From Atriophallophorus winterbourni (taxonomy: Eukaryota > Platyhelminthes > Trematoda > Plagiorchiida > Microphallidae), in assembly GCA_013407085.1 (NCBI GenBank), contig JACCGJ010008482.1, forward strand, positions 62,001-126,000: 64,000 nucleotides of DNA, given 5' to 3'. The notes below the pieces were generated by a model. It made no database searches. It was not told the origin of the DNA and worked only from the letters and a program-made list of their open reading frames with translations. Positions 1-64,000 of the stretch are shown one piece after another (position 1 is the first letter of the stretch; the number at the start of each line of letters is the position of its first letter). The position numbers and the translations under genes were made by a program.

Positions 1-560
1 TAAATCAAAGACCTTCCAAAACTTGTCACAGCCTTTCGTATTAGTGGACGTCTTAAGAATAGCATGCAATTTGAAGCAGTCTACAACCGACCTAGCCGTA
101 TGCTAGGAATGCCTCGGCGTATAATCGAACATTTCTTCCGTGAAACCTTCTCTATTACCATATATACGTATATTAAACCATTAATGGATTAATTAGTGCA
201 AGCTCAGACACCATGGCTGTAAAGGGATATCAAGCTGCTCGAGAGGATTTATCACAGAACAATTAACATAGTTAGCTGTCTTCGCAACCTACAACATTAG
301 AATCGACTTGTTCGTCGTCGCAGACTTGTTCCATTGAATCTAATCCTCACTAAAATGACTCGAAGATAAACCACCCTGTGGAATCTATTTCACCTCCGTG
401 CAAGCCATGTTACACGTACTCGCCCACTGGCATTAGATATTCCACATTCCCACCGGAACTGCCGTCGGTTTTTCTAGTTAGTGCGCGTTTGTTTCTTATG
501 GAACTCCTTACCGTTAAGTGTTGAACAATTATATAGTGAAATAAATGCAATAAAAAATTG
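1..560 (+). pseudogene. CR1-like reverse transcriptase C-terminal relic
   Basis: Conceptual translation across several stops gives the order seen in the C-terminal part of the better preserved CR1-like ORF2 at 53.5-54.1 kb: an F-EAVYN-RMLGMPRRI block, a YTYIKPLMD block, a W-RDIKLLERIYHR block and a terminal VRVCFLWNSLP block. Stops and frameshifts are frequent, so this is a dead fragment. The second copy at 57430-58155 extends further upstream. The family is inferred from block order. No intact catalytic domain is present. Confidence 0.6.
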
Positions 561-618
561 AATATATCTACGCCTAGAAATTCCACCTTACCTCCCGTTT
601 ATAAAGCACGACATTTAT

Positions 619-620
<2 letters not shown>

Positions 621-664
<44 letters not shown>
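621..664. repeat. (TA)n microsatellite
   Basis: An uninterrupted run of TA dinucleotides of about 44 bp. The same tract occurs at 58216-58259 in the second long-repeat copy. Confidence 0.97.
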
Positions 665-667
<3 letters not shown>

Positions 668-1265
668 GAGCGAAAAACAGGTATGACGATGCATATTAAA
701 AATCAATCATCCTATATTTGATTGTAATGAAGTTAAAGAGTTTACTAACAGAGCGCAATCTGAGCTCAGGTGAAATGTTATCAGTATTCTCATTGTTCAA
801 ACCACGCGCCTTGCATTCGAAGAAAATTCTTCAAATTTAAAGATTTTTTCGCAACCTTTTCACAGAGCCTATCTACGTGGTGTATAATCTAAACAACTTG
901 TTGCAACGTGTTGTATATCATGAAATTTGAAAACCAACTTACCAGTCACTTTACCAATTTTCTCAAAATCGACTGAAAATTCCCCATGTGAAGAATAAGA
1001 TAAATCATGAAGTGCACCACAATTTGGTCTCAAAATATGCTAAGATTTCTAGAAAATATACCAAACGAAAATGTGTGCATTATAGTCAAACGTTTATCAT
1101 TCTCTGATTGATAAAGATGTTTTAAATGTGGTGATCGATTTTATGTGTTCGCATTTGGTGTGATGCTCAGTATATTCATGTTTTATGCGCATGCGAATCC
1201 TGATCTTACTGTCCGAACCTGTCAAGTGCTAAAAGCACAGAACTTTTCTTGGGTTGTGTTTGATG

Positions 1266-1500
1266 GGAATGCAAGCAAATGATCATTTTTCGTGACCATG
1301 TGTTGGACATATGTGAATCAACAGCTTCCTTTTTTTTCTTCGCTGTCAGAGTCTGTTTTCTATGGAACTCCCTGCCCCCACATATTACTTGCGCATCAAC
1401 CCTGAACTTGTTCACGGCTGAACTTGACAAATATATGTTGACTAAACCCAACCTCACACCTGAATACACTTGCTGACTTTCCATATTGATAAAAAAGTTG
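1266..1500 (+). pseudogene. CR1-like ORF2 C-terminal tail relic
   Basis: An open frame of 65 codons at 1279-1476 encodes FAVRVCFLWNSLPP followed by LNLFTAELDKYM. This is the characteristic end of CR1-like ORF2 and is comparable to FSVRICFTWNYLPEE and VEVFASKLDEFM at 53.9-54.05 kb. In the second copy (58861-59175) it is followed by a CR1-type 3' end with a TGGTTACTGTTAAG block. Here that end is replaced by unrelated sequence. Catalytic domains are absent. Confidence 0.65.
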
Positions 1501-1809
1501 TGTTATTATGAATTCCTCGTAGCAAACGTATCCAACAGTGTAACACCAATGCATCTATTTACTTTTATACCACTCTGTCAAGAGTAATTGCATCCACATT
1601 CTACTCTCTCTAACTGATGAGTGCAAACAGCACGAAACCGATTTTGTGGTGTTTTTGATAGAAATACATTTGAATAAATTCGTTTTTCGAATATGATTAT
1701 TTTATCGGAATACATTTTGTCTTACCATCACACGTTTCAATTCTTGAGACTGCCAAATAGAAAACAATGGACGGTTTTAACAGAATCAGTAATTGTGTTA
1801 TAACATATA

Positions 1810-3442
1810 CCAAGACCTGTCCTATGTGATAATCATATTGCATTCAGTGTCGATTTCACTAATGATAAATGAAACAAAATGCATTTATAATTTTGAAAGT
1901 GTTGATTGCTTGACCAGCAATAACCTCGATATTCTTTGTATGAGTATACGAAATTTATTTGAAAGAAATCTTGGTGATGATAATTCATGTAAATTAACAT
2001 TCGGTGGTTTGCATTAGTTTTACCAATACTCCTTATTTCATGAGAGTTAGTGTTTAATCGCAACGTTTACAAAGGACTAATCAGCTATGTCCTTCATCTT
2101 TATTACAATATTATGTTCTATATTATAAGTTATCGTAACGAGTTAAGTTTTGAGCTGCTCTGATGTGTTTCTATGAAATTGCAATGTTCATTCATCGCAA
2201 TGCGAATACTCCGAACAAAACAACCATCGGATTTATAAACAGCTGAGCACAACATTAAACATTTCCACTTAAAAAGGAGTACAAAACATGTAGCGTGTGT
2301 AGGCGTAAAGTGAAATATAAACAGAATGATTACGCACCTTCGACCTTTGGGGCTTTTTTCTCTGTGAAAAATGAAGGAATATTTCGTAAATATTAAAAGA
2401 TAATGTCGAATATATGCATAAAATGTAATGTGAAATGTAATAAAAAAAGCTCAATATAAACGATAAAATATTATGCGCTTGGCATTTAATGTTACCATAT
2501 AAATTTGTCGCGCTATTTGCATTGTTCCACTTGATGAATAACACGGCTGTTTTCATCTCGTCCTCTGATTTGTAGGTCAGTTTTTTTCATTAAAACAGAA
2601 GTTATTTGTTGTGGAAATAATACTTTTTATTTTTCATTAAGTGTCGTGGCTCATAGAGCAAGTGATAATGTATTTGTAATCTTTCCATCGAGGTTGCAGA
2701 ATTTATATAACTTTTAAAAAGCTCATTTGCAGTCATTTCAATCACACACATAACACAATGTGAGCAAACGATTAATTAATTAAATTTGTTAAAGTTTTTA
2801 AACTTGAAAATGTTGGTAGTATAATTTAGATATCTTCGATTAAACACTTAAACTGAGCTATATTTAAACATTAATTAGAGCCCGGTGGTCACTTTTTCTT
2901 TTACTACGCTTTGTCATGATGGGCACATACACGCCAATATCAAGCCAAAATTTCGGAGATTATAGTTAGATTATCGCCAGCGAAATGGTTCAAGTAAATG
3001 CATTAACAAAGGTTTGCATTGTTTTACTTGCAAACCCATTGCATTACATTTCATACAACTGACGGCAATATATTGATTCAGTTGTTACAGTGTTCAGTGT
3101 CATAGAATAATTATGTTTGTCATTTAATGCAAGTTAAATGATGCGCTCGTACTTAAAAGTACGTTTATAATAGAACATTTTTTCAACTGTCCCATTGGTT
3201 AATCATGTTTATCGGGCGATATCAGTTGAAACAATTGTGGTTTTTCGATTTATGCTAAAGTGAACGATGATTAATCACTTGATGATGAATCACTTAACAA
3301 TTTTTCAATGTTTTAATTTGAATAAAACATAGAAGTGGAAGAATGGTAAACAAATTCGTTTGTAGACGCTGTTTGTCACAGCCAACATATTCAATCACAT
3401 TTACTCATAAATAATCGATCGGGTAAGCCCCATAATTCGAAC
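1810..3442. repeat. Tandem unit A (about 1.63 kb) inside the long repeat
   Basis: The stretch starting CAAGACCTGTCCTATG recurs at 3443, so 1810-2250 and 3443-3885 are paralogous. The first is a full unit and the second a partial one. The same arrangement exists near 59418-61007 and 61008-61430. A related segment without the flanking tandem lies at 54241-55575. The ORFs inside are short and not conserved, and no function is recognised. Confidence 0.8.
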
Positions 3443-3885
3443 AAGACCTGTCCTATGTGATAATCATATTGCATTCAGTGTCGATTTCACTAATGATAAA
3501 TAAAACAAAATGCATTTATAATTTTAAAAGTGTTGATCGCTTGACCAGCAATAACCTCGATATTCTTTGTATGAGTATACGAAATTTATTTAAAAGAAAT
3601 CTTGGTGATGATAATTCATGTAAATTAACATTCGGTGGTTTGCATTAGTTTTACTAATACTCCTTATTTCATGAGAGTTAGTGTTTAATCGCAACGTTTG
3701 CAAAGGACTAAACAACTATATCCTTCATCTTTATTTCATTATTATGTTCTATATTTTAAGTTATCGTAACGAGTTAAGTTTTGAGCTGCGCTGATGTGTT
3801 TCTATGAAATCGCAATGTTCATTCATCGCAATGCGAATACTCCGAACAAAACAATCATAGGATATATAAACAGCTGTTTCAAATC
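3443..3885. repeat. Partial tandem unit B of the same repeat
   Basis: Matches 1810-2250 closely, then diverges into sequence unique to the right part of the long repeat, which continues to about 5831. Confidence 0.8.
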
Positions 3886-4243
3886 CTGTCTATTAAACTC
3901 TTGAATGCTTGTTTCATAAGTTCATAGTGTATAACCTAATACTTAGAAGTTTGAATTAATCTTACATAAAATGTTTTTATTTAATGCATAAAATGATGAA
4001 AAAATAACACAGAAACTTTATTTCTTTTGTATGGTTGTTGTTTTCAACAAAATGTTTTACTAATTTTGAACAGTCGATAGGTTATGGGCAGATTTAAATG
4101 TGTCCTCTTAGCTTTAAATCGTAAACGGCTACTGATCTGCTTTCGACGTCACATATAATATTTTACATGATGTTTAGTTTCAGGTAAATACATATAAATA
4201 CCTTAGAGTTTCAGATCACCCAAAGTGCAATGTATTTAAAACA

Positions 4244-4386
4244 TTAACCGTTCACAAAAGCTGTGTTTCTAAATCGTGAATGATATGAGTTCGATCCAAC
4301 GGGATTCCAAAGGAAAAGTGTAACTTTACAAAAAGATTGATGGCAGAACCATTGATGGTCCGGTCTGTGAAACCGTTCAACGATAG
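4244..4386 (-). CDS. Candidate second exon of a small secreted peptide gene, copy 1
   Basis: Reading the minus strand after an AG at 4388-4387, a 143-nt stretch supplies the two bases that complete the phase-1 codon left by the signal-peptide exon at 5069-5129. It then runs 46 codons to a TAA at 4246-4244. The predicted part contains QWFC and SFCKVTLF. The paralogous stretch at 61786-61928 is exactly the same length and also open. Weaknesses: the polypyrimidine tract is poor, and most differences between the copies change amino acids, so either fast evolution or a non-coding stretch is possible. Confidence 0.35.
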
Positions 4387-5068
4387 CTATTCCGGGGATC
4401 GGTAACGATAATCACAATAACCAATGTACCCACGGCACATCTGCAGCATCCCCATGAGCAGGGCTACAATAAGGTATTTGTTCACTCTATTATGTATGCC
4501 TTCGGAATCCAAATTTGTTTAAGGTATCCGACTTACTGAAATCAATGTGCGCCACAGACGATTATGCTCGAGTATATTACAGGATGAAGAATGTGAGGCA
4601 AACTCATCCCTATATTTGAAGTGATCACTGTATCCATGAACTACGTAATCGGAGTTTTTGAATACTAAAATCTCGTAAAATTATATTTTCATGCAACATT
4701 CGTTGACGATAAAAAATTTAAATTTTATAAAACTTTCCAATCAATTGGTAAATATACATCATCATATCATACCACTCTGAGTATGCTGATGAGTTAACGA
4801 ATTTTGAAGATCACTAAACCGGGTCGTCAAATGCTAATAATATATGACGGCCAATGCTTCTAATCATCTTTAAAAGCTTGTATCTGTGAATATCCATGTT
4901 CTCCGTATCACTATTGAGCTAAGCTAATCTCGATAGATTTAATCTTAACATGTATGTTTGTTTCAGTCATGTTTTCATGTAAATTGCGCAGATATTGTGA
5001 AGAAATATTCTACGCACATAGTAATGCTTTCAACAAAACGTATGCAGAAAAATTAAACAAAAACTTAC

Positions 5069-5129
5069 GGAATAAACCACCCAGAGCAACCGGAATACAG
5101 ATTACCAGGAATAAGTTCATGCGCAGCAT
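5069..5129 (-). CDS. Candidate first exon: secretion signal peptide, copy 1
   Basis: The minus strand begins with ATG at 5129 and encodes MLRMNLFLVICIPVALGGLF, a basic start followed by a hydrophobic core typical of a secretion signal. The exon ends at a consensus donor (CC then GTAAGT at 5068). The coding part is 61 nt, phase 1. A TATA-like box lies 57-64 bp upstream at 5186-5193. The paralogue at 62609-62669 keeps the same length, start, donor and box. The mature product is not recognised; a candidate second exon lies 682 bp downstream. Confidence 0.55.
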
Positions 5130-5185
5130 TTTCGTGTAATACAACGTGAGTTCGTTCTCAAGATGCGTTCTCACAAAACCTCCTG

Positions 5186-5193
5186 TATATATA
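5186..5193 (-). promoter_or_regulatory. TATA-like box upstream of signal-peptide exon, copy 1
   Basis: TATATATA within GTATATATACGC lies about 60 bp before the ATG at 5129. It is conserved at 62726-62733 in the paralogue. The region upstream of it (about 5200-5340) is also related to 8764-8950. Confidence 0.4.
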
Positions 5194-5974
5194 CGCACAC
5201 ATATATCACAATTGATTTTTCTTCTATGAAGGTTTGCGTTTACTGGTCGTAAGTCAACGGCAGAGTGCACCGATATAGAACAGGTTCATTCTGGTCGATA
5301 GTTCACTTATATCTACAATAACAAAATCATTCAACTTTTCTCGAAGTACCGGAATAACAAATTAAAATTAAAATTGGTGCTGAGACAATTTTACAAGTTT
5401 CATTCATTTACATTAATTAATGTATACGTGTAATTTGTTGAATGCGTTTTCGAAAACAATTTGTAGATTTCCATTTATAATATTTATCTAACAACGTAGA
5501 CGACTTCCGGAAAACACTTCGGTAGAATCTGAGTAAAAACATGGTTTCGTTATATATGCAAATCATGTAATGGCCAATCCAACTTTCTCATCTTGAGAAC
5601 AATTGCTGCCTTAGCCGTGGTGCAAAACATAAAGTTATTTCTGATACACGCTTATAGGTAACACGTTCAAGATGGTGCAGTTTGCGGCTAGAATTGGAGA
5701 ATAATTGCAGCCTCCGTGTAATGGACCGCTAGCCAACTACAGCTGACGGTCAATATGTATTAGTGTTAGCGTGATGCGTTATGCAGGATATTACTCTGGA
5801 TCGCAATCACAAATGATGCAGATTTTGAATTTCGGCAGCTTCACGCATACTGCTACATCGTTTAACTCCTTCTACGAATCACTTTGTGATTCCTTTGTGA
5901 TTTGAACATCGTCGTTCGTTTTAATAACTCTATATAACAGTTGTATACAAGTATTAATCCGTTTACCACGATAT

Positions 5975-6130
5975 CGCCTGTTCAAGGCTCACTGAGCGAA
6001 TTAAAACCCTGAAATTATTTGATTATCTGCTGACATCCTCATCTCTTACACACAACTACCGATTTCGGACTGTTTGCATCATCAGGTGGAGACAGTAAGG
6101 TCTGGTTCAGATAGGCTTGAAACATTGGTA
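5975..6130. repeat. Inverted pair with a hammerhead-like motif
   Basis: The plus strand has TTCAAGGCTCACTGAG near 5979. The minus strand carries a related start near 6125, followed by ACCTGATGATGCAAACAG and then CCGAAATCGG. The same unit in plus orientation occurs at 21579-21660 and 21815-21885. CTGATGA followed by GAAA recalls a hammerhead core, but helix II is weak and helix I does not pair convincingly, so activity is doubtful. Confidence 0.4.
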
Positions 6131-6367
6131 AAGTGGTGAAAACTGTTATACTTGCATGCTAATGTTATAAATGGATGGTGATGTGATCAACACACTGCAT
6201 TGATATTTTGAATACATTTTAATCATATAACAAATCACCATAAATATAGCTTATGTTAATCCACATGTAATATTTGACTTTTTTTTCAAATTGGGGATCA
6301 ATGTAGTCGTACATATTTATTTGTCCACACAGTGTATCTTCTTCGCTGAAATCCTTGATTATTTACT

Positions 6368-8660
6368 TTGCTTGAACAAAGTGGTATCTGTGATATGTTT
6401 CACTCTGCACGGATAAACATGTTCCAAAATAGCATAGCGTTCGGGATATTTTTCGAGTTTGAGACTTGGCTTCAGCCCTACATAACCGATGGTGAGCACT
6501 CAATTCCGAAAATGTTACTACTCCGTGGCGATAACCTGAGTCCCAGCGGTGGAGTTGCAGTCTATTTTCATGAACGTTTAGCGCAGTGCAACCTAATCGA
6601 TCATCCTGACGTCAGCCTTCCTGATACGATGTGGTGATCAGTAAAGCTAGTCAATGGAGATGAATGTACGATCGGCATCATTTACCGCTCGCTATCATCC
6701 GAAAGCTCATTTAATGATAAAATAAGCTTCAAGATGGCTCAATTGCTTATCATTTGCGATTTAATTCTCCCGCATCTGATTTAAAGCAGTGAACGCTACC
6801 TTTACTTATTTGAGCATAAATTCTACTGAAACACTGAAAAACCACTTTGTCCAGACATCTGGCAGACTGGGTATTGACTAACTTTCTATTCATGAAGCAA
6901 CTTTTAGAAAAGTCTGACCATTTTTATTCGATTATGTTTGTAGTACGGAACGATTCAGCGAACATACAAAATTTTTCAGTAAAATACAGTTGCTATTCGT
7001 AAATATCAGTTTGCACGATGCGCACACCCAATAGTTTGATTTCTTGGATACTGGCTTATATAATAATACATTTGACTCAATCTGTCCAAGATACCGCCAA
7101 AGGTTGGGAGAATACTTTGTCAAGTAAACGAAAAGAAGTATCCGGGCGAAGACAAAATTAACCACGCCATACTTTACAGGTGATGAATTGCTTTGACTGC
7201 TCCACTCACACGCGTATTCAATTTCAGCCGCCATGAAGGAAACATACCAGCGCTTTGGAAATCAGGGATGATAAATCCTATTCATGAAGGTGGTAGCGAT
7301 TAAGATTCAGCAAACTACAGATCCGGTAACGCTACTTCCGGTGATCACTAAATTAATGTAACGCATTGTGAAAGCGTGCATAAAAGAACATTTTAAAAAC
7401 CAGAATATTATGCCTGCAGCACAACACGTTTTCTAAGAAATCTTTGCTGTTTGTATAAACTACTTACAACGTTCGAGGATTACCACCAAGGCACTAGACT
7501 AAGGTGAGGCTGTACATGCTTGCTACATCGACATTTCCTATGCTTTTTATGGACTAAACAATAACGTTTTAATAAAAAAGCTGGCAGCTTATAGAATAAC
7601 GGGAATGTTGCTGAATTGGATAAGATAATATCTTGCTGGAAGACACGCCCATGATCACGTTGTAAGCACCTTCTCTAGAATAATAGGCGTCATGAGTGGA
7701 GTTCCGCAATGCTCGGTGCTCGGACCTCTTCTATTCTTGGTGTACATCAACGATAAAGTAGAGGATATTAGAGGAAACTTGATAATGTTTTGCGGTCTAT
7801 ATTAAAGTATATGAACGTGTTAGACCTGTTAATGACTGCATGACATTAAAAGGGGATCTGTGCACATTATTTCGTTGGTCCTAGTCAAATGAGTTATCAT
7901 AATAACACGCCAAATATAAAATGCAGCGGATTGGAAAATCTCGGAACCCATGTATCACTAAGACAACCATGATCAAATCTGGACTCCCGCAATAACAGAT
8001 CTCGGTTTATGGGTCACGTTTAAACTTAAGCCTGGACAGTGTACAACAAAGCCTGTCGTATATTGAGCCAGAAATTTAGCCCGGCTAATTAATAGTTATG
8101 TACGTCATGTTATATAATATTCCATCCAACCCTGGGCACCAGGGCTGAAGAAGGATATCTAACTACTTGACAGCATATATCATCGTGTGATATATTTGGT
8201 AACTTGTCACAGAAATTTGCCTTTCAAATAGCGAATGTTGAAACAACATCCCTGCAATTTTACCTAATGACGGATAGATAGTTACCGCCGTTTGTCACTC
8301 AAAACCTTGCATACTGAATATCATCGCCTCAACACTTACTAAAGCCCCAATGGCCTCACTCCAACACGGAAACATTGAGAGGCTTTGAGTATTTCACGTT
8401 CTGAATTGAATATTTGTCGAAAATATTCCTCGGTAAGTATGTTTTTCACTTGGGACATTTTGACATAACAAACCACATGCACGGTATCTGTTGCGGTTTT
8501 CGCTTCTAAAATCGATGAATATAAGACAAACCATGCCGTATAAGATATTCGCAATTAATTTAATAATGATTTTATCAATTAACGAGATATACAATGTCAT
8601 CCTAAGGTTACTGTTAAGCTAAATACGTTTTCTACCATAATACTTTCTGAGTTCTGATGA
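6368..8660 (+). pseudogene. Degenerate CR1-like element, copy A
   Basis: Translations across many stops and shifts follow the 51.3-54.2 kb element. There is an endonuclease part with LLRGDNLSPSGGVAVYFHE (6440-6640), then RT pieces with NNVLIKKL and GNLIMF where the catalytic FADD block should be (about 7780, clearly altered), then the C-terminal blocks. It closes with a CR1-type 3' end near 8600-8660 (GGTTACTGTTAAGC...TTCTGAGTTCTG). It is too decayed to encode anything. Confidence 0.75.
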
Positions 8661-8763
8661 TTGCACATAGAACGAATTTTAGTTGTTCCTGTGCATCATT
8701 TTCGTCCAAACCATTGCTAGTTAATTCTGAAGCTGCTTTTTCACGAAACTTTGTTAATCTATG

Positions 8764-8950
8764 CATGCAAAAACATCACAAGTGATTTTTCTTTTCTGAG
8801 GGTTCATCTTTTGAGGTCATTCTTCAACGGTAGCGTGCACCGATGAAAAACAACGTCGTTCTTATCGATGATTCACTTATGACCACGAAAATATTGAAAG
8901 TTTCTTGGTTTACCGAAATATTGAATCAACAAACAAGATTTTACGGTGAA
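8764..8950 (-). repeat. Diverged third copy of the region upstream of the signal-peptide gene
   Basis: This matches 5200-5400 and 62740-62940 with many substitutions, including GTGCACCGAT, a GATGATTCACTTAT-like block and the ACCGAAATA tract. The TATA box and signal-peptide exon are not present next to it, so only the upstream region survives. Confidence 0.5.
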
Positions 8951-9054
8951 AAAAAAATCGCTTTACATGTACCATTTGGTGACATCTATAGAAAATACAG
9001 CTGATTGCAATCTAAATTCTGTCGAGCCGATTGGTTTGAGTGGGTTCATATGAG

Positions 9055-9700
9055 TCAATATACCGGGCCGATAGTGGAGTGGTCTTTGATATGAAAATCC
9101 ATCTGCGATTTGAAATCACTCATCGTAGGAGCGTTAACAACAACCTGTGATAGTGAATTCCACGGAAAGTAAATACACACCGAGATGAAATGTCGTCTAC
9201 AATGAAGTCTTGATTGAGGTATAACGAGACAAGTTGAATGACTCTGTGTATTCTTACGGGAGCTAACTTTTGTCACATCGCGGAGAGGGCGATTTTCGAT
9301 CCGCAGTATTTTGTATGTTGGAATCATGTCTTGCCTAACTTTAATTTGTGTATAATCAGTCAATCTCAGCATGGCCGATAGCTCTTGTCATGGGATGCGC
9401 TGTATGCGATCAACTAGCTTCGTTACCCAGGGATAAACTTTACCCAAGTATTCAATGTCTTTACACAAACACAGTACCCAAGCTGGGATCACGTATTCTA
9501 TCGTCGGATGGTTGTATGTTATTAAAATGCGACGGAGAGATGTAGTAGATAATCGCCCAAAAAACCTTCTTCGCCTTCTCAAGATACAGCTTGCCCTGTT
9601 GAATACTTTCCGGCAACGACATTTTGGTTTCAGGTTATTTGTAATTAAGAAACTAGGATACTATTGGTCAAAGAAATGCGTCGAAAGTTAGAACTGGAAC
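9055..9700 (-). pseudogene. CR1-like C-terminal fragment, copy C
   Basis: The minus strand carries RRILITYNHPTIEYVIPAW and KDIEYLGKVYPWVTKLV (9388-9640), followed by a 105-codon frame at 9055-9372 with TYKILRIENRPL and FISVCIYFPWNSLSQVV. This is the CR1-type tail order. It is 5' truncated with a frameshift between the two parts. The first 230 bases of its 3' part reappear at 11709-11935. Confidence 0.65.
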
Positions 9701-10294
9701 ACAAGCTGAAACATGTAAAAGCTGCCAACATTACATGATTAACCCTACAAGGATTAAAACTGTCTGAGGTAGCTTTTCGAAATGAGAAATCAAGTGAAGA
9801 CCGAAGACTACCTCTATTCAGATAATCATTCGATTCACATGATAGCAGTTGGACATCCTAATGGAGCAGAATTGTGAGACGCGTATTGTTTGACTGATCA
9901 GATATCAGGTCGCTGCAACGAGCCCTTCACTTATCAAGCAAAACTTGAATGGAAAATTGTGTGATCCAGTCCATTCGACTTCGACCTCTAACAATGTTTT
10001 GTTGAGCATACAGCAAAAAGACAGGGTTGCGGCTGAAAAATTGGAGTTGATGTCCAATCAATAGTTGCAGTATGGTGTGTCGTGTGTCTAACAATTGTCG
10101 AGGGACGAACTGAAGGCAGTTTAAATTGACGAGAATTCATGTTGCCTAAAACAGGATCATTTTAATTTGTGTTTACCATCTTCAACTCCGCAGCAAAACT
10201 GAGCTGCCAAACTGACGTTTACATAATCTACAATCTCGGTTTCGGCGAAAACGTGTGATGCTCCAAAAGCATACAAATGAGACGGAACGCAATT
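9701..10294. other. No gene recognised
   Basis: About 600 bases between two CR1-like fragments, with only short frames in all directions and no recognised repeat or motif. Confidence 0.5.
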
Positions 10295-11708
10295 TAAGCT
10301 CTGTGTATGCGAAACCGGTTCCAGATCATCACCGGCAGTTTGAGACGGTTCCAGCAATACATGACCAATGCTGATCTCTCAAATCCGAACGAGTTACAAC
10401 TCCGACGCGATCGCTTAATTCCCGGCAGTGGAGTTGCAGTCTACTTTTCTAAACGTTTAGCGCGTCGTAACTTATTCGATCATCCTGAACTCAGCTTCCC
10501 GATACGAGGTGGTGTTCAGTAAAGCTAGTAAATGGAGATGAATGTACGATCAGCATCATTTACCGCTCGCCATCACCCGAAAGCTCATTCAATGATAAAA
10601 TGATAGAATCCTTGCAATATATCACAAGCTTCCAAAACTCTCAATTGCCCATCATTTGCGATGTAATTCTCCCGCATATGATTTCAAAAAGTGAACACTA
10701 TGTGTATTCGTGTGAACTTATATTCTATTTATCCACTGAACAAGCAGATGGGGTATTGACTAACCTTCTATCCATGACCTTGTCTTAACGACTGAAGCAA
10801 CCATTAGGAAAGATTGATCATAAGGTGCTTATTTTCGATTATGTATGTAGTGCGGAACGATTTAGGGAACATACAAAATTGTTCAGGAAAATGCTATTTC
10901 AAACATCATGGATTCTGGCTTATTTTAAAATACATTCATGCATTTTTGGATTTCAAAATTTGACGAAACATGGGGTTTTATACCAAACGAAGGCAACCAC
11001 AAATACCACTTTCTTCTGCGGATTAAAACGTTCGAGGACCAAGATACTAGAAGTAGGTGAGTCTGTACATTTATGCTACATCGACATTTCCTAAGCTTCC
11101 GATAGAGTCAACAATGATGTTTTAATAAAAATCTCGAAGCTTATAGTATAACACGAATGCTGCTGAATTGGATAAGAGACTATCTTACTGATAGACACGT
11201 CCACGTTCGCTTTGGCAGCACCTTCTCTAGAAGAAAGGACGTCATATGTGTAGTTTCGCAAGGTTCGGCGCATGCACCTGTTATATTCTTGCTGTACATG
11301 GAGGATATAATAGAGGATACCGAATGTAACCAGATACTCTTCGCCAGTTATATTGAAATATGGAAACTTGACAGATTTGTTAATGACTACATGGCAATGC
11401 AACGGGAAATTTGCACTTATTTCGTTTGTCCCAGTCACATGAGTTACCAGTTAAACTTGCCAAATGTAAAATGCTGAAGGCGTAACGGTTTCATCAGTCT
11501 GGACCACCGCTGATAAATATTTCGGAATATGGGTATGTTTCAAACTTAAGCCTGAACATCATTGCCGGACAGTGTACAATAAAAACTGCCGTATCTTGAG
11601 ACTCCTAAAAGGATATTCAGGATTTTCACCGTAGCAACTTTACTCCGGTTAATTAATACGTAAGTACGTCATGTTATATAATTTTCCATCCAACCCTGAG
11701 CAACATGA
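10295..11708 (+). pseudogene. Degenerate CR1-like element, copy B
   Basis: It starts in an endonuclease-like part (SGVAVYFSKRLARRNLFDHP, 10425-10500), continues through the IIYRSPSPESSF-like region and the RT part with LLNWIRDYLTDRHVHVRFGS (11157-11225), then the GHHCRTVYN-like C-terminal region. The RT active-site segment reads FASYIEIW in place of the FADD type, so it is dead. It ends at the word GAGCAACATGACTTA, which also occurs in the fragment at 63740-64000. Confidence 0.7.
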
Positions 11709-11935
11709 CTTAGGCCGATAGTGGAGTGGTCTTTGATATGAAGATCCATCTGCGATTTGAAATCACTCATCGTAGGAGCGTTAACAACAACCTGTGATAG
11801 TGAATTCCACGGAAAGAAAATACACACCGAGATGAAATGTCGTCTACAATGGAGTCTTGATTGAGGTATAACGTTGAATGACTCTGTGTATTCTTAGGGG
11901 AACCAACTTTTATCACTGTACTAATCCAACCCTAG
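11709..11935 (-). repeat. Duplicate of the 9062-9290 CR1 fragment
   Basis: Starts GGCCGATAGTGGAGTGG and follows 9062-9290 with few changes and one short deletion. It lies directly against the end of copy B. Confidence 0.85.
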
Positions 11936-12689
11936 CTAGATTAAAATTAAGTTAATCAGCCTGGCCACAAAGCTTCCGGTGGGTTTCATGCACATGACTA
12001 TCCCAAACGAGCAGTGACGTCGCTAATGTTTTTCTGAAGGCTGCGGCGAGAAAAAGAAAAATATGGCAGTTCCCCTAACAAGTCCTGAAGGAACACTTTA
12101 CCGATGAAAATATGGCCCATTGCCATCAGATTCAGGAAGGCGATTTCGGAGTTGCAAACATGGTGTTGTTATCAAACATGAGCAAACCACCACAAAGAAC
12201 GATGATCGAAACCTACAGCGTTCTAACATCTCAAGCACAAATCTCGTCTGTTCCAGAAGGACTCATGTCGGGTGAATTCAAGTGTTACGTGAGAAATAAT
12301 AGGGTGATTTTATTCTGTATCCCATACCTAGCGATCACCAAACTTTCAAAATGTTCGAACTATTCAACGTAATCTATTGCAAGTCTATTCAGAGCGAAAT
12401 GTGACAGGTTCGCTGGCTAGCTCTGAAGGAGCCCTATACACTTTGCAGGAAAGAAATATTGGAGAACAAAGCTTTCTTCGAGAATTTAGAAAAAATTCAG
12501 CCAATAATAAGATACATCGATTGCCATAAGATCCAGTGCCTGGTGTATAAACACTTCGCACAATAATGCATTTTCATCATACATGCAACACATAACATGA
12601 CTTTCAAGTTTCAAAGAATGGCAAATTCTGACTTTCAATGCTCATAACGGCACGGATGTGCAATCATGCGGTACGTCTGTGCTATACAG
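11936..12689. other. No gene recognised
   Basis: Holds an 86-codon frame at 12112-12372 without recognisable motif, signal or splice context. No known repeat is recognised up to the interspersed repeat at 12690. Confidence 0.4.
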
Positions 12690-12812
12690 CATACACTGTG
12701 CTAAACTGATGTGCCATCGGTAGTGAGCTGCATATGAATATACACTGGAGTCTCACTGCTATTGCAATTTTCCTTTACCATATCTGGTTAATCCTGGGCA
12801 ACCTGACAGTAT
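12690..12812 (-). repeat. Short interspersed repeat A, left half interrupted by the satellite
   Basis: Minus-oriented copy of a family present at least eight times between 12 and 29 kb. It contains GCCATCGGTAGTGAGCTG and CTGGAGTCTCACTG and ends at AACCTGACAGTAT. The other half resumes at 16948, so the copy was split by insertion of the satellite block. Confidence 0.85.
12800..12812. repeat. Target-site duplication, left copy
   Basis: AACCTGACAGTAT, identical to 16948-16960. Uninterrupted members of the host repeat have one copy of this segment at the corresponding place. Confidence 0.92.
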
Positions 12813-12961
12813 AAGAACTGAAGTTCTCGTCTACTCGCTACTTTATAAGTAGCTGAAGGGACTAAACTAAGCCCCAACTGATCCAACGGCGCATTGCCGC
12901 GAGGTTTATTACAACCCCAGGATAGATCAGAGTAGAATACCATTCCGAAACGCTAAAATCT

Positions 12962-13022
12962 CACCGGAAGCACAGGACCGGTTTCGAGGTTTTTGCCTCT
13001 CATCAGCTATGCGTATCCGCTG
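12962..13022 (-). ncRNA. Type I hammerhead ribozyme, left unit 1
   Basis: Core CTGATGA and GAAA; helix II GAGG/CCTC with a CAAAAA loop; palindromic helix III ACCGGT; cleavage after GTC; helix I GCATAG/CTGTGC, then an internal loop, then CGG/CCG. Confidence 0.85.
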
Positions 13023-13218
13023 GACTCTTCGCGTTTCGAACTAGTATTTGTGTAGACGGATGGCGTAATAAGAACTGAAGTTCTCGTCTACTCGCTACTT
13101 TATAAGTAGCTGAAGGGACTAAACTAAGCCCCAACTGATCCAACGGCGTATTGCCGCGAGGGTTATTACAACCCCAGGATAGATCAGAGTAGAATACCAT
13201 TCCGAAACGCTAAAATCT

Positions 13219-13279
13219 CACCGGAAGCACAGGACCGGTTTCGAGGTTTTTGCCTCTCATCAGCTATGCGTATCCGCTG
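13219..13279 (-). ncRNA. Type I hammerhead ribozyme, left unit 2
   Basis: Same sequence and fold as unit 1, 257 bp further on. All core bases are intact. Confidence 0.85.
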
Positions 13280-13475
13280 GACTCTTCGCGTTTCGAACTA
13301 GTATTTGTGTAGACGGATGGCGTAATAAGAACTGAAGTTCTCGTCTACTCGCTACTTTATAAGTAGCTGAAGGGACTAAACTAAGCCCCAACTGATCCAA
13401 CGGCGTATTGCCGCGAGGGTTATTACAACCCCAGGATAGATCAGAGTAGAATACCATTCCGAAACGCTAAAATCT

Positions 13476-13536
13476 CACCGGAAGCACAGGACCGGTTTCG
13501 AGGTTTTTGCCTCTCATCAGCTATGCGTATCCGCTG
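13476..13536 (-). ncRNA. Type I hammerhead ribozyme, left unit 3
   Basis: Identical core and helices to unit 1. Confidence 0.85.
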
Positions 13537-13732
13537 GACTCTTCGCGTTTCGAACTAGTATTTGTGTAGACGGATGGCGTAATAAGAACTGAAGTTCTCG
13601 TCTACTCGCTACTTTATAAGTAGCTGAAGGGACTAAACTAAGCCCCAACTGATCCAACGGCGTATTGCCGCGAGGGTTATTACAACCCCAGGATAGATCA
13701 GAGTAGAATACCATTCCGAAACGCTAAAATCT

Positions 13733-13793
13733 CACCGGAAGCACAGGACCGGTTTCGAGGTTTTTGCCTCTCATCAGCTATGCGTATCCGCTG
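13733..13793 (-). ncRNA. Type I hammerhead ribozyme, left unit 4
   Basis: Identical core and helices to unit 1. The following spacer differs slightly (GGCGCAATGTGAATCG). Confidence 0.85.
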
Positions 13794-13989
13794 GACTCTT
13801 CGCGTTTCGAACTAGTATTTGTGTAGACGGATGGCGCAATGTGAATCGAAGTTCTCGTCTACTCGCTACTTTATAAGTAGCTGAAGGGACTAAACTAAGC
13901 CCCAACTGATCCAACGGCGTATTGCCGCGAGGGTTATTACAACCCCAGGCTAGTTCGAAGTAGAATACCATTCCGAAACGCTAAAATCT

Positions 13990-14050
13990 CACCGGAAGCA
14001 CAGGACCGGTTTCGAGGTTTTTGCCTCTCATCAGCTATGCGTATCCGCTG
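13990..14050 (-). ncRNA. Type I hammerhead ribozyme, left unit 5
   Basis: Identical core and helices to unit 1. Confidence 0.85.
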
Positions 14051-14241
14051 GACTCTTCGCGTTTCGAACTAGTATTTGTGTAGACGGATGGCGTAATAAA
14101 CTGAAGTTCACGTCTACTCCGCTACTTTATAAGTAGTGAAGGACTAACTAAGCCCCAACTAGATCCACCCGCGTGTGCCGCGAGGTTAGACAACCCCAGG
14201 ATCGCTCAGAGTAGAATAACCATTCCGAAACAGCTAAAATC

Positions 14242-14308
14242 TCCCAAGCAGCACAGGCACCGTTTCGAGTTTTTGCCATCTCTCAGCTATGCGTTATCCA
14301 CGCTGGAC
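14242..14308 (-). pseudogene. Broken hammerhead, left unit 6
   Basis: The core reads with insertions and deletions (CTGAGAGATGG-like in place of CTGATGAGAGG, and helix III altered), inside the indel-rich unit 14095-14360. It is not expected to fold correctly. Confidence 0.8.
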
Positions 14309-14506
14309 ATCTTTGGCGTTTTCGGAACTAGTATTTGTTGTAGACGGATGGGCGTAATGTGAACTGAAGTTCTCGTCTACTCGCTACTTTTAAGTAGCTG
14401 AAGGGACAAAACTATGCCCCAACTGATCCAACGGCGTTTTGCCGCGAGGGTTATTACAACCCCAGGATAGATCAGAGTAGAATACCATTCCGAAACGCTA
14501 AAATCT

Positions 14507-14567
14507 CACCGGAAGCACAGGACCGGTTTCGAGGTTTTTGCCTCTCATCAGCTATGCGTATCCGCTG
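14507..14567 (-). ncRNA. Type I hammerhead ribozyme, left unit 7
   Basis: Core and helices intact. The base differences lie outside the core. Confidence 0.85.
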
Positions 14568-14763
14568 GACTCTTGGCGTTTCGAACTAGTATTTGTGTAG
14601 ACGGATGACGTAATAAGAACTGAAGTTCTCGTCTACTAGCTACTTTATAAGTAGCTGAAGGGACTAAACTAAGCCCCAACTGATCCAACGGCGTATTGCC
14701 GCGAGGGTTATTACAACCCCAGGATAGATCAGAGTAGAATACCATTCCGAAACGCTAACATCT

Positions 14764-14824
14764 CACCGGAAGCACAGGACCGGTTTCGAGGTTGTTGCCT
14801 CTCATCAGCTATGCGTATCCGCTG
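14764..14824 (-). ncRNA. Type I hammerhead ribozyme, left unit 8
   Basis: Core intact. Loop II reads CAACAA instead of CAAAAA, and helix II is unchanged. Confidence 0.82.
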
Positions 14825-14988
14825 GACTCTTCGCGTTTCGAACTAGTATTTGTGTAGACGGATTGAGCAATGTGAACTGAAGTTCGCGTCTACTCGCTAC
14901 TTTATAAGTAGCTGAAGGGACTAAACTAAGCCCCAACTGATCCAACGGCGTATTGCCGCGAGGGTTATTACAACCCCAGGGTAGATCA

Positions 14989-14995
14989 GAGTAGA
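14989..14995. other. Head-to-head inversion junction of the satellite
   Basis: The left block breaks off inside its unit at GATCAGAGTAGA, and the right block starts at GAGTAGACGAG. The shared GAGTAGA belongs to two different places of the unit, so the two orientations meet at a 7-base microhomology. Confidence 0.85.
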
Positions 14996-15059
14996 CGAGA
15001 ACTTCAGTTCTTATTACGCCATCCGTCTACACAAATACTAGTTCGAAACGCCAAGAGTC

Positions 15060-15120
15060 CAGCGGATACGCATAGCTGATGAGAGGCAAAAACCTCGAAA
15101 CCGGTCTTGTGCTTCCGGTG
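15060..15120 (+). ncRNA. Type I hammerhead ribozyme, right unit 1
   Basis: Core intact. The first base after the cleavage site is T instead of C, giving a G-T pair at the base of helix I. Confidence 0.8.
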
Positions 15121-15316
15121 AGATGTTAGCGTTTCGGGATGGTATTCTACTCTGATCTATCCTGGGGTTGTAATAACCCTCGCGGCAATACGCCGTTGGA
15201 TCAGTTGGGGCTTAGTTTAGTCCCTTCAGCTACTTATAAAGTAGCGAGTAGACGAGAACTTCAGTTCAAATTACGCCATCCGTCTACACAAATACGAGTT
15301 CGAAACGCGAAGAGTC

Positions 15317-15377
15317 CAGCGGATACGCATAGCTGATGAGAGGCAAACACCTCGAAACCGGTCCTGTGCTTCCGGTG
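15317..15377 (+). ncRNA. Type I hammerhead ribozyme, right unit 2
   Basis: Core intact. Loop II reads CAAACA. Confidence 0.82.
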
Positions 15378-15575
15378 AGATGTGTACGTTTCGGAATGGG
15401 TATTTCTACTGTGATCTATCCTGGGGTTGTAATAACCCTCGCGGCATTACGCCGTTGGATCAGTTGGGGCTTAGTTTAGTCCCTTCAGCTACTTCTAAAG
15501 TAGCGAGTAGACGAGAACTTCAGTTCTTATTACGCCATCCGTCTACACAAATACTAGTTCGAAACGCGAAGAGTC

Positions 15576-15636
15576 CAGCGGATACGCATAGCGGATGAGA
15601 GGCAAAAACCTCGAAACCGGTCCTGTGCTTCCGGTG
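15576..15636 (+). pseudogene. Hammerhead with a core mutation, right unit 3
   Basis: The core reads CGGATGA instead of CTGATGA at 15592, changing an invariant base. The rest is intact, so this unit should not self-cleave. Confidence 0.8.
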
Positions 15637-15832
15637 AGATTTTAGCGTTTCGGAATGGTATTCTACTTTGAACTATCCAGGGGTTGTAATAACCCTCGCG
15701 GCAATACGCCGTTGGATCAGTTGGGGCTTAGTTTAGTCCCTTCAGCTACTTATAAAGTAGCGAGTAGACGAGAACTTCAGTTCACATTGCGCCATCCGTC
15801 TACCCAAATACTAGTTCGAAACGCGAAGAGTC

Positions 15833-15893
15833 CAGCGGATACGCATAGCTGATGAGAGGCAAAAACCTCGAAACCGGTCCTGTGCTTCCGGTG
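15833..15893 (+). ncRNA. Type I hammerhead ribozyme, right unit 4
   Basis: All core bases and helices as in the consensus. Confidence 0.85.
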
Positions 15894-16089
15894 AGATTTT
15901 ATCGTTTCGGAATGGTATTCTACTTCGAACTAGCCCGGGGTTGTAATAACTCTCGCGGCAACAAGCCGTTCGATCAGTTGTGGCTTAGTTTAGTCCCTTC
16001 AGCTACTTATAAAGTAGCGAGTAGACGCGAACTTCGATTCACATTGCGCCATCCGTCTACACAAATACTAGTTCGAAACGCGAAGAGTC

Positions 16090-16149
16090 CAGCGGATACG
16101 CATAGCTGATGAGAGGCAAAAACCTCGAAACCGTCCTGTGCTTCCGGTG
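16090..16149 (+). ncRNA. Hammerhead ribozyme with shortened helix III, right unit 5
   Basis: Core intact, but one G is missing from the ACCGGT helix III, which removes its palindromic symmetry. Activity may be reduced. Confidence 0.65.
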
Positions 16150-16350
16150 AGATTCTAGCGTTCGAAAGGTATATTCTGAACTATCCTGGGGTTGGAATAA
16201 CCCTCGCGGCAATACGCCGTTGGATCAGTTGGGGCTTAGTTCAGTCCCTTCAGCTACTTATAAAGTAGCGAGTAGACGAGAACTTCAGTTCATATTGCGC
16301 CATCCGTCTACACAAATACTAGTTCGAAACGCCAAGAGTCCAGCGGATAC

Positions 16351-16411
16351 GCATAGCTGATGAGAGGCAAAAACCTCGAAACCGGTCCTGTGCTTCCGGT
16401 GAGATTTTAGC
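16351..16411 (+). ncRNA. Type I hammerhead ribozyme, right unit 6
   Basis: Consensus core and helices. Confidence 0.85.
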
Positions 16412-16595
16412 GTTTCGGAATGGTATTCTACTCTGATCTATCCTGGGTTGTATAACCCTCGCGGCAATACGCCGTTGGATCAGTTGGGGCTTAGTTTAGT
16501 CCCTTCAGCTACTTATAAAGTAGCGAGTAGACGAGAACTTCAGTTCTTATTACGCCATCCGTCTACACAAATACTAGTTCGAAACGCGAAGAGTC

Positions 16596-16656
16596 CAGCG
16601 GATACGCATAGCTGATGAGAGGCAAAAACCTCGAAACCGGTCCTGTGCTTCCGGTG
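16596..16656 (+). ncRNA. Type I hammerhead ribozyme, right unit 7
   Basis: Consensus core and helices. Confidence 0.85.
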
Positions 16657-16852
16657 AGATTTTAGCGTTTCGGAATGGTATTCTACTCTGATCTATCCTG
16701 GGGTTGTAATAACCCTCGCGGCAATACGCCGTTGGATCAGTTGGGGCTTAGTTTAGTCCCTTCAGCTACTTATAAAGTAGCGAGTAGACGAGAACTTCAG
16801 TTCTTATTACGCCATCCGTCTACACAAATACTAGTTCGAAACGCCAAGAGTC

Positions 16853-16913
16853 CAGCGGATACGCATAGCTGATGAGAGGCAAAAACCTCGAAACCGGTCC
16901 TGTGCTTCCGGTG
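16853..16913 (+). ncRNA. Type I hammerhead ribozyme, right unit 8
   Basis: Consensus core and helices. The predicted cleavage lies between 16899 and 16900. Confidence 0.85.
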
Positions 16914-16947
16914 AGATTTTAGCGTTTCGAAATGGTATTCTACTCTG

Positions 16948-16960
16948 AACCTGACAGTAT
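16948..16960. repeat. Target-site duplication, right copy
   Basis: AACCTGACAGTAT, identical to 12800-12812. Confidence 0.92.
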
Positions 16961-17032
16961 CTCAGCCAACGTGCAGTCTAAAAACTGTGCGGCACTTTCC
17001 CTGGATCAGGCTTGTGATTCCATTGTATACTA
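16948..17032 (-). repeat. Short interspersed repeat A, right half
   Basis: Continues the copy begun at 12690: CTCAGCCAACGTGCAGTC, ACTGTGCGGCACTTT and GGATCAGGCTTGTG, as in the undisturbed copies at 25.9 and 26.7 kb. Confidence 0.88.
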
Positions 17033-17307
17033 AAACAACCCGATTTTTACAATGAACAATTTGTATTTCTGACAGAGAATTTCAATGTATACAGAAGCAA
17101 ATTTTATACAACTTGAAAATTTGGTATCACGAGTTCCAGTGTATCAGTCCTTTTCTCTTCTTCTTTTCAACGATCGTTCAGCTGGAAACGAAAAACTCAC
17201 GGCTAGGCAAGAGGCGTCGAAACGCAAGGCAATAAAGAAAACGACAAAACAATGAGCAGTTTGCGGCTGATGACTGCTTGGATAGTTCCACTACGGTATG
17301 AACGAAG
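17033..17307. other. No gene recognised
   Basis: AT-rich sequence with no supported ORF or repeat. Confidence 0.4.
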
Positions 17308-17430
17308 GCGCAAGCTTGATCCACGCAAAGCATCGCACAGTCATAGACTGCATGTGGCCTCAGAGCCCAGCATGAGGCTCCAGCATGTTTCCATTGGCAA
17401 ATCAATTCATCACGGTGTTAGCTGCACACG
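17308..17430 (+). repeat. Short interspersed repeat A, degenerate
   Basis: CAAGCTTGATCCACGC, CATCGCACAGTC and AGACTGCATGTGGCC match the family. The middle is deleted and the end reads GGTGTTAGCTGCACACG. Confidence 0.65.
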
Positions 17431-17494
17431 TTCATCACTGGAAACACTTGCCACACCAATGAGATTTTAATTGACATTCCCACAGTTGTCGCGC

Positions 17495-17590
17495 CAAAGC
17501 TCACGGTCTTAGACAATAACTGTCTCCGTACAATCATTGGAGTTACTTGGCACCATCGGATACGCAACATAACTATGCGTAATATAATCT
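17495..17590 (+). pseudogene. RTE-like C-terminal scrap
   Basis: The plus-strand frame reads LTVLDNNCLRTIIGVTWHHR, the region after the RT domain in RTE-type ORF2 (compare FDHRCLRSIARLSWQQE at 48.34 kb). It is only about 30 codons long. Confidence 0.55.
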
Positions 17591-17597
17591 TGGGTAT

Positions 17598-17720
17598 GTA
17601 TGTATGTATGAAAGCACAAGCCTGAACCAGGCAAAGTGCCGCACAGTCAGATACTGCATGTGGGCGAAGTTACTGTCAGGTTGCCAAGGCCTAGACAGAT
17701 CATGCACTGATATACGGTAG
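17598..17720 (+). repeat. Short interspersed repeat A
   Basis: GAAAGCACAAGCCTGAACC, AGTGCCGCACAGTC and CTGTCAGGTTGCC define the family. A GTAT microsatellite precedes it at 17594-17608. Confidence 0.8.
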
Positions 17721-17904
17721 CAACGTGGATATCGAAACACAGGTTAACGTGCATACTTTGCTGATTACGCTACGTATTATAAATAGGATATCACCTGTAT
17801 GTCATTGTATTGGATGGCCATATTTTGACTTGGCACAAGCAGATGATGGCATTGAGTGTTCAACTAGCCGAAGTTGATACGTACTTGTACTTGGGTGCGA
17901 CTAT

Positions 17905-18450
17905 CTCCTCCTGGAGGATGAGTCGGCTTCACTGAAGATTCAATGGAGATTCTTGGGAATTTGGGTACAAAGCGGCGTCCCCAGCACCACTCGGCGTTTG
18001 TTCGAGTCAGCATCTCTAGGCTTTGCACAACCACGTGCGACCTGCAAGGCAGCAGGGAGTAACCAGAAAGAGTTGGTGCGCACCAACTAACCGTCCACCA
18101 GACTCTGTTCCAGGTTTTTCGTCAGGGTTTTCTCCCGTAGCCTTTCAAGCGATCCGGTATCCCGCAAAACAGCGAAGGTTCAAAATAAGGGTTTTCCTTC
18201 CCTTTGATGAAATGCCCGCTCAGGCTAACGAGCTCCATCTGCCCAAAGCAAACTGGTTTTCAAGCGCCAGTCACTCGCCCTCGCCCCTTCTCCTCTTGGT
18301 AGAAGCACTTCCGCCGGGCTCGGGAAGCCATTCATGCAAGCCAGAAGCTGGACTTGGTTGTCAGAGGCTGTTTGAGACGCACGCCATATGGAAGCATTTT
18401 ATAAACAGTGAAGCTTATCCCCACTGTCACCCCCGGTTATGACAACCTCA
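17905..18450 (-). mobile_element. Deleted RTE derivative, partial copy
   Basis: Same family as 23702-24245 and 42937-43616: ATGAGTCGGCTTC, GTCCCCAGCACCACTCGG, CCTGCAAGGCAGCAGGGAG, TTCGCC/TCGCCC blocks and GACTTGGTTGTCAGAGGC. Reversed, its end resembles the 5' region of the RTE element at 45.4 kb (ACCCGATTGCG...AAAGGCTCCGGGAG type). Just upstream, 17870-17905 encodes TYLYLGATISS, an RTE RT-region scrap. A 139-codon frame at 18023-18442 runs against the element and is not regarded as a gene. Confidence 0.7.
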
Positions 18451-18459
18451 AAAAATCGA

Positions 18460-19120
18460 ATTCAGTTTTCCGAGATTGTTTTACTAATCTCGAATGTTGT
18501 CAAATGGATTAGTGAAGAAGCTTGTTATGATGTATAGCGTTGAAGGCAGCAAAAAAGCTTTCATGCTGATGTCGTTCACAACACTTGCTTGAATGCACGT
18601 TCGCTTTGAGGTGTAGACAGCTCACCCCAGTGTGTGTCTGTGCCTAATCTCGTATAGGTTTAGGTCCAATTCTGCCCATCTTAGGATATCGATTTGTCAT
18701 GGCTGTGAGCCAGTTTTTGAAGCGGGGCCTTTGAATCGGCCGTGCTCAGAATTAATGTTTCCATGCGTTTCTATTTTTTCAGTCAACACGGAACCTTTTG
18801 TTTTCGAAATGTTTTAACATGTCGCGAACATGTAAACAAAGGACGTTTGATGCCCCGCACGCTTTAAACGCTGCGCAATAATTTTATTTTTTGAAGGATG
18901 GGGAATTTGCTGCGCCGGTCAGAAAAATGCGAAAGAAAACTCATACATGCCTGCAGACGGAACCAAAACTGTTTTGATTTTGAATGTGACTGGCAATCTC
19001 AAATTTTCCCATCAAAGTTTGACGTCCCCCCTTATTCGTATTGAAATTCTGTGTTTGAACTATTTTGATTAACTGAAAATTCGTTTTAACGAATAAAGTT
19101 CTTTTCTTCTTCTTCTTCTT
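18460..19120. other. Repeat remnants and low-complexity sequence, no gene
   Basis: 18520-18590 reversed matches 28160-28230 (GACATCAGCATG...CATCATAACAAGC). A TTC-rich tract lies at 19096-19122. No ORF has supporting features. Confidence 0.45.
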
Positions 19121-19124
19121 CAAG

Positions 19125-19790
19125 TAGTCGGTAATTACGATACATGGTTTCGATTGTACATCGCGCTTAGATTGAAAGCCAACTACCTCTTGACCGAGTA
19201 CGCTATCAATGCGGTTGACAAGAGATTACAGCTTGCAGTGCATCGTACCATGATGATGCAGCATGAGTTCCGGTCTAATCACGTGATGAGAAGATACACG
19301 CGTTGCCGCCAATGGTATGAGTGAAAGGATTGTCGCCAGTTTGTCGACGTGTTATCATCTATTCGATTAACTGGCCACGTCTAGAGAATGGAAAATGGTC
19401 GTATTCCAAACGATCTACTCTATGGTGAGTTGCAATCAGGAAATCGTCCATTGGACAGACACTTGCAAAAGATATAAGAAAGCTCATGGCTTTGAACCGG
19501 CGAGTTGGGAAGAACTTGCTCTTGGCCGTTCACATTGGAGGCATTTCTTAAAGCGTCATCTGCAAGCTTGGAAGGAGCAGATACAGATCTTGGCTGCTGA
19601 ACGCAGATCACGCCGACGCCGTGAAACTGAAGCCCTACAAACGAGTTCAGGCCATCGTTGCTAGCAATGTGGGAGAGATTGTTCCTCCCGAATCAGACAG
19701 TTCAGTCACATGAAAATTCATGCGATTGTGATGTACATCCATGGTCGACATCGCCCGAAGGAGGCCAAAAACAACTCGATTATCGCAAGC
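19125..19790 (+). pseudogene. RTE-like (type 2) C-terminal tail with zinc-finger remnant
   Basis: Reads in order: HRTMMMQHEFRSNHVMRR, then LTGHV-RMENGRIPNDLLYG, then a basic LLAAERRSRRRRETEAL block (19584-19635), then CGRDCSSR...FSHMKIH, a C2H2-like finger with one stop before it. The sequence continues to CCATGGTCGACATCG, shared with 24.6 and 29.6 kb. Several frameshifts are present. These tails belong to a second RTE family, distinct from the element at 45.4-48.9 kb. Confidence 0.7.
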
Positions 19791-19879
19791 GTGGTAAAAT
19801 AACGCACCAGACTCAGTTTTCTGATACGCCCGCCACCGTTTCTTCGACATCGTCACGGGTACCGTCAACAGAAGTGTAC

Positions 19880-20180
19880 CGGGTGCAGATTCCTTGTCAC
19901 TGGTGTTCCATACAACCCCCAACGCTGCTTTGGTTGCCTTCTTGACACGATGCATTCGCTGACGCTGTTTCGCTTGCAAACTGGCCCGGGAGCACAATGT
20001 CTGAACAAGCAAACGATCCAAATTGGCCAGTTTGGCCGACAACATCGTGTCGGTAGCTTCGATCATGTTCACCAATTGATCCGGGCCTGCGTGCGCGCGA
20101 TTGGCTACCGCCGCAGCGACCATATTTTGCGCGGTTTCTGGACGAATCGTGCCCGACATGAGTGCTCTTCGGAGTTTGGC
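19880..20180 (-). CDS. Host gene exon 4 (helical protein, unidentified)
   Basis: On the minus strand a strong acceptor (CCCTCCTTTTCCGTTTCCAG, ending at 20181) precedes AKLRRALMSGTIRPETAQNM. The exon continues with a helical, alanine- and leucine-rich sequence through NMIEATDTMLSAKLANLDRL and a basic end (RQRMHRVKKATKAALG). GC content is higher than in the flanks. The 3' end is uncertain: a GTACAC donor at 19879 is used here, but an earlier GTTGTA is possible. The frame is phase 0, which does not follow from exon 3, so an exon may be missing. No family is recognised. Confidence 0.6.
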
Positions 20181-20249
20181 CTGGAAACGGAAAAGGAGGG
20201 CGTAAAATTAACAAGTGTGATCCAGCAAAAAGTGACGCACATTAGGCAA

Positions 20250-20345
20250 TGGATACTGTCAGGTTGCACAGAAGAATGAAAATAGAATTGACAGTGGGAC
20301 TCTAGTGTGGTTCGATTGAGCACGGTGTTCGCTGCACAGTACAGA
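20250..20345 (+). repeat. Short interspersed repeat A, fragment
   Basis: GGATACTGTCAGGTTGCAC, then GGGACTCTAGTGTGG, then GGTGTTCGCTGCAC match the right part of the family. Confidence 0.65.
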
Positions 20346-20474
20346 AGTACTGCACGTAGTGCGGGAACTCATTACGTTTGGTGCTAAACGCAATCTAGAC
20401 TGCGATATCTAGGAGGCATGAATTAGTCCCCACATGGATCTTAATTTCAAAATGCAAATGAGGATTGTTGCTTA

Positions 20475-20676
20475 TGTTTTGCGACTACTCATCAGTAACA
20501 AGTCCTCCGAAATATTCACAATGCTTATCACAAAGGTCCACATTGGAAGCACAGGACTTCAGTTTCGCGCTTATTTGAGTTCACAGCAGTGCATATCCTG
20601 CCTCGGTGCTGACTCGAACCCAAGACCTTCACCGTTGTATTCTCATGCCTTACGGCCTGAGCTACTGACCCCTGTT
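20475..20676 (-). mobile_element. tRNA-derived SINE
   Basis: The minus strand from 20676 reads GTCAGTAGCTCAGGCCGTAA (box A-like) and then GGTTCGAGTCAGC (box B-like) at tRNA-like spacing. It is followed by a non-tRNA body whose end (GACTTGTTACTGATGAGTAG) also occurs near 20905-20945. It is next to repeat R2 at 20677, and the same pairing recurs at 26950-27270. Confidence 0.65.
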
Positions 20677-20895
20677 TGACCGATCGCGATTAGGTTTTTA
20701 TGAATGTCTCCCCAGACTGGCACATTTGAGTAGCTTTGTTTGCCCGACCAGTCGAGAAAGGAGTCAGCAACATCTACCGTGGTCGTCCAACCTATCTAAT
20801 CTTCTTGTCATGTCTACCCATCAGATACCGTGTAAGCTAACACCGTTTAAATCTGACGGGCGTTGTTGTTCAAGAGTGTTTGGAGAGTTTGTTCA
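20677..20895. repeat. Repeat R2, copy 1
   Basis: GTTTGACCGATCGCGATTAG, CAGACTGGCACATTTGAGT and GTGTAAGCTAA blocks match 27048-27270 in the same orientation. Confidence 0.8.
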
Positions 20896-21141
20896 TTAAG
20901 TTTTGCGACTACTCATCAGTACCAAGTCCTTCGAAATATGCGAGCATCATAGTGCCCACATTCATACGAGTGATGAGGTGAGGCCAAACGAAACTAGTTT
21001 TTGAGAAACGGACAACCAAAAAAATATGAACGCTCTCAAATTTTGAATAGTATCCTATGGGAATCCCGTCAGCGATACAACGCGTATCACATTTGTTGTT
21101 CAGTAACTTGTAAGTTCTACGGAGCCATCAGTGCTACGCTC

Positions 21142-21194
21142 TACTCGAATACTAACGTTGATATAGAGTCTATATCAACGTTAGTATTCGAGTA
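21142..21194. repeat. Perfect 25-bp palindrome
   Basis: 21142-21166 and 21170-21194 are exact reverse complements separated by AGT. In RNA or single-stranded DNA this forms a long hairpin. No T-run follows it and it is not next to a recognised gene. Confidence 0.95.
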
Positions 21195-21578
21195 CTTTGC
21201 TAGATTTTTGATGATGATGCTCCAAAGTGAACATTGGAGTGTCGTGTTTTTAGCCTCCATCGGCCTATGTCAACCGGATTAACGTTTTCTGAGTACGCGC
21301 CGAGAGATCTCATTCAAAACGCGACCGCCATCCGAGAAAAGAAGAAGCTACCGACTACATCAAACACAGGACCACTATCGATCGCAATGGTCTCACGGGT
21401 GAAAATAGAAACCTGCTAACGAAATAATTGCAAGCAAACTGGCTTACCATTGTACTTGGAAGCAAGTACAAGTACAGCAAGTAGCACTGCATTAGTACGC
21501 GCGAAGAGAGAAGCTGCACTGTAAATATGGCGATCGCAAAAAGGAAGCCTTAATTTTGTCTATCACTTTTCCACTGTT

Positions 21579-21885
21579 TCAAGGCTCACTGAACCTAATC
21601 TTATTGTCTCCATCTGATGGCGGCAAACAGCCTGAACCCGGAAGTGGTGTGTAAGGGCGGCGGATGTGAGCAACACAATACATTGGTGTTTTATATGCGC
21701 CTCGAGCGCATGACCAAGAATCGTTTTGCGATTCTGTATTTGAATGTCGTGGTTCTTTAAAAGAACCCAATTCAATAGTGGTATTCAAATATATATTTGT
21801 TTAAACTTTACCAGTTTCAAAGCTTACTGAACTTAATCTTATTATGTTTACCTGATGACGACAAACACCCAGAAACTGGGTGCAG
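21579..21885 (+). repeat. Two hammerhead-like units in tandem
   Basis: TTTCAAGGCTCACTGAACC at about 21579 and TTTCAAAGCTTACTGAAC at about 21815 each precede a CTGATGG or CTGATGA word and an AAACA loop. Copy 1 has lost the GAAA. Copy 2 reads CTGATGACG...CAGAAACTGGG. They are related to the minus-strand copy at 6.05-6.13 kb. The core is incomplete, so activity is unlikely. Confidence 0.5.
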
Positions 21886-22110
21886 TGTATGGTATATGGT
21901 ATCAAAGCACAAGCCTGATCCAGGCAAAGTGCCGCACAGTCAGAGACTGCACGTGGGCTAAGATACTGTCAGGTTGTCCAGTCCTAGACAGATATGAGTT
22001 AGGAAAAAGAACAGGAAATGGTAATGAGACTCCAGCCTGTTTCAGCTTGCAGCTCACGCTACCTCTGGCCAATCAATTTTACACAGCCGCACAGCAAGGT
22101 TGAACATCCG
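21886..22110 (+). repeat. Short interspersed repeat A
   Basis: The most complete plus-oriented copy: AAAGCACAAGCCTGATCC, GCACGTGGGCTAAGATACTG, TCAGGTTGTCC and GAGACTCCAGCCTG. It ends at the intron side of exon 3. Confidence 0.85.
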
Positions 22111-22123
22111 TGCATACTGACCC

Positions 22124-22448
22124 CATTCTTCTTCCGTCGTGCACGCGCTCTCATCGACTGTTCCCGCGAAAGCCTCACGCCACCGAGACGAGCGCGAGCT
22201 GCGGATGGATCGGTGGCATCTTCTGCGGACATACCGCCCACCGAGGCCATGAAAGCCAGTCGCTCCCGTTGGCGGAATTCCCGAGCCAAATGACGAGAAC
22301 TGGCTCGCAAATACGCCAGGTAAGCGGGTGCCTGTTTTGGCTCAAGGTCAGAGGGCGCTGACGGTGAAATGAGATCCTTCAGCGTTGGAGCATCGGGATG
22401 AGGACGTCGGAGAAGCAAACCGCTGATTAGCTTCAAGCAAAGGGTGCG
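22124..22448 (-). CDS. Host gene exon 3 (helical basic protein, unidentified)
   Basis: The minus-strand acceptor CTTTACACCTTATCCTTTCAG ends at 22449. The exon encodes RTLCLKLISGLLLRRPHPDA, then an acidic/proline segment, then a strongly helical charged stretch (AYLAYLRASSRHLAREFRQR, ERLAFMASVGG) ending in RARARRKKNG before a GTCAGT donor at 22123. Length is 325 nt, phase 0 in and phase 1 out. Exons 1, 2 and 3 splice in frame. GC-rich codon use contrasts with the surrounding repeats. No known family is recognised. Confidence 0.65.
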
Positions 22449-22559
22449 CTGAAAGGATAAGGTGTAAAGGATGAGAGTAACTTGTAAAACAGAAAAGAGA
22501 ACTTGTTGTCCGATCAAACGAATGAGTGAAAATTAACGTAGGATAACGCAAACAATCGA

Positions 22560-22810
22560 AAACACGTCACACCAGAACAATAGATAGCAATACAGGAACA
22601 ATGCCCTCTTGTGTATTCTGATTGGCTAATAAAATTGGCCAATGATTGAAGAGTAGAAGGGAGCAATCAAATACACCGGTAGCAAGTGTCGAACACTTAA
22701 CTACCATACAAGATTGCCACATTAAAATCCTGAACAGATGAAGCTACCGAACTTAAGCTCACGGTTTAGGAAATGGAATGAAACATCCAGAAACAATCAG
22801 ACTTAGGAAA
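22560..22810. other. Intronic sequence with a minor repeat word
   Basis: ACACCGGTAGC followed by AACTACCATACA resembles 27990-28040. No gene is seen. Confidence 0.35.
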
Positions 22811-22814
22811 CTCA

Positions 22815-23460
22815 ATGCAATGTCGACTGGCTGCCTGCAAAGCTGAAAACAACTTGGGTCTCCTTAAAAGAGTCCTAGGTTCGTTTGACCCCAATATTGC
22901 CTGCAAATTGATTTCAACGTACATCCGTCCTCATGTTGAATATGCTATACCGGCATGGGATCCTTGGTTGAAAAAAGATATTCTGCTATTAGAAACTCCA
23001 CAGCGCAGAGCGACAAAACTCGTCCTGGGACTATCAAATTATCCATACGAAACGCGACTTAAATTATTGAATTTGCATTCGGCTGAATACAGACGGAAAC
23101 GAGGAGCACTTATATTCATTTGGACAGTGCTTAATCAAACAAATCATCCTTGCGGTCATTTGTTTCATCTTTCCCATAACACACATCTGCGAGGTCACCA
23201 ATTAAAACTTTACCAACAGCATAGCAGGTTGAACTGCCGCAAATATGCATTTTCCGTTCGCAATGTGCAACTGTGGAACAGTTTACCTACTCATGTGGTA
23301 CAATCTGGAACTGTTGAAGTTTTCAAAAAATCACTAGATATCCACATGGAAAAGTATGTTTTTTGTTTGACAATAATCTAACAATATTTTGATATTTTTT
23401 ACCACCAGACCCGATGTACATTTTTGTGGGTCTTGTAAAGCAAGGCTTTTTACCTGCATA
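22815..23460 (+). pseudogene. CR1-like ORF2 C-terminal fragment, open for 188 codons
   Basis: 22815-23381 is open and encodes NLGLLKRVLGSFDPNIACKL, STYIRPHVEYAIPAWDPWL, the LLETPQRRATKLVLGL block, and the closing AFSVRNVQLWNSLPTHVV and VEVFKKSLDIHM blocks. The RT active site is missing, so it is a 5'-truncated insertion. It differs from the 49.7-54.2 kb element and represents another CR1-like lineage. It ends in AATAAATCTATGAATAAATC-type short repeats near 23468-23490. Confidence 0.8.
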
Positions 23461-23701
23461 TAATCTATGAATAAATCTATGAATAATCCATTCGAAGATG
23501 TTTCGTCAACAACATCAGAACGACAGCTTGCTTGCAGTTTTCACTGACATGCCTCCTACGAACAAAACACGTCATTATAGAACGGAACATTTATTGGTAC
23601 CGTACACTAATTTGAAAACGAAACCTTCGAAATGATGAAATATTAGTTGGTGGTTTATCCACAATTCCCGTGAACTTACGAAATCCACTGAGTCTATTTA
23701 G

Positions 23702-24245
23702 TCCCAAAAGTTGTCATAACCGGGAAGGCAGTGGGGATAAGATCACACTGTCTATAAAATAAGCCCTTATGGCGCGCGTCTCAAATAGCCTCTGACAACC
23801 AAGTCCAGCTTCTGGCCTGCACGAGTGGCTCCCCGAGCCCGGCGAAACTGATTTTACCAACAGGAGAAGCGGCGAAGGCGAGTGACTGGCGCCTGAAAAC
23901 CACTTTACTTCGAGTAGATGGAGCTCGTTAGCCTGGGAGGGCATTTCTTCTAAGGGAAGGAAAACCATGATTTTAAACATCCGCTGCGTTGCGAGATACA
24001 TGATCGCGGCAAATGCCTTGGCAGAAAAACCCTGAGAAAAAATCTGGAGCAGAGTCTGGTAGACGGTTAGTTGGTGCACATCATCTCTTTCTGGCTATTC
24101 CCTGCTGCCTTGCAAAGACTAGACAACCTGACTCGAACAAACGCCGAGTGGTGCTGGGGACGCCGCTTTCTACCCAAGTTCCCAAGACCCTTCATTGAAG
24201 CCGAGTCATCCCATAGGAGGAATGGTCGCACAAAGAAAGAAGAGT
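23702..24245 (+). mobile_element. Deleted RTE derivative, near full copy
   Basis: Starts GTCCCAAAAGTTGTCATAACC and runs through GGCGAAACTGATTTTACC, AACGCCGAGTGGTGCTGGGG and GAAGCCGAGTCATCCC to AAAGAAAG. It is flanked by AGTCTATTTA (23691-23700) and AGTTTATTTA (24243-24252), a likely target duplication with one mismatch. It carries no catalytic ORF. Confidence 0.7.
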
Positions 24246-24317
24246 TTATTTAATCTAACGCGGAATACCAGGTCAACCGTCACCCCGCTTGACCAAACCA
24301 GCAATACGATGACTCAC

Positions 24318-24452
24318 TTGGATATAACACTGGGGCCGATGATTCAATTCTTGTAAGGCGATTCGGTTGGCTCTTCGGAAGATCAACAGAACGAGTTTCC
24401 GACCAACGGACAAGTGCAACAGTTGACCGAGGTCGATCAGATTAGCAATCAA
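24318..24452 (-). CDS. Host gene exon 2
   Basis: The minus-strand acceptor TTCTCTTGTGTCCAATTTCAG ends at 24453. A 135-nt exon follows, 45 codons exactly, and ends in CAA followed by the donor GTGAGT at 24317. It starts LIANLIDLGQLLHLSVGRKL and continues with IFRRANRIALQELNHRPQ, an amphipathic helical pattern compatible with an ARM/HEAT-type solenoid, which is an inference. It is phase 0 on both sides and fits exons 1 and 3. Confidence 0.7.
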
Positions 24453-24514
24453 CTGAAATTGGACACAAGAGAAATAATCACACAGAGAATCGCATTGCCG
24501 GGCAATGCAAGTAA

Positions 24515-24864
24515 TCAGCGAAAGAGGCGATATATATATGAAATCACATATCCATAGTGAACAGGACTGACTTGAGCAAATGGTTGTTGTTGGCCTCCTG
24601 TGGTCGATGTCGACCATGGATGTACATAATCAACGCATGAGGTTTTCAAGGTTCCACAACTGTTCGAATGACTAAACAGGCCGATTCGGTAGGAACACTC
24701 TTTTCGACAGCACTCACAGTGATAGCAGCGACTTTGATGAACGATGTCAATTGCACGCCGGCGGCGTGATCTGCGTTCAGCAGTGAAGAGCTGTTTCATC
24801 TCCTCCCAAATTGCAGACGACCTCTTACAGCAAGTTTTTCGCAACTCGTACAGTCAATGTTAAT
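24515..24864 (-). pseudogene. RTE-like (type 2) tail, part after the foldback insertion
   Basis: The minus strand encodes EEMKQLFTAERRSRRRRAID, then YHCECCRKECSYRIGLFSHS, a finger-like segment, then the CCATGGTCGACATCG end also found at 19.74 and 29.63 kb. Its upstream part lies at 25330-25480, separated by the element at 24878-25316. Confidence 0.75.
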
Positions 24865-24877
24865 AGCTTTCATATCT
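24865..24877. repeat. Target-site duplication, left copy
   Basis: AGCTTTCATATCT, identical to 25317-25329. Confidence 0.9.
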
Positions 24878-24956
24878 ATTTGAAAATATTCGAGGCCGAT
24901 CGGGAGTCCATGATCATGAAAATAAAGTTTGCAATGAATCGGTTATAGCAAGTTTC

Positions 24957-25000
24957 TGGTAACGTTTCGCTTCTGAACACAGAAGCTTCGTCAGACCAAG
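24957..25000 (-). ncRNA. Hammerhead-like motif, left arm
   Basis: Minus strand: TTGGT, CTGACGA (24994-24988), one extra A, helix II GCTTCTG/CAGAAGC with a TGTT loop, GAAA (24968-24965), then CGTT and ACCAG. Helix I TTGGT pairs with ACCAG. The palindromic ACGT could form helix III in a dimer, with cleavage after GTT between 24961 and 24960. The extra A before helix II is atypical. Confidence 0.5.
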
Positions 25001-25245
25001 GGTGTCGTTACTAAAAGTGTCCAGGTTCAAAGGATTAACGAACATAGCACCTAAGGCGCACATGATTACGTAAGCAGTGTGTCAGCAGACACTGTTCACA
25101 CCTGTCCACTTAATAAACAATTTAGGGATGAACACAGCATTTCGGGGGGGTGATCAATTTTCTTGATCTCCCTTGTCTAGCTTAGAGAACTCAGGATTGG
25201 TCAAGAAAATGCCATTTAAACCTGAACACTGTTCGTAGCGACACC

Positions 25246-25292
25246 ATTGGTCTGACGAAGCTTCTGTGTTCAGACGCGAAACGGTACCAAAA
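25246..25292 (+). ncRNA. Hammerhead-like motif, right arm
   Basis: Plus strand: TTGGT, CTGACGA (25252-25258), helix II with one mismatch, GAAA (25278-25281), CGGT and ACCAA. Helix I TTGGT/ACCAA pairs perfectly. Helix III is disturbed relative to the left arm. Confidence 0.42.
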
Positions 25293-25316
25293 ACTTGCTA
25301 TAACCGATTCACTGCA

Positions 25317-25329
25317 AGCTTTCATATCT
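25317..25329. repeat. Target-site duplication, right copy
   Basis: AGCTTTCATATCT, identical to 24865-24877. Confidence 0.9.
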
Positions 25330-25480
25330 CTGTTGCAGATGTCTTTGTACGGCAATCGCGGTCTGCCAAAAGAGTAGATCTTTCGGAATGCAACCATTTT
25401 CCATTCTCTACACATGACACAGCCCTCGGGCAGATATAAGGAGGGAATTAGACCAGCGAGTCGCATGCAGGGTATCACCG
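25330..25480 (-). pseudogene. RTE-like (type 2) tail, part before the foldback insertion
   Basis: The minus strand encodes CREWKMVAFRKIYSFGRPRL and PYKDICNRDMKA, matching the GHV-RM...YKDVCKRD region of RTE tails. Removing 24878-25316 and one target copy joins this to the 24.86-kb part without a break in homology. Confidence 0.75.
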
Positions 25481-25899
25481 TCAGTTTACAAATCGGTGAC
25501 AGTCAATTCCACAAGTCGTTAGCTGAAAATAACCAGCGCTCCAGATGCATACAGTATCGCATTTTAACTCAGAAAAACACACAACACAGAACAAAAAAGT
25601 GAAAACGCTGGAAGGGACTCACAGCATCCGACCAATCCTCGTTCAATGGCTGTTGTGCATCATACTCCAGTTGGAACAGGCTCCCGTGCAGTAATTGCTC
25701 CAACTGAGAACGAAAAAAAAGCACCCATGGGGGGGGGTAAGAAAACACACGAATTAGTCGGAGTCACAGACGATACAGATGCGTGTTCAAAACCCACAGC
25801 ATATGTACAGTTCTTGATCCAAGCATACTTAGGTCAAATGTGGGAACCGAGAGTAGTTAGCAGAGAAATAACTGTGTGGCTAACATCGTGCTAAATTGA

Positions 25900-26060
25900 T
25901 TGGTCACCAGTAGTGGGCGGCATGCAGAAACTGGCTGGAGTCTCACTACCTTTTCTATTTCTTTTCTCATATCTGTCTAGGCCTCGACAACCTGGCAATA
26001 AGCCCACGTGCAGTCTCTGACTGTGCGGCACTTTGCCTGGATCAAGCTTGTGTGCTTCAC
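25900..26060 (-). repeat. Short interspersed repeat A
   Basis: CACCAGTAGTGGGCGGC, CTGGAGTCTCACTACC, TAGGCCTCGACAACCTG and GTGCGGCACTTTGCC in the family order. It is an intact reference for the site where the satellite is inserted in the 12.7/16.9 kb copy. Confidence 0.88.
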
Positions 26061-26069
26061 ATTACACAC

Positions 26070-26225
26070 AAACATGAAACCACAAGCCTGATCAAGGAAC
26101 AGTGTCCCACAGTCACAGACTGCATGTGAGTTAAGTCAATGTCATGTTGCACATGCCTGAAAAGAGAATGAAAATTGAAATTGAAGTGAGAATTCAGCTC
26201 ACTACCGGTGGCAGATGGATTTAGT
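26070..26225 (+). repeat. Short interspersed repeat A, inverted next to the previous copy
   Basis: ACCACAAGCCTGATCAAGG, AGACTGCATGTGAG, CATGTTGCAC and CTCACTACCGGTGGC. It lies tail to tail with the 25.9-kb copy, about 10 bp apart. Confidence 0.82.
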
Positions 26226-26364
26226 ACAAGACAGGGCTATCCGTTATTCTTTTCCCGAGTGTTCTTCTTTATTTGAGGAATAAATAAAAGATATACATTC
26301 GTGTGGTTAGCTTCATCTACTGACATGGGTTTTCCTATGCTGGTGTTCACTGGGAAAGTGTGCA

Positions 26365-26405
26365 TGTATGTATGACATCACAAGCCAGATCCAGTCAAAG
26401 TGTGT
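26365..26405 (+). repeat. Short interspersed repeat A, first 40 bases only
   Basis: GTATGACATCACAAGCCAG and TCCAGTCAAAGTGTG match the family start. The rest is absent. Confidence 0.55.
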
Positions 26406-26649
26406 GTGGGAGTGTAGGGAGTTCAAGAAAGAGTTCGGTATCCATGAAACTAGAGAAATTAGTTAAGGTCGGTTTGCACAAGACAGTAAGTGATAATTCA
26501 ATCGAGCATTCGATATTTATTTGAGTGAAACGCCGAAGGAAAGTGCCCATCACTGCCACACCTTCTTCCTTTTGTCCGTTCGATATCTCTGGCAAAAGGG
26601 ACGCTATTTGTTTATTTCATCCGTCTTTGCATTGCACGCGAAGGTGCAG

Positions 26650-26810
26650 CGAACACAGTGCTAAGCTGATATGACACCAGTAGTGAGATGAAGTCTGTTT
26701 TCTGTTTTCATTCTCATATTTGTATAGGCCTGGGGAGCTTGACAGCATCTTAGCTCACATGCGGTCTATGACTGTGCGGCACTAAATGGATCAGGCTTGT
26801 GGCTTCACAC
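26650..26810 (-). repeat. Short interspersed repeat A
   Basis: GATATGACACCAGTAGTGAG, TAGGCCTGGGGAGCTTGAC, CAGCATCTTAGCTCACATG and GTGCGGCAC in the family order. Confidence 0.82.
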
Positions 26811-26949
26811 ACACAAGCGTATTATGCGAGTATATTGAAAGCCGTGATCTATTCTGGGACAATTAATCCGGTCGATTGACTCTTGATAAAATACTACAGC
26901 TCTCGGGAACTGATGTGGAGATAAAAGTACGAAAGGATGCATGCATGAC

Positions 26950-27047
26950 TGTCTGTCCAGACCATAGGCAATGAAAGAACTTCAATGGAGACAGAGCACC
27001 ATGCCTTTTTCATCATCACACCGTAACGACCTGGGCTACCATCCACC
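26950..27047 (-). repeat. Degenerate tRNA-like SINE head
   Basis: The minus strand from 27047 reads GGATGGTAGCCCAGGTCG, box A-like. Box B is not clear. It adjoins R2 as at 20.68 kb. Confidence 0.4.
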
Positions 27048-27270
27048 GTTTGACCGATCGCAATTAAGCGTTTATGAACTGTTCTCCAGACTGGCACATT
27101 TGAGTAGCTTTGTTTGCCCGACAAGTCCAGAAGGAGCCAGCAACATCTGTTGTGGTCGCCCAACCGAACAGATCTCCGGGGCAGGTCTTCCCATCGGATA
27201 CAGTGTAAGCTAAGCGATAGGCATCTGCAACAGAGTGTCTTCGTGTCCTAATTTTTTATTGAGCCCCAGA
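27048..27270. repeat. Repeat R2, copy 2
   Basis: Matches 20677-20895: GTTTGACCGATCGCAATTA, CAGACTGGCACATTTGAG and CAGTGTAAGCTAAG. Confidence 0.8.
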
Positions 27271-27539
27271 CAACACGACATGTATATAAACACACACTGT
27301 CAACTGAATCTAGACGTGTGGCTCTAAATTGTCAGCTTTGATTAGCAAATTTAATAGCAAGAATGAGGTAACTGACAAGGATAACATTTAACCCTGAAGA
27401 AAGAACTCCAATTTACTCCCAATTCTCCCCTTCGAGTTATCTGGTGCCATCGAGTCAATTTGATTTTAGTTACAAACAACGATTACTCTTGCACAGAAAT
27501 GTTACTGAGTGAATCGGTCCATAAAGACCAGCGACTTAC

Positions 27540-27935
27540 CAGACGCCCTCGACGTTTCGGCTTTTTGTTCAGACTCGCCCAGAAAGCGGAATGCGGTTTA
27601 AACCCGATGGCTTCGGTTTTCTCGAATGCCTGATGTGGTTCCAGTAGCAGTGTGTGATTGGTAGCCAATTCGGGCTTGAGCAGGCTGCTCAAACAACGAG
27701 TGGCCCACTCTCGGACAGACCGATGACCAGCACACAACAAGGTGGAACGACCACGGTCGTCCTTCGGGGGGTTGCGTCGCTCAGAGAGACCAAGCAACGC
27801 GTGCCAAATCGGAGTTAGATGCACGGAGGAGTGTAGATCCAAGAAAGAACACGTTGCGGAAGTGACCAGAGGGTGGAATAATCGCAGAGCACATTCCAAT
27901 GTAGACGCGACGAGGAAGAAATGATTGTCAAGAGC
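27540..27935 (-). CDS. Host gene exon 1 of those visible (helical protein, unidentified)
   Basis: The minus-strand acceptor GGCATTTCATTCCTTAG ends at 27936. The exon is exactly 132 codons and ends CTG before a perfect GTAAGT donor at 27539. It begins ALDNHFFLVASTLECALRLF and includes LTPIWHALLGLSER, a basic/acidic linker, LLCAGHRSVREWATRCLSSL, and a lysine-rich end. The leucine-rich helical pattern suggests a solenoid-type protein, which is an inference. Phase 0 at both ends lets it join exon 2. Earlier exons must lie upstream and are not seen; beyond 28 kb the window is transposon sequence. Confidence 0.72.
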
Positions 27936-28159
27936 CTAAGGAATGAAATGCCAAAGTGAGTATCGTATGGTCATCATCATCACAGACAGCATTACACCGG
28001 TAGCGCGTACCGAATGCTCAACTGCCACACAACCATGAAAAAGTAAAAACCTAAAAGATGGGGAAGGGTGGGACTTAAATAGCTACGGAATCTATAGAAG
28101 AGTAAGCACAAAGAAACTGGGTAGAGGTGCCTACACCTCGATTGGAACATGCATTTAAA

Positions 28160-28235
28160 CAAGTTTCTTGAACGAGTAGAGCGACATCAGCATGGCAGCT
28201 TTCTTGCGGCTTTCACTGTCATGCATCATAACAAG
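28160..28235. repeat. Short dispersed repeat word
   Basis: GACATCAGCATGGCAGC...CTTTCACTGTCATGCATC...AACAAGC matches 18520-18590 reversed and, less well, 23500-23560. Confidence 0.5.
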
Positions 28236-28309
28236 CTTTTATCGTCACTCCGATTGACAACATACAAGGTTAAGCAAACAATCCAAGAAGATGCTTAGTG
28301 CAAAACCGC

Positions 28310-28715
28310 CATTGAACACGGTTTCTGGACATATCCTGAAGCGTAACTAGCCATCGCGATATCTGATCGCGGGGACACCAGCCTGGAAGATGCGCTGCGT
28401 TGACTTTGGAAAGGTTACTAGTAAGGGTTTTTAACTGATTATGCCATGTGACGGTTTGCCCACCACGAGATTTACGCCAATCAGGATGTGGCGTCGCAAA
28501 AAGAATCTGTTTCGGAAGTCAGTGGTCCGGCATCCGTAAAACGTGACCCAACCAGCGTAATCCATGCAGGTTGATTTGCTTTCCTATATCAACATTACTA
28601 GCGAACAACTTAGTACGGAGAGCATCGGTGCGTATGCAATTGTAACAGCTAACCCCTAGAATGTTGCGGAGACATCGGTTTTCAAAGAGTTGGAGACGCT
28701 GAAAGTGTTCTTTAC
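28310..28715 (-). pseudogene. RTE-like (type 1) C-terminal fragment
   Basis: The minus strand encodes NRCLRNILGVSCYNCIRTDA, then LHGLRWLGHVLRMPDH and, after a shift, an ATPHPDWRKSRGGQ-like block and VNAAHLPGW. This matches the end of the 45.4-48.9 kb element (WLGHVLGM, then DWKSRRGRQ). The 5' part is missing, and repeat A starts directly at its boundary. Confidence 0.7.
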
Positions 28716-28719
28716 GTAT

Positions 28720-28890
28720 GGTATGGTATGACAGCACAAGCCTGATCCAAGCGAAGTACCGCACAGAGACTGCATGTGGGCCACGATAATGTCAGGTTGT
28801 CCAGGCCTAGAGATGGATATGAGGAATGAAAAAGAACAGGAAATGGTAGTGAGACTCCAGCATGCCGCTCACTACCGTTGGCCAATCAGC
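28720..28890 (+). repeat. Short interspersed repeat A
   Basis: ATGACAGCACAAGCCTGATC, AGACTGCATGTGGGCC, TGTCAGGTTGTCCAGGCC, GAGACTCCAGCATG and CTCACTACCGTTGGCC. A well preserved copy. Confidence 0.85.
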
Positions 28891-29269
28891 AAGAAGTACT
28901 GCCAAAGTGAGTAATCGGGATTGGTTGAGTGAATGCTGGCCCGAGTGTGAAAACGTATTCAGATATGAGGCATAAAATCTGGTGTGGATGATGATTAAAC
29001 ATGCACCATGCACGCTGAACTCTCGCACAAGTACATGGTTTGGTAGCTTAGACAGCCTAGCTCGAATAGCAATCGAACTCAGATCGACGATTGACGACCA
29101 CAACCGCAAGCAGAATGGACGCATCTGTGATGAGCAATGTAGAACCGGATTGGCAAATCTGTTATGGTGACCCACTTGGTTAAAACAACTACGTCGAACG
29201 GTGTCTTGATTTAGAATAGACCAGTCACAATCAGGGTTGCGTTATTAACAAGCGTCTTACGCTCATTTT
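28891..29269. other. Unassigned, repeat-like
   Basis: Open frames on both strands (29175-28807 minus, 28982-29170 plus) overlap each other and have no motif or splice context. No function is assigned. Confidence 0.3.
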
Positions 29270-29640
29270 GTTATACGACACAAATATAATTATGGTCGTA
29301 GCCCGAAAGATCTACTCTATGGTGAGTTGCACTTGCGGTACAAAGACGTTTGCATAAGGGTTATGAAACCCCTTGGCATTTACCACGCGAGTTGTTAAGA
29401 ATTTTCTATTGATCACTCACATTGGAGGCATTGGGTTACAGCATTGAGATACAGCTCTTGGCTGCTCAACGCAGATCATGCCGCCGGCGTGAAACTGAAG
29501 CCCTACAACCGAGTTCTGACTTTCGTTGACAGCGCTGCGGGAGAGATTGTTCCTCTCGAATCGGAATGTTTAGTCATTCAAAAAGCTGTAGAACATGAAC
29601 ATTCACGCGATTGTGATGTACATCCATGGTCGACATCGAT
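29270..29640 (+). pseudogene. RTE-like (type 2) tail fragment
   Basis: AAAGATCTACTCTATGGTG (as at 19.40 kb), then LLAAQRRSCRRRETEALQPS-type coding, then GGGAGAGATTGTTCCTC and CCATGGTCGACATCG. Frameshifted, 5' truncated and internally shortened. Confidence 0.68.
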
Positions 29641-29726
29641 ATCTTGCTGGTGTGTTCTTGGCTCGGTTGGGTTCTTTACGTTTAAAGTCAGATTTTTATT
29701 AATGAGTATTATATGGCGTTCGAAAA

Positions 29727-29960
29727 GTAGGACGGAAGCACACGACCGCTTCCACGGTTACTGCCGCTCATCAGGTATGCGTATCCGTGACCTGATAATT
29801 CTTACGCCGATCTGACTTTGTGATAAACCCATTTATATTTGCGAATTCGAGGATAAATTCTCATTTGCAAATTGAAGTTTAGCTTTTATGTGGAGACTAT
29901 TCTAAGTCCCACAGTTGGTAGCAACGGGCTAGTCTAATTCTGTTTACGAAATGAAACCCA
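29727..29960 (-). mobile_element. Diverged single satellite-type unit
   Basis: Contains a hammerhead at 29731-29790. At the expected distance (135 versus 125 bp in the array) it has TCTAAGTCCCACAGTTGG, comparable to ACTAAGCCCCAACTGATCC of the satellite unit. It is a solitary relative, not part of the array, and is much diverged outside the ribozyme. Confidence 0.6.
29731..29790 (-). ncRNA. Diverged hammerhead with compensatory changes
   Basis: Minus strand: ACGG, ATAC, GCATAC, CTGATGA, helix II GCGG/CCGT, GGAA, GCGGTC, then GTGTGC, TT and CCGT. Helix I GCATAC/GTGTGC replaces GCATAG/CTGTGC of the satellite by a swapped pair, and ACGG/CCGT pairs without the mismatch seen in the satellite. GGAA replaces GAAA, so it is probably inactive now. 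Confidence 0.65.
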
Positions 29961-30109
29961 ATGCGATTCCAACAGATTGGAAAGGAACTTTTGTGTGTGT
30001 AGAGACGTGCGGTACACACAAAATTCAATTGTTCAATTCACTTGCCGGGGGCAAACACGATAACATAGCAATCGATTGGAATATGTTTGGGACCGATCGT
30101 GTATTCATA

Positions 30110-30420
30110 ATGCAAATAAATTTGAGTGCAATCGGTCAGAACAGGTATTGGGTGTAGTCAGACCAAGGATGATAGTCAGGACAGGGAACATGATTAAGTA
30201 GCGGTCAACCCACCACCACTTATTTGACCTTACCGCAAAACAGCCTATAGCACGCCTATGCTGAGTCAAGTCTCATGGGAATGACCAGGATCAGTGGTTG
30301 ACTACTACTTAATCATGTTCCATGTCCTGACTATTATCCTTGGTCTGACGAAGCTTCAGTATCAAAAGTGAAGCGTTACCCAAAAAACTGCTTTAACCGA
30401 TTGCACTCAAATTTCTATGC
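30110..30420. mobile_element. Foldback element related to 24878-25316
   Basis: Arms of about 100 bp: AAATTTGAGTGCAATCGGTC, CAGACCAAGGAT, GGGAACATGATTAAGTAG on the left and the reverse complement on the right. The right arm keeps TTGGTCTGACGAAGC but lacks the GAAA block. The left arm has lost the whole helix II segment. No certain target duplication is seen. Confidence 0.75.
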
Positions 30421-30559
30421 ATTAGCAATCTAGCATTTTTGGCGACAGGGCCTGACTTTATTTGTGTACATGTTCGGTTAAGTAATTACGAGATCACTAT
30501 AGTGCATGCCGAAATGAAAGTATCAAGGAGAGGCCAATCCACGAATTCACAAAATTTGA

Positions 30560-31407
30560 TCTGATAGTCAATGGGCCACGCCGCTGCATTTGGTTGCAAA
30601 GAAAAATGGCGACTGGAGACCTTGTGTTGACTATCGTGCACTCAACGCTATCACCATACTTGATCGGTACCCTATTCCACATACCACGATTTTTCCATGC
30701 ATCTCCGTGGAAAGCAGTTTTACTCAAAATTGGATTTGGTACGGGCCTACCATCAGATACCAATGGCCGAGGAGGATATCGCCAAGACAGCTGTCATTAC
30801 CCCATTTGGTCTCTTCGAATTTCTCCGAATGCCATTTGGACTTCGCAATGCAGCTAAGTCCTTCCAGCGATTTATGGACCAAATTTTTCGTGGATTAGAT
30901 TTCGTTTTTGTATATATCGACGACGTCCTCATCGCCAGTACCACTGCAGAGGAGCACAAAAAACATTTACGCGTTGTTTTTGAACGTCTCGACAATTACG
31001 GAATCACTATTAATCCCGAAAAGTGTGTCTTTGGTCAAACCAGTGTCCAATTCCTTGGTCATCAAATCGACTCCCATGGTATTAGCCCGTTACCCGACAA
31101 AACCCAATCTGTCGTGGAATATCCTTTACCCCAATCCATCAAGAGCCTTCGTCGTTTTCTTGGTGTCATCAATTATTACGGTCGGTTCATCCCCAATTGT
31201 GCTCAATTGTTACAACCCTTAACTGATTTACTACGAGGAAATCCAAAGAAACTCGTGTTGACAGCTGAAGCGGAGGCCGCTTTTGTCGTTGTGAAGAAAG
31301 AGTTGTCAACAGTTACGTCCTTGAGCCACTTGGATACCACAAACAGTGCCCGCCTTGTGCTCAAAACAGATGCTTCTTCTGTTGCAGTGGGTGCAGTTCT
31401 ACAATAG
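30560..31407 (+). pseudogene. Gypsy element 1 (CsRn1-type): RT part of pol
   Basis: The 5' LTR, gag, protease and RT N-terminus are missing. Homology starts at about 30560 in the region before [14 protein letters not shown], shifts frame near 30690, and then runs open for 236 codons (30697-31407) with [40 protein letters not shown] (the catalytic YIDD) and FLGHQIDSHGISP, ending with the start of RNase H (LVLKTDASSVAVGAVL). A single TAG at 31405-31407 separates it from the next segment, where the same frame continues. The family assignment is by similarity of these blocks to fluke CsRn1-like elements. Confidence 0.85.
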
Positions 31408-32910
31408 TTGATCGGCTGCGATGCTCAACCACTTTTCTTCTTTTCGAAGAAGTTGCAACCATCGCAGACGAGGTACAGTACATTCGGCAGAGAACTTCTT
31501 GGTGTGTACTTGGCGATCAAACACTTCCGGCACTTTTCGAAAGGACGTCAGTCTACCATCTATACTGATCACAAGCCCCTCGTTTATGCGGCTCGCACCT
31601 CTGCGGATCGTCACTCTCCTCAAGAAATCCGTCAGGTGGACTACATATTGCAGTTCACCAACGATATTCGCTTTATCGATGGTAGCAGTAATGTTGTTGC
31701 TGACGCATTCTCGCGCACGGATTTACACCAAGTCAATCAACCATCTGTGGACCTACAGGATCTTGCTCGGCATCAGGGAGCTGATCCTGAATTTTCCGTC
31801 ATCACAAACAACCCTTCCATTCAACTTTCATGTTTACCCCTCCTAAACTGTGACGCTCATATCCATTGTGACATTTCTACCGGCAAGCCGCGACCATTTG
31901 TTCCACAATCTCATTGCCGGATTATTTTTGATCACTTTCATGGATTATCCCATCCGAGCGTACGCTCAACGGTACGTATTATTACCGAACGTTTCGTATC
32001 GCACAACGTACGGAAAGATATCCGCCAATGGGCAAAACACTGTGTTACGTGTCAAAAGGGCAAAATTCTTAAGCACACCCGTGCTGCCCTTGCCACTTTC
32101 CCCCAACCTGACGCGCATTTCAAGCATGTGCACCTGGACATTGTAGGTCCCTTACCGCCATCCAAGGGTTACACCTACATTTTGACGTGTGTGGATCGAT
32201 TCACGCGTTGGCCTGTTGCCACGCCTATGTGTGATATTTCATCAGAGACTGTTGCTCAGACGTTTGTTCATTCATGGATATCTCTCTTTGGCGTTTCGGC
32301 TACTATCACCACAGACAGAGGATCTCAATTCACCTCTGCATTGTTTCAAGATGTTAGCCGAATGATCGGATCAACACATATGTGTACGATGGCATACCAC
32401 TCCGAGGCAAATGGATTGGTCGAACGGTTCCACCGTCAATTGAAAGCTTCCATCACCACTTCCTCGTCCAGTGTGCATTGGTCTGAACGGCTACCCAACA
32501 TTCTGTTGGCAATCAGGAACACGGTCAAGGAGGATGCCGGATGTTGTCCTTCGGAACTTGTTTTTGGTACCGCACTACGACTGCCTGACGAGATGATTCT
32601 TGACTCCCGCCACACCGGTGAGCTCGATGTTTCCTCGTATGCCGCGAGATTGAAGGAGCAATTCAAGTCTGTTCGGCCCGTCCCAACGCGCCCCAACAAC
32701 CGTCCCGCTCTCAACCTGCCCCAACGTTTTTGTTCGTGTCGACGCCGTGCGGAAGCCCCTACAGCCGCCCTACGACGGTCCCTTCAAAGTTTTGGTGCGC
32801 AAGCTGAAATATTTTGTCCTGGACAAAAACGGAACACGACACTCCGTCAGCATCGACAGGTTAAAGCCAGCCTATATCGATTTCTCTTACGGTCAACCCT
32901 CTTCGAATGA
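31408..32910 (+). pseudogene. Gypsy element 1: RNase H and integrase part of pol
   Basis: 500 codons open. RNase H blocks TRYSTFGRELLGVYLAIKHF, TIYTDHKPLVYA and VVADAFSRTD lie in the first 110 residues. An integrase zinc-binding HHCC segment (HFHGLSHPSV...CVTCQKGK) is near residues 173-217. Core residues are visible in HLDIVGPLPPS, TTDRGSQFTS and SEANGLVERFH (D, D, E). A frameshift near 32700 sends the C-terminus out of frame; it continues at 32700-33070. Confidence 0.88.
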
Positions 32911-33070
32911 CTCTAATGTGGTATTCCCGTCAACCCCTCCAACCCAGCCAATGACCGAGGACCCTGTTTCCCTCTCCCAACCAACCGACAATACTCAACC
33001 TACAGTTTCTCGCACGCGTTCTGGACGCTGTGTCTCTTTCCCGGCCCGGTTAGCAGAGTTTATTCCCTGA
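32700..33070 (+). pseudogene. Gypsy element 1: integrase C-terminal part after a frameshift
   Basis: Encodes LQPPYDGPFKVLVRKLKYFV and HSVSIDRLKPAYIDF, the usual end of the integrase in this group, then a threonine/serine/proline-rich tail (TRSGRCVSFPARLAEFIP) and a stop at 33068-33070. Confidence 0.8.
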
Positions 33071-33103
33071 TTTTTCGATCGTTGGTCGATCCGACCAACG
33101 CTG

Positions 33104-33118
33104 TAAAGGGGGGAGCTC
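33104..33118 (+). other. Polypurine tract, Gypsy element 1
   Basis: The purine-rich run AAAGGGGGGAG lies immediately before the 3' LTR and is the expected plus-strand priming site. Confidence 0.8.
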
Positions 33119-33482
33119 TGTAGCGTTTCACATTTTCATACATTTGTATCGTTGTTTTACTAAACTGCAAACGCATAAAATTTGAATATACACTTTTTCG
33201 TCCAACCGCGCGTGGTTCGTTCTGTCTCGTTGTGCTAGTCGATTGTTCTAAGCTGACTGTTCTCTGCTGACTGTTCTGTGTGGACTGTTCTAACGGAGTC
33301 GAGCTCCTTTTCAGCTGTCTCCGAACCTTTTCTCATCACTCGGTGTCCGTCTTGGATTTATTCGGAGCGGATTATTCTGTGTGTGGAATATACTTCTTCA
33401 CTGTCCGTGAGTTTTCATTGTCATATTTTGTTTATGTTTCATCGTGTTGTTTGTATTTTACATTGGTATTTTTTCCGCTACA
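33119..33482 (+). mobile_element. Gypsy element 1: 3' LTR (364 bp)
   Basis: Begins TGTAGCG and ends CGCTACA, a perfect 7-bp terminal inversion. It contains three short CTGACTGTTCT/GGACTGTTCT repeats near 33252-33292. There is no matching 5' LTR in the window. Confidence 0.85.
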
Positions 33483-34068
33483 AACTAAGGTACGCCTTTT
33501 GATGCAAGAACTTAGTGCCTCAGAACACAGCCAGTATTGTAATTACATCTTGCCAAACCATTCAACGGACTTTAATTTGTCTGACACAGTGTCCAAGTTA
33601 AAATTGATTTTTGGAGAGCGAACATCCATATTCAACTTACGATATAATTGAATGAAATTGTCGAAGTATTCCAGTGAAGATATCTTCACCTACGCCGGTC
33701 GTGTGAACCATGAATGTGAGCGCTTTCAACTGAACGAATTAACATCAACACAGTTTAAGGCTCTGATATTTGTTGCCGGATTGACCTCACCCGATGACGC
33801 TGAATTGAGGACACGTTTACTGGCCAAACTTGATTCTACTCCAGAAATATCCATACAGGATCTAACAGCTGAATACTTGAGATTGATAAACTTGAAACGT
33901 GACTCAGAAATGATCCAGTCATCGTCCTCGAATGAAATAGCTACAGTTGGTCGAATCACAAGAGCATCCCAACACAGCCCTAGTCCAAAACTTTCTGATC
34001 AAACACGTAGACCACCTTCAGCTTGTTGGAACTGCGGACAATGGCATTTTGTTCGTTTTTGTCCTTAG
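33483..34068 (+). pseudogene. Gypsy element 2 (Mag-like): gag fragment
   Basis: Coding sequence starts directly after the LTR of element 1, so the gag N-terminus and 5' LTR are missing. Reading LLMQELSASEHSQYCNYILP, an FGERTSIFNLRYN stretch, a TGA at 33649-33651, then KYSSEDIFTYAGRVNHECER and a zinc-knuckle-like CWNCGQWHFVRFC (34021-34062, one residue short of the usual spacing). A TAG at 34066-34068 interrupts the frame. A second knuckle follows at 34081, in which the second Cys is Tyr. Confidence 0.8.
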
Positions 34069-35031
34069 CGTGAAATTTCTTGTTATAAATACGGACGTAC
34101 AGGCCACCTGGCAACATTTTGTCGCCAAAATCAAACTTCGCGATTCAGACGCACCTCAAATGTTGTTTTTGCCGCAAATTGTGCTCAATTCCAGAGTCTG
34201 CGCAAATTCATCACTCTTGAGATTAATGACCACCCAGTCAGATTGCAAATCGACAGTGCCTCAGATATAACCATTATTTCCCGTCAGACTTGGATTGTAA
34301 TCGGAAAACCACCAATGATCCCAACAGCTCGAATCGCCAAGAATGCTTCTGGTGGAGATATACATTTTCTTGGTGAGTTGAAATGCAAGGTCAAGTTTTG
34401 TGATCAAAATCTACTCGGCACATGCTATGTATCAGCTAGCGACAAGCTAAATCGTTTTGGCATTGACTGGATAGAAGAGCTCAAACTATGGGATGTACCA
34501 TTCAATAGTGTTTGCGATGACTCTGTTGAAGTTACTCATGCCATCGACAAAAATGTGTACACTATACATCCAGTGGAGCTTAAAAGCACCGAAGAACTTA
34601 TGTGTCATTTTCAATCGAAATATCCAAAGGTATTTTGTGAAGGATTGGGCCTCTGCAACAAAGCTGATGCAGTCTTATACTTACAACCGGGAACACGTCC
34701 AGTTTCTCGTCTAAAGAGACCAGTACCTTATTCTGCTTTGGAGGCTGTGGAGAAGGAGTTAGAACGCTTAGTCAAGGAAGGTGTCTTGAGTCCAGTGACA
34801 TATTTATCAAGGGCTGCACCAATTGTGGCAGTGAGAAAACCAAACGGAACACTGAGGATTTGCGCAGATTTTTCCACCGGGCTATATGGCTCACTGGAGA
34901 CACACCAATATCCATTACCGACCCCAGAGGATCTATTCTCGCTGATGAATGGCGAGAAAATATTTTCAAAGGTTGACCACTCTGATGCATTATACAAGTT
35001 CCAGTTTGTGAGAAATCGAAAGAGATGCTAA
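34069..35031 (+). pseudogene. Gypsy element 2: protease and RT N-terminal part
   Basis: Continuing the gag frame, the protease-like motif IDSASDITIISRQTW starts near 34246, with D-S-A in place of the usual D-T/S-G. The linker and RT start follow: LKRPVPYSALEAVEKELERL, RAAPIVAVRKPNGTLRICAD, and FSKVDHSDALYKFQ, where the first catalytic Asp block is present. The frame breaks near 35005-35030. Confidence 0.83.
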
Positions 35032-36539
35032 CCATCAACACACACAAAGGGTTGTATCGTTATAATCGTCTGCCTTTCGGAGTCAAATGCGCTCCGGCAA
35101 TCTTTCAGCAAATAATGGACACCATGCTGCCCGGATTATCCTTTGCTAAAGCCTATATGGATGATATCATCGTATCTAGCCAGAATCGCGAAGAACATTA
35201 TGATCAATTAAACCAACTTTTCACAATCATAGAGGAGTACGGTTTTCGTGTCAGGCCAGAAAAATGCACTCTAATGACAGACACTATAACCTACTTGGGA
35301 TCAATAATTAATCATGAAGGTAGACGACCTGATCCAGACAAAATCAAGGCGATCAGAGACACGCCACCACCTCACAACGTAGCGACATTGCAGTCTTTTC
35401 TTGGCCTGGTAAATTATTATCAAAACTTTGTATCAAAAATGCACGAACTTCGAGCACCACTAAATTATCTATTAACGAAAAACAGCAAATGGTCTTGGTC
35501 AAATGAATGTCAGCGCTCTTTCAACAGAATAAAGGATATCTTGTCGACTGATCTACTGCTAACACACTACGATCCAAAACTACCCATTATCGTTGCAGCA
35601 GATGCATCACAAAATGGAATCGGCGCCGTACTGTTGCATAAATATCCTGATGGAAAACAAAAAGCCGTCATGCACGTATCCAGAACATTAACAGCTGCTG
35701 AAAGGAATTACAGTCAAATCGAGAAAGAAGGGTTGGCCCTCGTCTTTGCCGTTAACAAGTTCCATAAAATGATTCACGGACGAAAGTTTACCTTATTCAC
35801 TGATCATAAGTCACTGTTGGTAATATTTGGTGCGAAGAAGGGGATACCTGTACATACAGCAAATCGAGTACAACGCTGGGCAACACAATTATTGTCGTAT
35901 GATTTTGACCTCCGATACAAGTGTACCAGCAACTTCGGTCACGCTGATGCACTCTCAAGGCTCATTGCGGACATTGGTTCTCGATCCCAAAATGTAGAAT
36001 TGGTAGTGCCTTCTGTTTCAGCAGACCCGATGTACCATGTTTTCAACGCAAGCGTCAGACATCTTCCAATAACGGCAGCAACAGTTTGCAAGGCAACCGC
36101 AGACGATCAAACACTACAACAAGTTATGCAATTCCAACAAAACGGCTGGCCTGAGCAAATCACTGATCCATATCTCAAGCAGTTTTCTAGTCGCCAATTC
36201 GCACTATCCATCGTTGATGGCTGTCTTATGTTACACGATCGAGTAGTCATTCCCAAAGCTGTACAACATTTTGTTCTTCGACAATTACATCAGGGTCATC
36301 CTGGTATCAGTCGGATGAAAGCGCTTAGCGGGAACTATGCATTTTGGCCCTTCATGGACCGTGAGATCGAAAACATGATGCGCTCATGCTACAGTTGTGC
36401 TGAAGCAGCCAAATTACCTCCGAAATGTAAACCACAACCCTGGCCTGTTCCATCGGGACCATGGAAACATATTCATGCAGACTTTGCAGGACCCTTGAAT
36501 GGGATACACTATTTGGTCATTGTTGACGCCTATTCATAA
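35025..36539 (+). pseudogene. Gypsy element 2: RT, RNase H and integrase N-terminal part
   Basis: 504 codons open. RT blocks YRYNRLPFGVKCAPAIFQQI and AYMDDIIVSS (catalytic YMDD, about residues 42-51) are followed by TYLGSIINHEGRRPDPDKI, RNase H (VAADASQNGIGAVLL, TLFTDHKSLL, HADALSRLI) and the integrase zinc module HQGHPGISRM...SCYSCAE. It ends in HADFAGPLNG and a TAA at 36537-36539 directly inside the integrase core. Confidence 0.9.
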
Positions 36540-37379
36540 TGGCCCGAAATTAATGCCATGAATAAAATCACGACAAGTTCTACAATATCAATCTTCGAAA
36601 GGCTATTTTCTCAATTTGGCATTCCCGAAACGTTAGTCACTGACAATGGACCACAGTTTACCTCATCTGAGTTCACCGAATTTCGTGCTTCCCTCACGAT
36701 CAATCACAGGCATTCGCCCATTTATCATCCACAATCCAATGGGCAGGCTGAACGTTTTGTAGATACTTTCAAACGAGCACTCGTGAAGCTAAAAGTAGAA
36801 GGAACGCGGAATAAACAACTGCATACCTTCCTGTTTGCGTATCGTACAACTCCAAACCTATCGCTACCAGGAAAACAATCACCAGCCGAACTCTTTTTGG
36901 GCCATCCACTAAGAACAATACACAGCGCCATGCTACCAAAGATCCCAGAACATAAAAAACAGGCAAACTTCGGACTGCATACAGGTGAGAAGCCTAATGG
37001 AAGATCCTACAAACCAGGTGATCGAGTATATGTCAGGTCCTTTTACGGAACGAGAGAGAAAGGGATTCCAGGAATCATAGGACGTCGTCTGGGCACAGTG
37101 ACGTATGAGTTGCAGTATGGTTCACGAAAACACATTCGACACATGAACCATATTAGACCTCGAACAATAGAAGATTATGGAATACAAAACGCAAAGAGTC
37201 AACTGCCACTTGATATCTTGTTGGATACTTTCGAAATTCCAACGGAAAACCAAAAGCCAAAGGAGCAGAACACATCAGATATGCAGCAACAAGCTTTACC
37301 ACAGAGACGCTCCAACCGGAATCGCAGGCCTGTACAATACCTAAATGTCAATCCTACGCTAAAATCATATCAATAACTT
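36540..37379 (+). pseudogene. Gypsy element 2: integrase core and C-terminus
   Basis: Same frame as the previous segment after the TAA. ETLVTDNGPQFTSSEF and YHPQSNGQAERFVDTFKRAL carry the second Asp and the Glu of the catalytic triad. The C-terminal part has SYKPGDRVYVRSF and a basic end (RRSNRNRRPVQYLN). It stops 15 bp before the LTR. Confidence 0.88.
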
Positions 37380-37383
37380 TCTC

Positions 37384-37394
37384 AAGGAGGGAGA
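37384..37394 (+). other. Polypurine tract, Gypsy element 2
   Basis: AAGGAGGGAGA immediately before the LTR. Confidence 0.75.
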
Positions 37395-37603
37395 TGTTAC
37401 AGGCAGCATATCTACGTTATATTTGACTGTGTGTGCGGTCATGCACCCACACGCGCGTACAGTTTATCGATTGAAATCGGCTTACAACTCTACTCTCATT
37501 GGTCCGTTAATATTGATCGCAAAGTTGTTCAAATCATGTCACTTTGTTCAATAGAGTTCTGTTGTGCGCGTTGAGCCTTTTTTATGCTGTTCGGGATATA
37601 ACA
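37395..37603 (+). mobile_element. Gypsy element 2: probable 3' LTR (about 209 bp)
   Basis: Starts TGTTAC after the polypurine tract. ATAACA at 37598-37603 gives a nearly complementary end. No second LTR is available to confirm the right boundary. Confidence 0.6.
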
Positions 37604-37998
37604 ATCCCCCACAATTGTTCCACATATTCTCATTTTAATTCATTTGTGTGCTTTTTCAGTTTTTTAACCAGCCATATCCTATAAAGTCAATTTATGCATA
37701 TAAAATTTATTCATTTATTTTATTATGACAATTTCATCAATATTTGCACCACTTTCTCCGTAATTACTTTCTTTTTATACGCTCCATTTTTTCGTGTCGT
37801 TGCCATTCGTCAATCTCGACAATATTGTCATCTGACATGGAGAAAGTTTTTCTTACAAACTTTATTCTCCTTCCCATCAACAAATGGAAATAAATGTTTA
37901 AAAATTCTGCTCGCTTCGCTCGTTTAAACTATCCGATTTTTATTGTTGCACACATTTTGATAAACTGATAATGTATTGCATTCCTTGGTTGACCGAGA
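37604..37998. other. No gene recognised
   Basis: AT-rich flank of the Gypsy element. No supported feature. Confidence 0.4.
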
Positions 37999-38220
37999 AT
38001 ATATTATTATTATCATTCTGCACTTCAGGCAGGAACCGGGGTACCACCAGCACATATTTATGGGTCCGATGATTTCTGTTATCGCTCCGAGTGAATAAAA
38101 CATGTTAGGAATCAGTATCAGTAAAACAGGGTGACAGTCGACTAAGTCGAAACGAGTGGCCAGATGCTTTGGGAGGTGTGCTTATAAACACCCGCCACTA
38201 CCAGTATTGATTCGTAGAAA
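37999..38220 (-). repeat. Probable non-LTR 3' end
   Basis: Reversed, it runs GTGTTTATAAGCACACC, then CTGGTGGTACCCCGGTTCC, then TGCAGAATGATAATAATAAT, ending in the TAA-type short repeats typical of RTE 3' ends (compare GTGATAATAATATC at 48.9 kb). The ORF part is absent. Confidence 0.45.
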
Positions 38221-38249
38221 GCACAGGCGTGTATATTTGTCAATTGAAG

Positions 38250-38807
38250 ATGGAAGAGGACTCTTTACCGAAAGGTGAGAGAGGTAATGCATGTTTTATG
38301 TCCAATCGAATGAAACGACTCTGGACAGCAGGTTATTTCAACAAAAACGAAAAAAATGCTAAGAAACGCTTTTTGTGTTTCACAATTATTTTCCAAATAT
38401 TTTTGTGGTTTTTGACAATAAATATGGTTGGATGTATTCTTAAGGGTAATGCTCCGAAAAGAGCTACCTGTCACCGTTCGTCCAGCCTGTGTTTGAACGC
38501 ACTTAATGATGATGCCGAGATTATTTCTGCGGAAAGTGAGTTCTACGCGTTCACCACAAGGATGCTAAGGAAGTGTGTTCTGGATTCCAGCTTGGTGTGC
38601 TGTCTACTTAGCTTAAGACTGTACCTTCGTATACCAACTAAACGAGAAAACCTAAAGAATTTATCGAAATTGAGACAACTTAATCCTTTGACAACCGAAA
38701 ATATCTTTTTAAAAAATTTAAGGAGACATGTAAGTATGGAATGTTTTAAAAGTAAGATAAGGTTTCCTCATATTTGTCGATATAGAAAGTCGGACAGATT
38801 CAGTTGA
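38250..38807 (+). CDS. Orphan ORF, possible single-pass membrane or secreted protein
   Basis: Open for 185 codons from MEEDSLPKGERG (an upstream in-frame ATG at 38229 adds seven residues). A basic stretch is followed by a hydrophobic segment (FLCFTIIFQIFLWFLTINMV), which could be a signal anchor, then a Cys-containing region (CHRSSSLC, VLDSSLVCCLLSLRLYL) and a basic C-terminus (SKIRFPHICRYRKSDR). No family is recognised. Its length stands out in an AT-rich region, but it follows a retroelement 3' end, so it may be a spurious or transposon-related frame. Confidence 0.35.
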   Translation: MEEDSLPKGERGNACFMSNRMKRLWTAGYFNKNEKNAKKRFLCFTIIFQIFLWFLTINMVGCILKGNAPKRATCHRSSSLCLNALNDDAEIISAESEFYAFTTRMLRKCVLDSSLVCCLLSLRLYLRIPTKRENLKNLSKLRQLNPLTTENIFLKNLRRHVSMECFKSKIRFPHICRYRKSDRFS

Positions 38808-38864
38808 GCTATCCTTTATTTATAAGGCTTGATTCTGTTACTGAGAATTAGTTTTGTTGTTTGG

Positions 38865-39000
38865 TGATAGATTCACTGCATAAGTTCGACATTCTTCTTG
38901 AGCCACAGAGACCATAACTGCGCACAGTATTCCATGACTGGTGTTAAATATTTATTCGTGATGCTTGGGAATATCTGGTGCGAAAATTTCCCAAATACGC
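38865..39000 (-). pseudogene. CR1-like scrap
   Basis: The minus strand encodes NKYLTPVMEYCAQLWSLWLK and KNVELMQ, matching TYIRPVMEYSIQAWAPWLRK and DIELLDR of the 53.6-kb element. No other part is preserved. Confidence 0.55.
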
Positions 39001-41989
39001 TGTGCGGTTCCAAGAGACATTGACAATATAAATCGTTCATCGTGGTCTGCTGCAACCACAACATTTTTATTGAAATCTTTCTGAAAAGTTGAACATGACA
39101 ACGTGATTTATTGTCATCATTACCTGTCATGCAGTCTACCCGATCTAGCTATACCTACATGAATTTTCTTTATATAAATACGCCAAAAATTGAACTCCCA
39201 CCATTGGCAAGTAATCAGAATATTCAAAAATCGCCTGGTCATGCGAAACATTTATTTCATGTTAAAAATTTTACGACCCGATTTGTCGTCCCACACATGT
39301 GTGGGCTTCTGGAATAAAAATGTGTATAAAAATTATATCCAATTGTAATCAGCTTCATCTTCTGAGTTCTGATATATTTCCGTGGCACAACTTTTAATCA
39401 CATCACACACATCAATTTCGAAAAAAAATTATGCTTTGATTCTTCGCATAATATGACTATTGTTTATTCACATAGAACAATAATGCGAAATATTTTCCCC
39501 TTGTTCGGTGCATACGATCAATAAATACAATAACAAATTAATGATATTCACTGTTTCGAGCACTAGACATTGATGGCTATATTATTATGCACCTGCTCTA
39601 AAAGGAAACAGATCTCCGAGTAAGCATTAAACTTTGTCATTCCCTAATCGAAAAGGCTTTCCTGAGTATACATACGATATTTGAGTAACATTTTCTTAAG
39701 AATTCAATATAACTCATCAGTATCTGTACTAACATTCAACTGTGATGACGGTAGACATGCCAGTCGAAAGGTAGTGTAACGCGTGGCATACGTATGATGC
39801 CGAACGCAGCGAATTGTCCATGAAAAACGTTCATATACGTCCCTCGAATTATCAATTGAAATGCTAGGAGGAAGACTGATGTATTCTAGTATGCTTATAC
39901 GACGATTGTCATGCAACGACTCTATGCGCTGCAAGTAAATAATCTCAATTTCTCAATTGATATAGAGTGATCAATGCCCATGAATGGTTTTATATGAGAT
40001 ACATAAACAATTGAATTTCCGTAAACGAAGTAAATCCTAGGCATTTGTGTTAATGTTATTAGATGAACTTATAAGTATTCTGCAATGTGGAATTTTCATT
40101 ATGTTTCAGAGAACTTCCAATCCTTGTGATTGCCGTGGGACAGATTGTCACCCTCTGAATTGACTGTTAATTAAGTTATATACGCGCTTTATTCAAGTTC
40201 CTAATCTTTTAATTTCACTGAGCTACAACGGATGATAAATGTAGATGGATTAGCTTTCCATTAATAACACCACACTGTTGTGTTCTAGAAAACCATTTAA
40301 TTGACAGCAACGTGTGAAGGAAACTTGGAACATTTTCGGGTGGAATAGATAAATAGAAAAACATACATGTATCTATAAGCAAGCCATGTTATCAAGACAC
40401 GTTTACAACATTTAGTCAAACGGTGCTATCTGAAATCGTTACAGCGCATAGTAAAATTCGTTTCGTAGCAAACATACCAAATGGCATTTGCGAGCTGAAC
40501 AACATATAACAAAAACAATAAAATGGTGTTCACAAAATTCAAAAATTACTGTATTCACGAGATTTCTGGTCAATATTCACTTACACTCTCCAGAAACCGT
40601 GAACGCCACTGGAAGCATGTTATATATTTAATGTTATAGTGAAAAGAATAGTTTTTAATATCACTTTTCACATGACGTTTGTTGAAAGTGAAACATCCGT
40701 GAATAGCGGTAAACCTCGGTTATTTTGAGCACTTCATTCTCATGTACAACATACAATGATTTACTATTTAAATAATTGGGTTGTTTCGGGGATATATGAG
40801 TAGCAATCAATACTAGATGATATCTCATTTTTTGATTTCCAAATATTTCGAATCATATCTAGTTCTATAACATTTTATCATAACAATCAAAAATAGGTTT
40901 TACTAGTGAACCTTCAATACTCATAATTGTTAATTTCTGCGGGTAGTCGTTTGATTTCCCTCGTCTCATTTTTTTCTCATTAGGCACATATTCTGGTACA
41001 AGATATGGAGTTAGAGCTACATGATTTATTGATTAGTGTAGATTGGGCAAGTAATATATAATAAAAGGCGTTGAGGTATTACAATATTATTCCAATTAAT
41101 GAATCTATCAATATGTGACTCACAATTGTTTTCCTTTGCGTTGTAGAATACTGCAATAGAATGACAATTTTAACTTTCATAAAATGGTTAGGTAAATCTC
41201 TTACAAAAAATAGCAATGATCCCATTGGTAACATTTTTTGATGTGGGTGTTGCTTGTCTGTAAAACCTGCCTTTAGAAATGATGTGCAACTTAATTGCGA
41301 TATTTACTAAGTTTTAAATTGAGGATATTTTGTTAATAAACAAACTATGATATTACTCTCATGTGATATATAATATAGATATCCTTCAACTATTATCCTT
41401 ACTCTATTAGCAATGTCATAAAAAGTTGTGTTTTGCTGGCTTCAAAGAAAAATGTTAACCACGACATTTCTTCCGGACTAAGTGGCTTTAAACTCCTGTC
41501 CGACGCGTCTCGCTCTAAGACCAACATACCCCAAGGACTGCTATGCATCCAAGAGTAATAATTTCATTGTTTCTAGATTCAACAAAAGTTCAATATATGA
41601 AACATATCGTCCTAAAATGCACAGAAAACGCGATTTTAAATCGATGTTTGAATAGATAAGTTTATTATTTACGTACAAATCAAATATGGTTGAGAGCAAT
41701 CAATATATATATATATATATATATATTAATATGCACAATTTTATTAATCAGCACGCTAACTGAGTGAAGTGTGTGGTAAAACAATGATTCAATTGTGGAC
41801 AGATTACATTACAGGGTGTTTAAACCAGAAAGTTGATCTTTTTGCAAAAAGTGTCTATCATAAAAGTTTGATATGACTTGTTATTGCCCAGAGTGAGTTA
41901 GAGGTGCAATACGGAGCGATATTTATAAGTTGACTTTGAAATATACTGCTGTTGGCTTTTAAACGTAGATTACAAAAGTGTATTGCTTT
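39001..41989. other. AT-rich region without recognised genes
   Basis: Only short, unsupported frames are present (for example 39704-39934 minus). A TA microsatellite lies at 41703-41728. No splice-framed exon or repeat family is recognised. Confidence 0.45.
41703..41728. repeat. (TA)n microsatellite
   Basis: About 26 bp of TA dinucleotides. Confidence 0.95.
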
Positions 41990-42671
41990 GGAAGTGCACA
42001 CTGCGAGAGAGAAGTTTCCTCAAGACTTAATTGTATGAAACGCTGTGCGAACATACTATGATTGTGCTTTCGAGAAGGTGCGCATGCTTGATTGATATTA
42101 ACTAATGTAATAGGCATGGTGATTTAAAATAGACCCGAAAAGTTTTCGGGCATACTACACGTCTGATCGTGGAAATTGTTCAGATTGACCAGGTCAATCA
42201 CCTTCGCTAGTTCCATGATCAAACCTATTGACAAACTGGCTGACTTTGTTCTATAATGGCAACATGGCGTTTGTTTAATGACAGAATTTAATAACATACA
42301 GAATCGTAATATTTGGTAAACGATACTTCATAGAATCCTAAACAATTAGCCTGGTCGACTCAAATATGCGGTCAATATTGCTCACCAAAGATAAAGTGTG
42401 TTTTCATTTCTCCTGCATGATACATAGAAAATTATTTTAAAAAAATGTCCAAATAATTTATCAACATGTTTATGAATTTCAGGCTCGCCTTTCCCGTATT
42501 TGTGCTGTTTCTATAACGCTCCAGTATTTTTCCAATGCAAATTATGGGGTTCACTTAATTTATAACCCATAAAATTGTTATTCGATAGCAGAACTAATAT
42601 TTAGTTTCATCACCGAACTAGTTCATAATTTAATTCAGAAAAAAGGAAATTGTTTCACGCTTACACACCAA
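41990..42671. repeat. AT-rich duplicated unit, copy 1
   Basis: Matches about 43800-44440: AAACGCTGTG, GTGCGCATGCTTGATTGAT, ATTAACTAATGTAATAG, CAACCACCTTCGCTAG and GGCAACATGGCGTTT. Its right part (GAAAATAATAAATCAAC) resumes at 43617 after the insertions. Confidence 0.8.
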
Positions 42672-42815
42672 ACTTGATGAGTTTATGACGAGCCATGCGG
42701 TGTGTGACTGTCCCTATTAATTTTTGATATATTTTATATATATTTTTATATATTCCATATACCTTGTCATCCTATGGTTATTGTTAAGCTTACTGCTTTT
42801 TCTGAGTTCTGAGTG
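42672..42815 (+). mobile_element. CR1-like 3' end, strongly truncated
   Basis: ACTTGATGAGTTTATGACG to TTCTGAGTTCTGAGT is nearly identical to 54030-54195, the last 150 bases of the CR1-like element. TTCACGCTTACACACCAA before it and TTCACGCTAACACACCAA at 42872 suggest an imperfect duplication around the insertion. Confidence 0.8.
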
Positions 42816-42923
42816 GTTCGCTAGATATGCCGATCTAGATCATCATTTAGTTCAGAACAAAGAAAATTGTTTCACGCTAACACACCAAGGTGGTTCGCTG
42901 GATATGCATCGCTTTCATATTGC

Positions 42924-42936
42924 AGCACGTTTTATT
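42924..42936. repeat. Target-site duplication, left copy
   Basis: AGCACGTTTTATT, identical to 43617-43629. Confidence 0.85.
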
Positions 42937-43616
42937 TTTTTTGTGTGTGGCTGGCTCCACAGGTGGATTAGCCGGCTTCATTGATGTCTCGGATCGCACC
43001 AGCCCACGCACGTCGATCGGAGGCGAGATCGTTGCAGATCGTGATCCAGTCTCGTTGCCACCTGCGAACTCCGTAGACGGTACGCAGACCCATTGAGACA
43101 TCATCATGAAGTTTCTTGGGGGTAGTGTACAAGTGATGTCCCCAGCACCACTCGGTGTTTGTTCGAGTACACTTCTCTAGCATTTGCACAGCCAAGTGCA
43201 ACCTACAAGGCAGCAGGGAGTTGGCAGATAAACGCGCTGTGCGCTAGTTATCTACCTACGGGACTTCTCTCCGGATTTTCCTCGGGGTTTTCTCCCGAAG
43301 CCTTTCCCGCAATCGGGTGACCCACAAGGCAGTGGGGGTTTGGGGTCAGGGTTTTCCATCCCCTAGATGGATTGCCAGTATCTGACGAGCTCCATCAGCC
43401 CGGAGCAAACTGGTTTTCAGGCGCCAGTCACCCGCCTTCGCCCATTCTCCTGTCAGTAAGAGCAGTTCCGCCGGGCTTGTGAAAGCCACTCGTGCAGGCC
43501 AGGAGTTGGACTTGGTTGTCAGAGTCTATTTGAGACGCACGCCACGTGGGAGCATTTTATAGATAGTAGGTGGCTAATTTCTACTACCACCCCCGGCTGT
43601 GACAACCTTTGACACC
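42937..43616 (-). mobile_element. Complete deleted RTE derivative (680 bp)
   Basis: Minus-oriented. The body carries the shared GTCCCCAGCACCACTCGG block, and its 5' part resembles the 5' end of the RTE at 45.4 kb. Its 3' part (43090-42965) still encodes VYGVRRWQRDWITICNDLAS and DRRAWAGAIRDINEAG, an RTE ORF2 C-terminus, followed by an A-rich tail. No EN or RT is present, so it must have been moved in trans. It is flanked by 13-bp target duplications. Confidence 0.85.
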
Positions 43617-43629
43617 AGCACGTTTTATT
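43617..43629. repeat. Target-site duplication, right copy
   Basis: AGCACGTTTTATT, identical to 42924-42936. Confidence 0.85.
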
Positions 43630-43789
43630 GAAAATAATAAATCAACATTAATACATTTTAAATTTGATCGAAAAAAATGTATACGGAAGTTTATTGGTTC
43701 ATGCTGCTGTAATCAATATAGATATCCGTTTATGCACACAATCAGGATTTGTGAATTAATTAAATATATCCAAGGTGAGAGTGTTGCCA

Positions 43790-44515
43790 TTCGCAGTGCA
43801 CACTGTGAGGAAGATGGTTCATCGATATATAATTGAGTAAAACGCTGTGTGATCATGATATGATTGTGCTTTTAAAGAGGTGCGCATGCTTGATTGATAT
43901 TAACTAATGTAATAGACATGGTGATTTAAATTAGACCAGAAAATTTTTTTGAGCATACTTCGTGGAAATCGTTCAAATTGACTGGTTCAACCACCTTCGC
44001 TAGTTCCATGATCAAACCTGTGATCAAATGGGTTGGCTTTGTACTATAATGGCAACATGGCGTTTTAATGACAAAATTTAATCGCATACAAAATCAGTTT
44101 TGGGTAAATTGTACTTTATTGAACCGTAATCAATTAGCGAGAACGGCTGAAATATGTGGTGAATATTGCTCACCATCAACGTAAGTATCTGCATGAGAAA
44201 CAGAATATTATTAAGCTGATTTCTTTAAATAATTAACCACGATCTTTCTGAATTTCGAGCTCTCTCTTATAATAATTTTGCTGTTCCGTTTTTATACCAT
44301 ATAGATCTTTCCAGATATTGACCAATGCAAATAACGTGGTTATCTCAATTTATATCCCAGAAAATTATAATTGGAAATCAAAATTAAAATTTAGTTCCAG
44401 TATCGATTTAGCTCATTATTCACTTCATTCAAAAGCAAAATTGTTCCAAGATCATATTGCAACACGTTTTATTGAAAATAATAAATCAACATTAATAAAT
44501 TCATTTTAAATTGGA
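43790..44515. repeat. AT-rich duplicated unit, copy 2
   Basis: The uninterrupted counterpart of 41990-42936 plus 43617-43700. It includes CATATTGCAACACGTTTTATT, the empty site corresponding to the RTE-derivative insertion. Confidence 0.78.
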
Positions 44516-45379
44516 TCATTAAAATGTGTACGGATATTATAGGTTCACGTTACGTTAACCAATATAGATATCCGTTCATACAAACTACATATTGAAAATA
44601 AATAGGCAGGATTTTTACTTCTCGTACACACAATCAGGATTTGTGAATTACGTCCATCGCTTTCCACGAGATTATGTATGATATACAGAACCCCAACCTC
44701 AGGCACAGTACACAAACGGAAGCGCCTAAAAGTCTATCAACGTTAAAAATCGCAAGAATACAATTATTCGTTTTCGGTAAAATAGCATGGAAACGGTTCA
44801 AGTGAGGCACACCTCGGAAATATGAGTCGATGCACACTGTGTTGCCCGTCGTCAACCGAGCCAAACTTCGTGTGAACTCGCATTGCTACGGTTGGCATGT
44901 AATCGATAAAAAATTAGATCAAAGTAGCAAACGGCTGAGATGCATCATGGCCGAAGTTGTTTTAGCTGGATTTGCATCTGTGTACAAAACGCTTGAACCA
45001 TTGGATTTCTCTCGTGTTGTGAAACGCCAATTTGAACATGATTGGCGTTAGAAAAGTTTATTTATATATTGATTCGGACGGAATCCGTAAAATCTAAACG
45101 GCAAGGTGACGTTTTGTTAAACTCGTATTTCGCTTGAGATTGCTTATTATTTTTGACGTTGCTCAAAATAGCTAACGAACTCACAATATTTATGTGGATC
45201 TATGAGAATAGAATAAAATATGTGAATTAAACGTATTTAATTTCCTTTTCCTTTTTCAGTTTTATAATTGTTAACAAATTAAACAAACTATATAATGTTT
45301 GCAAACAGAAGCAACTCTCAAACATCGCAAATTCTCGAATAATTTTATCTGCACAAGGACCACTAAAATATGCTGATGT
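44516..45379. other. No gene recognised
   Basis: A 73-codon plus-strand frame at 44830-45051 lacks a motif or convincing splice site. The rest is AT-rich. Confidence 0.4.
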
Positions 45380-45788
45380 CGTGCCTTGAAGGGCAGTCCA
45401 TCTGAGGAAAGGAAAACCCTGATTCCAAACCTCCGCTGCCTTGCCGCATACCCGATTGCGACAAAGGCTCCGGGAGTAAACCTTGAGGAATAATTCCCGC
45501 TGCCTTGCGGGAAGACTATTGAGTCAAAGGCTCCGGGTGGGGTACCCTAAGCTAAGCCCCTACTTCGGCCCTGGCAACCGGGTAGTATGTCGCCTACAAC
45601 AAAAATTATGGAATCTACTTCAACCAAAACTTGCTGTCAAAATTACCTTCACTACATTACATCACATGACGATCCTTATATCCCACGCCCCTCATTATTC
45701 ACAAGCAATGAATCTCGTCAAGATGCTCCTTCAAGCTCGCCAAACACAGAACAGCCATGCAAGAATGCGGACTTCTTGAAACCCCGTA

Positions 45789-46600
45789 TGCCCATCAAGC
45801 TAGCTGCATTCAACGTCCGGACCTTGTGACAAGCAGGACAACAGGCTGGATTAGCTCGTAAACTAGAAACGATGAGAGCAGACATCTGCTGTCCATCAGA
45901 AACGCGCTTACACGAATCTAGTAATGTGATAAACCTATACTCACCGAATAATACCGGCGTCAAGTTCCGTTTGCGTGTATCTGGTGATGAAGAGGCCCAG
46001 GCAGGGGGACTTGCAGTAGTTGGTATTGCCCTGCGCTCACTTGCCAAGGCAGCCTTGATTGACTGGTTACATGTCAATAGCCGTTTGTGCGCCGTCCGAA
46101 TTCGTAGCTAATGCGAAATCAGTCAACACAGGCAGAACACTCGTGCAATTTTCGTCATCGCAGCCTACGCCCCTACCGACTGTAGTGCTAATTTAGCGAA
46201 AGACGAATTCTACCGAAGTCTAGACGAACTACTGCGTAAAGCACGAAAGTCGGATATTGTCATCCTGGCTGGCGATCTTAATGCCCGAGTTGGCTGCCTC
46301 TTACAAAGTGAACGACACCTCGGTGGTCTGTATGGTCTCGGTTGCGTCCGATCGGACAACGAAGAACGGCTGTTGTGTCTATGTGTTGAGCACCGCCTAT
46401 TTCTCAGCAGCGTCGACTTCCGACATTCCAAACAACGGTCAGCAACATGGAGATCCCCCTCGACAGGCCTCTGGACAAAATTGATCACATTGCGATCTGT
46501 TATCGATGGCGTTCCAGTGTGCAAGACTGCAGATCATATTGGTCAACCTGCCTATCATCAGACCACGCGTTAATCTGTGCAAGCCTAAGTATGCGTTTCA
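45789..46600 (+). pseudogene. RTE element: endonuclease part
   Basis: MPIKLAAFNVRTL starts the domain and is followed at once by a TGA at 45827-45829. Then come ADICCPSETRLHES, the YSPNNTGVKFRLRVSGDEEA-like stretch, a stop near 46109, FVIAAYAPTD, DIVILAGDLNARVG (the catalytic GDLNA block) and, in another frame, PVCKTADHIGQPAYHQTTR, where the usual SSDH-like end is shifted. At least two stops and two shifts are present. Confidence 0.82.
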
Positions 46601-46989
46601 GCCGATCGCGTAAGAAAAATATCACGAGGATGGATACGCTTAAACTATCAGATAGATCAGTTGCAGAGAACTATTGAATAACCCTATCTAATGCACTCGG
46701 AACCCATCCCGATAATATTGAGAAGCATTGGGCTCAATTACAAAGCGCAATGTTTCAAACTGGCCTGAAAAGCTGTGGAAAATCCAAGCAAACATTTTTC
46801 AACTGGATATCTGCTGCTACAGACATATTAATTGACCAACAGCGTTCCTTACCTCTGGGGAAAAGATATGATGAAGACCGCAGCCAAATTCGTCGCTAGC
46901 TGAAGACCAGTCTCAAAACGGACCGAGAATCAGGGTGGGAAGACCGGGCAGGTGAAAAAGAAGCAGCCTAAGCAGTTGGCAACAACAAC

Positions 46990-48250
46990 AAATTGGTCCA
47001 GCTTATACGCTCCACGGGACCCCGAATGCCAAGCTTGAGCAAACTCATCACGGAAGCCGATGAGTCGTTGATTACCAACAGAGAAATGCGAATCGACCGC
47101 TGGAGAGAACATTTCACTGGCCAATTCAATCAACCGCGACCACTTTTTGTTGCTCAGCCAACTCGATCCACCACTCAGTGGCCGGCCACACAGGGACCAC
47201 CTACAGAGGCAAAAATTCGCTCAAACATAATGAAGCTTAGACAACGAAAGGCATCAGGTTTAGACGAGCTACCAGCTGAACTATTCGTTGAAGGTGTCGA
47301 AGTTTTGTGCAGTGAGCTGTCAGTGCTCTTCGGAAAGATCTGAAACGAGGAAACTATACCCAGCTCGTGGAGACCGTCAGCCATCGTCCCAGTATTCAAG
47401 AAAGGGTCGCGAAAAGAGTGCGGTAATCACAGGGGTATCAGTCTCATACCAGTGGTTTCTAAACTGTTTGCATCAATCATCCTGACCAGGCTTAACTGCT
47501 ACCCAGTAGCAGAGTATCGAGAAGAACAGGCTAAATTCAGTGGAGGACGCGGGTGTGTGGACCAAATCTTCACGCTCCGCCAAATTTTGGAGCAACGTTA
47601 CCTATACGCACTTCCAACAATTATCGCCTTTCTTGACAGATCCGCTCTTTGGGAATGTCTCATTCGCCACGGTGTCCCACAGGAATATGTAATCCTGCTA
47701 AAGAAGCTGTACTGCCACACCTCCGGCAGAGTCAAAGCCTATGGTGATTTATGCAAACAGTTTAATATTTCTAGTGGGGTTCGTCAAGGATGTCTGATCT
47801 CCCCATTCCGATTCAACTTCGCGATTGACGATGTCATGCATGCAGCAACAGCCTAGCTACCGAATTGTGGGATCAACCTGCTCCTCGGTCGACGAGTTAT
47901 GGATCTGGACTATACTGACGAAATTGCTCTCCTCGAAGAGGATGCTTGTGCCACACAAAGCGCTTTGGATCTACTCATTGATCAGTTGTCGATGTATGGA
48001 TTACATTTCTACCCGTTAAAATGCAAAGTGTTCCTACAGGAATGGACAGACCCAACACTTGATTTGACGATCAAAGACCATAAACAGGAATTGACTGACA
48101 GATTCACCTACCTAGGGAGCTGCATCACCACTGGGGGATATATCGAAGCTGAAATCACAGCACGGATTGCGAGAGCACAACATGCTTTTGCTGGGGTACG
48201 GCATCTGTGGCGCCGACGCGATGTTGGATTACGCTTGAAGGGTAGAGCTT
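46990..48250 (+). pseudogene. RTE element: reverse transcriptase part
   Basis: Blocks KLRQRKASGLDELPAELF, PSAIVPVFKKGSRKE, NHRGISLIPVVSKLFASIIL, QAKFSGGRGCVDQIFTLRQI and FNISSGVRQGCLISPFRFNF are in order. Two catalytic lesions are visible. The segment after TIIAFLD jumps directly to RSALWECLIR, removing the first catalytic block, and the active-site block at 47911-47922 reads YTDE instead of the usual YADD. The enzyme is dead. Confidence 0.88.
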
Positions 48251-48259
48251 AGCAGGCCA

Positions 48260-48760
48260 CCGTAGGAGCAGTTCTACTGTATGGCTGCGAGACGTGGACG
48301 CTGCGACAAGCCGATAGTCAACGATTATTGACGTTTGATCATCGCTGCCTGCGGAGTATTGCTCGTTTAAGCTGGCAACAGGAAGTCAAAAATGATGACG
48401 TCAGGAAGGCAGTCCTCGGCGATCGCTCTGTGCCACTCTCCGATCATATATCCATGTGCAAGCTGAATTGGCTGGGGCATGTTCTCGGTATGGATGAGCG
48501 GCGCCTTCCTCGCGTAGCTCTTTTTGCTCTCGCTGGACCTGATTGGAAAAGTCGCCGTGGCAGACAAAGGAATAACTGGCGGAAGACCATCAAGCGTCTA
48601 ACAGCCCCACTAGCAATCTTGGGAACATCGCGTTGACCTGGGTTGGGTCCGAAGAACCGTGAAAATATGTGGCTGATAACACTCAGTGTGATGGCAAATG
48701 AAAGGAACCAGTGGCGAGAATCCTGCCGTGCTTGTGTCCTGTTTATCATTGACCCTCCCT
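48260..48760 (+). pseudogene. RTE element: C-terminal part
   Basis: LLYGCETWTLRQADSQRLL, FDHRCLRSIARLSWQQE, KLNWLGHVLGMDERRLPRVA and PDWKSRRGRQRNNW, a TGA at 48634-48636, then LITLSVMANERNQWRESC. The same tail is seen in the minus-strand fragment at 28.3-28.7 kb. Confidence 0.83.
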
Positions 48761-48945
48761 TATTCCAAAAAAAATTTTCAAAAACCGCATGTGTAAACAT
48801 ACAGGCTATAAAAATCCCCCTTTTTCCTTTTTTTTCATTTTTTTCATCGTGTACATTCTTCATGGTATACTTGTGTGCACATCGTCTGTTAAGACTTGTG
48901 TGATAATAATATCAATAATAATTTATAATAAGTAAATTATTATAT

Positions 48946-49689
48946 TGACTATAATTTTAAAGATTGTGTTTTTGACTTACGAAAGTCTCGATCATTAGCT
49001 ATAAAAATTGGGAAATTTCGATCAGCAGTCCAACATATACTAACATTTAATGCTGCATTTTTGAGGAAACTACAGTTTTAAATATCGAATTCGCAATTCT
49101 TGCATATTAGTAGGTGAAGAACTGTTTCAAATATTTTACCTCTCCCAAAAAAGCCTTATGTACCACAGCTTTTCGAAAGTATATATTCATTGATGGGATC
49201 TGTTTCTGAACCCAGAATGAAAGCATCAAGGTGGATATGCGCGCAATAAAAGACAATTATCAGTTGTACGTTCATTGTCCACTTGCAAAGAAATCATCAT
49301 GTGACTCTGTATTTGACACGGTGGTTTTTATAAGAAGCTGATTAAATTTGGTGGATAATTTAACATTTGTGTAACTCATTCCCGCTGTGTCAAGCGAAAT
49401 GATTCTAAAATTGCTGTCAATACGGTTCTTTTTTAAAGCGAATTCAAATCGGTCATATCTCGTTTTACAATGAAACGTTTGGCCTAAATATTTTTTGGAT
49501 TACATCTTTTCAGAAAACACTACATTAACCAGACATTTTCTGAATCGAATTTACGAAGAGAAGAGCAACTAGCTTTATGATAATTTTTTATTGCCGGTCA
49601 AATTTCAGATTTCGAAATAACTTCAAATTCGTGTTCCAGTCACATCAAACTTTGTCATGGTAATTGAATAAATTTCTGTCTGCAACCAT
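48946..49689. other. AT-rich, no gene recognised
   Basis: No supported ORF, repeat or RNA gene. Confidence 0.4.
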
Positions 49690-49908
49690 TTTACAGCCGT
49701 GATTTTGTAATACTCATTCCTCGGAAACTGACCTGCTGTGCGGACGCATATATTTGTGCGCTCATACTTTTGGATTTATTTCCTCACATTTTTGCCTGAA
49801 CTTGACGGTTCATATATCATTGAACTCGCCTCAATTTGCTCTTTCGGAATATACCCCCGCTAAGTGCACCGCTAAGTGCACTGACTCATCACTCGTTGAA
49901 TTGTAACA

Positions 49909-51271
49909 ATGACGCGAAGGATGACCTCGATGACTCAGATAGAGAGGGCAGCACGTGATGTGTGTCAAATTTGTAACAAAGGGGTAAGCGCCAAATCCAA
50001 CGTTGTTAAATGTTTTGGATGTTTGAGTAAAATACATACTAAATGTGATAAAGCCCTAACGAAAGAAGTGATATGTTTTATTAACAACGTTGATTTACCT
50101 GGTGTTTGCTACGTATGCTGTACATGTCGAAGTAAACAGCCTATCGATACGACTACAAATCCACCCCACGAGGCAAAGCTTGAATCTCGAATAGAGATTT
50201 TGGAAAATTGCTATCGAAAACTTGAGGAAACGTTTAAACCGCTTTTGTTAGATACACTTGCCAACGCAATTCGACCCGAAATAAACGTTGCTCAAGACGA
50301 GAAGGAAAAGGAAATCACACCAATAACTGCTCTCTTAACTGAATGTGCTGATAGCTCATCTGAAAGTAATAAAGATGGACCTACTGAAACCTGTTTACCT
50401 AGGTCCTCATCTGGTAAAATTGTGAACACTTTGTCCAGGACTCCCCGTCGTCTAGTTGCTAGATCCGAGCCTCCCAAAAAAAGCAATGTTACCGCTCATT
50501 CTACTACGACAGATATCGCTCTCAGTGTAATCTGCACAAATATCCCGGAATCGACAGATTGACTTTTCTCAGCAAGTAAAGCACATGAGCTCAATGAATG
50601 GACTAAGCTCTGTACACACATGGGCTTGAAAGCTTTGGTACCTACATCAATGACGCGCTTAACCCGGGATAAAGACTCCCCTCACATAGACCGGCCGCGC
50701 CTATTAAGGGTGACATTGCGAAATAAATCTGAAATGGAAGAAGACATACTCAATGCGTATCTACTCGGTGCTTGTCCCGGTTTGACCTGCCGAGTACAAG
50801 CCGACATACCTTGGTGGGAAAGGAAAGGTCAATCCACTCGTCGAGACCACTCTACTTCACGCAGTTTAATATTCCTCGGTGTCCCGAAAAGGTTGATGTA
50901 GTATCAGCATCGGAATCAAAGCAACATGATTTGAAGCAATGGTTATACATTGCCGATGCTATTGGATCTCGTGATTCCATTGTCGTAGATAATTTTAGAA
51001 TACCCAGATCCTCCAACTACAAAGCAATGGGCCCAGTCCTCTGAAAATCACTTTTCTAACGACTGAAATGGCTATCGCTATGAACACCGACTGGAAATCT
51101 GACCGCTCAAAGTTTCCACCATACGTGAGACTATGTGTCCCCAAGCGTGTTCCCTCACTGAAACCCAGAGAACCATCGCAACCACAGCCTGATTGCAATC
51201 TTGTTATTGACAGTTCAAATGTTACCCCAAAAAACGAAAGGGGTCCGGCTCATCGCGAGTCGGACCAATAG
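49909..51271 (+). pseudogene. CR1-like ORF1 (PHD-type zinc finger protein), interrupted
   Basis: The first 217 codons (49909-50562) begin MTRRMTSMTQIERAARDVC and contain a PHD-like cluster, with CQICNK, CFGC, HTKC and CYVCCTC in order (about residues 18-70). A coiled-coil-like segment follows (ESRIEILENCYRKLEETFK). A TGA at 50560-50562 and later shifts break the frame. The rest (RLTRDKDSPHIDRPRLLRVT, LKQWLYIADAIGSRDSIVVD, KSDRSKFPPYVRLCVPKRVP) continues to 51271. CR1-like ORF1 proteins bind RNA and, with ORF2, form the retrotransposition particle. Confidence 0.75.
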
Positions 51272-51291
51272 CTACAGTACACGATTCGACA

Positions 51292-51900
51292 TTGTGTGAG
51301 ACAAATACGATCAGGTGCATATATACAAATGCTCAGTGTTTAACTAACAAATTAGCTGAACTATGTGAGCTTTGTGATAGACTTTCACCCGATTTGGTTG
51401 CAGTTACAGAGACTTGGTTCCAGCCATGCATGAATGATGCTGAGCTTTTGATTCCGAAAATGTCACTACTTCGTCGCGATCGTGATCGAAGATCCGGTGG
51501 TGGAGTTGCAGTCTACTATCACGAACGTTTAGCGCAGTGTAACGTCATCGATCATCCTGACCTCAGCCTTCATGATACGATGTGGTGTTCAGTAAAACTA
51601 GTCAATGGAGATGAATGTACGATCGGCATCATTTACCGCTCGCCATCATCCGAAAGCTCATACAATGATAAGCTTATCGAATCATTGCAACACATCACAA
51701 GATGCCAGACTATGCAATTGCTAATCATTGGCGATTTTAATCTCCCGCATCTGTTTTCGAGAGGTGAGCACTCCCTGCATTCGTTTGAACATAAATTCAA
51801 CGAGGTTATAGAATTTGCTTCACTGCACAATCACGTTAACCAGCCAACTCGCTGGCAGGGTCTTGACCAACCTTCAACCCTTCCTTGTCTTAACGCCTGA
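51292..51900 (+). pseudogene. CR1-like ORF2: endonuclease part
   Basis: 202 codons. IRCIYTNAQCLTNKLAEL, DLVAVTETWFQPCMNDAELL (catalytic TETW), SGGGVAVYYHERLAQCNVID and LLIIGDFNLPHL (catalytic GDFN) follow the APE-type endonuclease order. A frame break near 51890, after HVNQPTRWQGL, shortens the domain before its terminal SDH block. Confidence 0.85.
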
Positions 51901-51947
51901 GGCAACCGCTGTAGAGGGTATACAATACCTGGCACCACTGGGGAAGA

Positions 51948-53237
51948 GTGATCATGTTGTGCTTTTGTTTGATTGCGGAACGATTGTGTGAACAGACGAA
52001 AGTCATAAGGAAAATACATTTTGAATCCTTAAATATCTGTCTCCGGGATGCATACACTCATGAGTTTGATTCAATGGATCCTGGCTCATATTACAATTCG
52101 TTTCTAAATTATCTCAATTCTAAGATTTACGAAAACTCGATTTTTGTATCACACAAATGCAGCTACAACAACCAGTTTGTTATTCGGAGTAGAACGAAGA
52201 AATGGTTAGCTGTTAAGCGAGAGTCTTGGGTAACTCATAAGAAGTTTGGTACGGAAGAAAATTGGAAGCGATTCTGTAAGATACGGAATAACGTCACGAC
52301 TCTTGTAAGAGAAGATCGCATGCAATTCCAATGGAACTTGCTGAAAAGAATGGAAAAGAATCAAAAGCTTCTCTACAAGATAGTAAATGAACGATCAAAG
52401 ATCAAACCAGGTGTATTCTCTGTACTAACGCCTCATGGATTGACCCACACTGCCCAAGATACCGCCGACGCTTTAGCAACGTATTACTCATTTGTCTTCA
52501 ATCCCAAGCGTTGTATACCATATCACGTTTCATCAAGTTCACCACATTTCGAATTATTAAGTGAAATGACTATCAACGAATACATGGTTGGGCGGGAACT
52601 TTGTCGACTAAACGAAAAGAAGTCCCCTGGCGCAGACAAAATTACCCCCGCCGTACTTCGCAGGTGTTGCGTTGCTTTGACTGCTCCTCTCACTCGCATA
52701 TTCAATCTCAGCTTAAACGAAGGAAAAATACCACCGCAATCGAAAGCAGGGATGATAACTCCTATTTATAAAGGCGGTAGCCGTTCAGACACAACCTATA
52801 GACCGGTAACGTTACTTCCGGTGATCTCCAAATTAATGGCACTCATTGTGACTGCGCGCATGAGAGAACATTTTGAAAACCAAAATATTTTGACCGCAGC
52901 ACAACACGGTTTTCGAAGAGGTCGTTGCTGTTTATCTAACCTTCTAACAACGTTCGAGGATTGGACCAAGGCACTAGACGAAGGTGAGGCTGTACATGTT
53001 TGCTACATCGATATTTCCAAAGCTCTCGATAGAGTCAACCATGACATCCTAATTAAAAAGCTCGAATCCTATGGAATAACGGGAATATTGCTGAATTGGA
53101 TAAGGGACTATCTTACTGATAGACACGTCCAAGTTCGCGTTGGCAGCACCTTATCTAGAAAAATAGACGTTACGAGTGGAGTTCGCAAGGCTCGGTGCTT
53201 GGACCTCTTCTATTCTTGGTGTATATCAACGATATAG
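51948..53237 (+). pseudogene. CR1-like ORF2: linker and RT N-terminal half
   Basis: 429 codons. Linker FGTEENWKRFCKIRNNVTTL, then RT blocks LNEKKSPGADKITPAVLRRC, KAGMITPIYKGGSRS, YRPVTLLPVISKLMALIV, AAQHGFRRGRCCLSNLLTTF and VCYIDISKALDRVNHDILIK, where the first catalytic Asp is present. Near 53180 the frame shifts, so the next block is read in the following segment. Comparison with copy A (7.69 kb) indicates loss of one base. Confidence 0.87.
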
Positions 53238-53842
53238 TAGAGGATATTGGATGCAACTTGTTACTATTTGCCGATGATATTAAAATTTGGAAACGTGTCA
53301 GGTCTGTTAATGACTGTATGGCATTACAACGGGATCTATGCATCTTATTTCGTTGGTCCCAGTTAAATGAGTTACCATTTAACCCTGCGAAATGTAAAAT
53401 GCTGCAGCTTGGGAAATCTCTGCACCACACGTATCAGCTTGGCTCGCAAGATCTCGTCTGGACCACAGCAGAAAAAGATCTGGGTATCTGGGTTTCGTTT
53501 AACCGGAAGCCAGGACAGCATTGCCGGATGGTGTACAATAAAGCTTGCCGTATCTTGAGTCTTCTCAAAAGAATATTCCGGATTTTTACGCCCGAAACCC
53601 TACCCCGGGTAATTAACACGTATATACGTCCTGTTATGGAATATTCCATCCAAGCCTGGGCACCATGGCTGAGGAAGGATATCGAACTACTCGACAGGAT
53701 TTATCAACGTGCTACAAAGTTGGTCTCTCGGTACAGAAATTTGCCTTTCACAGAGCGAATGTTAAAACTGAAGCTACACGATTTTACCCAACGGCGGATA
53801 CGCAGTGACCTTATGTTGACCTTCAATTCATGTATTCTGTAA
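53195..53842 (+). pseudogene. CR1-like ORF2: RT catalytic C-terminal half and thumb
   Basis: MLGPLLFLVYINDIVEDIGC, the catalytic FADDIKIW block (FADD at 53267-53278), RVINTYIRPVMEYSIQAWAP, WLRKDIELLDRIYQRATKLV and LKLHDFTQRRIRSDLM. It ends after a shift near 53835, with the tail in the next frame. Confidence 0.88.
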
Positions 53843-54081
53843 ACCATCCCCTTAAACACTTTCTAAAGCCCAATGACCTTACTAGAACACGAACACATTC
53901 AAAGGCTTTAAGCATTCCGCATTTTCGATTGGATATACGTCGCAATTTTTTCTCCGTAAGAATTTGTTTCACTTGGAACTATTTGCCTGAAGAAATCATA
54001 CGATCAGAATCTGTTGAGGTTTTCGCTTCCAAACTCGATGAGTTTATGACGAACCATGTGGTATGCGAATGTCCCTATTGA
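53830..54081 (+). pseudogene. CR1-like ORF2: C-terminal tail
   Basis: THSKALSIPHFRLDIRRNFF, SVRICFTWNYLPEEIIRSES and VEVFASKLDEFMTNHVV, the conserved end of the family, with a TGA at 54079-54081. Confidence 0.85.
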
Positions 54082-54240
54082 TTTTTGAGATATTTTATAT
54101 TTTTTATATATTTTTATATGTTCCATATACCTTGTCATCCTATGGTTATTGTTAAGCTTAATGCTTTTTCTACCATACAATTTTCTGAGTTCTGAGTTCA
54201 ATTGAAATATCTGTCATCGGTAAAGCGAATTATCCATGTT

Positions 54241-55575
54241 TCAAAATAAAATAAATTGCATCGTATTTAAATATTCCAGGGCGTAGAATACCATTAGTTG
54301 ATATGGAAACCTGTAGAAAATTAACAACGAAAAGGTTGCTTCTATGCTACTTATTTGTCCTCTATAGATTCTGTTGAGCGAGCACAACATCACAATTTTC
54401 CATTTGAAACGGAGAACATAAAATATAGCGTGTGTACGCACACAGTGAAATATAAACAGAATGATTACACACCATTGGTCTTTGTGGGTGTCATCACTGT
54501 GAAAAATAGAAGGAATATTTCGTAAATATTAAAAGATAATATCGAATATATGTATAAAATGTAATATGAAATGTAATAAAAAAGCTCAATATAAACGATA
54601 AAATATTATGTGCTTGGCATTTAATGTTACGATATAAATTTGTCGCGATATTTGCATTGTTCCACTTGATGAATAACAAGGCTGTATTCATCTCGTCCTC
54701 TGATTTGATGGTCAGTTTTTTATTAAAACAGAAGTTATTTGTTGTGGAAATAATACTTTTTATTTTTCATCAAGTGTCGTGGCTTATGGAGCCAGTGATA
54801 ATGTATTTGTAATATTTCCATCGAGGTTGCAGAATTTATATAACTTTAAAAAACTCATTTGCAGTCATTTCAATCACATACATAACACACTGTGAGCAAT
54901 CGATTAAGTTATTAATTTTGTTAAAGTTTTTACACTTTAAAATGTTGGTAATATAATTTAGGCATGTTCAATTAAACACTTAAATTGAGCTATATTTGAA
55001 CATTAATTAGAGCCCGGTGGTCACTTGTTCTTTTACTAGACTTTGCCATGATGGGCACATACACGCCAATATCAAGCCAAAATTTCGGAGATTATAGTTA
55101 TATTATCGCCAGCGAAATGGTTCAAGTAAATGGATTAACAAAGTTTTGCATTGTTTTACTTGCAAACTCACTGCATTACATTTCTTACAACTGAAGGCAA
55201 TATATTGATTCAGTTGTTACAGGGTTCAGTGTCATAGAATAATTATGTTTGTCATTTAATGCAAGTTTAATGATGCGCTTGAACTTAAAAGTACGTTTAT
55301 AATAGAACATTTTTTTCAACTGTCCCATTGGTTAATCATGTTTATCGGGCGATATCAGTTGAAACAATCATGGTTTTTCGATTTATGCTAAAGTGAACGA
55401 TGATTAATCACTTGATGATGAATCACTTAACGATTGTGTAATATTTTTATTGGAATAAAACATAGAAGTGGAAGAATGGTAAACAAATTCGTTTGTAGAT
55501 GCTGTTTGGCACAGCCAACATATTCAATCACATTTACTCATAAATATATTCATCGGGTGCGCCCCATAATTCGAA
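54241..55575. repeat. Third, partial copy of the long-repeat unit
   Basis: Matches 2230-3440 and 59800-61000 (AACAGAATGATTAC, TGCTTGGCATTTAATGTTAC, GAGCCCGGTGGTCACTTG, ATGGGCACATACACGCC). It diverges at CCCCATAATTCGAACAA, the point where unit B starts in the other copies. Confidence 0.85.
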
Positions 55576-57429
55576 CAAATATGCACATTTGCATGCAATT
55601 TCATGACAATAAAATACTAAACTACAGTACGACTGATTTAACTATACAAGTTGCTCACATTTCGAACGCACTCTCTCTGAACTTGACCTAAACTTATTTG
55701 ACATGTTACACTAATAACTCATAGATTATTTCCTCGAAAATCTCATACGAAATGCAATAAATAACCAAGCACTAATGATGCTGGTCAATATATACTCCAA
55801 TTTCGAAATCAACTCTTGTACTTTCAATTTCAGTGGGACAATTAATGTTGATTACAGCGCAAAAGTCGGAATTTTTTGTATATGGAGGTATCGTACGAAA
55901 ATAAATGATCGTTTGGACTTTAAGTCTATTAAAAACTAGTTCTCTATTTTTTGAGAGGCCCCATACAACATATAGATTGTAACAAATGTCATACCGAATG
56001 GCTGGTTTCCGATCTTGAAAGTGATCTTTTTATCTAAAATAGGGAGAATTTACGATTTCGTTCTTTGAAAATATATCAATATAATTCATTCATTTTTTAT
56101 GTTATTAGGTGTATTTAAATATATGAAAGTATTAAAACATTCGAAAAACCAAACATGAACACTTCTTGTTTCTTGAATTAGCGAAGTGTGGTAATTGTAC
56201 TATGGACAATCAGTGACTGTTTATTCATGTAAATTTTTTAATACGCAATTAATTGTTAATCGCGCAATATTCGAATATACTTCGTAACCAGTTGCTGATT
56301 CTGATTGCTACTTCTGGGTTTAGTACAGGTTTGATACAATTCGATTTTTTAAATACTACACGAAGCTATTTATTAAGCCTATGAGAAATCCATGTGTGCC
56401 CAAATGTGACATTTTCGAACATTGTGCACATTACAAAATTTTGAAAAAACGAAATTATTCAACGCAAATAGTTCAACGCAAATAGTTCTTTGTTGTGTGA
56501 ATTGTATTGTTTTTGCAATAAGAATTGAACTAAAAGTTACCACTTCCACTCGAACCATTTCATAAGAGGGTAACTTTGCCGATGTAAGATCATTAATATA
56601 CAATAGTAAATTATGAATTTACGTTAACAATTTTACTTAATGAGCCAAATTCATTTGGTTTTGAAGTGAAAGTTACGCAACATTTTGATATATTTATAAT
56701 TAGAAAACCAACTTACACCCATAATAATCTTCTGATTTAGCTATATGGCAAAAATAGATGAAAATGTGATGTTTTAATGCATTCATCATATTACTTTCCG
56801 ATAAATAGTTGACAATGTTTCGAAGCAAGCTATACATGCTATGCACAAGCAAAGGAACAAGCGATTTCATTTTCGTTCTTATTTTTGCGCTCAGTATAAG
56901 AATAAAATAATACATAAGATAATATATGTTCCACGAATCTGTAAACCAAATTTTAATGACATCCAATAACCGCACAATTTTGACCAAAGACAACACCTTG
57001 AAATATCTAAAAGCCTCTCCATATTGAAAATCTATAGCTTTTTTTAGTTAAATTTCCATCTCTTATTCTATTGCTTTCAAACACCTTGGTTTGCAGATTT
57101 ATAGTCCATCAACGTCCGAAATAATAATAGCAAATGTAGCGCACAAATGATCAACTAAAACAATTATCAACAAGGATGTTTTCGTGACTATTATTAAACA
57201 CATGGAGCAGACGAAAGAGTTAAAAAGTTATGGCACGTTATGTATTCTTGCAATTTGTGTCTCTCATAGTAGCCAGCAGTATTGTGGGTCAGATGTGAAA
57301 GCGAATACAACATTAGTGCTCGGTTTTCGTCATTTATTAGTGTATCTCAAACGTATCTATCAGCTGGAGTTTGTTGTATTGCGCATTAATTGGATATATC
57401 AAAATCGTTAGATCGCGTGGAGGATTCTA
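55576..57429. other. AT-rich, no gene recognised
   Basis: Several short frames on both strands, none with a motif, signal or splice support. Confidence 0.45.
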
Positions 57430-58155
57430 TGCTCATTAGCACATCCAGGAGGTTTTTATTGATGGGTGCCTTCTGACCTGTCTAATGAGATACCTTTTAA
57501 TCGCAAGGCAACTGTACGTTTGGATGGTGTGATGGATAGGGAACTAGAAATCACTTGGGCTGTCATTTGTACTTGCTCCCGTTCTCTTTATGGACTAAAT
57601 CAAAGACCTTCCAAAACTTGTCACAGCCTTTCGTATTAGTGGACGTCTTAAGAATAGCATGCAATTTGAAGCAGTCTACAACCGACCTAGCCGTATGCTA
57701 GGAATGCCTCGGCGTATAATCGAACATTTCTTCCGTGAAACCTTCTCTATTACCATATATACGTATATTAAACCATTAATGGATTAATTAGTGCAAGCTC
57801 AGACACCATGGCTGTAAAGGGATATCAAGCTGCTCGAGAGGATTTATCACAGAACAATTAACATAGTTAGCTGTCTTCGCAACCTACAACATTAGAATCG
57901 ACTTGTTCGTCGTCGCAGACTTGTTCCATTGAATCTAATCCTCACTAAAATGACTCGAAGATAAACCACCCTGTGGAATCTATTTCACCTCCGTGCAAGC
58001 CATGTTACACGTACTCGCCCACTGGCATTAGATATTCCACATTCCCACCGGAACTGCCGTCGGTTTTTCTAGTTAGTGCGCGTTTGTTTCTTATGGAACT
58101 CCTTACCGTTAAGTGTTGAACAATTATATAGTGAAATAAATGCAATAAAAAATTG
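57430..58155 (+). pseudogene. CR1-like C-terminal relic, copy 2
   Basis: The counterpart of 1-560 with about 165 additional upstream bases, which read as a very degenerate RT segment (LIRYLF..., VRLDGVMDRELEITW). The near-identical repeat begins in the middle, at 57596 or earlier, since copy 1 starts at the window edge. Confidence 0.55.
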
Positions 58156-58213
58156 AATATATCTACGCCTAGAAATTCCACCTTACCTCCCGTTTATAAA
58201 GCACGACATTTAT

Positions 58214-58262
<49 letters not shown>

Positions 58263-59090
58263 GAGCGAAAAACAGGTATGACGATGCATATTAAAAATCA
58301 ATCATCCTATATTTGATTGTAATGAAGTTAAAGAGTTTACTAACAGAGCGCAATCTGAGCTCAGGTGAAATGTTATCAGTATTCTCATTGTTCAAACCAC
58401 GCGCCTTGCATTCGAAGAAAATTCTTCAAATTTAAAGATTTTTTCGCAACCTTTTCACAGAGCCTATCTACGTGGTGTATAATCTAAACAACTTGTTGCA
58501 ACGTGTTGTATATCATGAAATTTGAAAACCAACTTACCAGTCACTTTACCAATTTTCTCAAAATCGACTGAAAATTCCCCATGTGAAGAATAAGATAAAT
58601 CATGAAGTGCACCACAATTTGGTCTCAAAATATGCTAAGATTTCTAGAAAATATACCAAACGAAAATGTGTGCATTATAGTCAAACGTTTATCATTCTCT
58701 GATTGATAAAGATGTTTTAAATGTGGTGATCGATTTTATGTGTTCGCATTTGGTGTGATGCTCAGTATATTCATGTTTTATGCGCATACGAATCCTGATC
58801 TTACTGTCCGAACCTGTCAAGTGCTAAAAGCACAGAACTTTTCTTGGGTTGTGTTTGATGGGAATGCAAGCAAATGATCATTTTTCGTGACCATATGTTG
58901 GACATATGTGAATCAACAGCTTCTTTTTTTTTCTTCGCTGTCAGAGTCTGTTTTCTATGGAACTCCCTGCCCCCACATATTACTTGCGCATCAACCCTGA
59001 ACTTGTTCACGGCTGAACTTGACAAATATATGTTGACTAAACCCAACCTCACACCTGAATACACTTGCTGACTTTCCATATTGATAAAAC
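57596..59090. repeat. Near-identical long direct repeat, copy 2
   Basis: Counterpart of 1-1495. Confidence 0.95.
58216..58259. repeat. (TA)n microsatellite
   Basis: Same tract as 621-664. Confidence 0.97.
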
Positions 59091-59178
59091 AGTTGTGTTA
59101 TTTTTATGCCTTCCCTATATTTTTAATCTGTGGTTACTGTTAAGTATTTACTTTTTGGACCATTAAAATTTGAATTGA
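58861..59178 (+). pseudogene. CR1-like ORF2 tail with its 3' end, copy 2
   Basis: The same frame as 1279-1476, here followed by the family 3' end: CTGTGGTTACTGTTAAGTA, then CCATTAAAATTTGAATTGAA, ending in short TTGAA-type repeats. Confidence 0.7.
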
Positions 59179-61785
59179 ATTACTTTAAACCTCGTATCCA
59201 ACAGTGGAACACAAATGCAACTATTTACTTTTATACTACTCTGTCAACAGTAATTGCATCCAGATTCTACTCTCTCTAACTGATGAGTGCAAACAGCACG
59301 AAACCGATTTTGTGGTGTTTGTGATAGAAATACATTTAAATAAATTCGTTCTTCAAATATGATTATTTTATCGGAATACATGTTGTCTTACCCCCACACG
59401 TTTCAATTTTTGGACTTTCGATTTAACTAATGATAAATAAAAAAGGCATTTAAAATTTTAAAAGTGTTGACCGCTTGACGTGCAATAACCTCGATATTCT
59501 TTGTATGAGTATACGAAATTTATTTAAAAGAAATCTTGGTGATGATAATTCATGTAAATTAACATTCGGTGGTTTGCATTAGTTTTACTAATACTCCTTA
59601 TTTCATGAGAGTTAGTGTTTAATCGCAACGTTTGCAAAGGACTAATCAACTATATCCTTCATCTTTATTTCAATATTATGTTCCATATTATAAGTTATCG
59701 TAACGAGTTAAGTTTTGAGCTGCTCTGATGTGTTTCTATGAAATTGCAATGTTCATTCATCGCAATGCGAATACTCCGAACAAAACAATCATAGGATTTA
59801 TAAACAGCTGAGCACAACATTACACATTTCCACTTAAAAAGGAGTACAAAACATGTAGCGTGTGTAGGCGTAAAGTGAAATATAAACAGAATGATTACGC
59901 ACCTTCGACCTTTGGGGCTTTTTTCTCTGTGAAAAATGAAGGAATATTTCGTAAATATTAAAAGATAATATCGAATATATGTATAAAATGTAATATGAAA
60001 TGTAATAAAAAAGCTCAATATAAACGATAAAATATTATGTGCTTGGCATTTAATGTTACGATATAAATTTGTCGCGCTATTTGCATTGTTCCACTTGATG
60101 AATAACACGGCTGTTTTCATCTCGTCCTCTGATTTGATGGTCAGTTTTTTTATTAAAACAGAAGTTATTTGTTGTGGAAATAATACTTTTTATTTTTCAT
60201 TAAGTGTCGTGGCTCATAGAGCCAGTGATAATGTATTTGTAATCTTTCCATCGAGGTTGCAGAATTTATATAACTTTTAAAAAGCTCATTTGCAGTCATT
60301 TCAATCACACACATAACACAATGTGAGCAAACGATTAATTAATTAAATTTGTTAAAGTTTTTAAACTTGAAAATGTTGGTAATATAATTTAGACATGTTC
60401 AATTAATCACTTAAATTGAGCTATATTTGAACATTAATTAGAGCCAAGTGGTCACTTGTTCTTTTACTACACTTTGTCATGATGGGCACATACACGCCAA
60501 TATCAAGCCAAAATTTCGGAGATTATAGTTAGATTATCGCCAGCGAAATGGTTCAAGTAAATGCATTAACAAAGGTTTGCATTGTTTTACTTGCAAACCC
60601 ATTGCATTACATTGTATACAACTGACGGCATTATTTTGATTTAGTTGTTACGGTGTTCAGATTTATAGAATAATTATGTTTGTCATTTAATGCAAGCTTA
60701 TTGATGCGCTTGACCTTAAAAGTAGGTTTATAATAGAACATTTTTTCAACTGTCCCATTGATTAATCATGTTTATCGGGCGATGTCAGTTGAAACAATTG
60801 TGGTTTTTCGATTTATGCTAAAGTGAACGATGATTAATCACTTGATGATGAATCACTTAACGATTGTGTAATATTTTAATTGTAATAAAACATAGAAGTG
60901 GAAGAATGGTAAAGAAATTCGTTTGTAGACGCTGTTTGTCACAGCCAACATATTCAATCACATTTACTCATAAATAATCGATCGGGTAAGCCCCATAATT
61001 CGAACAAGACCTGTCCTATGTGATAATCATATTGCATTCAGTGTCGATTTCACTAATGATAAATAATAATAGTGTTGATCGCTTGACCAGCAATAACCTC
61101 GATAGTCTTTGTATGAGTATACGAAATTTATTTAAAAGAAATCTTGGTGATGATAATTCATGTAAATTACCATTTGGTGGTTTGCATTAGTTCTACTAAT
61201 ACTCCTTATTTTATGAGAGTTAGTGTTTAATCGCAACGTTTGCAAAGGACTAATCAACTATATCCTTCATCTTAATTTCAATATTATGTTCTATATTATA
61301 AGTTATCGTAACGAGTTAAGTTTTGAGCTGCTCTGATGTGTTTCTATGAAATTGCAATGTTCATTTATCGCAATGCGAATACTCCGAACAAAACAATCAT
61401 ATGATTTATAAACAGCTGTTACAAATCCTGTCTATCAAACTCTTGAATGCTTGTTTCATAAGTTCATAGTATATAACCTAATACTTAGAACTTTGAATTA
61501 ATCTTCCATAAAATGTTTTTATTTAATGCATAAAATGATGAAAAATAACACAGAAACTTTATTTGTTTTGTTTGTTTGATGTTTTCAACAAAAGTTTGTT
61601 ACTAATTTTGAACAGTCAATATGTTATGGGCAGATTCAAATGTGTCCTCATAGCTTTAAAACCTAAACGGCTACTGATCTGCTTTCGACGTCACATATAA
61701 TGTTTTACATTATGTTTAGTTTCAGGTAAATACATATAAATACTTTAGAGTTTCAGATCACCCACAGTGAAATGTTATTAAAACA

Positions 61786-61928
61786 TTAACCGTTAACAAA
61801 AGCGGTGTTTCTAAATCGTACATGATTTGAGTTCGATTCATGGGGATTCCAAATGAAAAGTGTAACTTTACAAAAAGATTTATCGCAGAACCATTGATGG
61901 TCCGCTCTGTAAAACTGTTCAACGATAG
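61786..61928 (-). CDS. Candidate second exon of a small secreted peptide gene, copy 2
   Basis: Minus strand after AG at 61930-61929: 143 nt, the same length as the copy at 4244-4386, completing a phase-1 codon and running to TAA at 61788-61786. It contains HQWFCDKSFCKVTLF. Most of its differences from copy 1 are non-synonymous. The acceptor context is weak. Confidence 0.35.
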
Positions 61929-62608
61929 CTATTCCAGGGATCGGTAAAGATAATCACAATAACCAATGTACCCACGGCACATCTGCAGCATCCTGATGAG
62001 CAGGGGTACAATAAGGTATTTTATCACTCTATTGTGTATGCCTTCGGATTCCGAACTTGTTTAAGGCATTCGACTTATTGAAATCAATGTGCGCCACAGA
62101 CGATTATGCTCGTGTATATTACAGGTTGAAGAATGAGAGGCAAACTCATCCCTATATTTGAAGTGATCACTGTATCCATGAACTACGTAATCGGTGTTTT
62201 TGAATACTAACAAAATTATTCATTCATGTAAGATTCGTAATCGATCAGATGTTATATATTATAAACTTTTCCAATCAGATTGCAAATATACATCATTATA
62301 GAAAACCATTCTTATCATGCTGATGAGTTAACGAACTTTCAAGATCACTAAACAGGGTCGTCAAATGCAAGTAATATATGACGGCTCATGATTTTGCTCA
62401 TCTGTAAAAGCTTGTCTGTGGGAATATCCATGTTCTCCGTATCAATAATAAATAAATAATCACGGAGGATTCAATATTATCATGCATGTTTGTTGTAGTC
62501 ATGCCTTCTAGTGAATTACGTCGATGAAGTAATATTATAAAGGTATATCACACACATACAGTAATGCTGTTGAAAAAACTATTGCAGAAAAATTAAACAA
62601 ATACTTAC

Positions 62609-62669
62609 GGCCACCAGTAACCAAAGCAACCGAGATGCAGATTACCAGGAATAAGTTCATGCGCAGCAT
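62609..62669 (-). CDS. Candidate first exon: secretion signal peptide, copy 2
   Basis: Minus-strand ATG at 62669; encodes MLRMNLFLVICISVALVTGG, with a donor GTAAGT directly after CC at 62609. Same length (61 nt) and phase as copy 1, although the last residues differ by an internal rearrangement that keeps the frame. A TATA-like box at 62726-62733 is at the same distance. Confidence 0.55.
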
Positions 62670-62725
62670 TTTCGTGTAATACAACGTGGGTTCGTTCTTA
62701 AGATGCATTCTCACAGAACCTCCTG

Positions 62726-62733
62726 TATATATA
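62726..62733 (-). promoter_or_regulatory. TATA-like box, copy 2
   Basis: TATATATA about 60 bp before the ATG at 62669, conserved with 5186-5193. Confidence 0.4.
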
Positions 62734-63379
62734 CGCACAAATATATCACAATTGATTTTTCTTCGATGAAGGTTCGCGTTTACTGGTCATCAGACAACGG
62801 CAGAGTGCACCGATACAGAACAGGTTCATTCGGGTCGATAGTTCACTTATATCTACAATAACAAAATCATTCAACTTTTCTCGAAGTACCGGAATAACAA
62901 ATAAAAATTAAAATTGGTGCTGAGACAATTTTACAAGTTTTATTCATTTACATTACTTAATGTATATGTGTAATTTGTTGAATGCGTTTTCGAAAACAAT
63001 TTGTAGATTTCCATTTATGATATTTATCTAACAACGTAGACGACTTCCGGAAAACACTTCGGTAGAATCTGAGTAAAAACATGGTTTCGTTATATATGCA
63101 AATCATGTAATGGCCAATCCAACTTTTTCATCTTGAGAACAATTGCTGCCTTAGCCGTGTATTACTCCCATGGTGCAAAACATAAAGTTATTTCTGATAC
63201 ACGCTTCTAGGTAACACGTTCGAGATGGTGCAGTTTGCGACTAGAATTGGAAACTAATTGCAGCCTCCGTGTAATGGACCGCTAGCCAACTACAGCTGAC
63301 GGTCAATTTGTATTAGTGTTAGCGTGATGCGTTATGCAGGATATTACTCTGGATCGCAATCACAAATGATGCAGATTTT

Positions 63380-63735
63380 GAACCATTTTTAACCATCCCT
63401 TGTCCAAACTTTTCACACGCTCGCCACCCCGTGCCAGTCGGAAACATGAACTCTCAGTGCTTATTCCCACTTCAAGACTGAACTGTCGAAGATATTCGTA
63501 GGCTGTACGTGTAAGTTTCACATGGAACACCATCCCCTCCACTGTTACACACTCAGCCAACCTGGATATTTTTAAAGCTAATTTGGACAAACACTTGAGA
63601 GACAACCCAAACTTTGATACGATTTACACTACATGAGATTTCCTGTTCTTCATTTTTATTGTATATACCTCATAACTCCATCATATGGTTATTGTTAAGC
63701 TAAATGCTTTTTAGACCATTACAACTTTGAATCAC
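63380..63735 (+). pseudogene. CR1-like C-terminal fragment with 3' end
   Basis: The plus strand reads SPPRASRKHELSVLIPTSRL, then VRVSFTWNTIPSTVTHSANL and DIFKANLDKHLRDNPNFDTI with one stop. The family 3' end CATATGGTTATTGTTAAGC and two TTGAATCACT-type repeats follow. Confidence 0.75.
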
Positions 63736-63739
63736 TTTG

Positions 63740-64000
63740 AATCATTGCCGGACAGTGTACAATAAAACCTGTCGTATCTTGAGACTCCTAAAAGGATATT
63801 CAGGATTTTCACCGTAGCAACTTTACCCCGGTTAATTAGTACGTACGTCATGTTATATAATTTTCCATCCAACCATGAGCAACATGACTTAGGAGGGATT
63901 TTGAAATACTTGACAGGATTTATCATCATGCGACAACGTTGGTCTCTTGTTTCATAAATTTGCCTTTCAAAGAGCGATTGTATCGAACGACATATACGGA
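63740..64000 (+). pseudogene. CR1-like fragment, continues past the window
   Basis: GCCGGACAGTGTACAATAAA, TATTCAGGATTTTCACCG and CCATGAGCAACATGACTTAG match copy B at 11560-11708 and continue into the following CR1 block (ACTTGACAGGATTTATCATC). It is cut by the window end. Confidence 0.72.

What the first reader, a model, noticed from the sequence alone, without database searches (positions are those of the whole stretch)
12813..16947. Satellite whose every unit encodes a type I hammerhead ribozyme
Sixteen units of about 257 bp each hold CTGATGA, a GAGG/CCTC helix II, GAAA, palindromic helix III ACCGGT, a GTC cleavage site and a two-part helix I (GCATAG/CTGTGC, then CGG/CCG across an internal loop able to contact loop II). 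Fourteen of sixteen cores look intact. This matches the known architecture of dimer-acting hammerheads in Penelope-like elements and animal retrozymes, but I cannot tell whether this family has been reported. Expected product: 257-nt self-cleaved, possibly circular RNAs.
Basis: partly seen in the sequence, partly recalled or inferred. Interest (0 to 1): 0.95.

Follow-up and report, generated by a model that had tools for sequence, protein, structure and literature searches.

The report
Head-to-head hammerhead retrozyme insertion in fluke
A 4.1-kb jumping-gene insertion in what looks like a parasitic flatworm genome is made of repeats predicted to produce self-cutting RNAs, and its two halves point outward in opposite directions inside one short target duplication, which hints that both cut DNA ends were used to copy the RNA into the chromosome.

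Summary
Rfam's HH9 hammerhead model matches 15 of 16 (E 5e-8 to 1e-5 over the whole window), all below its curated cut-off. Helix III is the palindrome ACCGGU with no loop, like dimer-acting newt/axolotl ribozymes.
(1) There are two arrays, head-to-head: left-arm ribozymes on the minus strand, right-arm on the plus strand. (2) The whole is one insertion in a host interspersed repeat, flanked by a perfect 10-13-bp target-site duplication; six copies of that repeat without the insertion (69-80% identity) lie elsewhere in the window. (3) The arms meet at a 7-bp microhomology, end at different unit phases, and are not ordered copies of each other.
I file it as a non-LTR retrozyme, probably of a digenean trematode. 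Best-supported mechanism: target-primed reverse transcription of retrozyme RNA from both cut strands, most likely by a Penelope-like enzyme. Template and enzyme are inferred; other genomic copies could not be searched. The kind is known; I found no head-to-head single-duplication form in the papers I could see.

The parts
12800..12812 (.). left target-site duplication AACCTGACAGTAT (10-13 bp; up to 3 bases in all are ambiguous with the element ends)
12811..14995 (-). left arm: about 8.5 units of 257 bp, ribozyme on minus strand, 8 hammerhead boundaries, 7 with intact core
14989..16948 (+). right arm: about 7.6 units, ribozyme on plus strand, 8 hammerhead boundaries, 6 with intact core
14989..14995 (.). 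head-to-head junction, 7-bp microhomology GAGTAGA between the two arms
16851..16922 (+). example of an intact type I hammerhead; predicted cleavage after the GTC that ends at 16899
16948..16960 (.). right target-site duplication AACCTGACAGTAT
14097..14352 (-). about one unit's length with many single-base insertions, deletions and substitutions between near-consensus neighbours, resembling unpolished long-read sequence; masked in the substitution analyses

Best explanation
A non-autonomous non-LTR retrozyme. Multimeric transcripts of such arrays are expected to cut themselves at each GUC, probably by pairs of hammerheads joined through the palindromic helix III, giving 257-nt highly folded RNAs that are ligated into circles (inferred from anatomy and from published animal retrozymes). 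For this copy, an endonuclease made a staggered break with 10-13-nt 3' overhangs, and each overhang primed reverse transcription of retrozyme RNA. Each priming gave a tandem cDNA several units long; the two cDNA ends were joined through a 7-nt microhomology. That yields two arms with the RNA 5' sides meeting in the middle and the 3' sides at the flanks, inside one target-site duplication. A Penelope-like enzyme is the likeliest agent, because a purified one is reported to cut and extend both strands and to start inside the template, and because head-to-head copies with short duplications are reported for such elements. Shown here: ribozyme anatomy, orientations, duplication, sites without the insertion, microhomology, arms that are not ordered copies. 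Inferred: the RNA template, its circularity, priming from both ends, the enzyme.
For: Hammerhead matches and 13 of 16 intact cores. The same 13 bases at both flanks; 6 of the 14 matches of the joined flanks cross the joining point, at 69-80% identity, 5 of them without a gap there. Orientation is what two-sided priming predicts: the plus strand of the left arm and the minus strand of the right arm are both antisense, i.e. cDNA continuing from each overhang. Outer ends lie at unit positions 165 and 49, inner ends at 40 and 140, so no shared terminus or 3' tail. Microhomology of 7 or more is expected at 0.0015 of breakpoint pairs. Arms are not ordered copies: mismatch 0.034-0.057 at nine offsets against 0.041 +/- 0.005 for random pairing; yet 12 of 59 distinct substitutions occur in both arms, so they drew on one pool of variants. 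The sense circle folds far better than 300 shuffles (z -6.95), the antisense little (z -1.84). PMC11167929 (main text read): a Penelope-like protein cleaves and extends both strands and initiates internally. PMC3846280 (passages): head-to-head as the most frequently observed inverted arrangement, with duplications of 8-10 bp where present. PMC2912911 (abstract and sections 8, 13): inversion is rare for sequences mobilised in trans by primate L1 (1 of 5554 Alu, 4 of 477 SVA).
Against: One locus only; the own-genome search did not complete (13 of 13 tries). No Penelope-like gene was found, but only 10 of the 19 ORFs of 150 aa or more were scanned with Pfam and the scan of 1-5829 failed. Units L4 and R4, both fifth from the centre, share nine substitutions (all nine of L4), and the three central offsets lie 1.1-1.6 standard deviations below random pairing, so some ordered resemblance of the arms is not excluded. 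Variants shared between arms mean that a single monomer circle cannot have templated either whole arm; template switching or a multimeric linear RNA is needed. In the Penelope-like in vitro system the start site did not differ between strands, whereas here the two outer ends do. PMC11167929 also reports that hammerhead cleavage is not needed for insertion and sees no reads ending at the cut site. PMC3846280 explains head-to-head copies by self-priming on an antisense template, and some of its inverted copies have no duplication. About one unit looks badly assembled, so copy number is uncertain. The best inactive duplex of two ribozymes (-45.2 kcal/mol) is more stable than the active dimer (-35.5).
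Confidence: 0.57

Rival explanations
1. Same retrozyme, but mobilised by a LINE: ordinary target-primed reverse transcription plus twin priming, in which the second-strand overhang primes inside the same RNA.
For: ORFs with RVT_1 and Exo_endo_phos domains, LINE-like, lie in the window (proteins 7-10). Twin priming gives inverted copies flanked by duplications (PMC2837659, start of abstract in a listing only). PMC4918200 (passages) compares 15-bp duplications of a sea anemone retrozyme with LINE mobilisation.
Against: Inversions are rare for sequences that L1 moves in trans, though that is one primate LINE. No common 3' end or tail at the two outer ends.
Confidence: 0.2
2. Snap-back or self-priming: one cDNA (or antisense template) folded on itself and was copied into the second arm.
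For: Gives the same head-to-head form; self-priming on an antisense template is proposed for Penelope-like elements in PMC3846280 (passages). L4 and R4 share a nine-substitution haplotype.
Against: The second arm would be an ordered copy of the first. Order-matched mismatch is not significantly below random pairing at any of nine offsets. The junction is a 7-bp microhomology, not a palindrome. Later mutation or conversion could blur this.
Confidence: 0.1
3. A single-orientation array inserted first, and part of it was inverted later, or two arrays recombined.
For: Satellite-like arrays rearrange (general knowledge).
Against: The inversion would have to break exactly at the duplication boundary; the flank duplication is perfect and the paralogues suggest no loss of host bases.
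Confidence: 0.06
4. A foldback-type DNA transposon with long inverted repeats made of tandem units, in which the hammerhead is a passenger.
For: Such elements have long inverted repeats of subrepeats and duplications near 9 bp (recalled, no call).
Against: The two outer ends have different sequences (unit positions 165 and 49), so no common terminus for a transposase; no ORF of 150 aa or more.
Confidence: 0.02
5. Assembly artefact: a fold-back chimera of one array.
For: About one unit looks unpolished, and inner units vary more than outer ones.
Against: The two flanks are different sequences that join as in six paralogues, and the arms differ in their variants.
Confidence: 0.05

Closest known systems
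Metazoan non-LTR retrozymes (Cervera and de la Pena 2020, PMC7229834; parts 1-4 of 6 read)
   Same: tandem units of a few hundred bp with one type I hammerhead each, GC under 50%, duplications longer than 4 bp, highly self-paired predicted RNA
   Different: two arms head-to-head inside one duplication; the words inverted, opposite, head-to-head, orientation and antisense occur 0 times in that main text
Axolotl/newt satellite hammerheads (HHR_Amex1; PMC7229834; PMC6155905 passages)
   Same: very weak helix III: one pair capped by a palindromic tetraloop, expected to act as a dimer
   Different: here the unit is 257, not about 330, bp and the host is probably a flatworm
Schistosoma SMalpha / W-elements (PMC8490949, passages and section 11)
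   Same: trematode repeats with type I hammerheads, mobile character suspected
   Different: SMalpha is described as SINE-like, and schistosome repeats as holding a tRNA (PMC4918200 passages); no tRNA was found in this element. No sequence comparison with SMalpha was made
Penelope-like elements (PMC11167929 main text; PMC3846280 passages)
   Same: head-to-head inverted ends, tandem units, short duplications (8-10 bp there, 10-13 here); hammerheads
   Different: no ORF of 150 aa or more in this insertion; their hammerheads are described as minimal variants (PMC7229834)
Rfam Hammerhead_HH9 (RF02275)
   Same: best model for 15 of 16 boundaries; shared core and CAAAAA loop II
   Different: all under the curated cut-off; five model positions at helix III/its loop are absent here

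Membership tests
Metazoan non-LTR retrozyme | tandem repeat of about 150-450 bp, each unit with a type I hammerhead | tested here: met
   (13 of 16 cores intact)
Metazoan non-LTR retrozyme | unit GC below 50% (text of PMC7229834; its figure 1 legend says below 45%) | tested here: met
   GC 0.471: meets the text's limit, not the legend's
Metazoan non-LTR retrozyme | non-coding | tested here: met
   no stop-to-stop ORF of 150 aa or more overlaps 12811-16948; shorter ORFs not examined
Metazoan non-LTR retrozyme | target-site duplication longer than the 4 bp of plant retrozymes | tested here: met
   10-13 bp, with insertion-free paralogues
Metazoan non-LTR retrozyme | highly self-paired circular RNA predicted | tested here: met
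   z -6.59 of 200 shuffles, -6.95 of 300
Metazoan non-LTR retrozyme | expression as linear and circular monomers; self-cleavage | not testable with these tools
   needs RNA
Metazoan non-LTR retrozyme | no LTR, primer binding site or polypurine tract | not tested
   no scan for these motifs was run
Penelope-like element | ORF with reverse transcriptase and GIY-YIG endonuclease | tested here: not met
   no ORF of 150 aa or more inside the insertion
Penelope-like element | head-to-head inverted arrangement with short duplication (8-10 bp in PMC3846280 passages) | tested here: met
   head-to-head; duplication 10-13 bp, at or slightly above that range
Terminal-inverted-repeat DNA transposon | same sequence at both outer ends | tested here: not met
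   outer ends at unit positions 165 and 49
Schistosoma SMalpha-type SINE | tRNA-derived part | tested here: not met
   0 tRNA genes in 12700-17100 by ARAGORN; a degenerate tRNA could be missed

The most novel reading that the evidence does not exclude
This locus is the footprint of a two-sided, target-primed copying of small ribozyme RNAs: both 3' overhangs of one staggered break each primed multi-unit reverse transcription, by a Penelope-like enzyme, probably on circular templates with switches between circles. It would name the mobilising machinery of animal retrozymes and explain how circles become tandem DNA. The monomer circle may be kept intact because the first three bases of its CUGAUGA core are predicted paired (P 0.98-0.99), so that only multimeric transcripts, through dimeric hammerheads, would be cut.
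Probability: 0.3. Interest if true: 0.82.

Novelty: new variant of a known kind. Interest (0 to 1): 0.6.

Why it matters
Which reverse transcriptase moves animal retrozymes, and how a circular RNA becomes a tandem DNA array, are treated as unsettled in PMC7229834 (parts 1-4 read) and PMC7761336 (passages). An insertion with intact boundaries, insertion-free paralogous sites and a head-to-head form is direct evidence about that step, and the form resembles Penelope-like elements. It makes a testable prediction: a sizeable share of retrozyme copies in animal genomes should be head-to-head inside one short duplication.

Tried and rejected
Own-genome search for further copies: not completed. Collection scans with the exact core (viral contigs; genome contigs) and a looser pattern (viral contigs) each gave 0 matches; these hold viral, bacterial and archaeal DNA, so this says little about other flukes. 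No collection of animal genomes was searched.

RNA-level constraint from where substitutions fall: 59 distinct substitutions avoid paired bases of the sense circle (p 0.002), but the antisense control gives the same (p 0.0004), and the 14 seen in two or more units alone do not (p 0.21), so I do not use it. By effect on the predicted pairs: 29 unpaired, 7 kept, 23 broken against 19.4, 8.3, 31.3 expected; same caveat.

Internal pol III promoter: one sense B-box-like match, GTTCGAAAC, no sense A box; too weak to claim.

A copied-mirror origin, later inversion, a foldback transposon and an assembly chimera were considered and ranked low (see rivals).
Full report
What is there. Tandem Repeats Finder splits the region into two 257-bp arrays, 12811-14995 and 14989-16948. 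Cut at the predicted cleavage site they give 18 pieces, 14 complete units and 4 end pieces, with 16 unit boundaries. Each boundary carries a type I hammerhead, on the minus strand in the left array and on the plus strand in the right. Thirteen of 16 have intact CTGATGA, GAAA and GGTC (7 of 8 left, 6 of 8 right). Rfam's HH9 model matches 15 of 16 with E 3.6e-9 to 7.5e-7 in the 4.4-kb stretch and 5.2e-8 to 1.1e-5 over the window, all under its cut-off of 52 bits; the scan at curated thresholds gave none. So it is beyond chance, but no match reaches a curated Rfam threshold.

Ribozyme design. Helix I is GCAUAG/CUGUGC, then an internal loop and CGG/CCG; helix II is GAGG/CCUC with loop CAAAAA; helix III is ACC/GGU with no loop bases. 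As a single strand the active fold with a one-pair helix III has -7.6 kcal/mol against -21.7 for the best fold. The active double hammerhead reaches -35.5, but the best inactive duplex is -45.2, so energy shows that the dimer helps, not that the active dimer dominates. The design resembles HHR_Amex1 of axolotl, for which PMC7229834 (parts 1-4 of 6 read) reports poor cleavage alone and efficient cleavage as a dimer. In the predicted 257-nt circle the first three core bases are paired with P 0.98-0.99, and the helix I pairs have P 0.19-0.29, so the monomer circle may be inactive; this is a prediction. The sense circle has -95.6 kcal/mol against -63.0 +/- 4.7 for 300 shuffles (z -6.95), the antisense -68.4 against -60.0 +/- 4.6 (z -1.84).

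It is an insertion. AACCTGACAGTAT stands at 12800-12812 and again at 16948-16960. Two bases on the left and one on the right could belong to the element, so the duplication is 10-13 bp. With the flanks joined in a script, 6 of the 14 matches elsewhere in the window cross the joining point: 22086-21905, 25888-26052, 17700-17608, 28889-28735, 26715-26801 and 26197-26074, at 69-80% identity; the second has a 4-base gap right at the joining point, the other five have none there. The insertion therefore sits in a host interspersed repeat, with no loss of host bases that these paralogues show.

Two arms, not ordered copies. The arms meet at GAGTAGA, a 7-bp match between the two phases; breakpoint pairs give 7 or more with P 0.0015. 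Outer ends lie at unit positions 165 and 49, inner ends at 40 and 140. With 14097-14352 masked, 59 distinct substitutions were found, 14 in two or more units and 12 in both arms. Aligning the units of the arms in order at nine offsets gives mismatch rates 0.034-0.057; random pairing gives 0.041 +/- 0.005, smallest of 2000 0.027. The three central offsets lie 1.1-1.6 standard deviations below that mean, and L4 and R4 share all nine substitutions of L4, so I say 'not an ordered copy', not 'unrelated in order'. The outermost full units are the most uniform: L5, L6 and L7 equal the consensus, R7 has one difference and R6 five; inner units vary more. Unequal crossing-over would rather homogenise the middle (general knowledge). 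Poor polishing of inner units may contribute.

How it likely works. If both 3' overhangs of one staggered break prime cDNA synthesis on retrozyme RNA, the left arm's plus strand and the right arm's minus strand are both antisense, the RNA 5' sides meet in the middle, and one duplication flanks the whole. That is what is seen. PMC11167929 (main text read) reports that a purified Penelope-like protein cleaves and extends both strands, which it contrasts with R2 and human L1, and starts inside the template; it also reports the same start site on both strands, and no need for hammerhead cleavage. PMC3846280 (passages) calls head-to-head the most frequently observed inverted form, gives duplications of 8-10 bp (none in some copies), and proposes antisense self-priming, which the arms here do not favour. 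For L1, inversion is rare in trans: 1 of 5554 Alu and 4 of 477 SVA insertions (PMC2912911, abstract and sections 8 and 13). The enzyme is an inference. So is circularity of the template: runs of identical units fit a circle copied several times, while variants shared between distant units require several templates or a multimer.

Host. The reverse transcriptase ORF at 51915-53234 had 42 listed relatives; those named are a Candidatus Thiodiazotropha MAG, Paragonimus, Dicrocoelium (two), Spirometra and Echinostoma; the six best are unnamed. The gypsy-type ORF at 34986-36536 (120 of 2812 relatives listed) is closest to a protein filed under Myotis brandtii (61%), then to Dicrocoelium; Schistosoma, nematode and mosquito proteins follow. 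I recall, from no call, that the Myotis assembly is suspected of fluke contamination. A digenean trematode is likely, not shown. Ten of 19 ORFs of 150 aa or more were scanned with Pfam; none had a GIY-YIG domain at E 0.001.

Known or new. Type I hammerhead repeats in flatworms are known (PMC8490949, passages and section 11; PMC7229834). I saw no mention of head-to-head retrozymes: the main text of PMC7229834 has none of five orientation words, and the listings of searches (25 of 31 papers; 20 of 50; 10 of 10; 2 of 2; 5 of 1,109; 9 of 9; 3 of 3; 10 of 199) show none by title or abstract start. Most subscription papers are not held, including the Penelope hammerhead paper I asked for. Whether the sequence family itself is new was not testable. 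So: a known kind, in a structural variant with mechanistic content.

Limits. One locus; own-genome search unanswered in 13 of 13 tries; no RNA data; about one unit looks like assembly error.

Noticed in passing
29733-29787 (-): A solo, decayed hammerhead, 84% identical over 55 bp to the unit's ribozyme (GAAA reads GGAA); no other part of the unit matched there at E 1. Perhaps another retrozyme family sharing the ribozyme.
   Followed up: partly
1608-1659 (+), with a copy of the core at 59280 (+): Weak Hammerhead_1 match (26.6 bits, cut-off 34, E 0.031) and the same core in the second copy of a duplicated repeat; the cleavage side looks imperfect.
   Followed up: partly
6085 (-): A loose hammerhead-like core, CTGATGATGCAAACAGTCCGAAATCGGTA; may be chance.
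   Followed up: no
14097-14352: About one unit's length with many single-base insertions, deletions and substitutions between near-consensus neighbours (the two pieces it falls in show 38 and 39 differences), as in unpolished long reads.
   Followed up: partly
1-1507 and 57596-59102: 99.7% identical over 1507 bp, followed by further 92-93% matches up to 5829 and 63382; a large recent duplication or repeat.
   Followed up: no
26016-26117 (+): Weak mir-1972 match (31.9 bits, cut-off 90, E 0.026), probably chance, in the host interspersed repeat.
   Followed up: no
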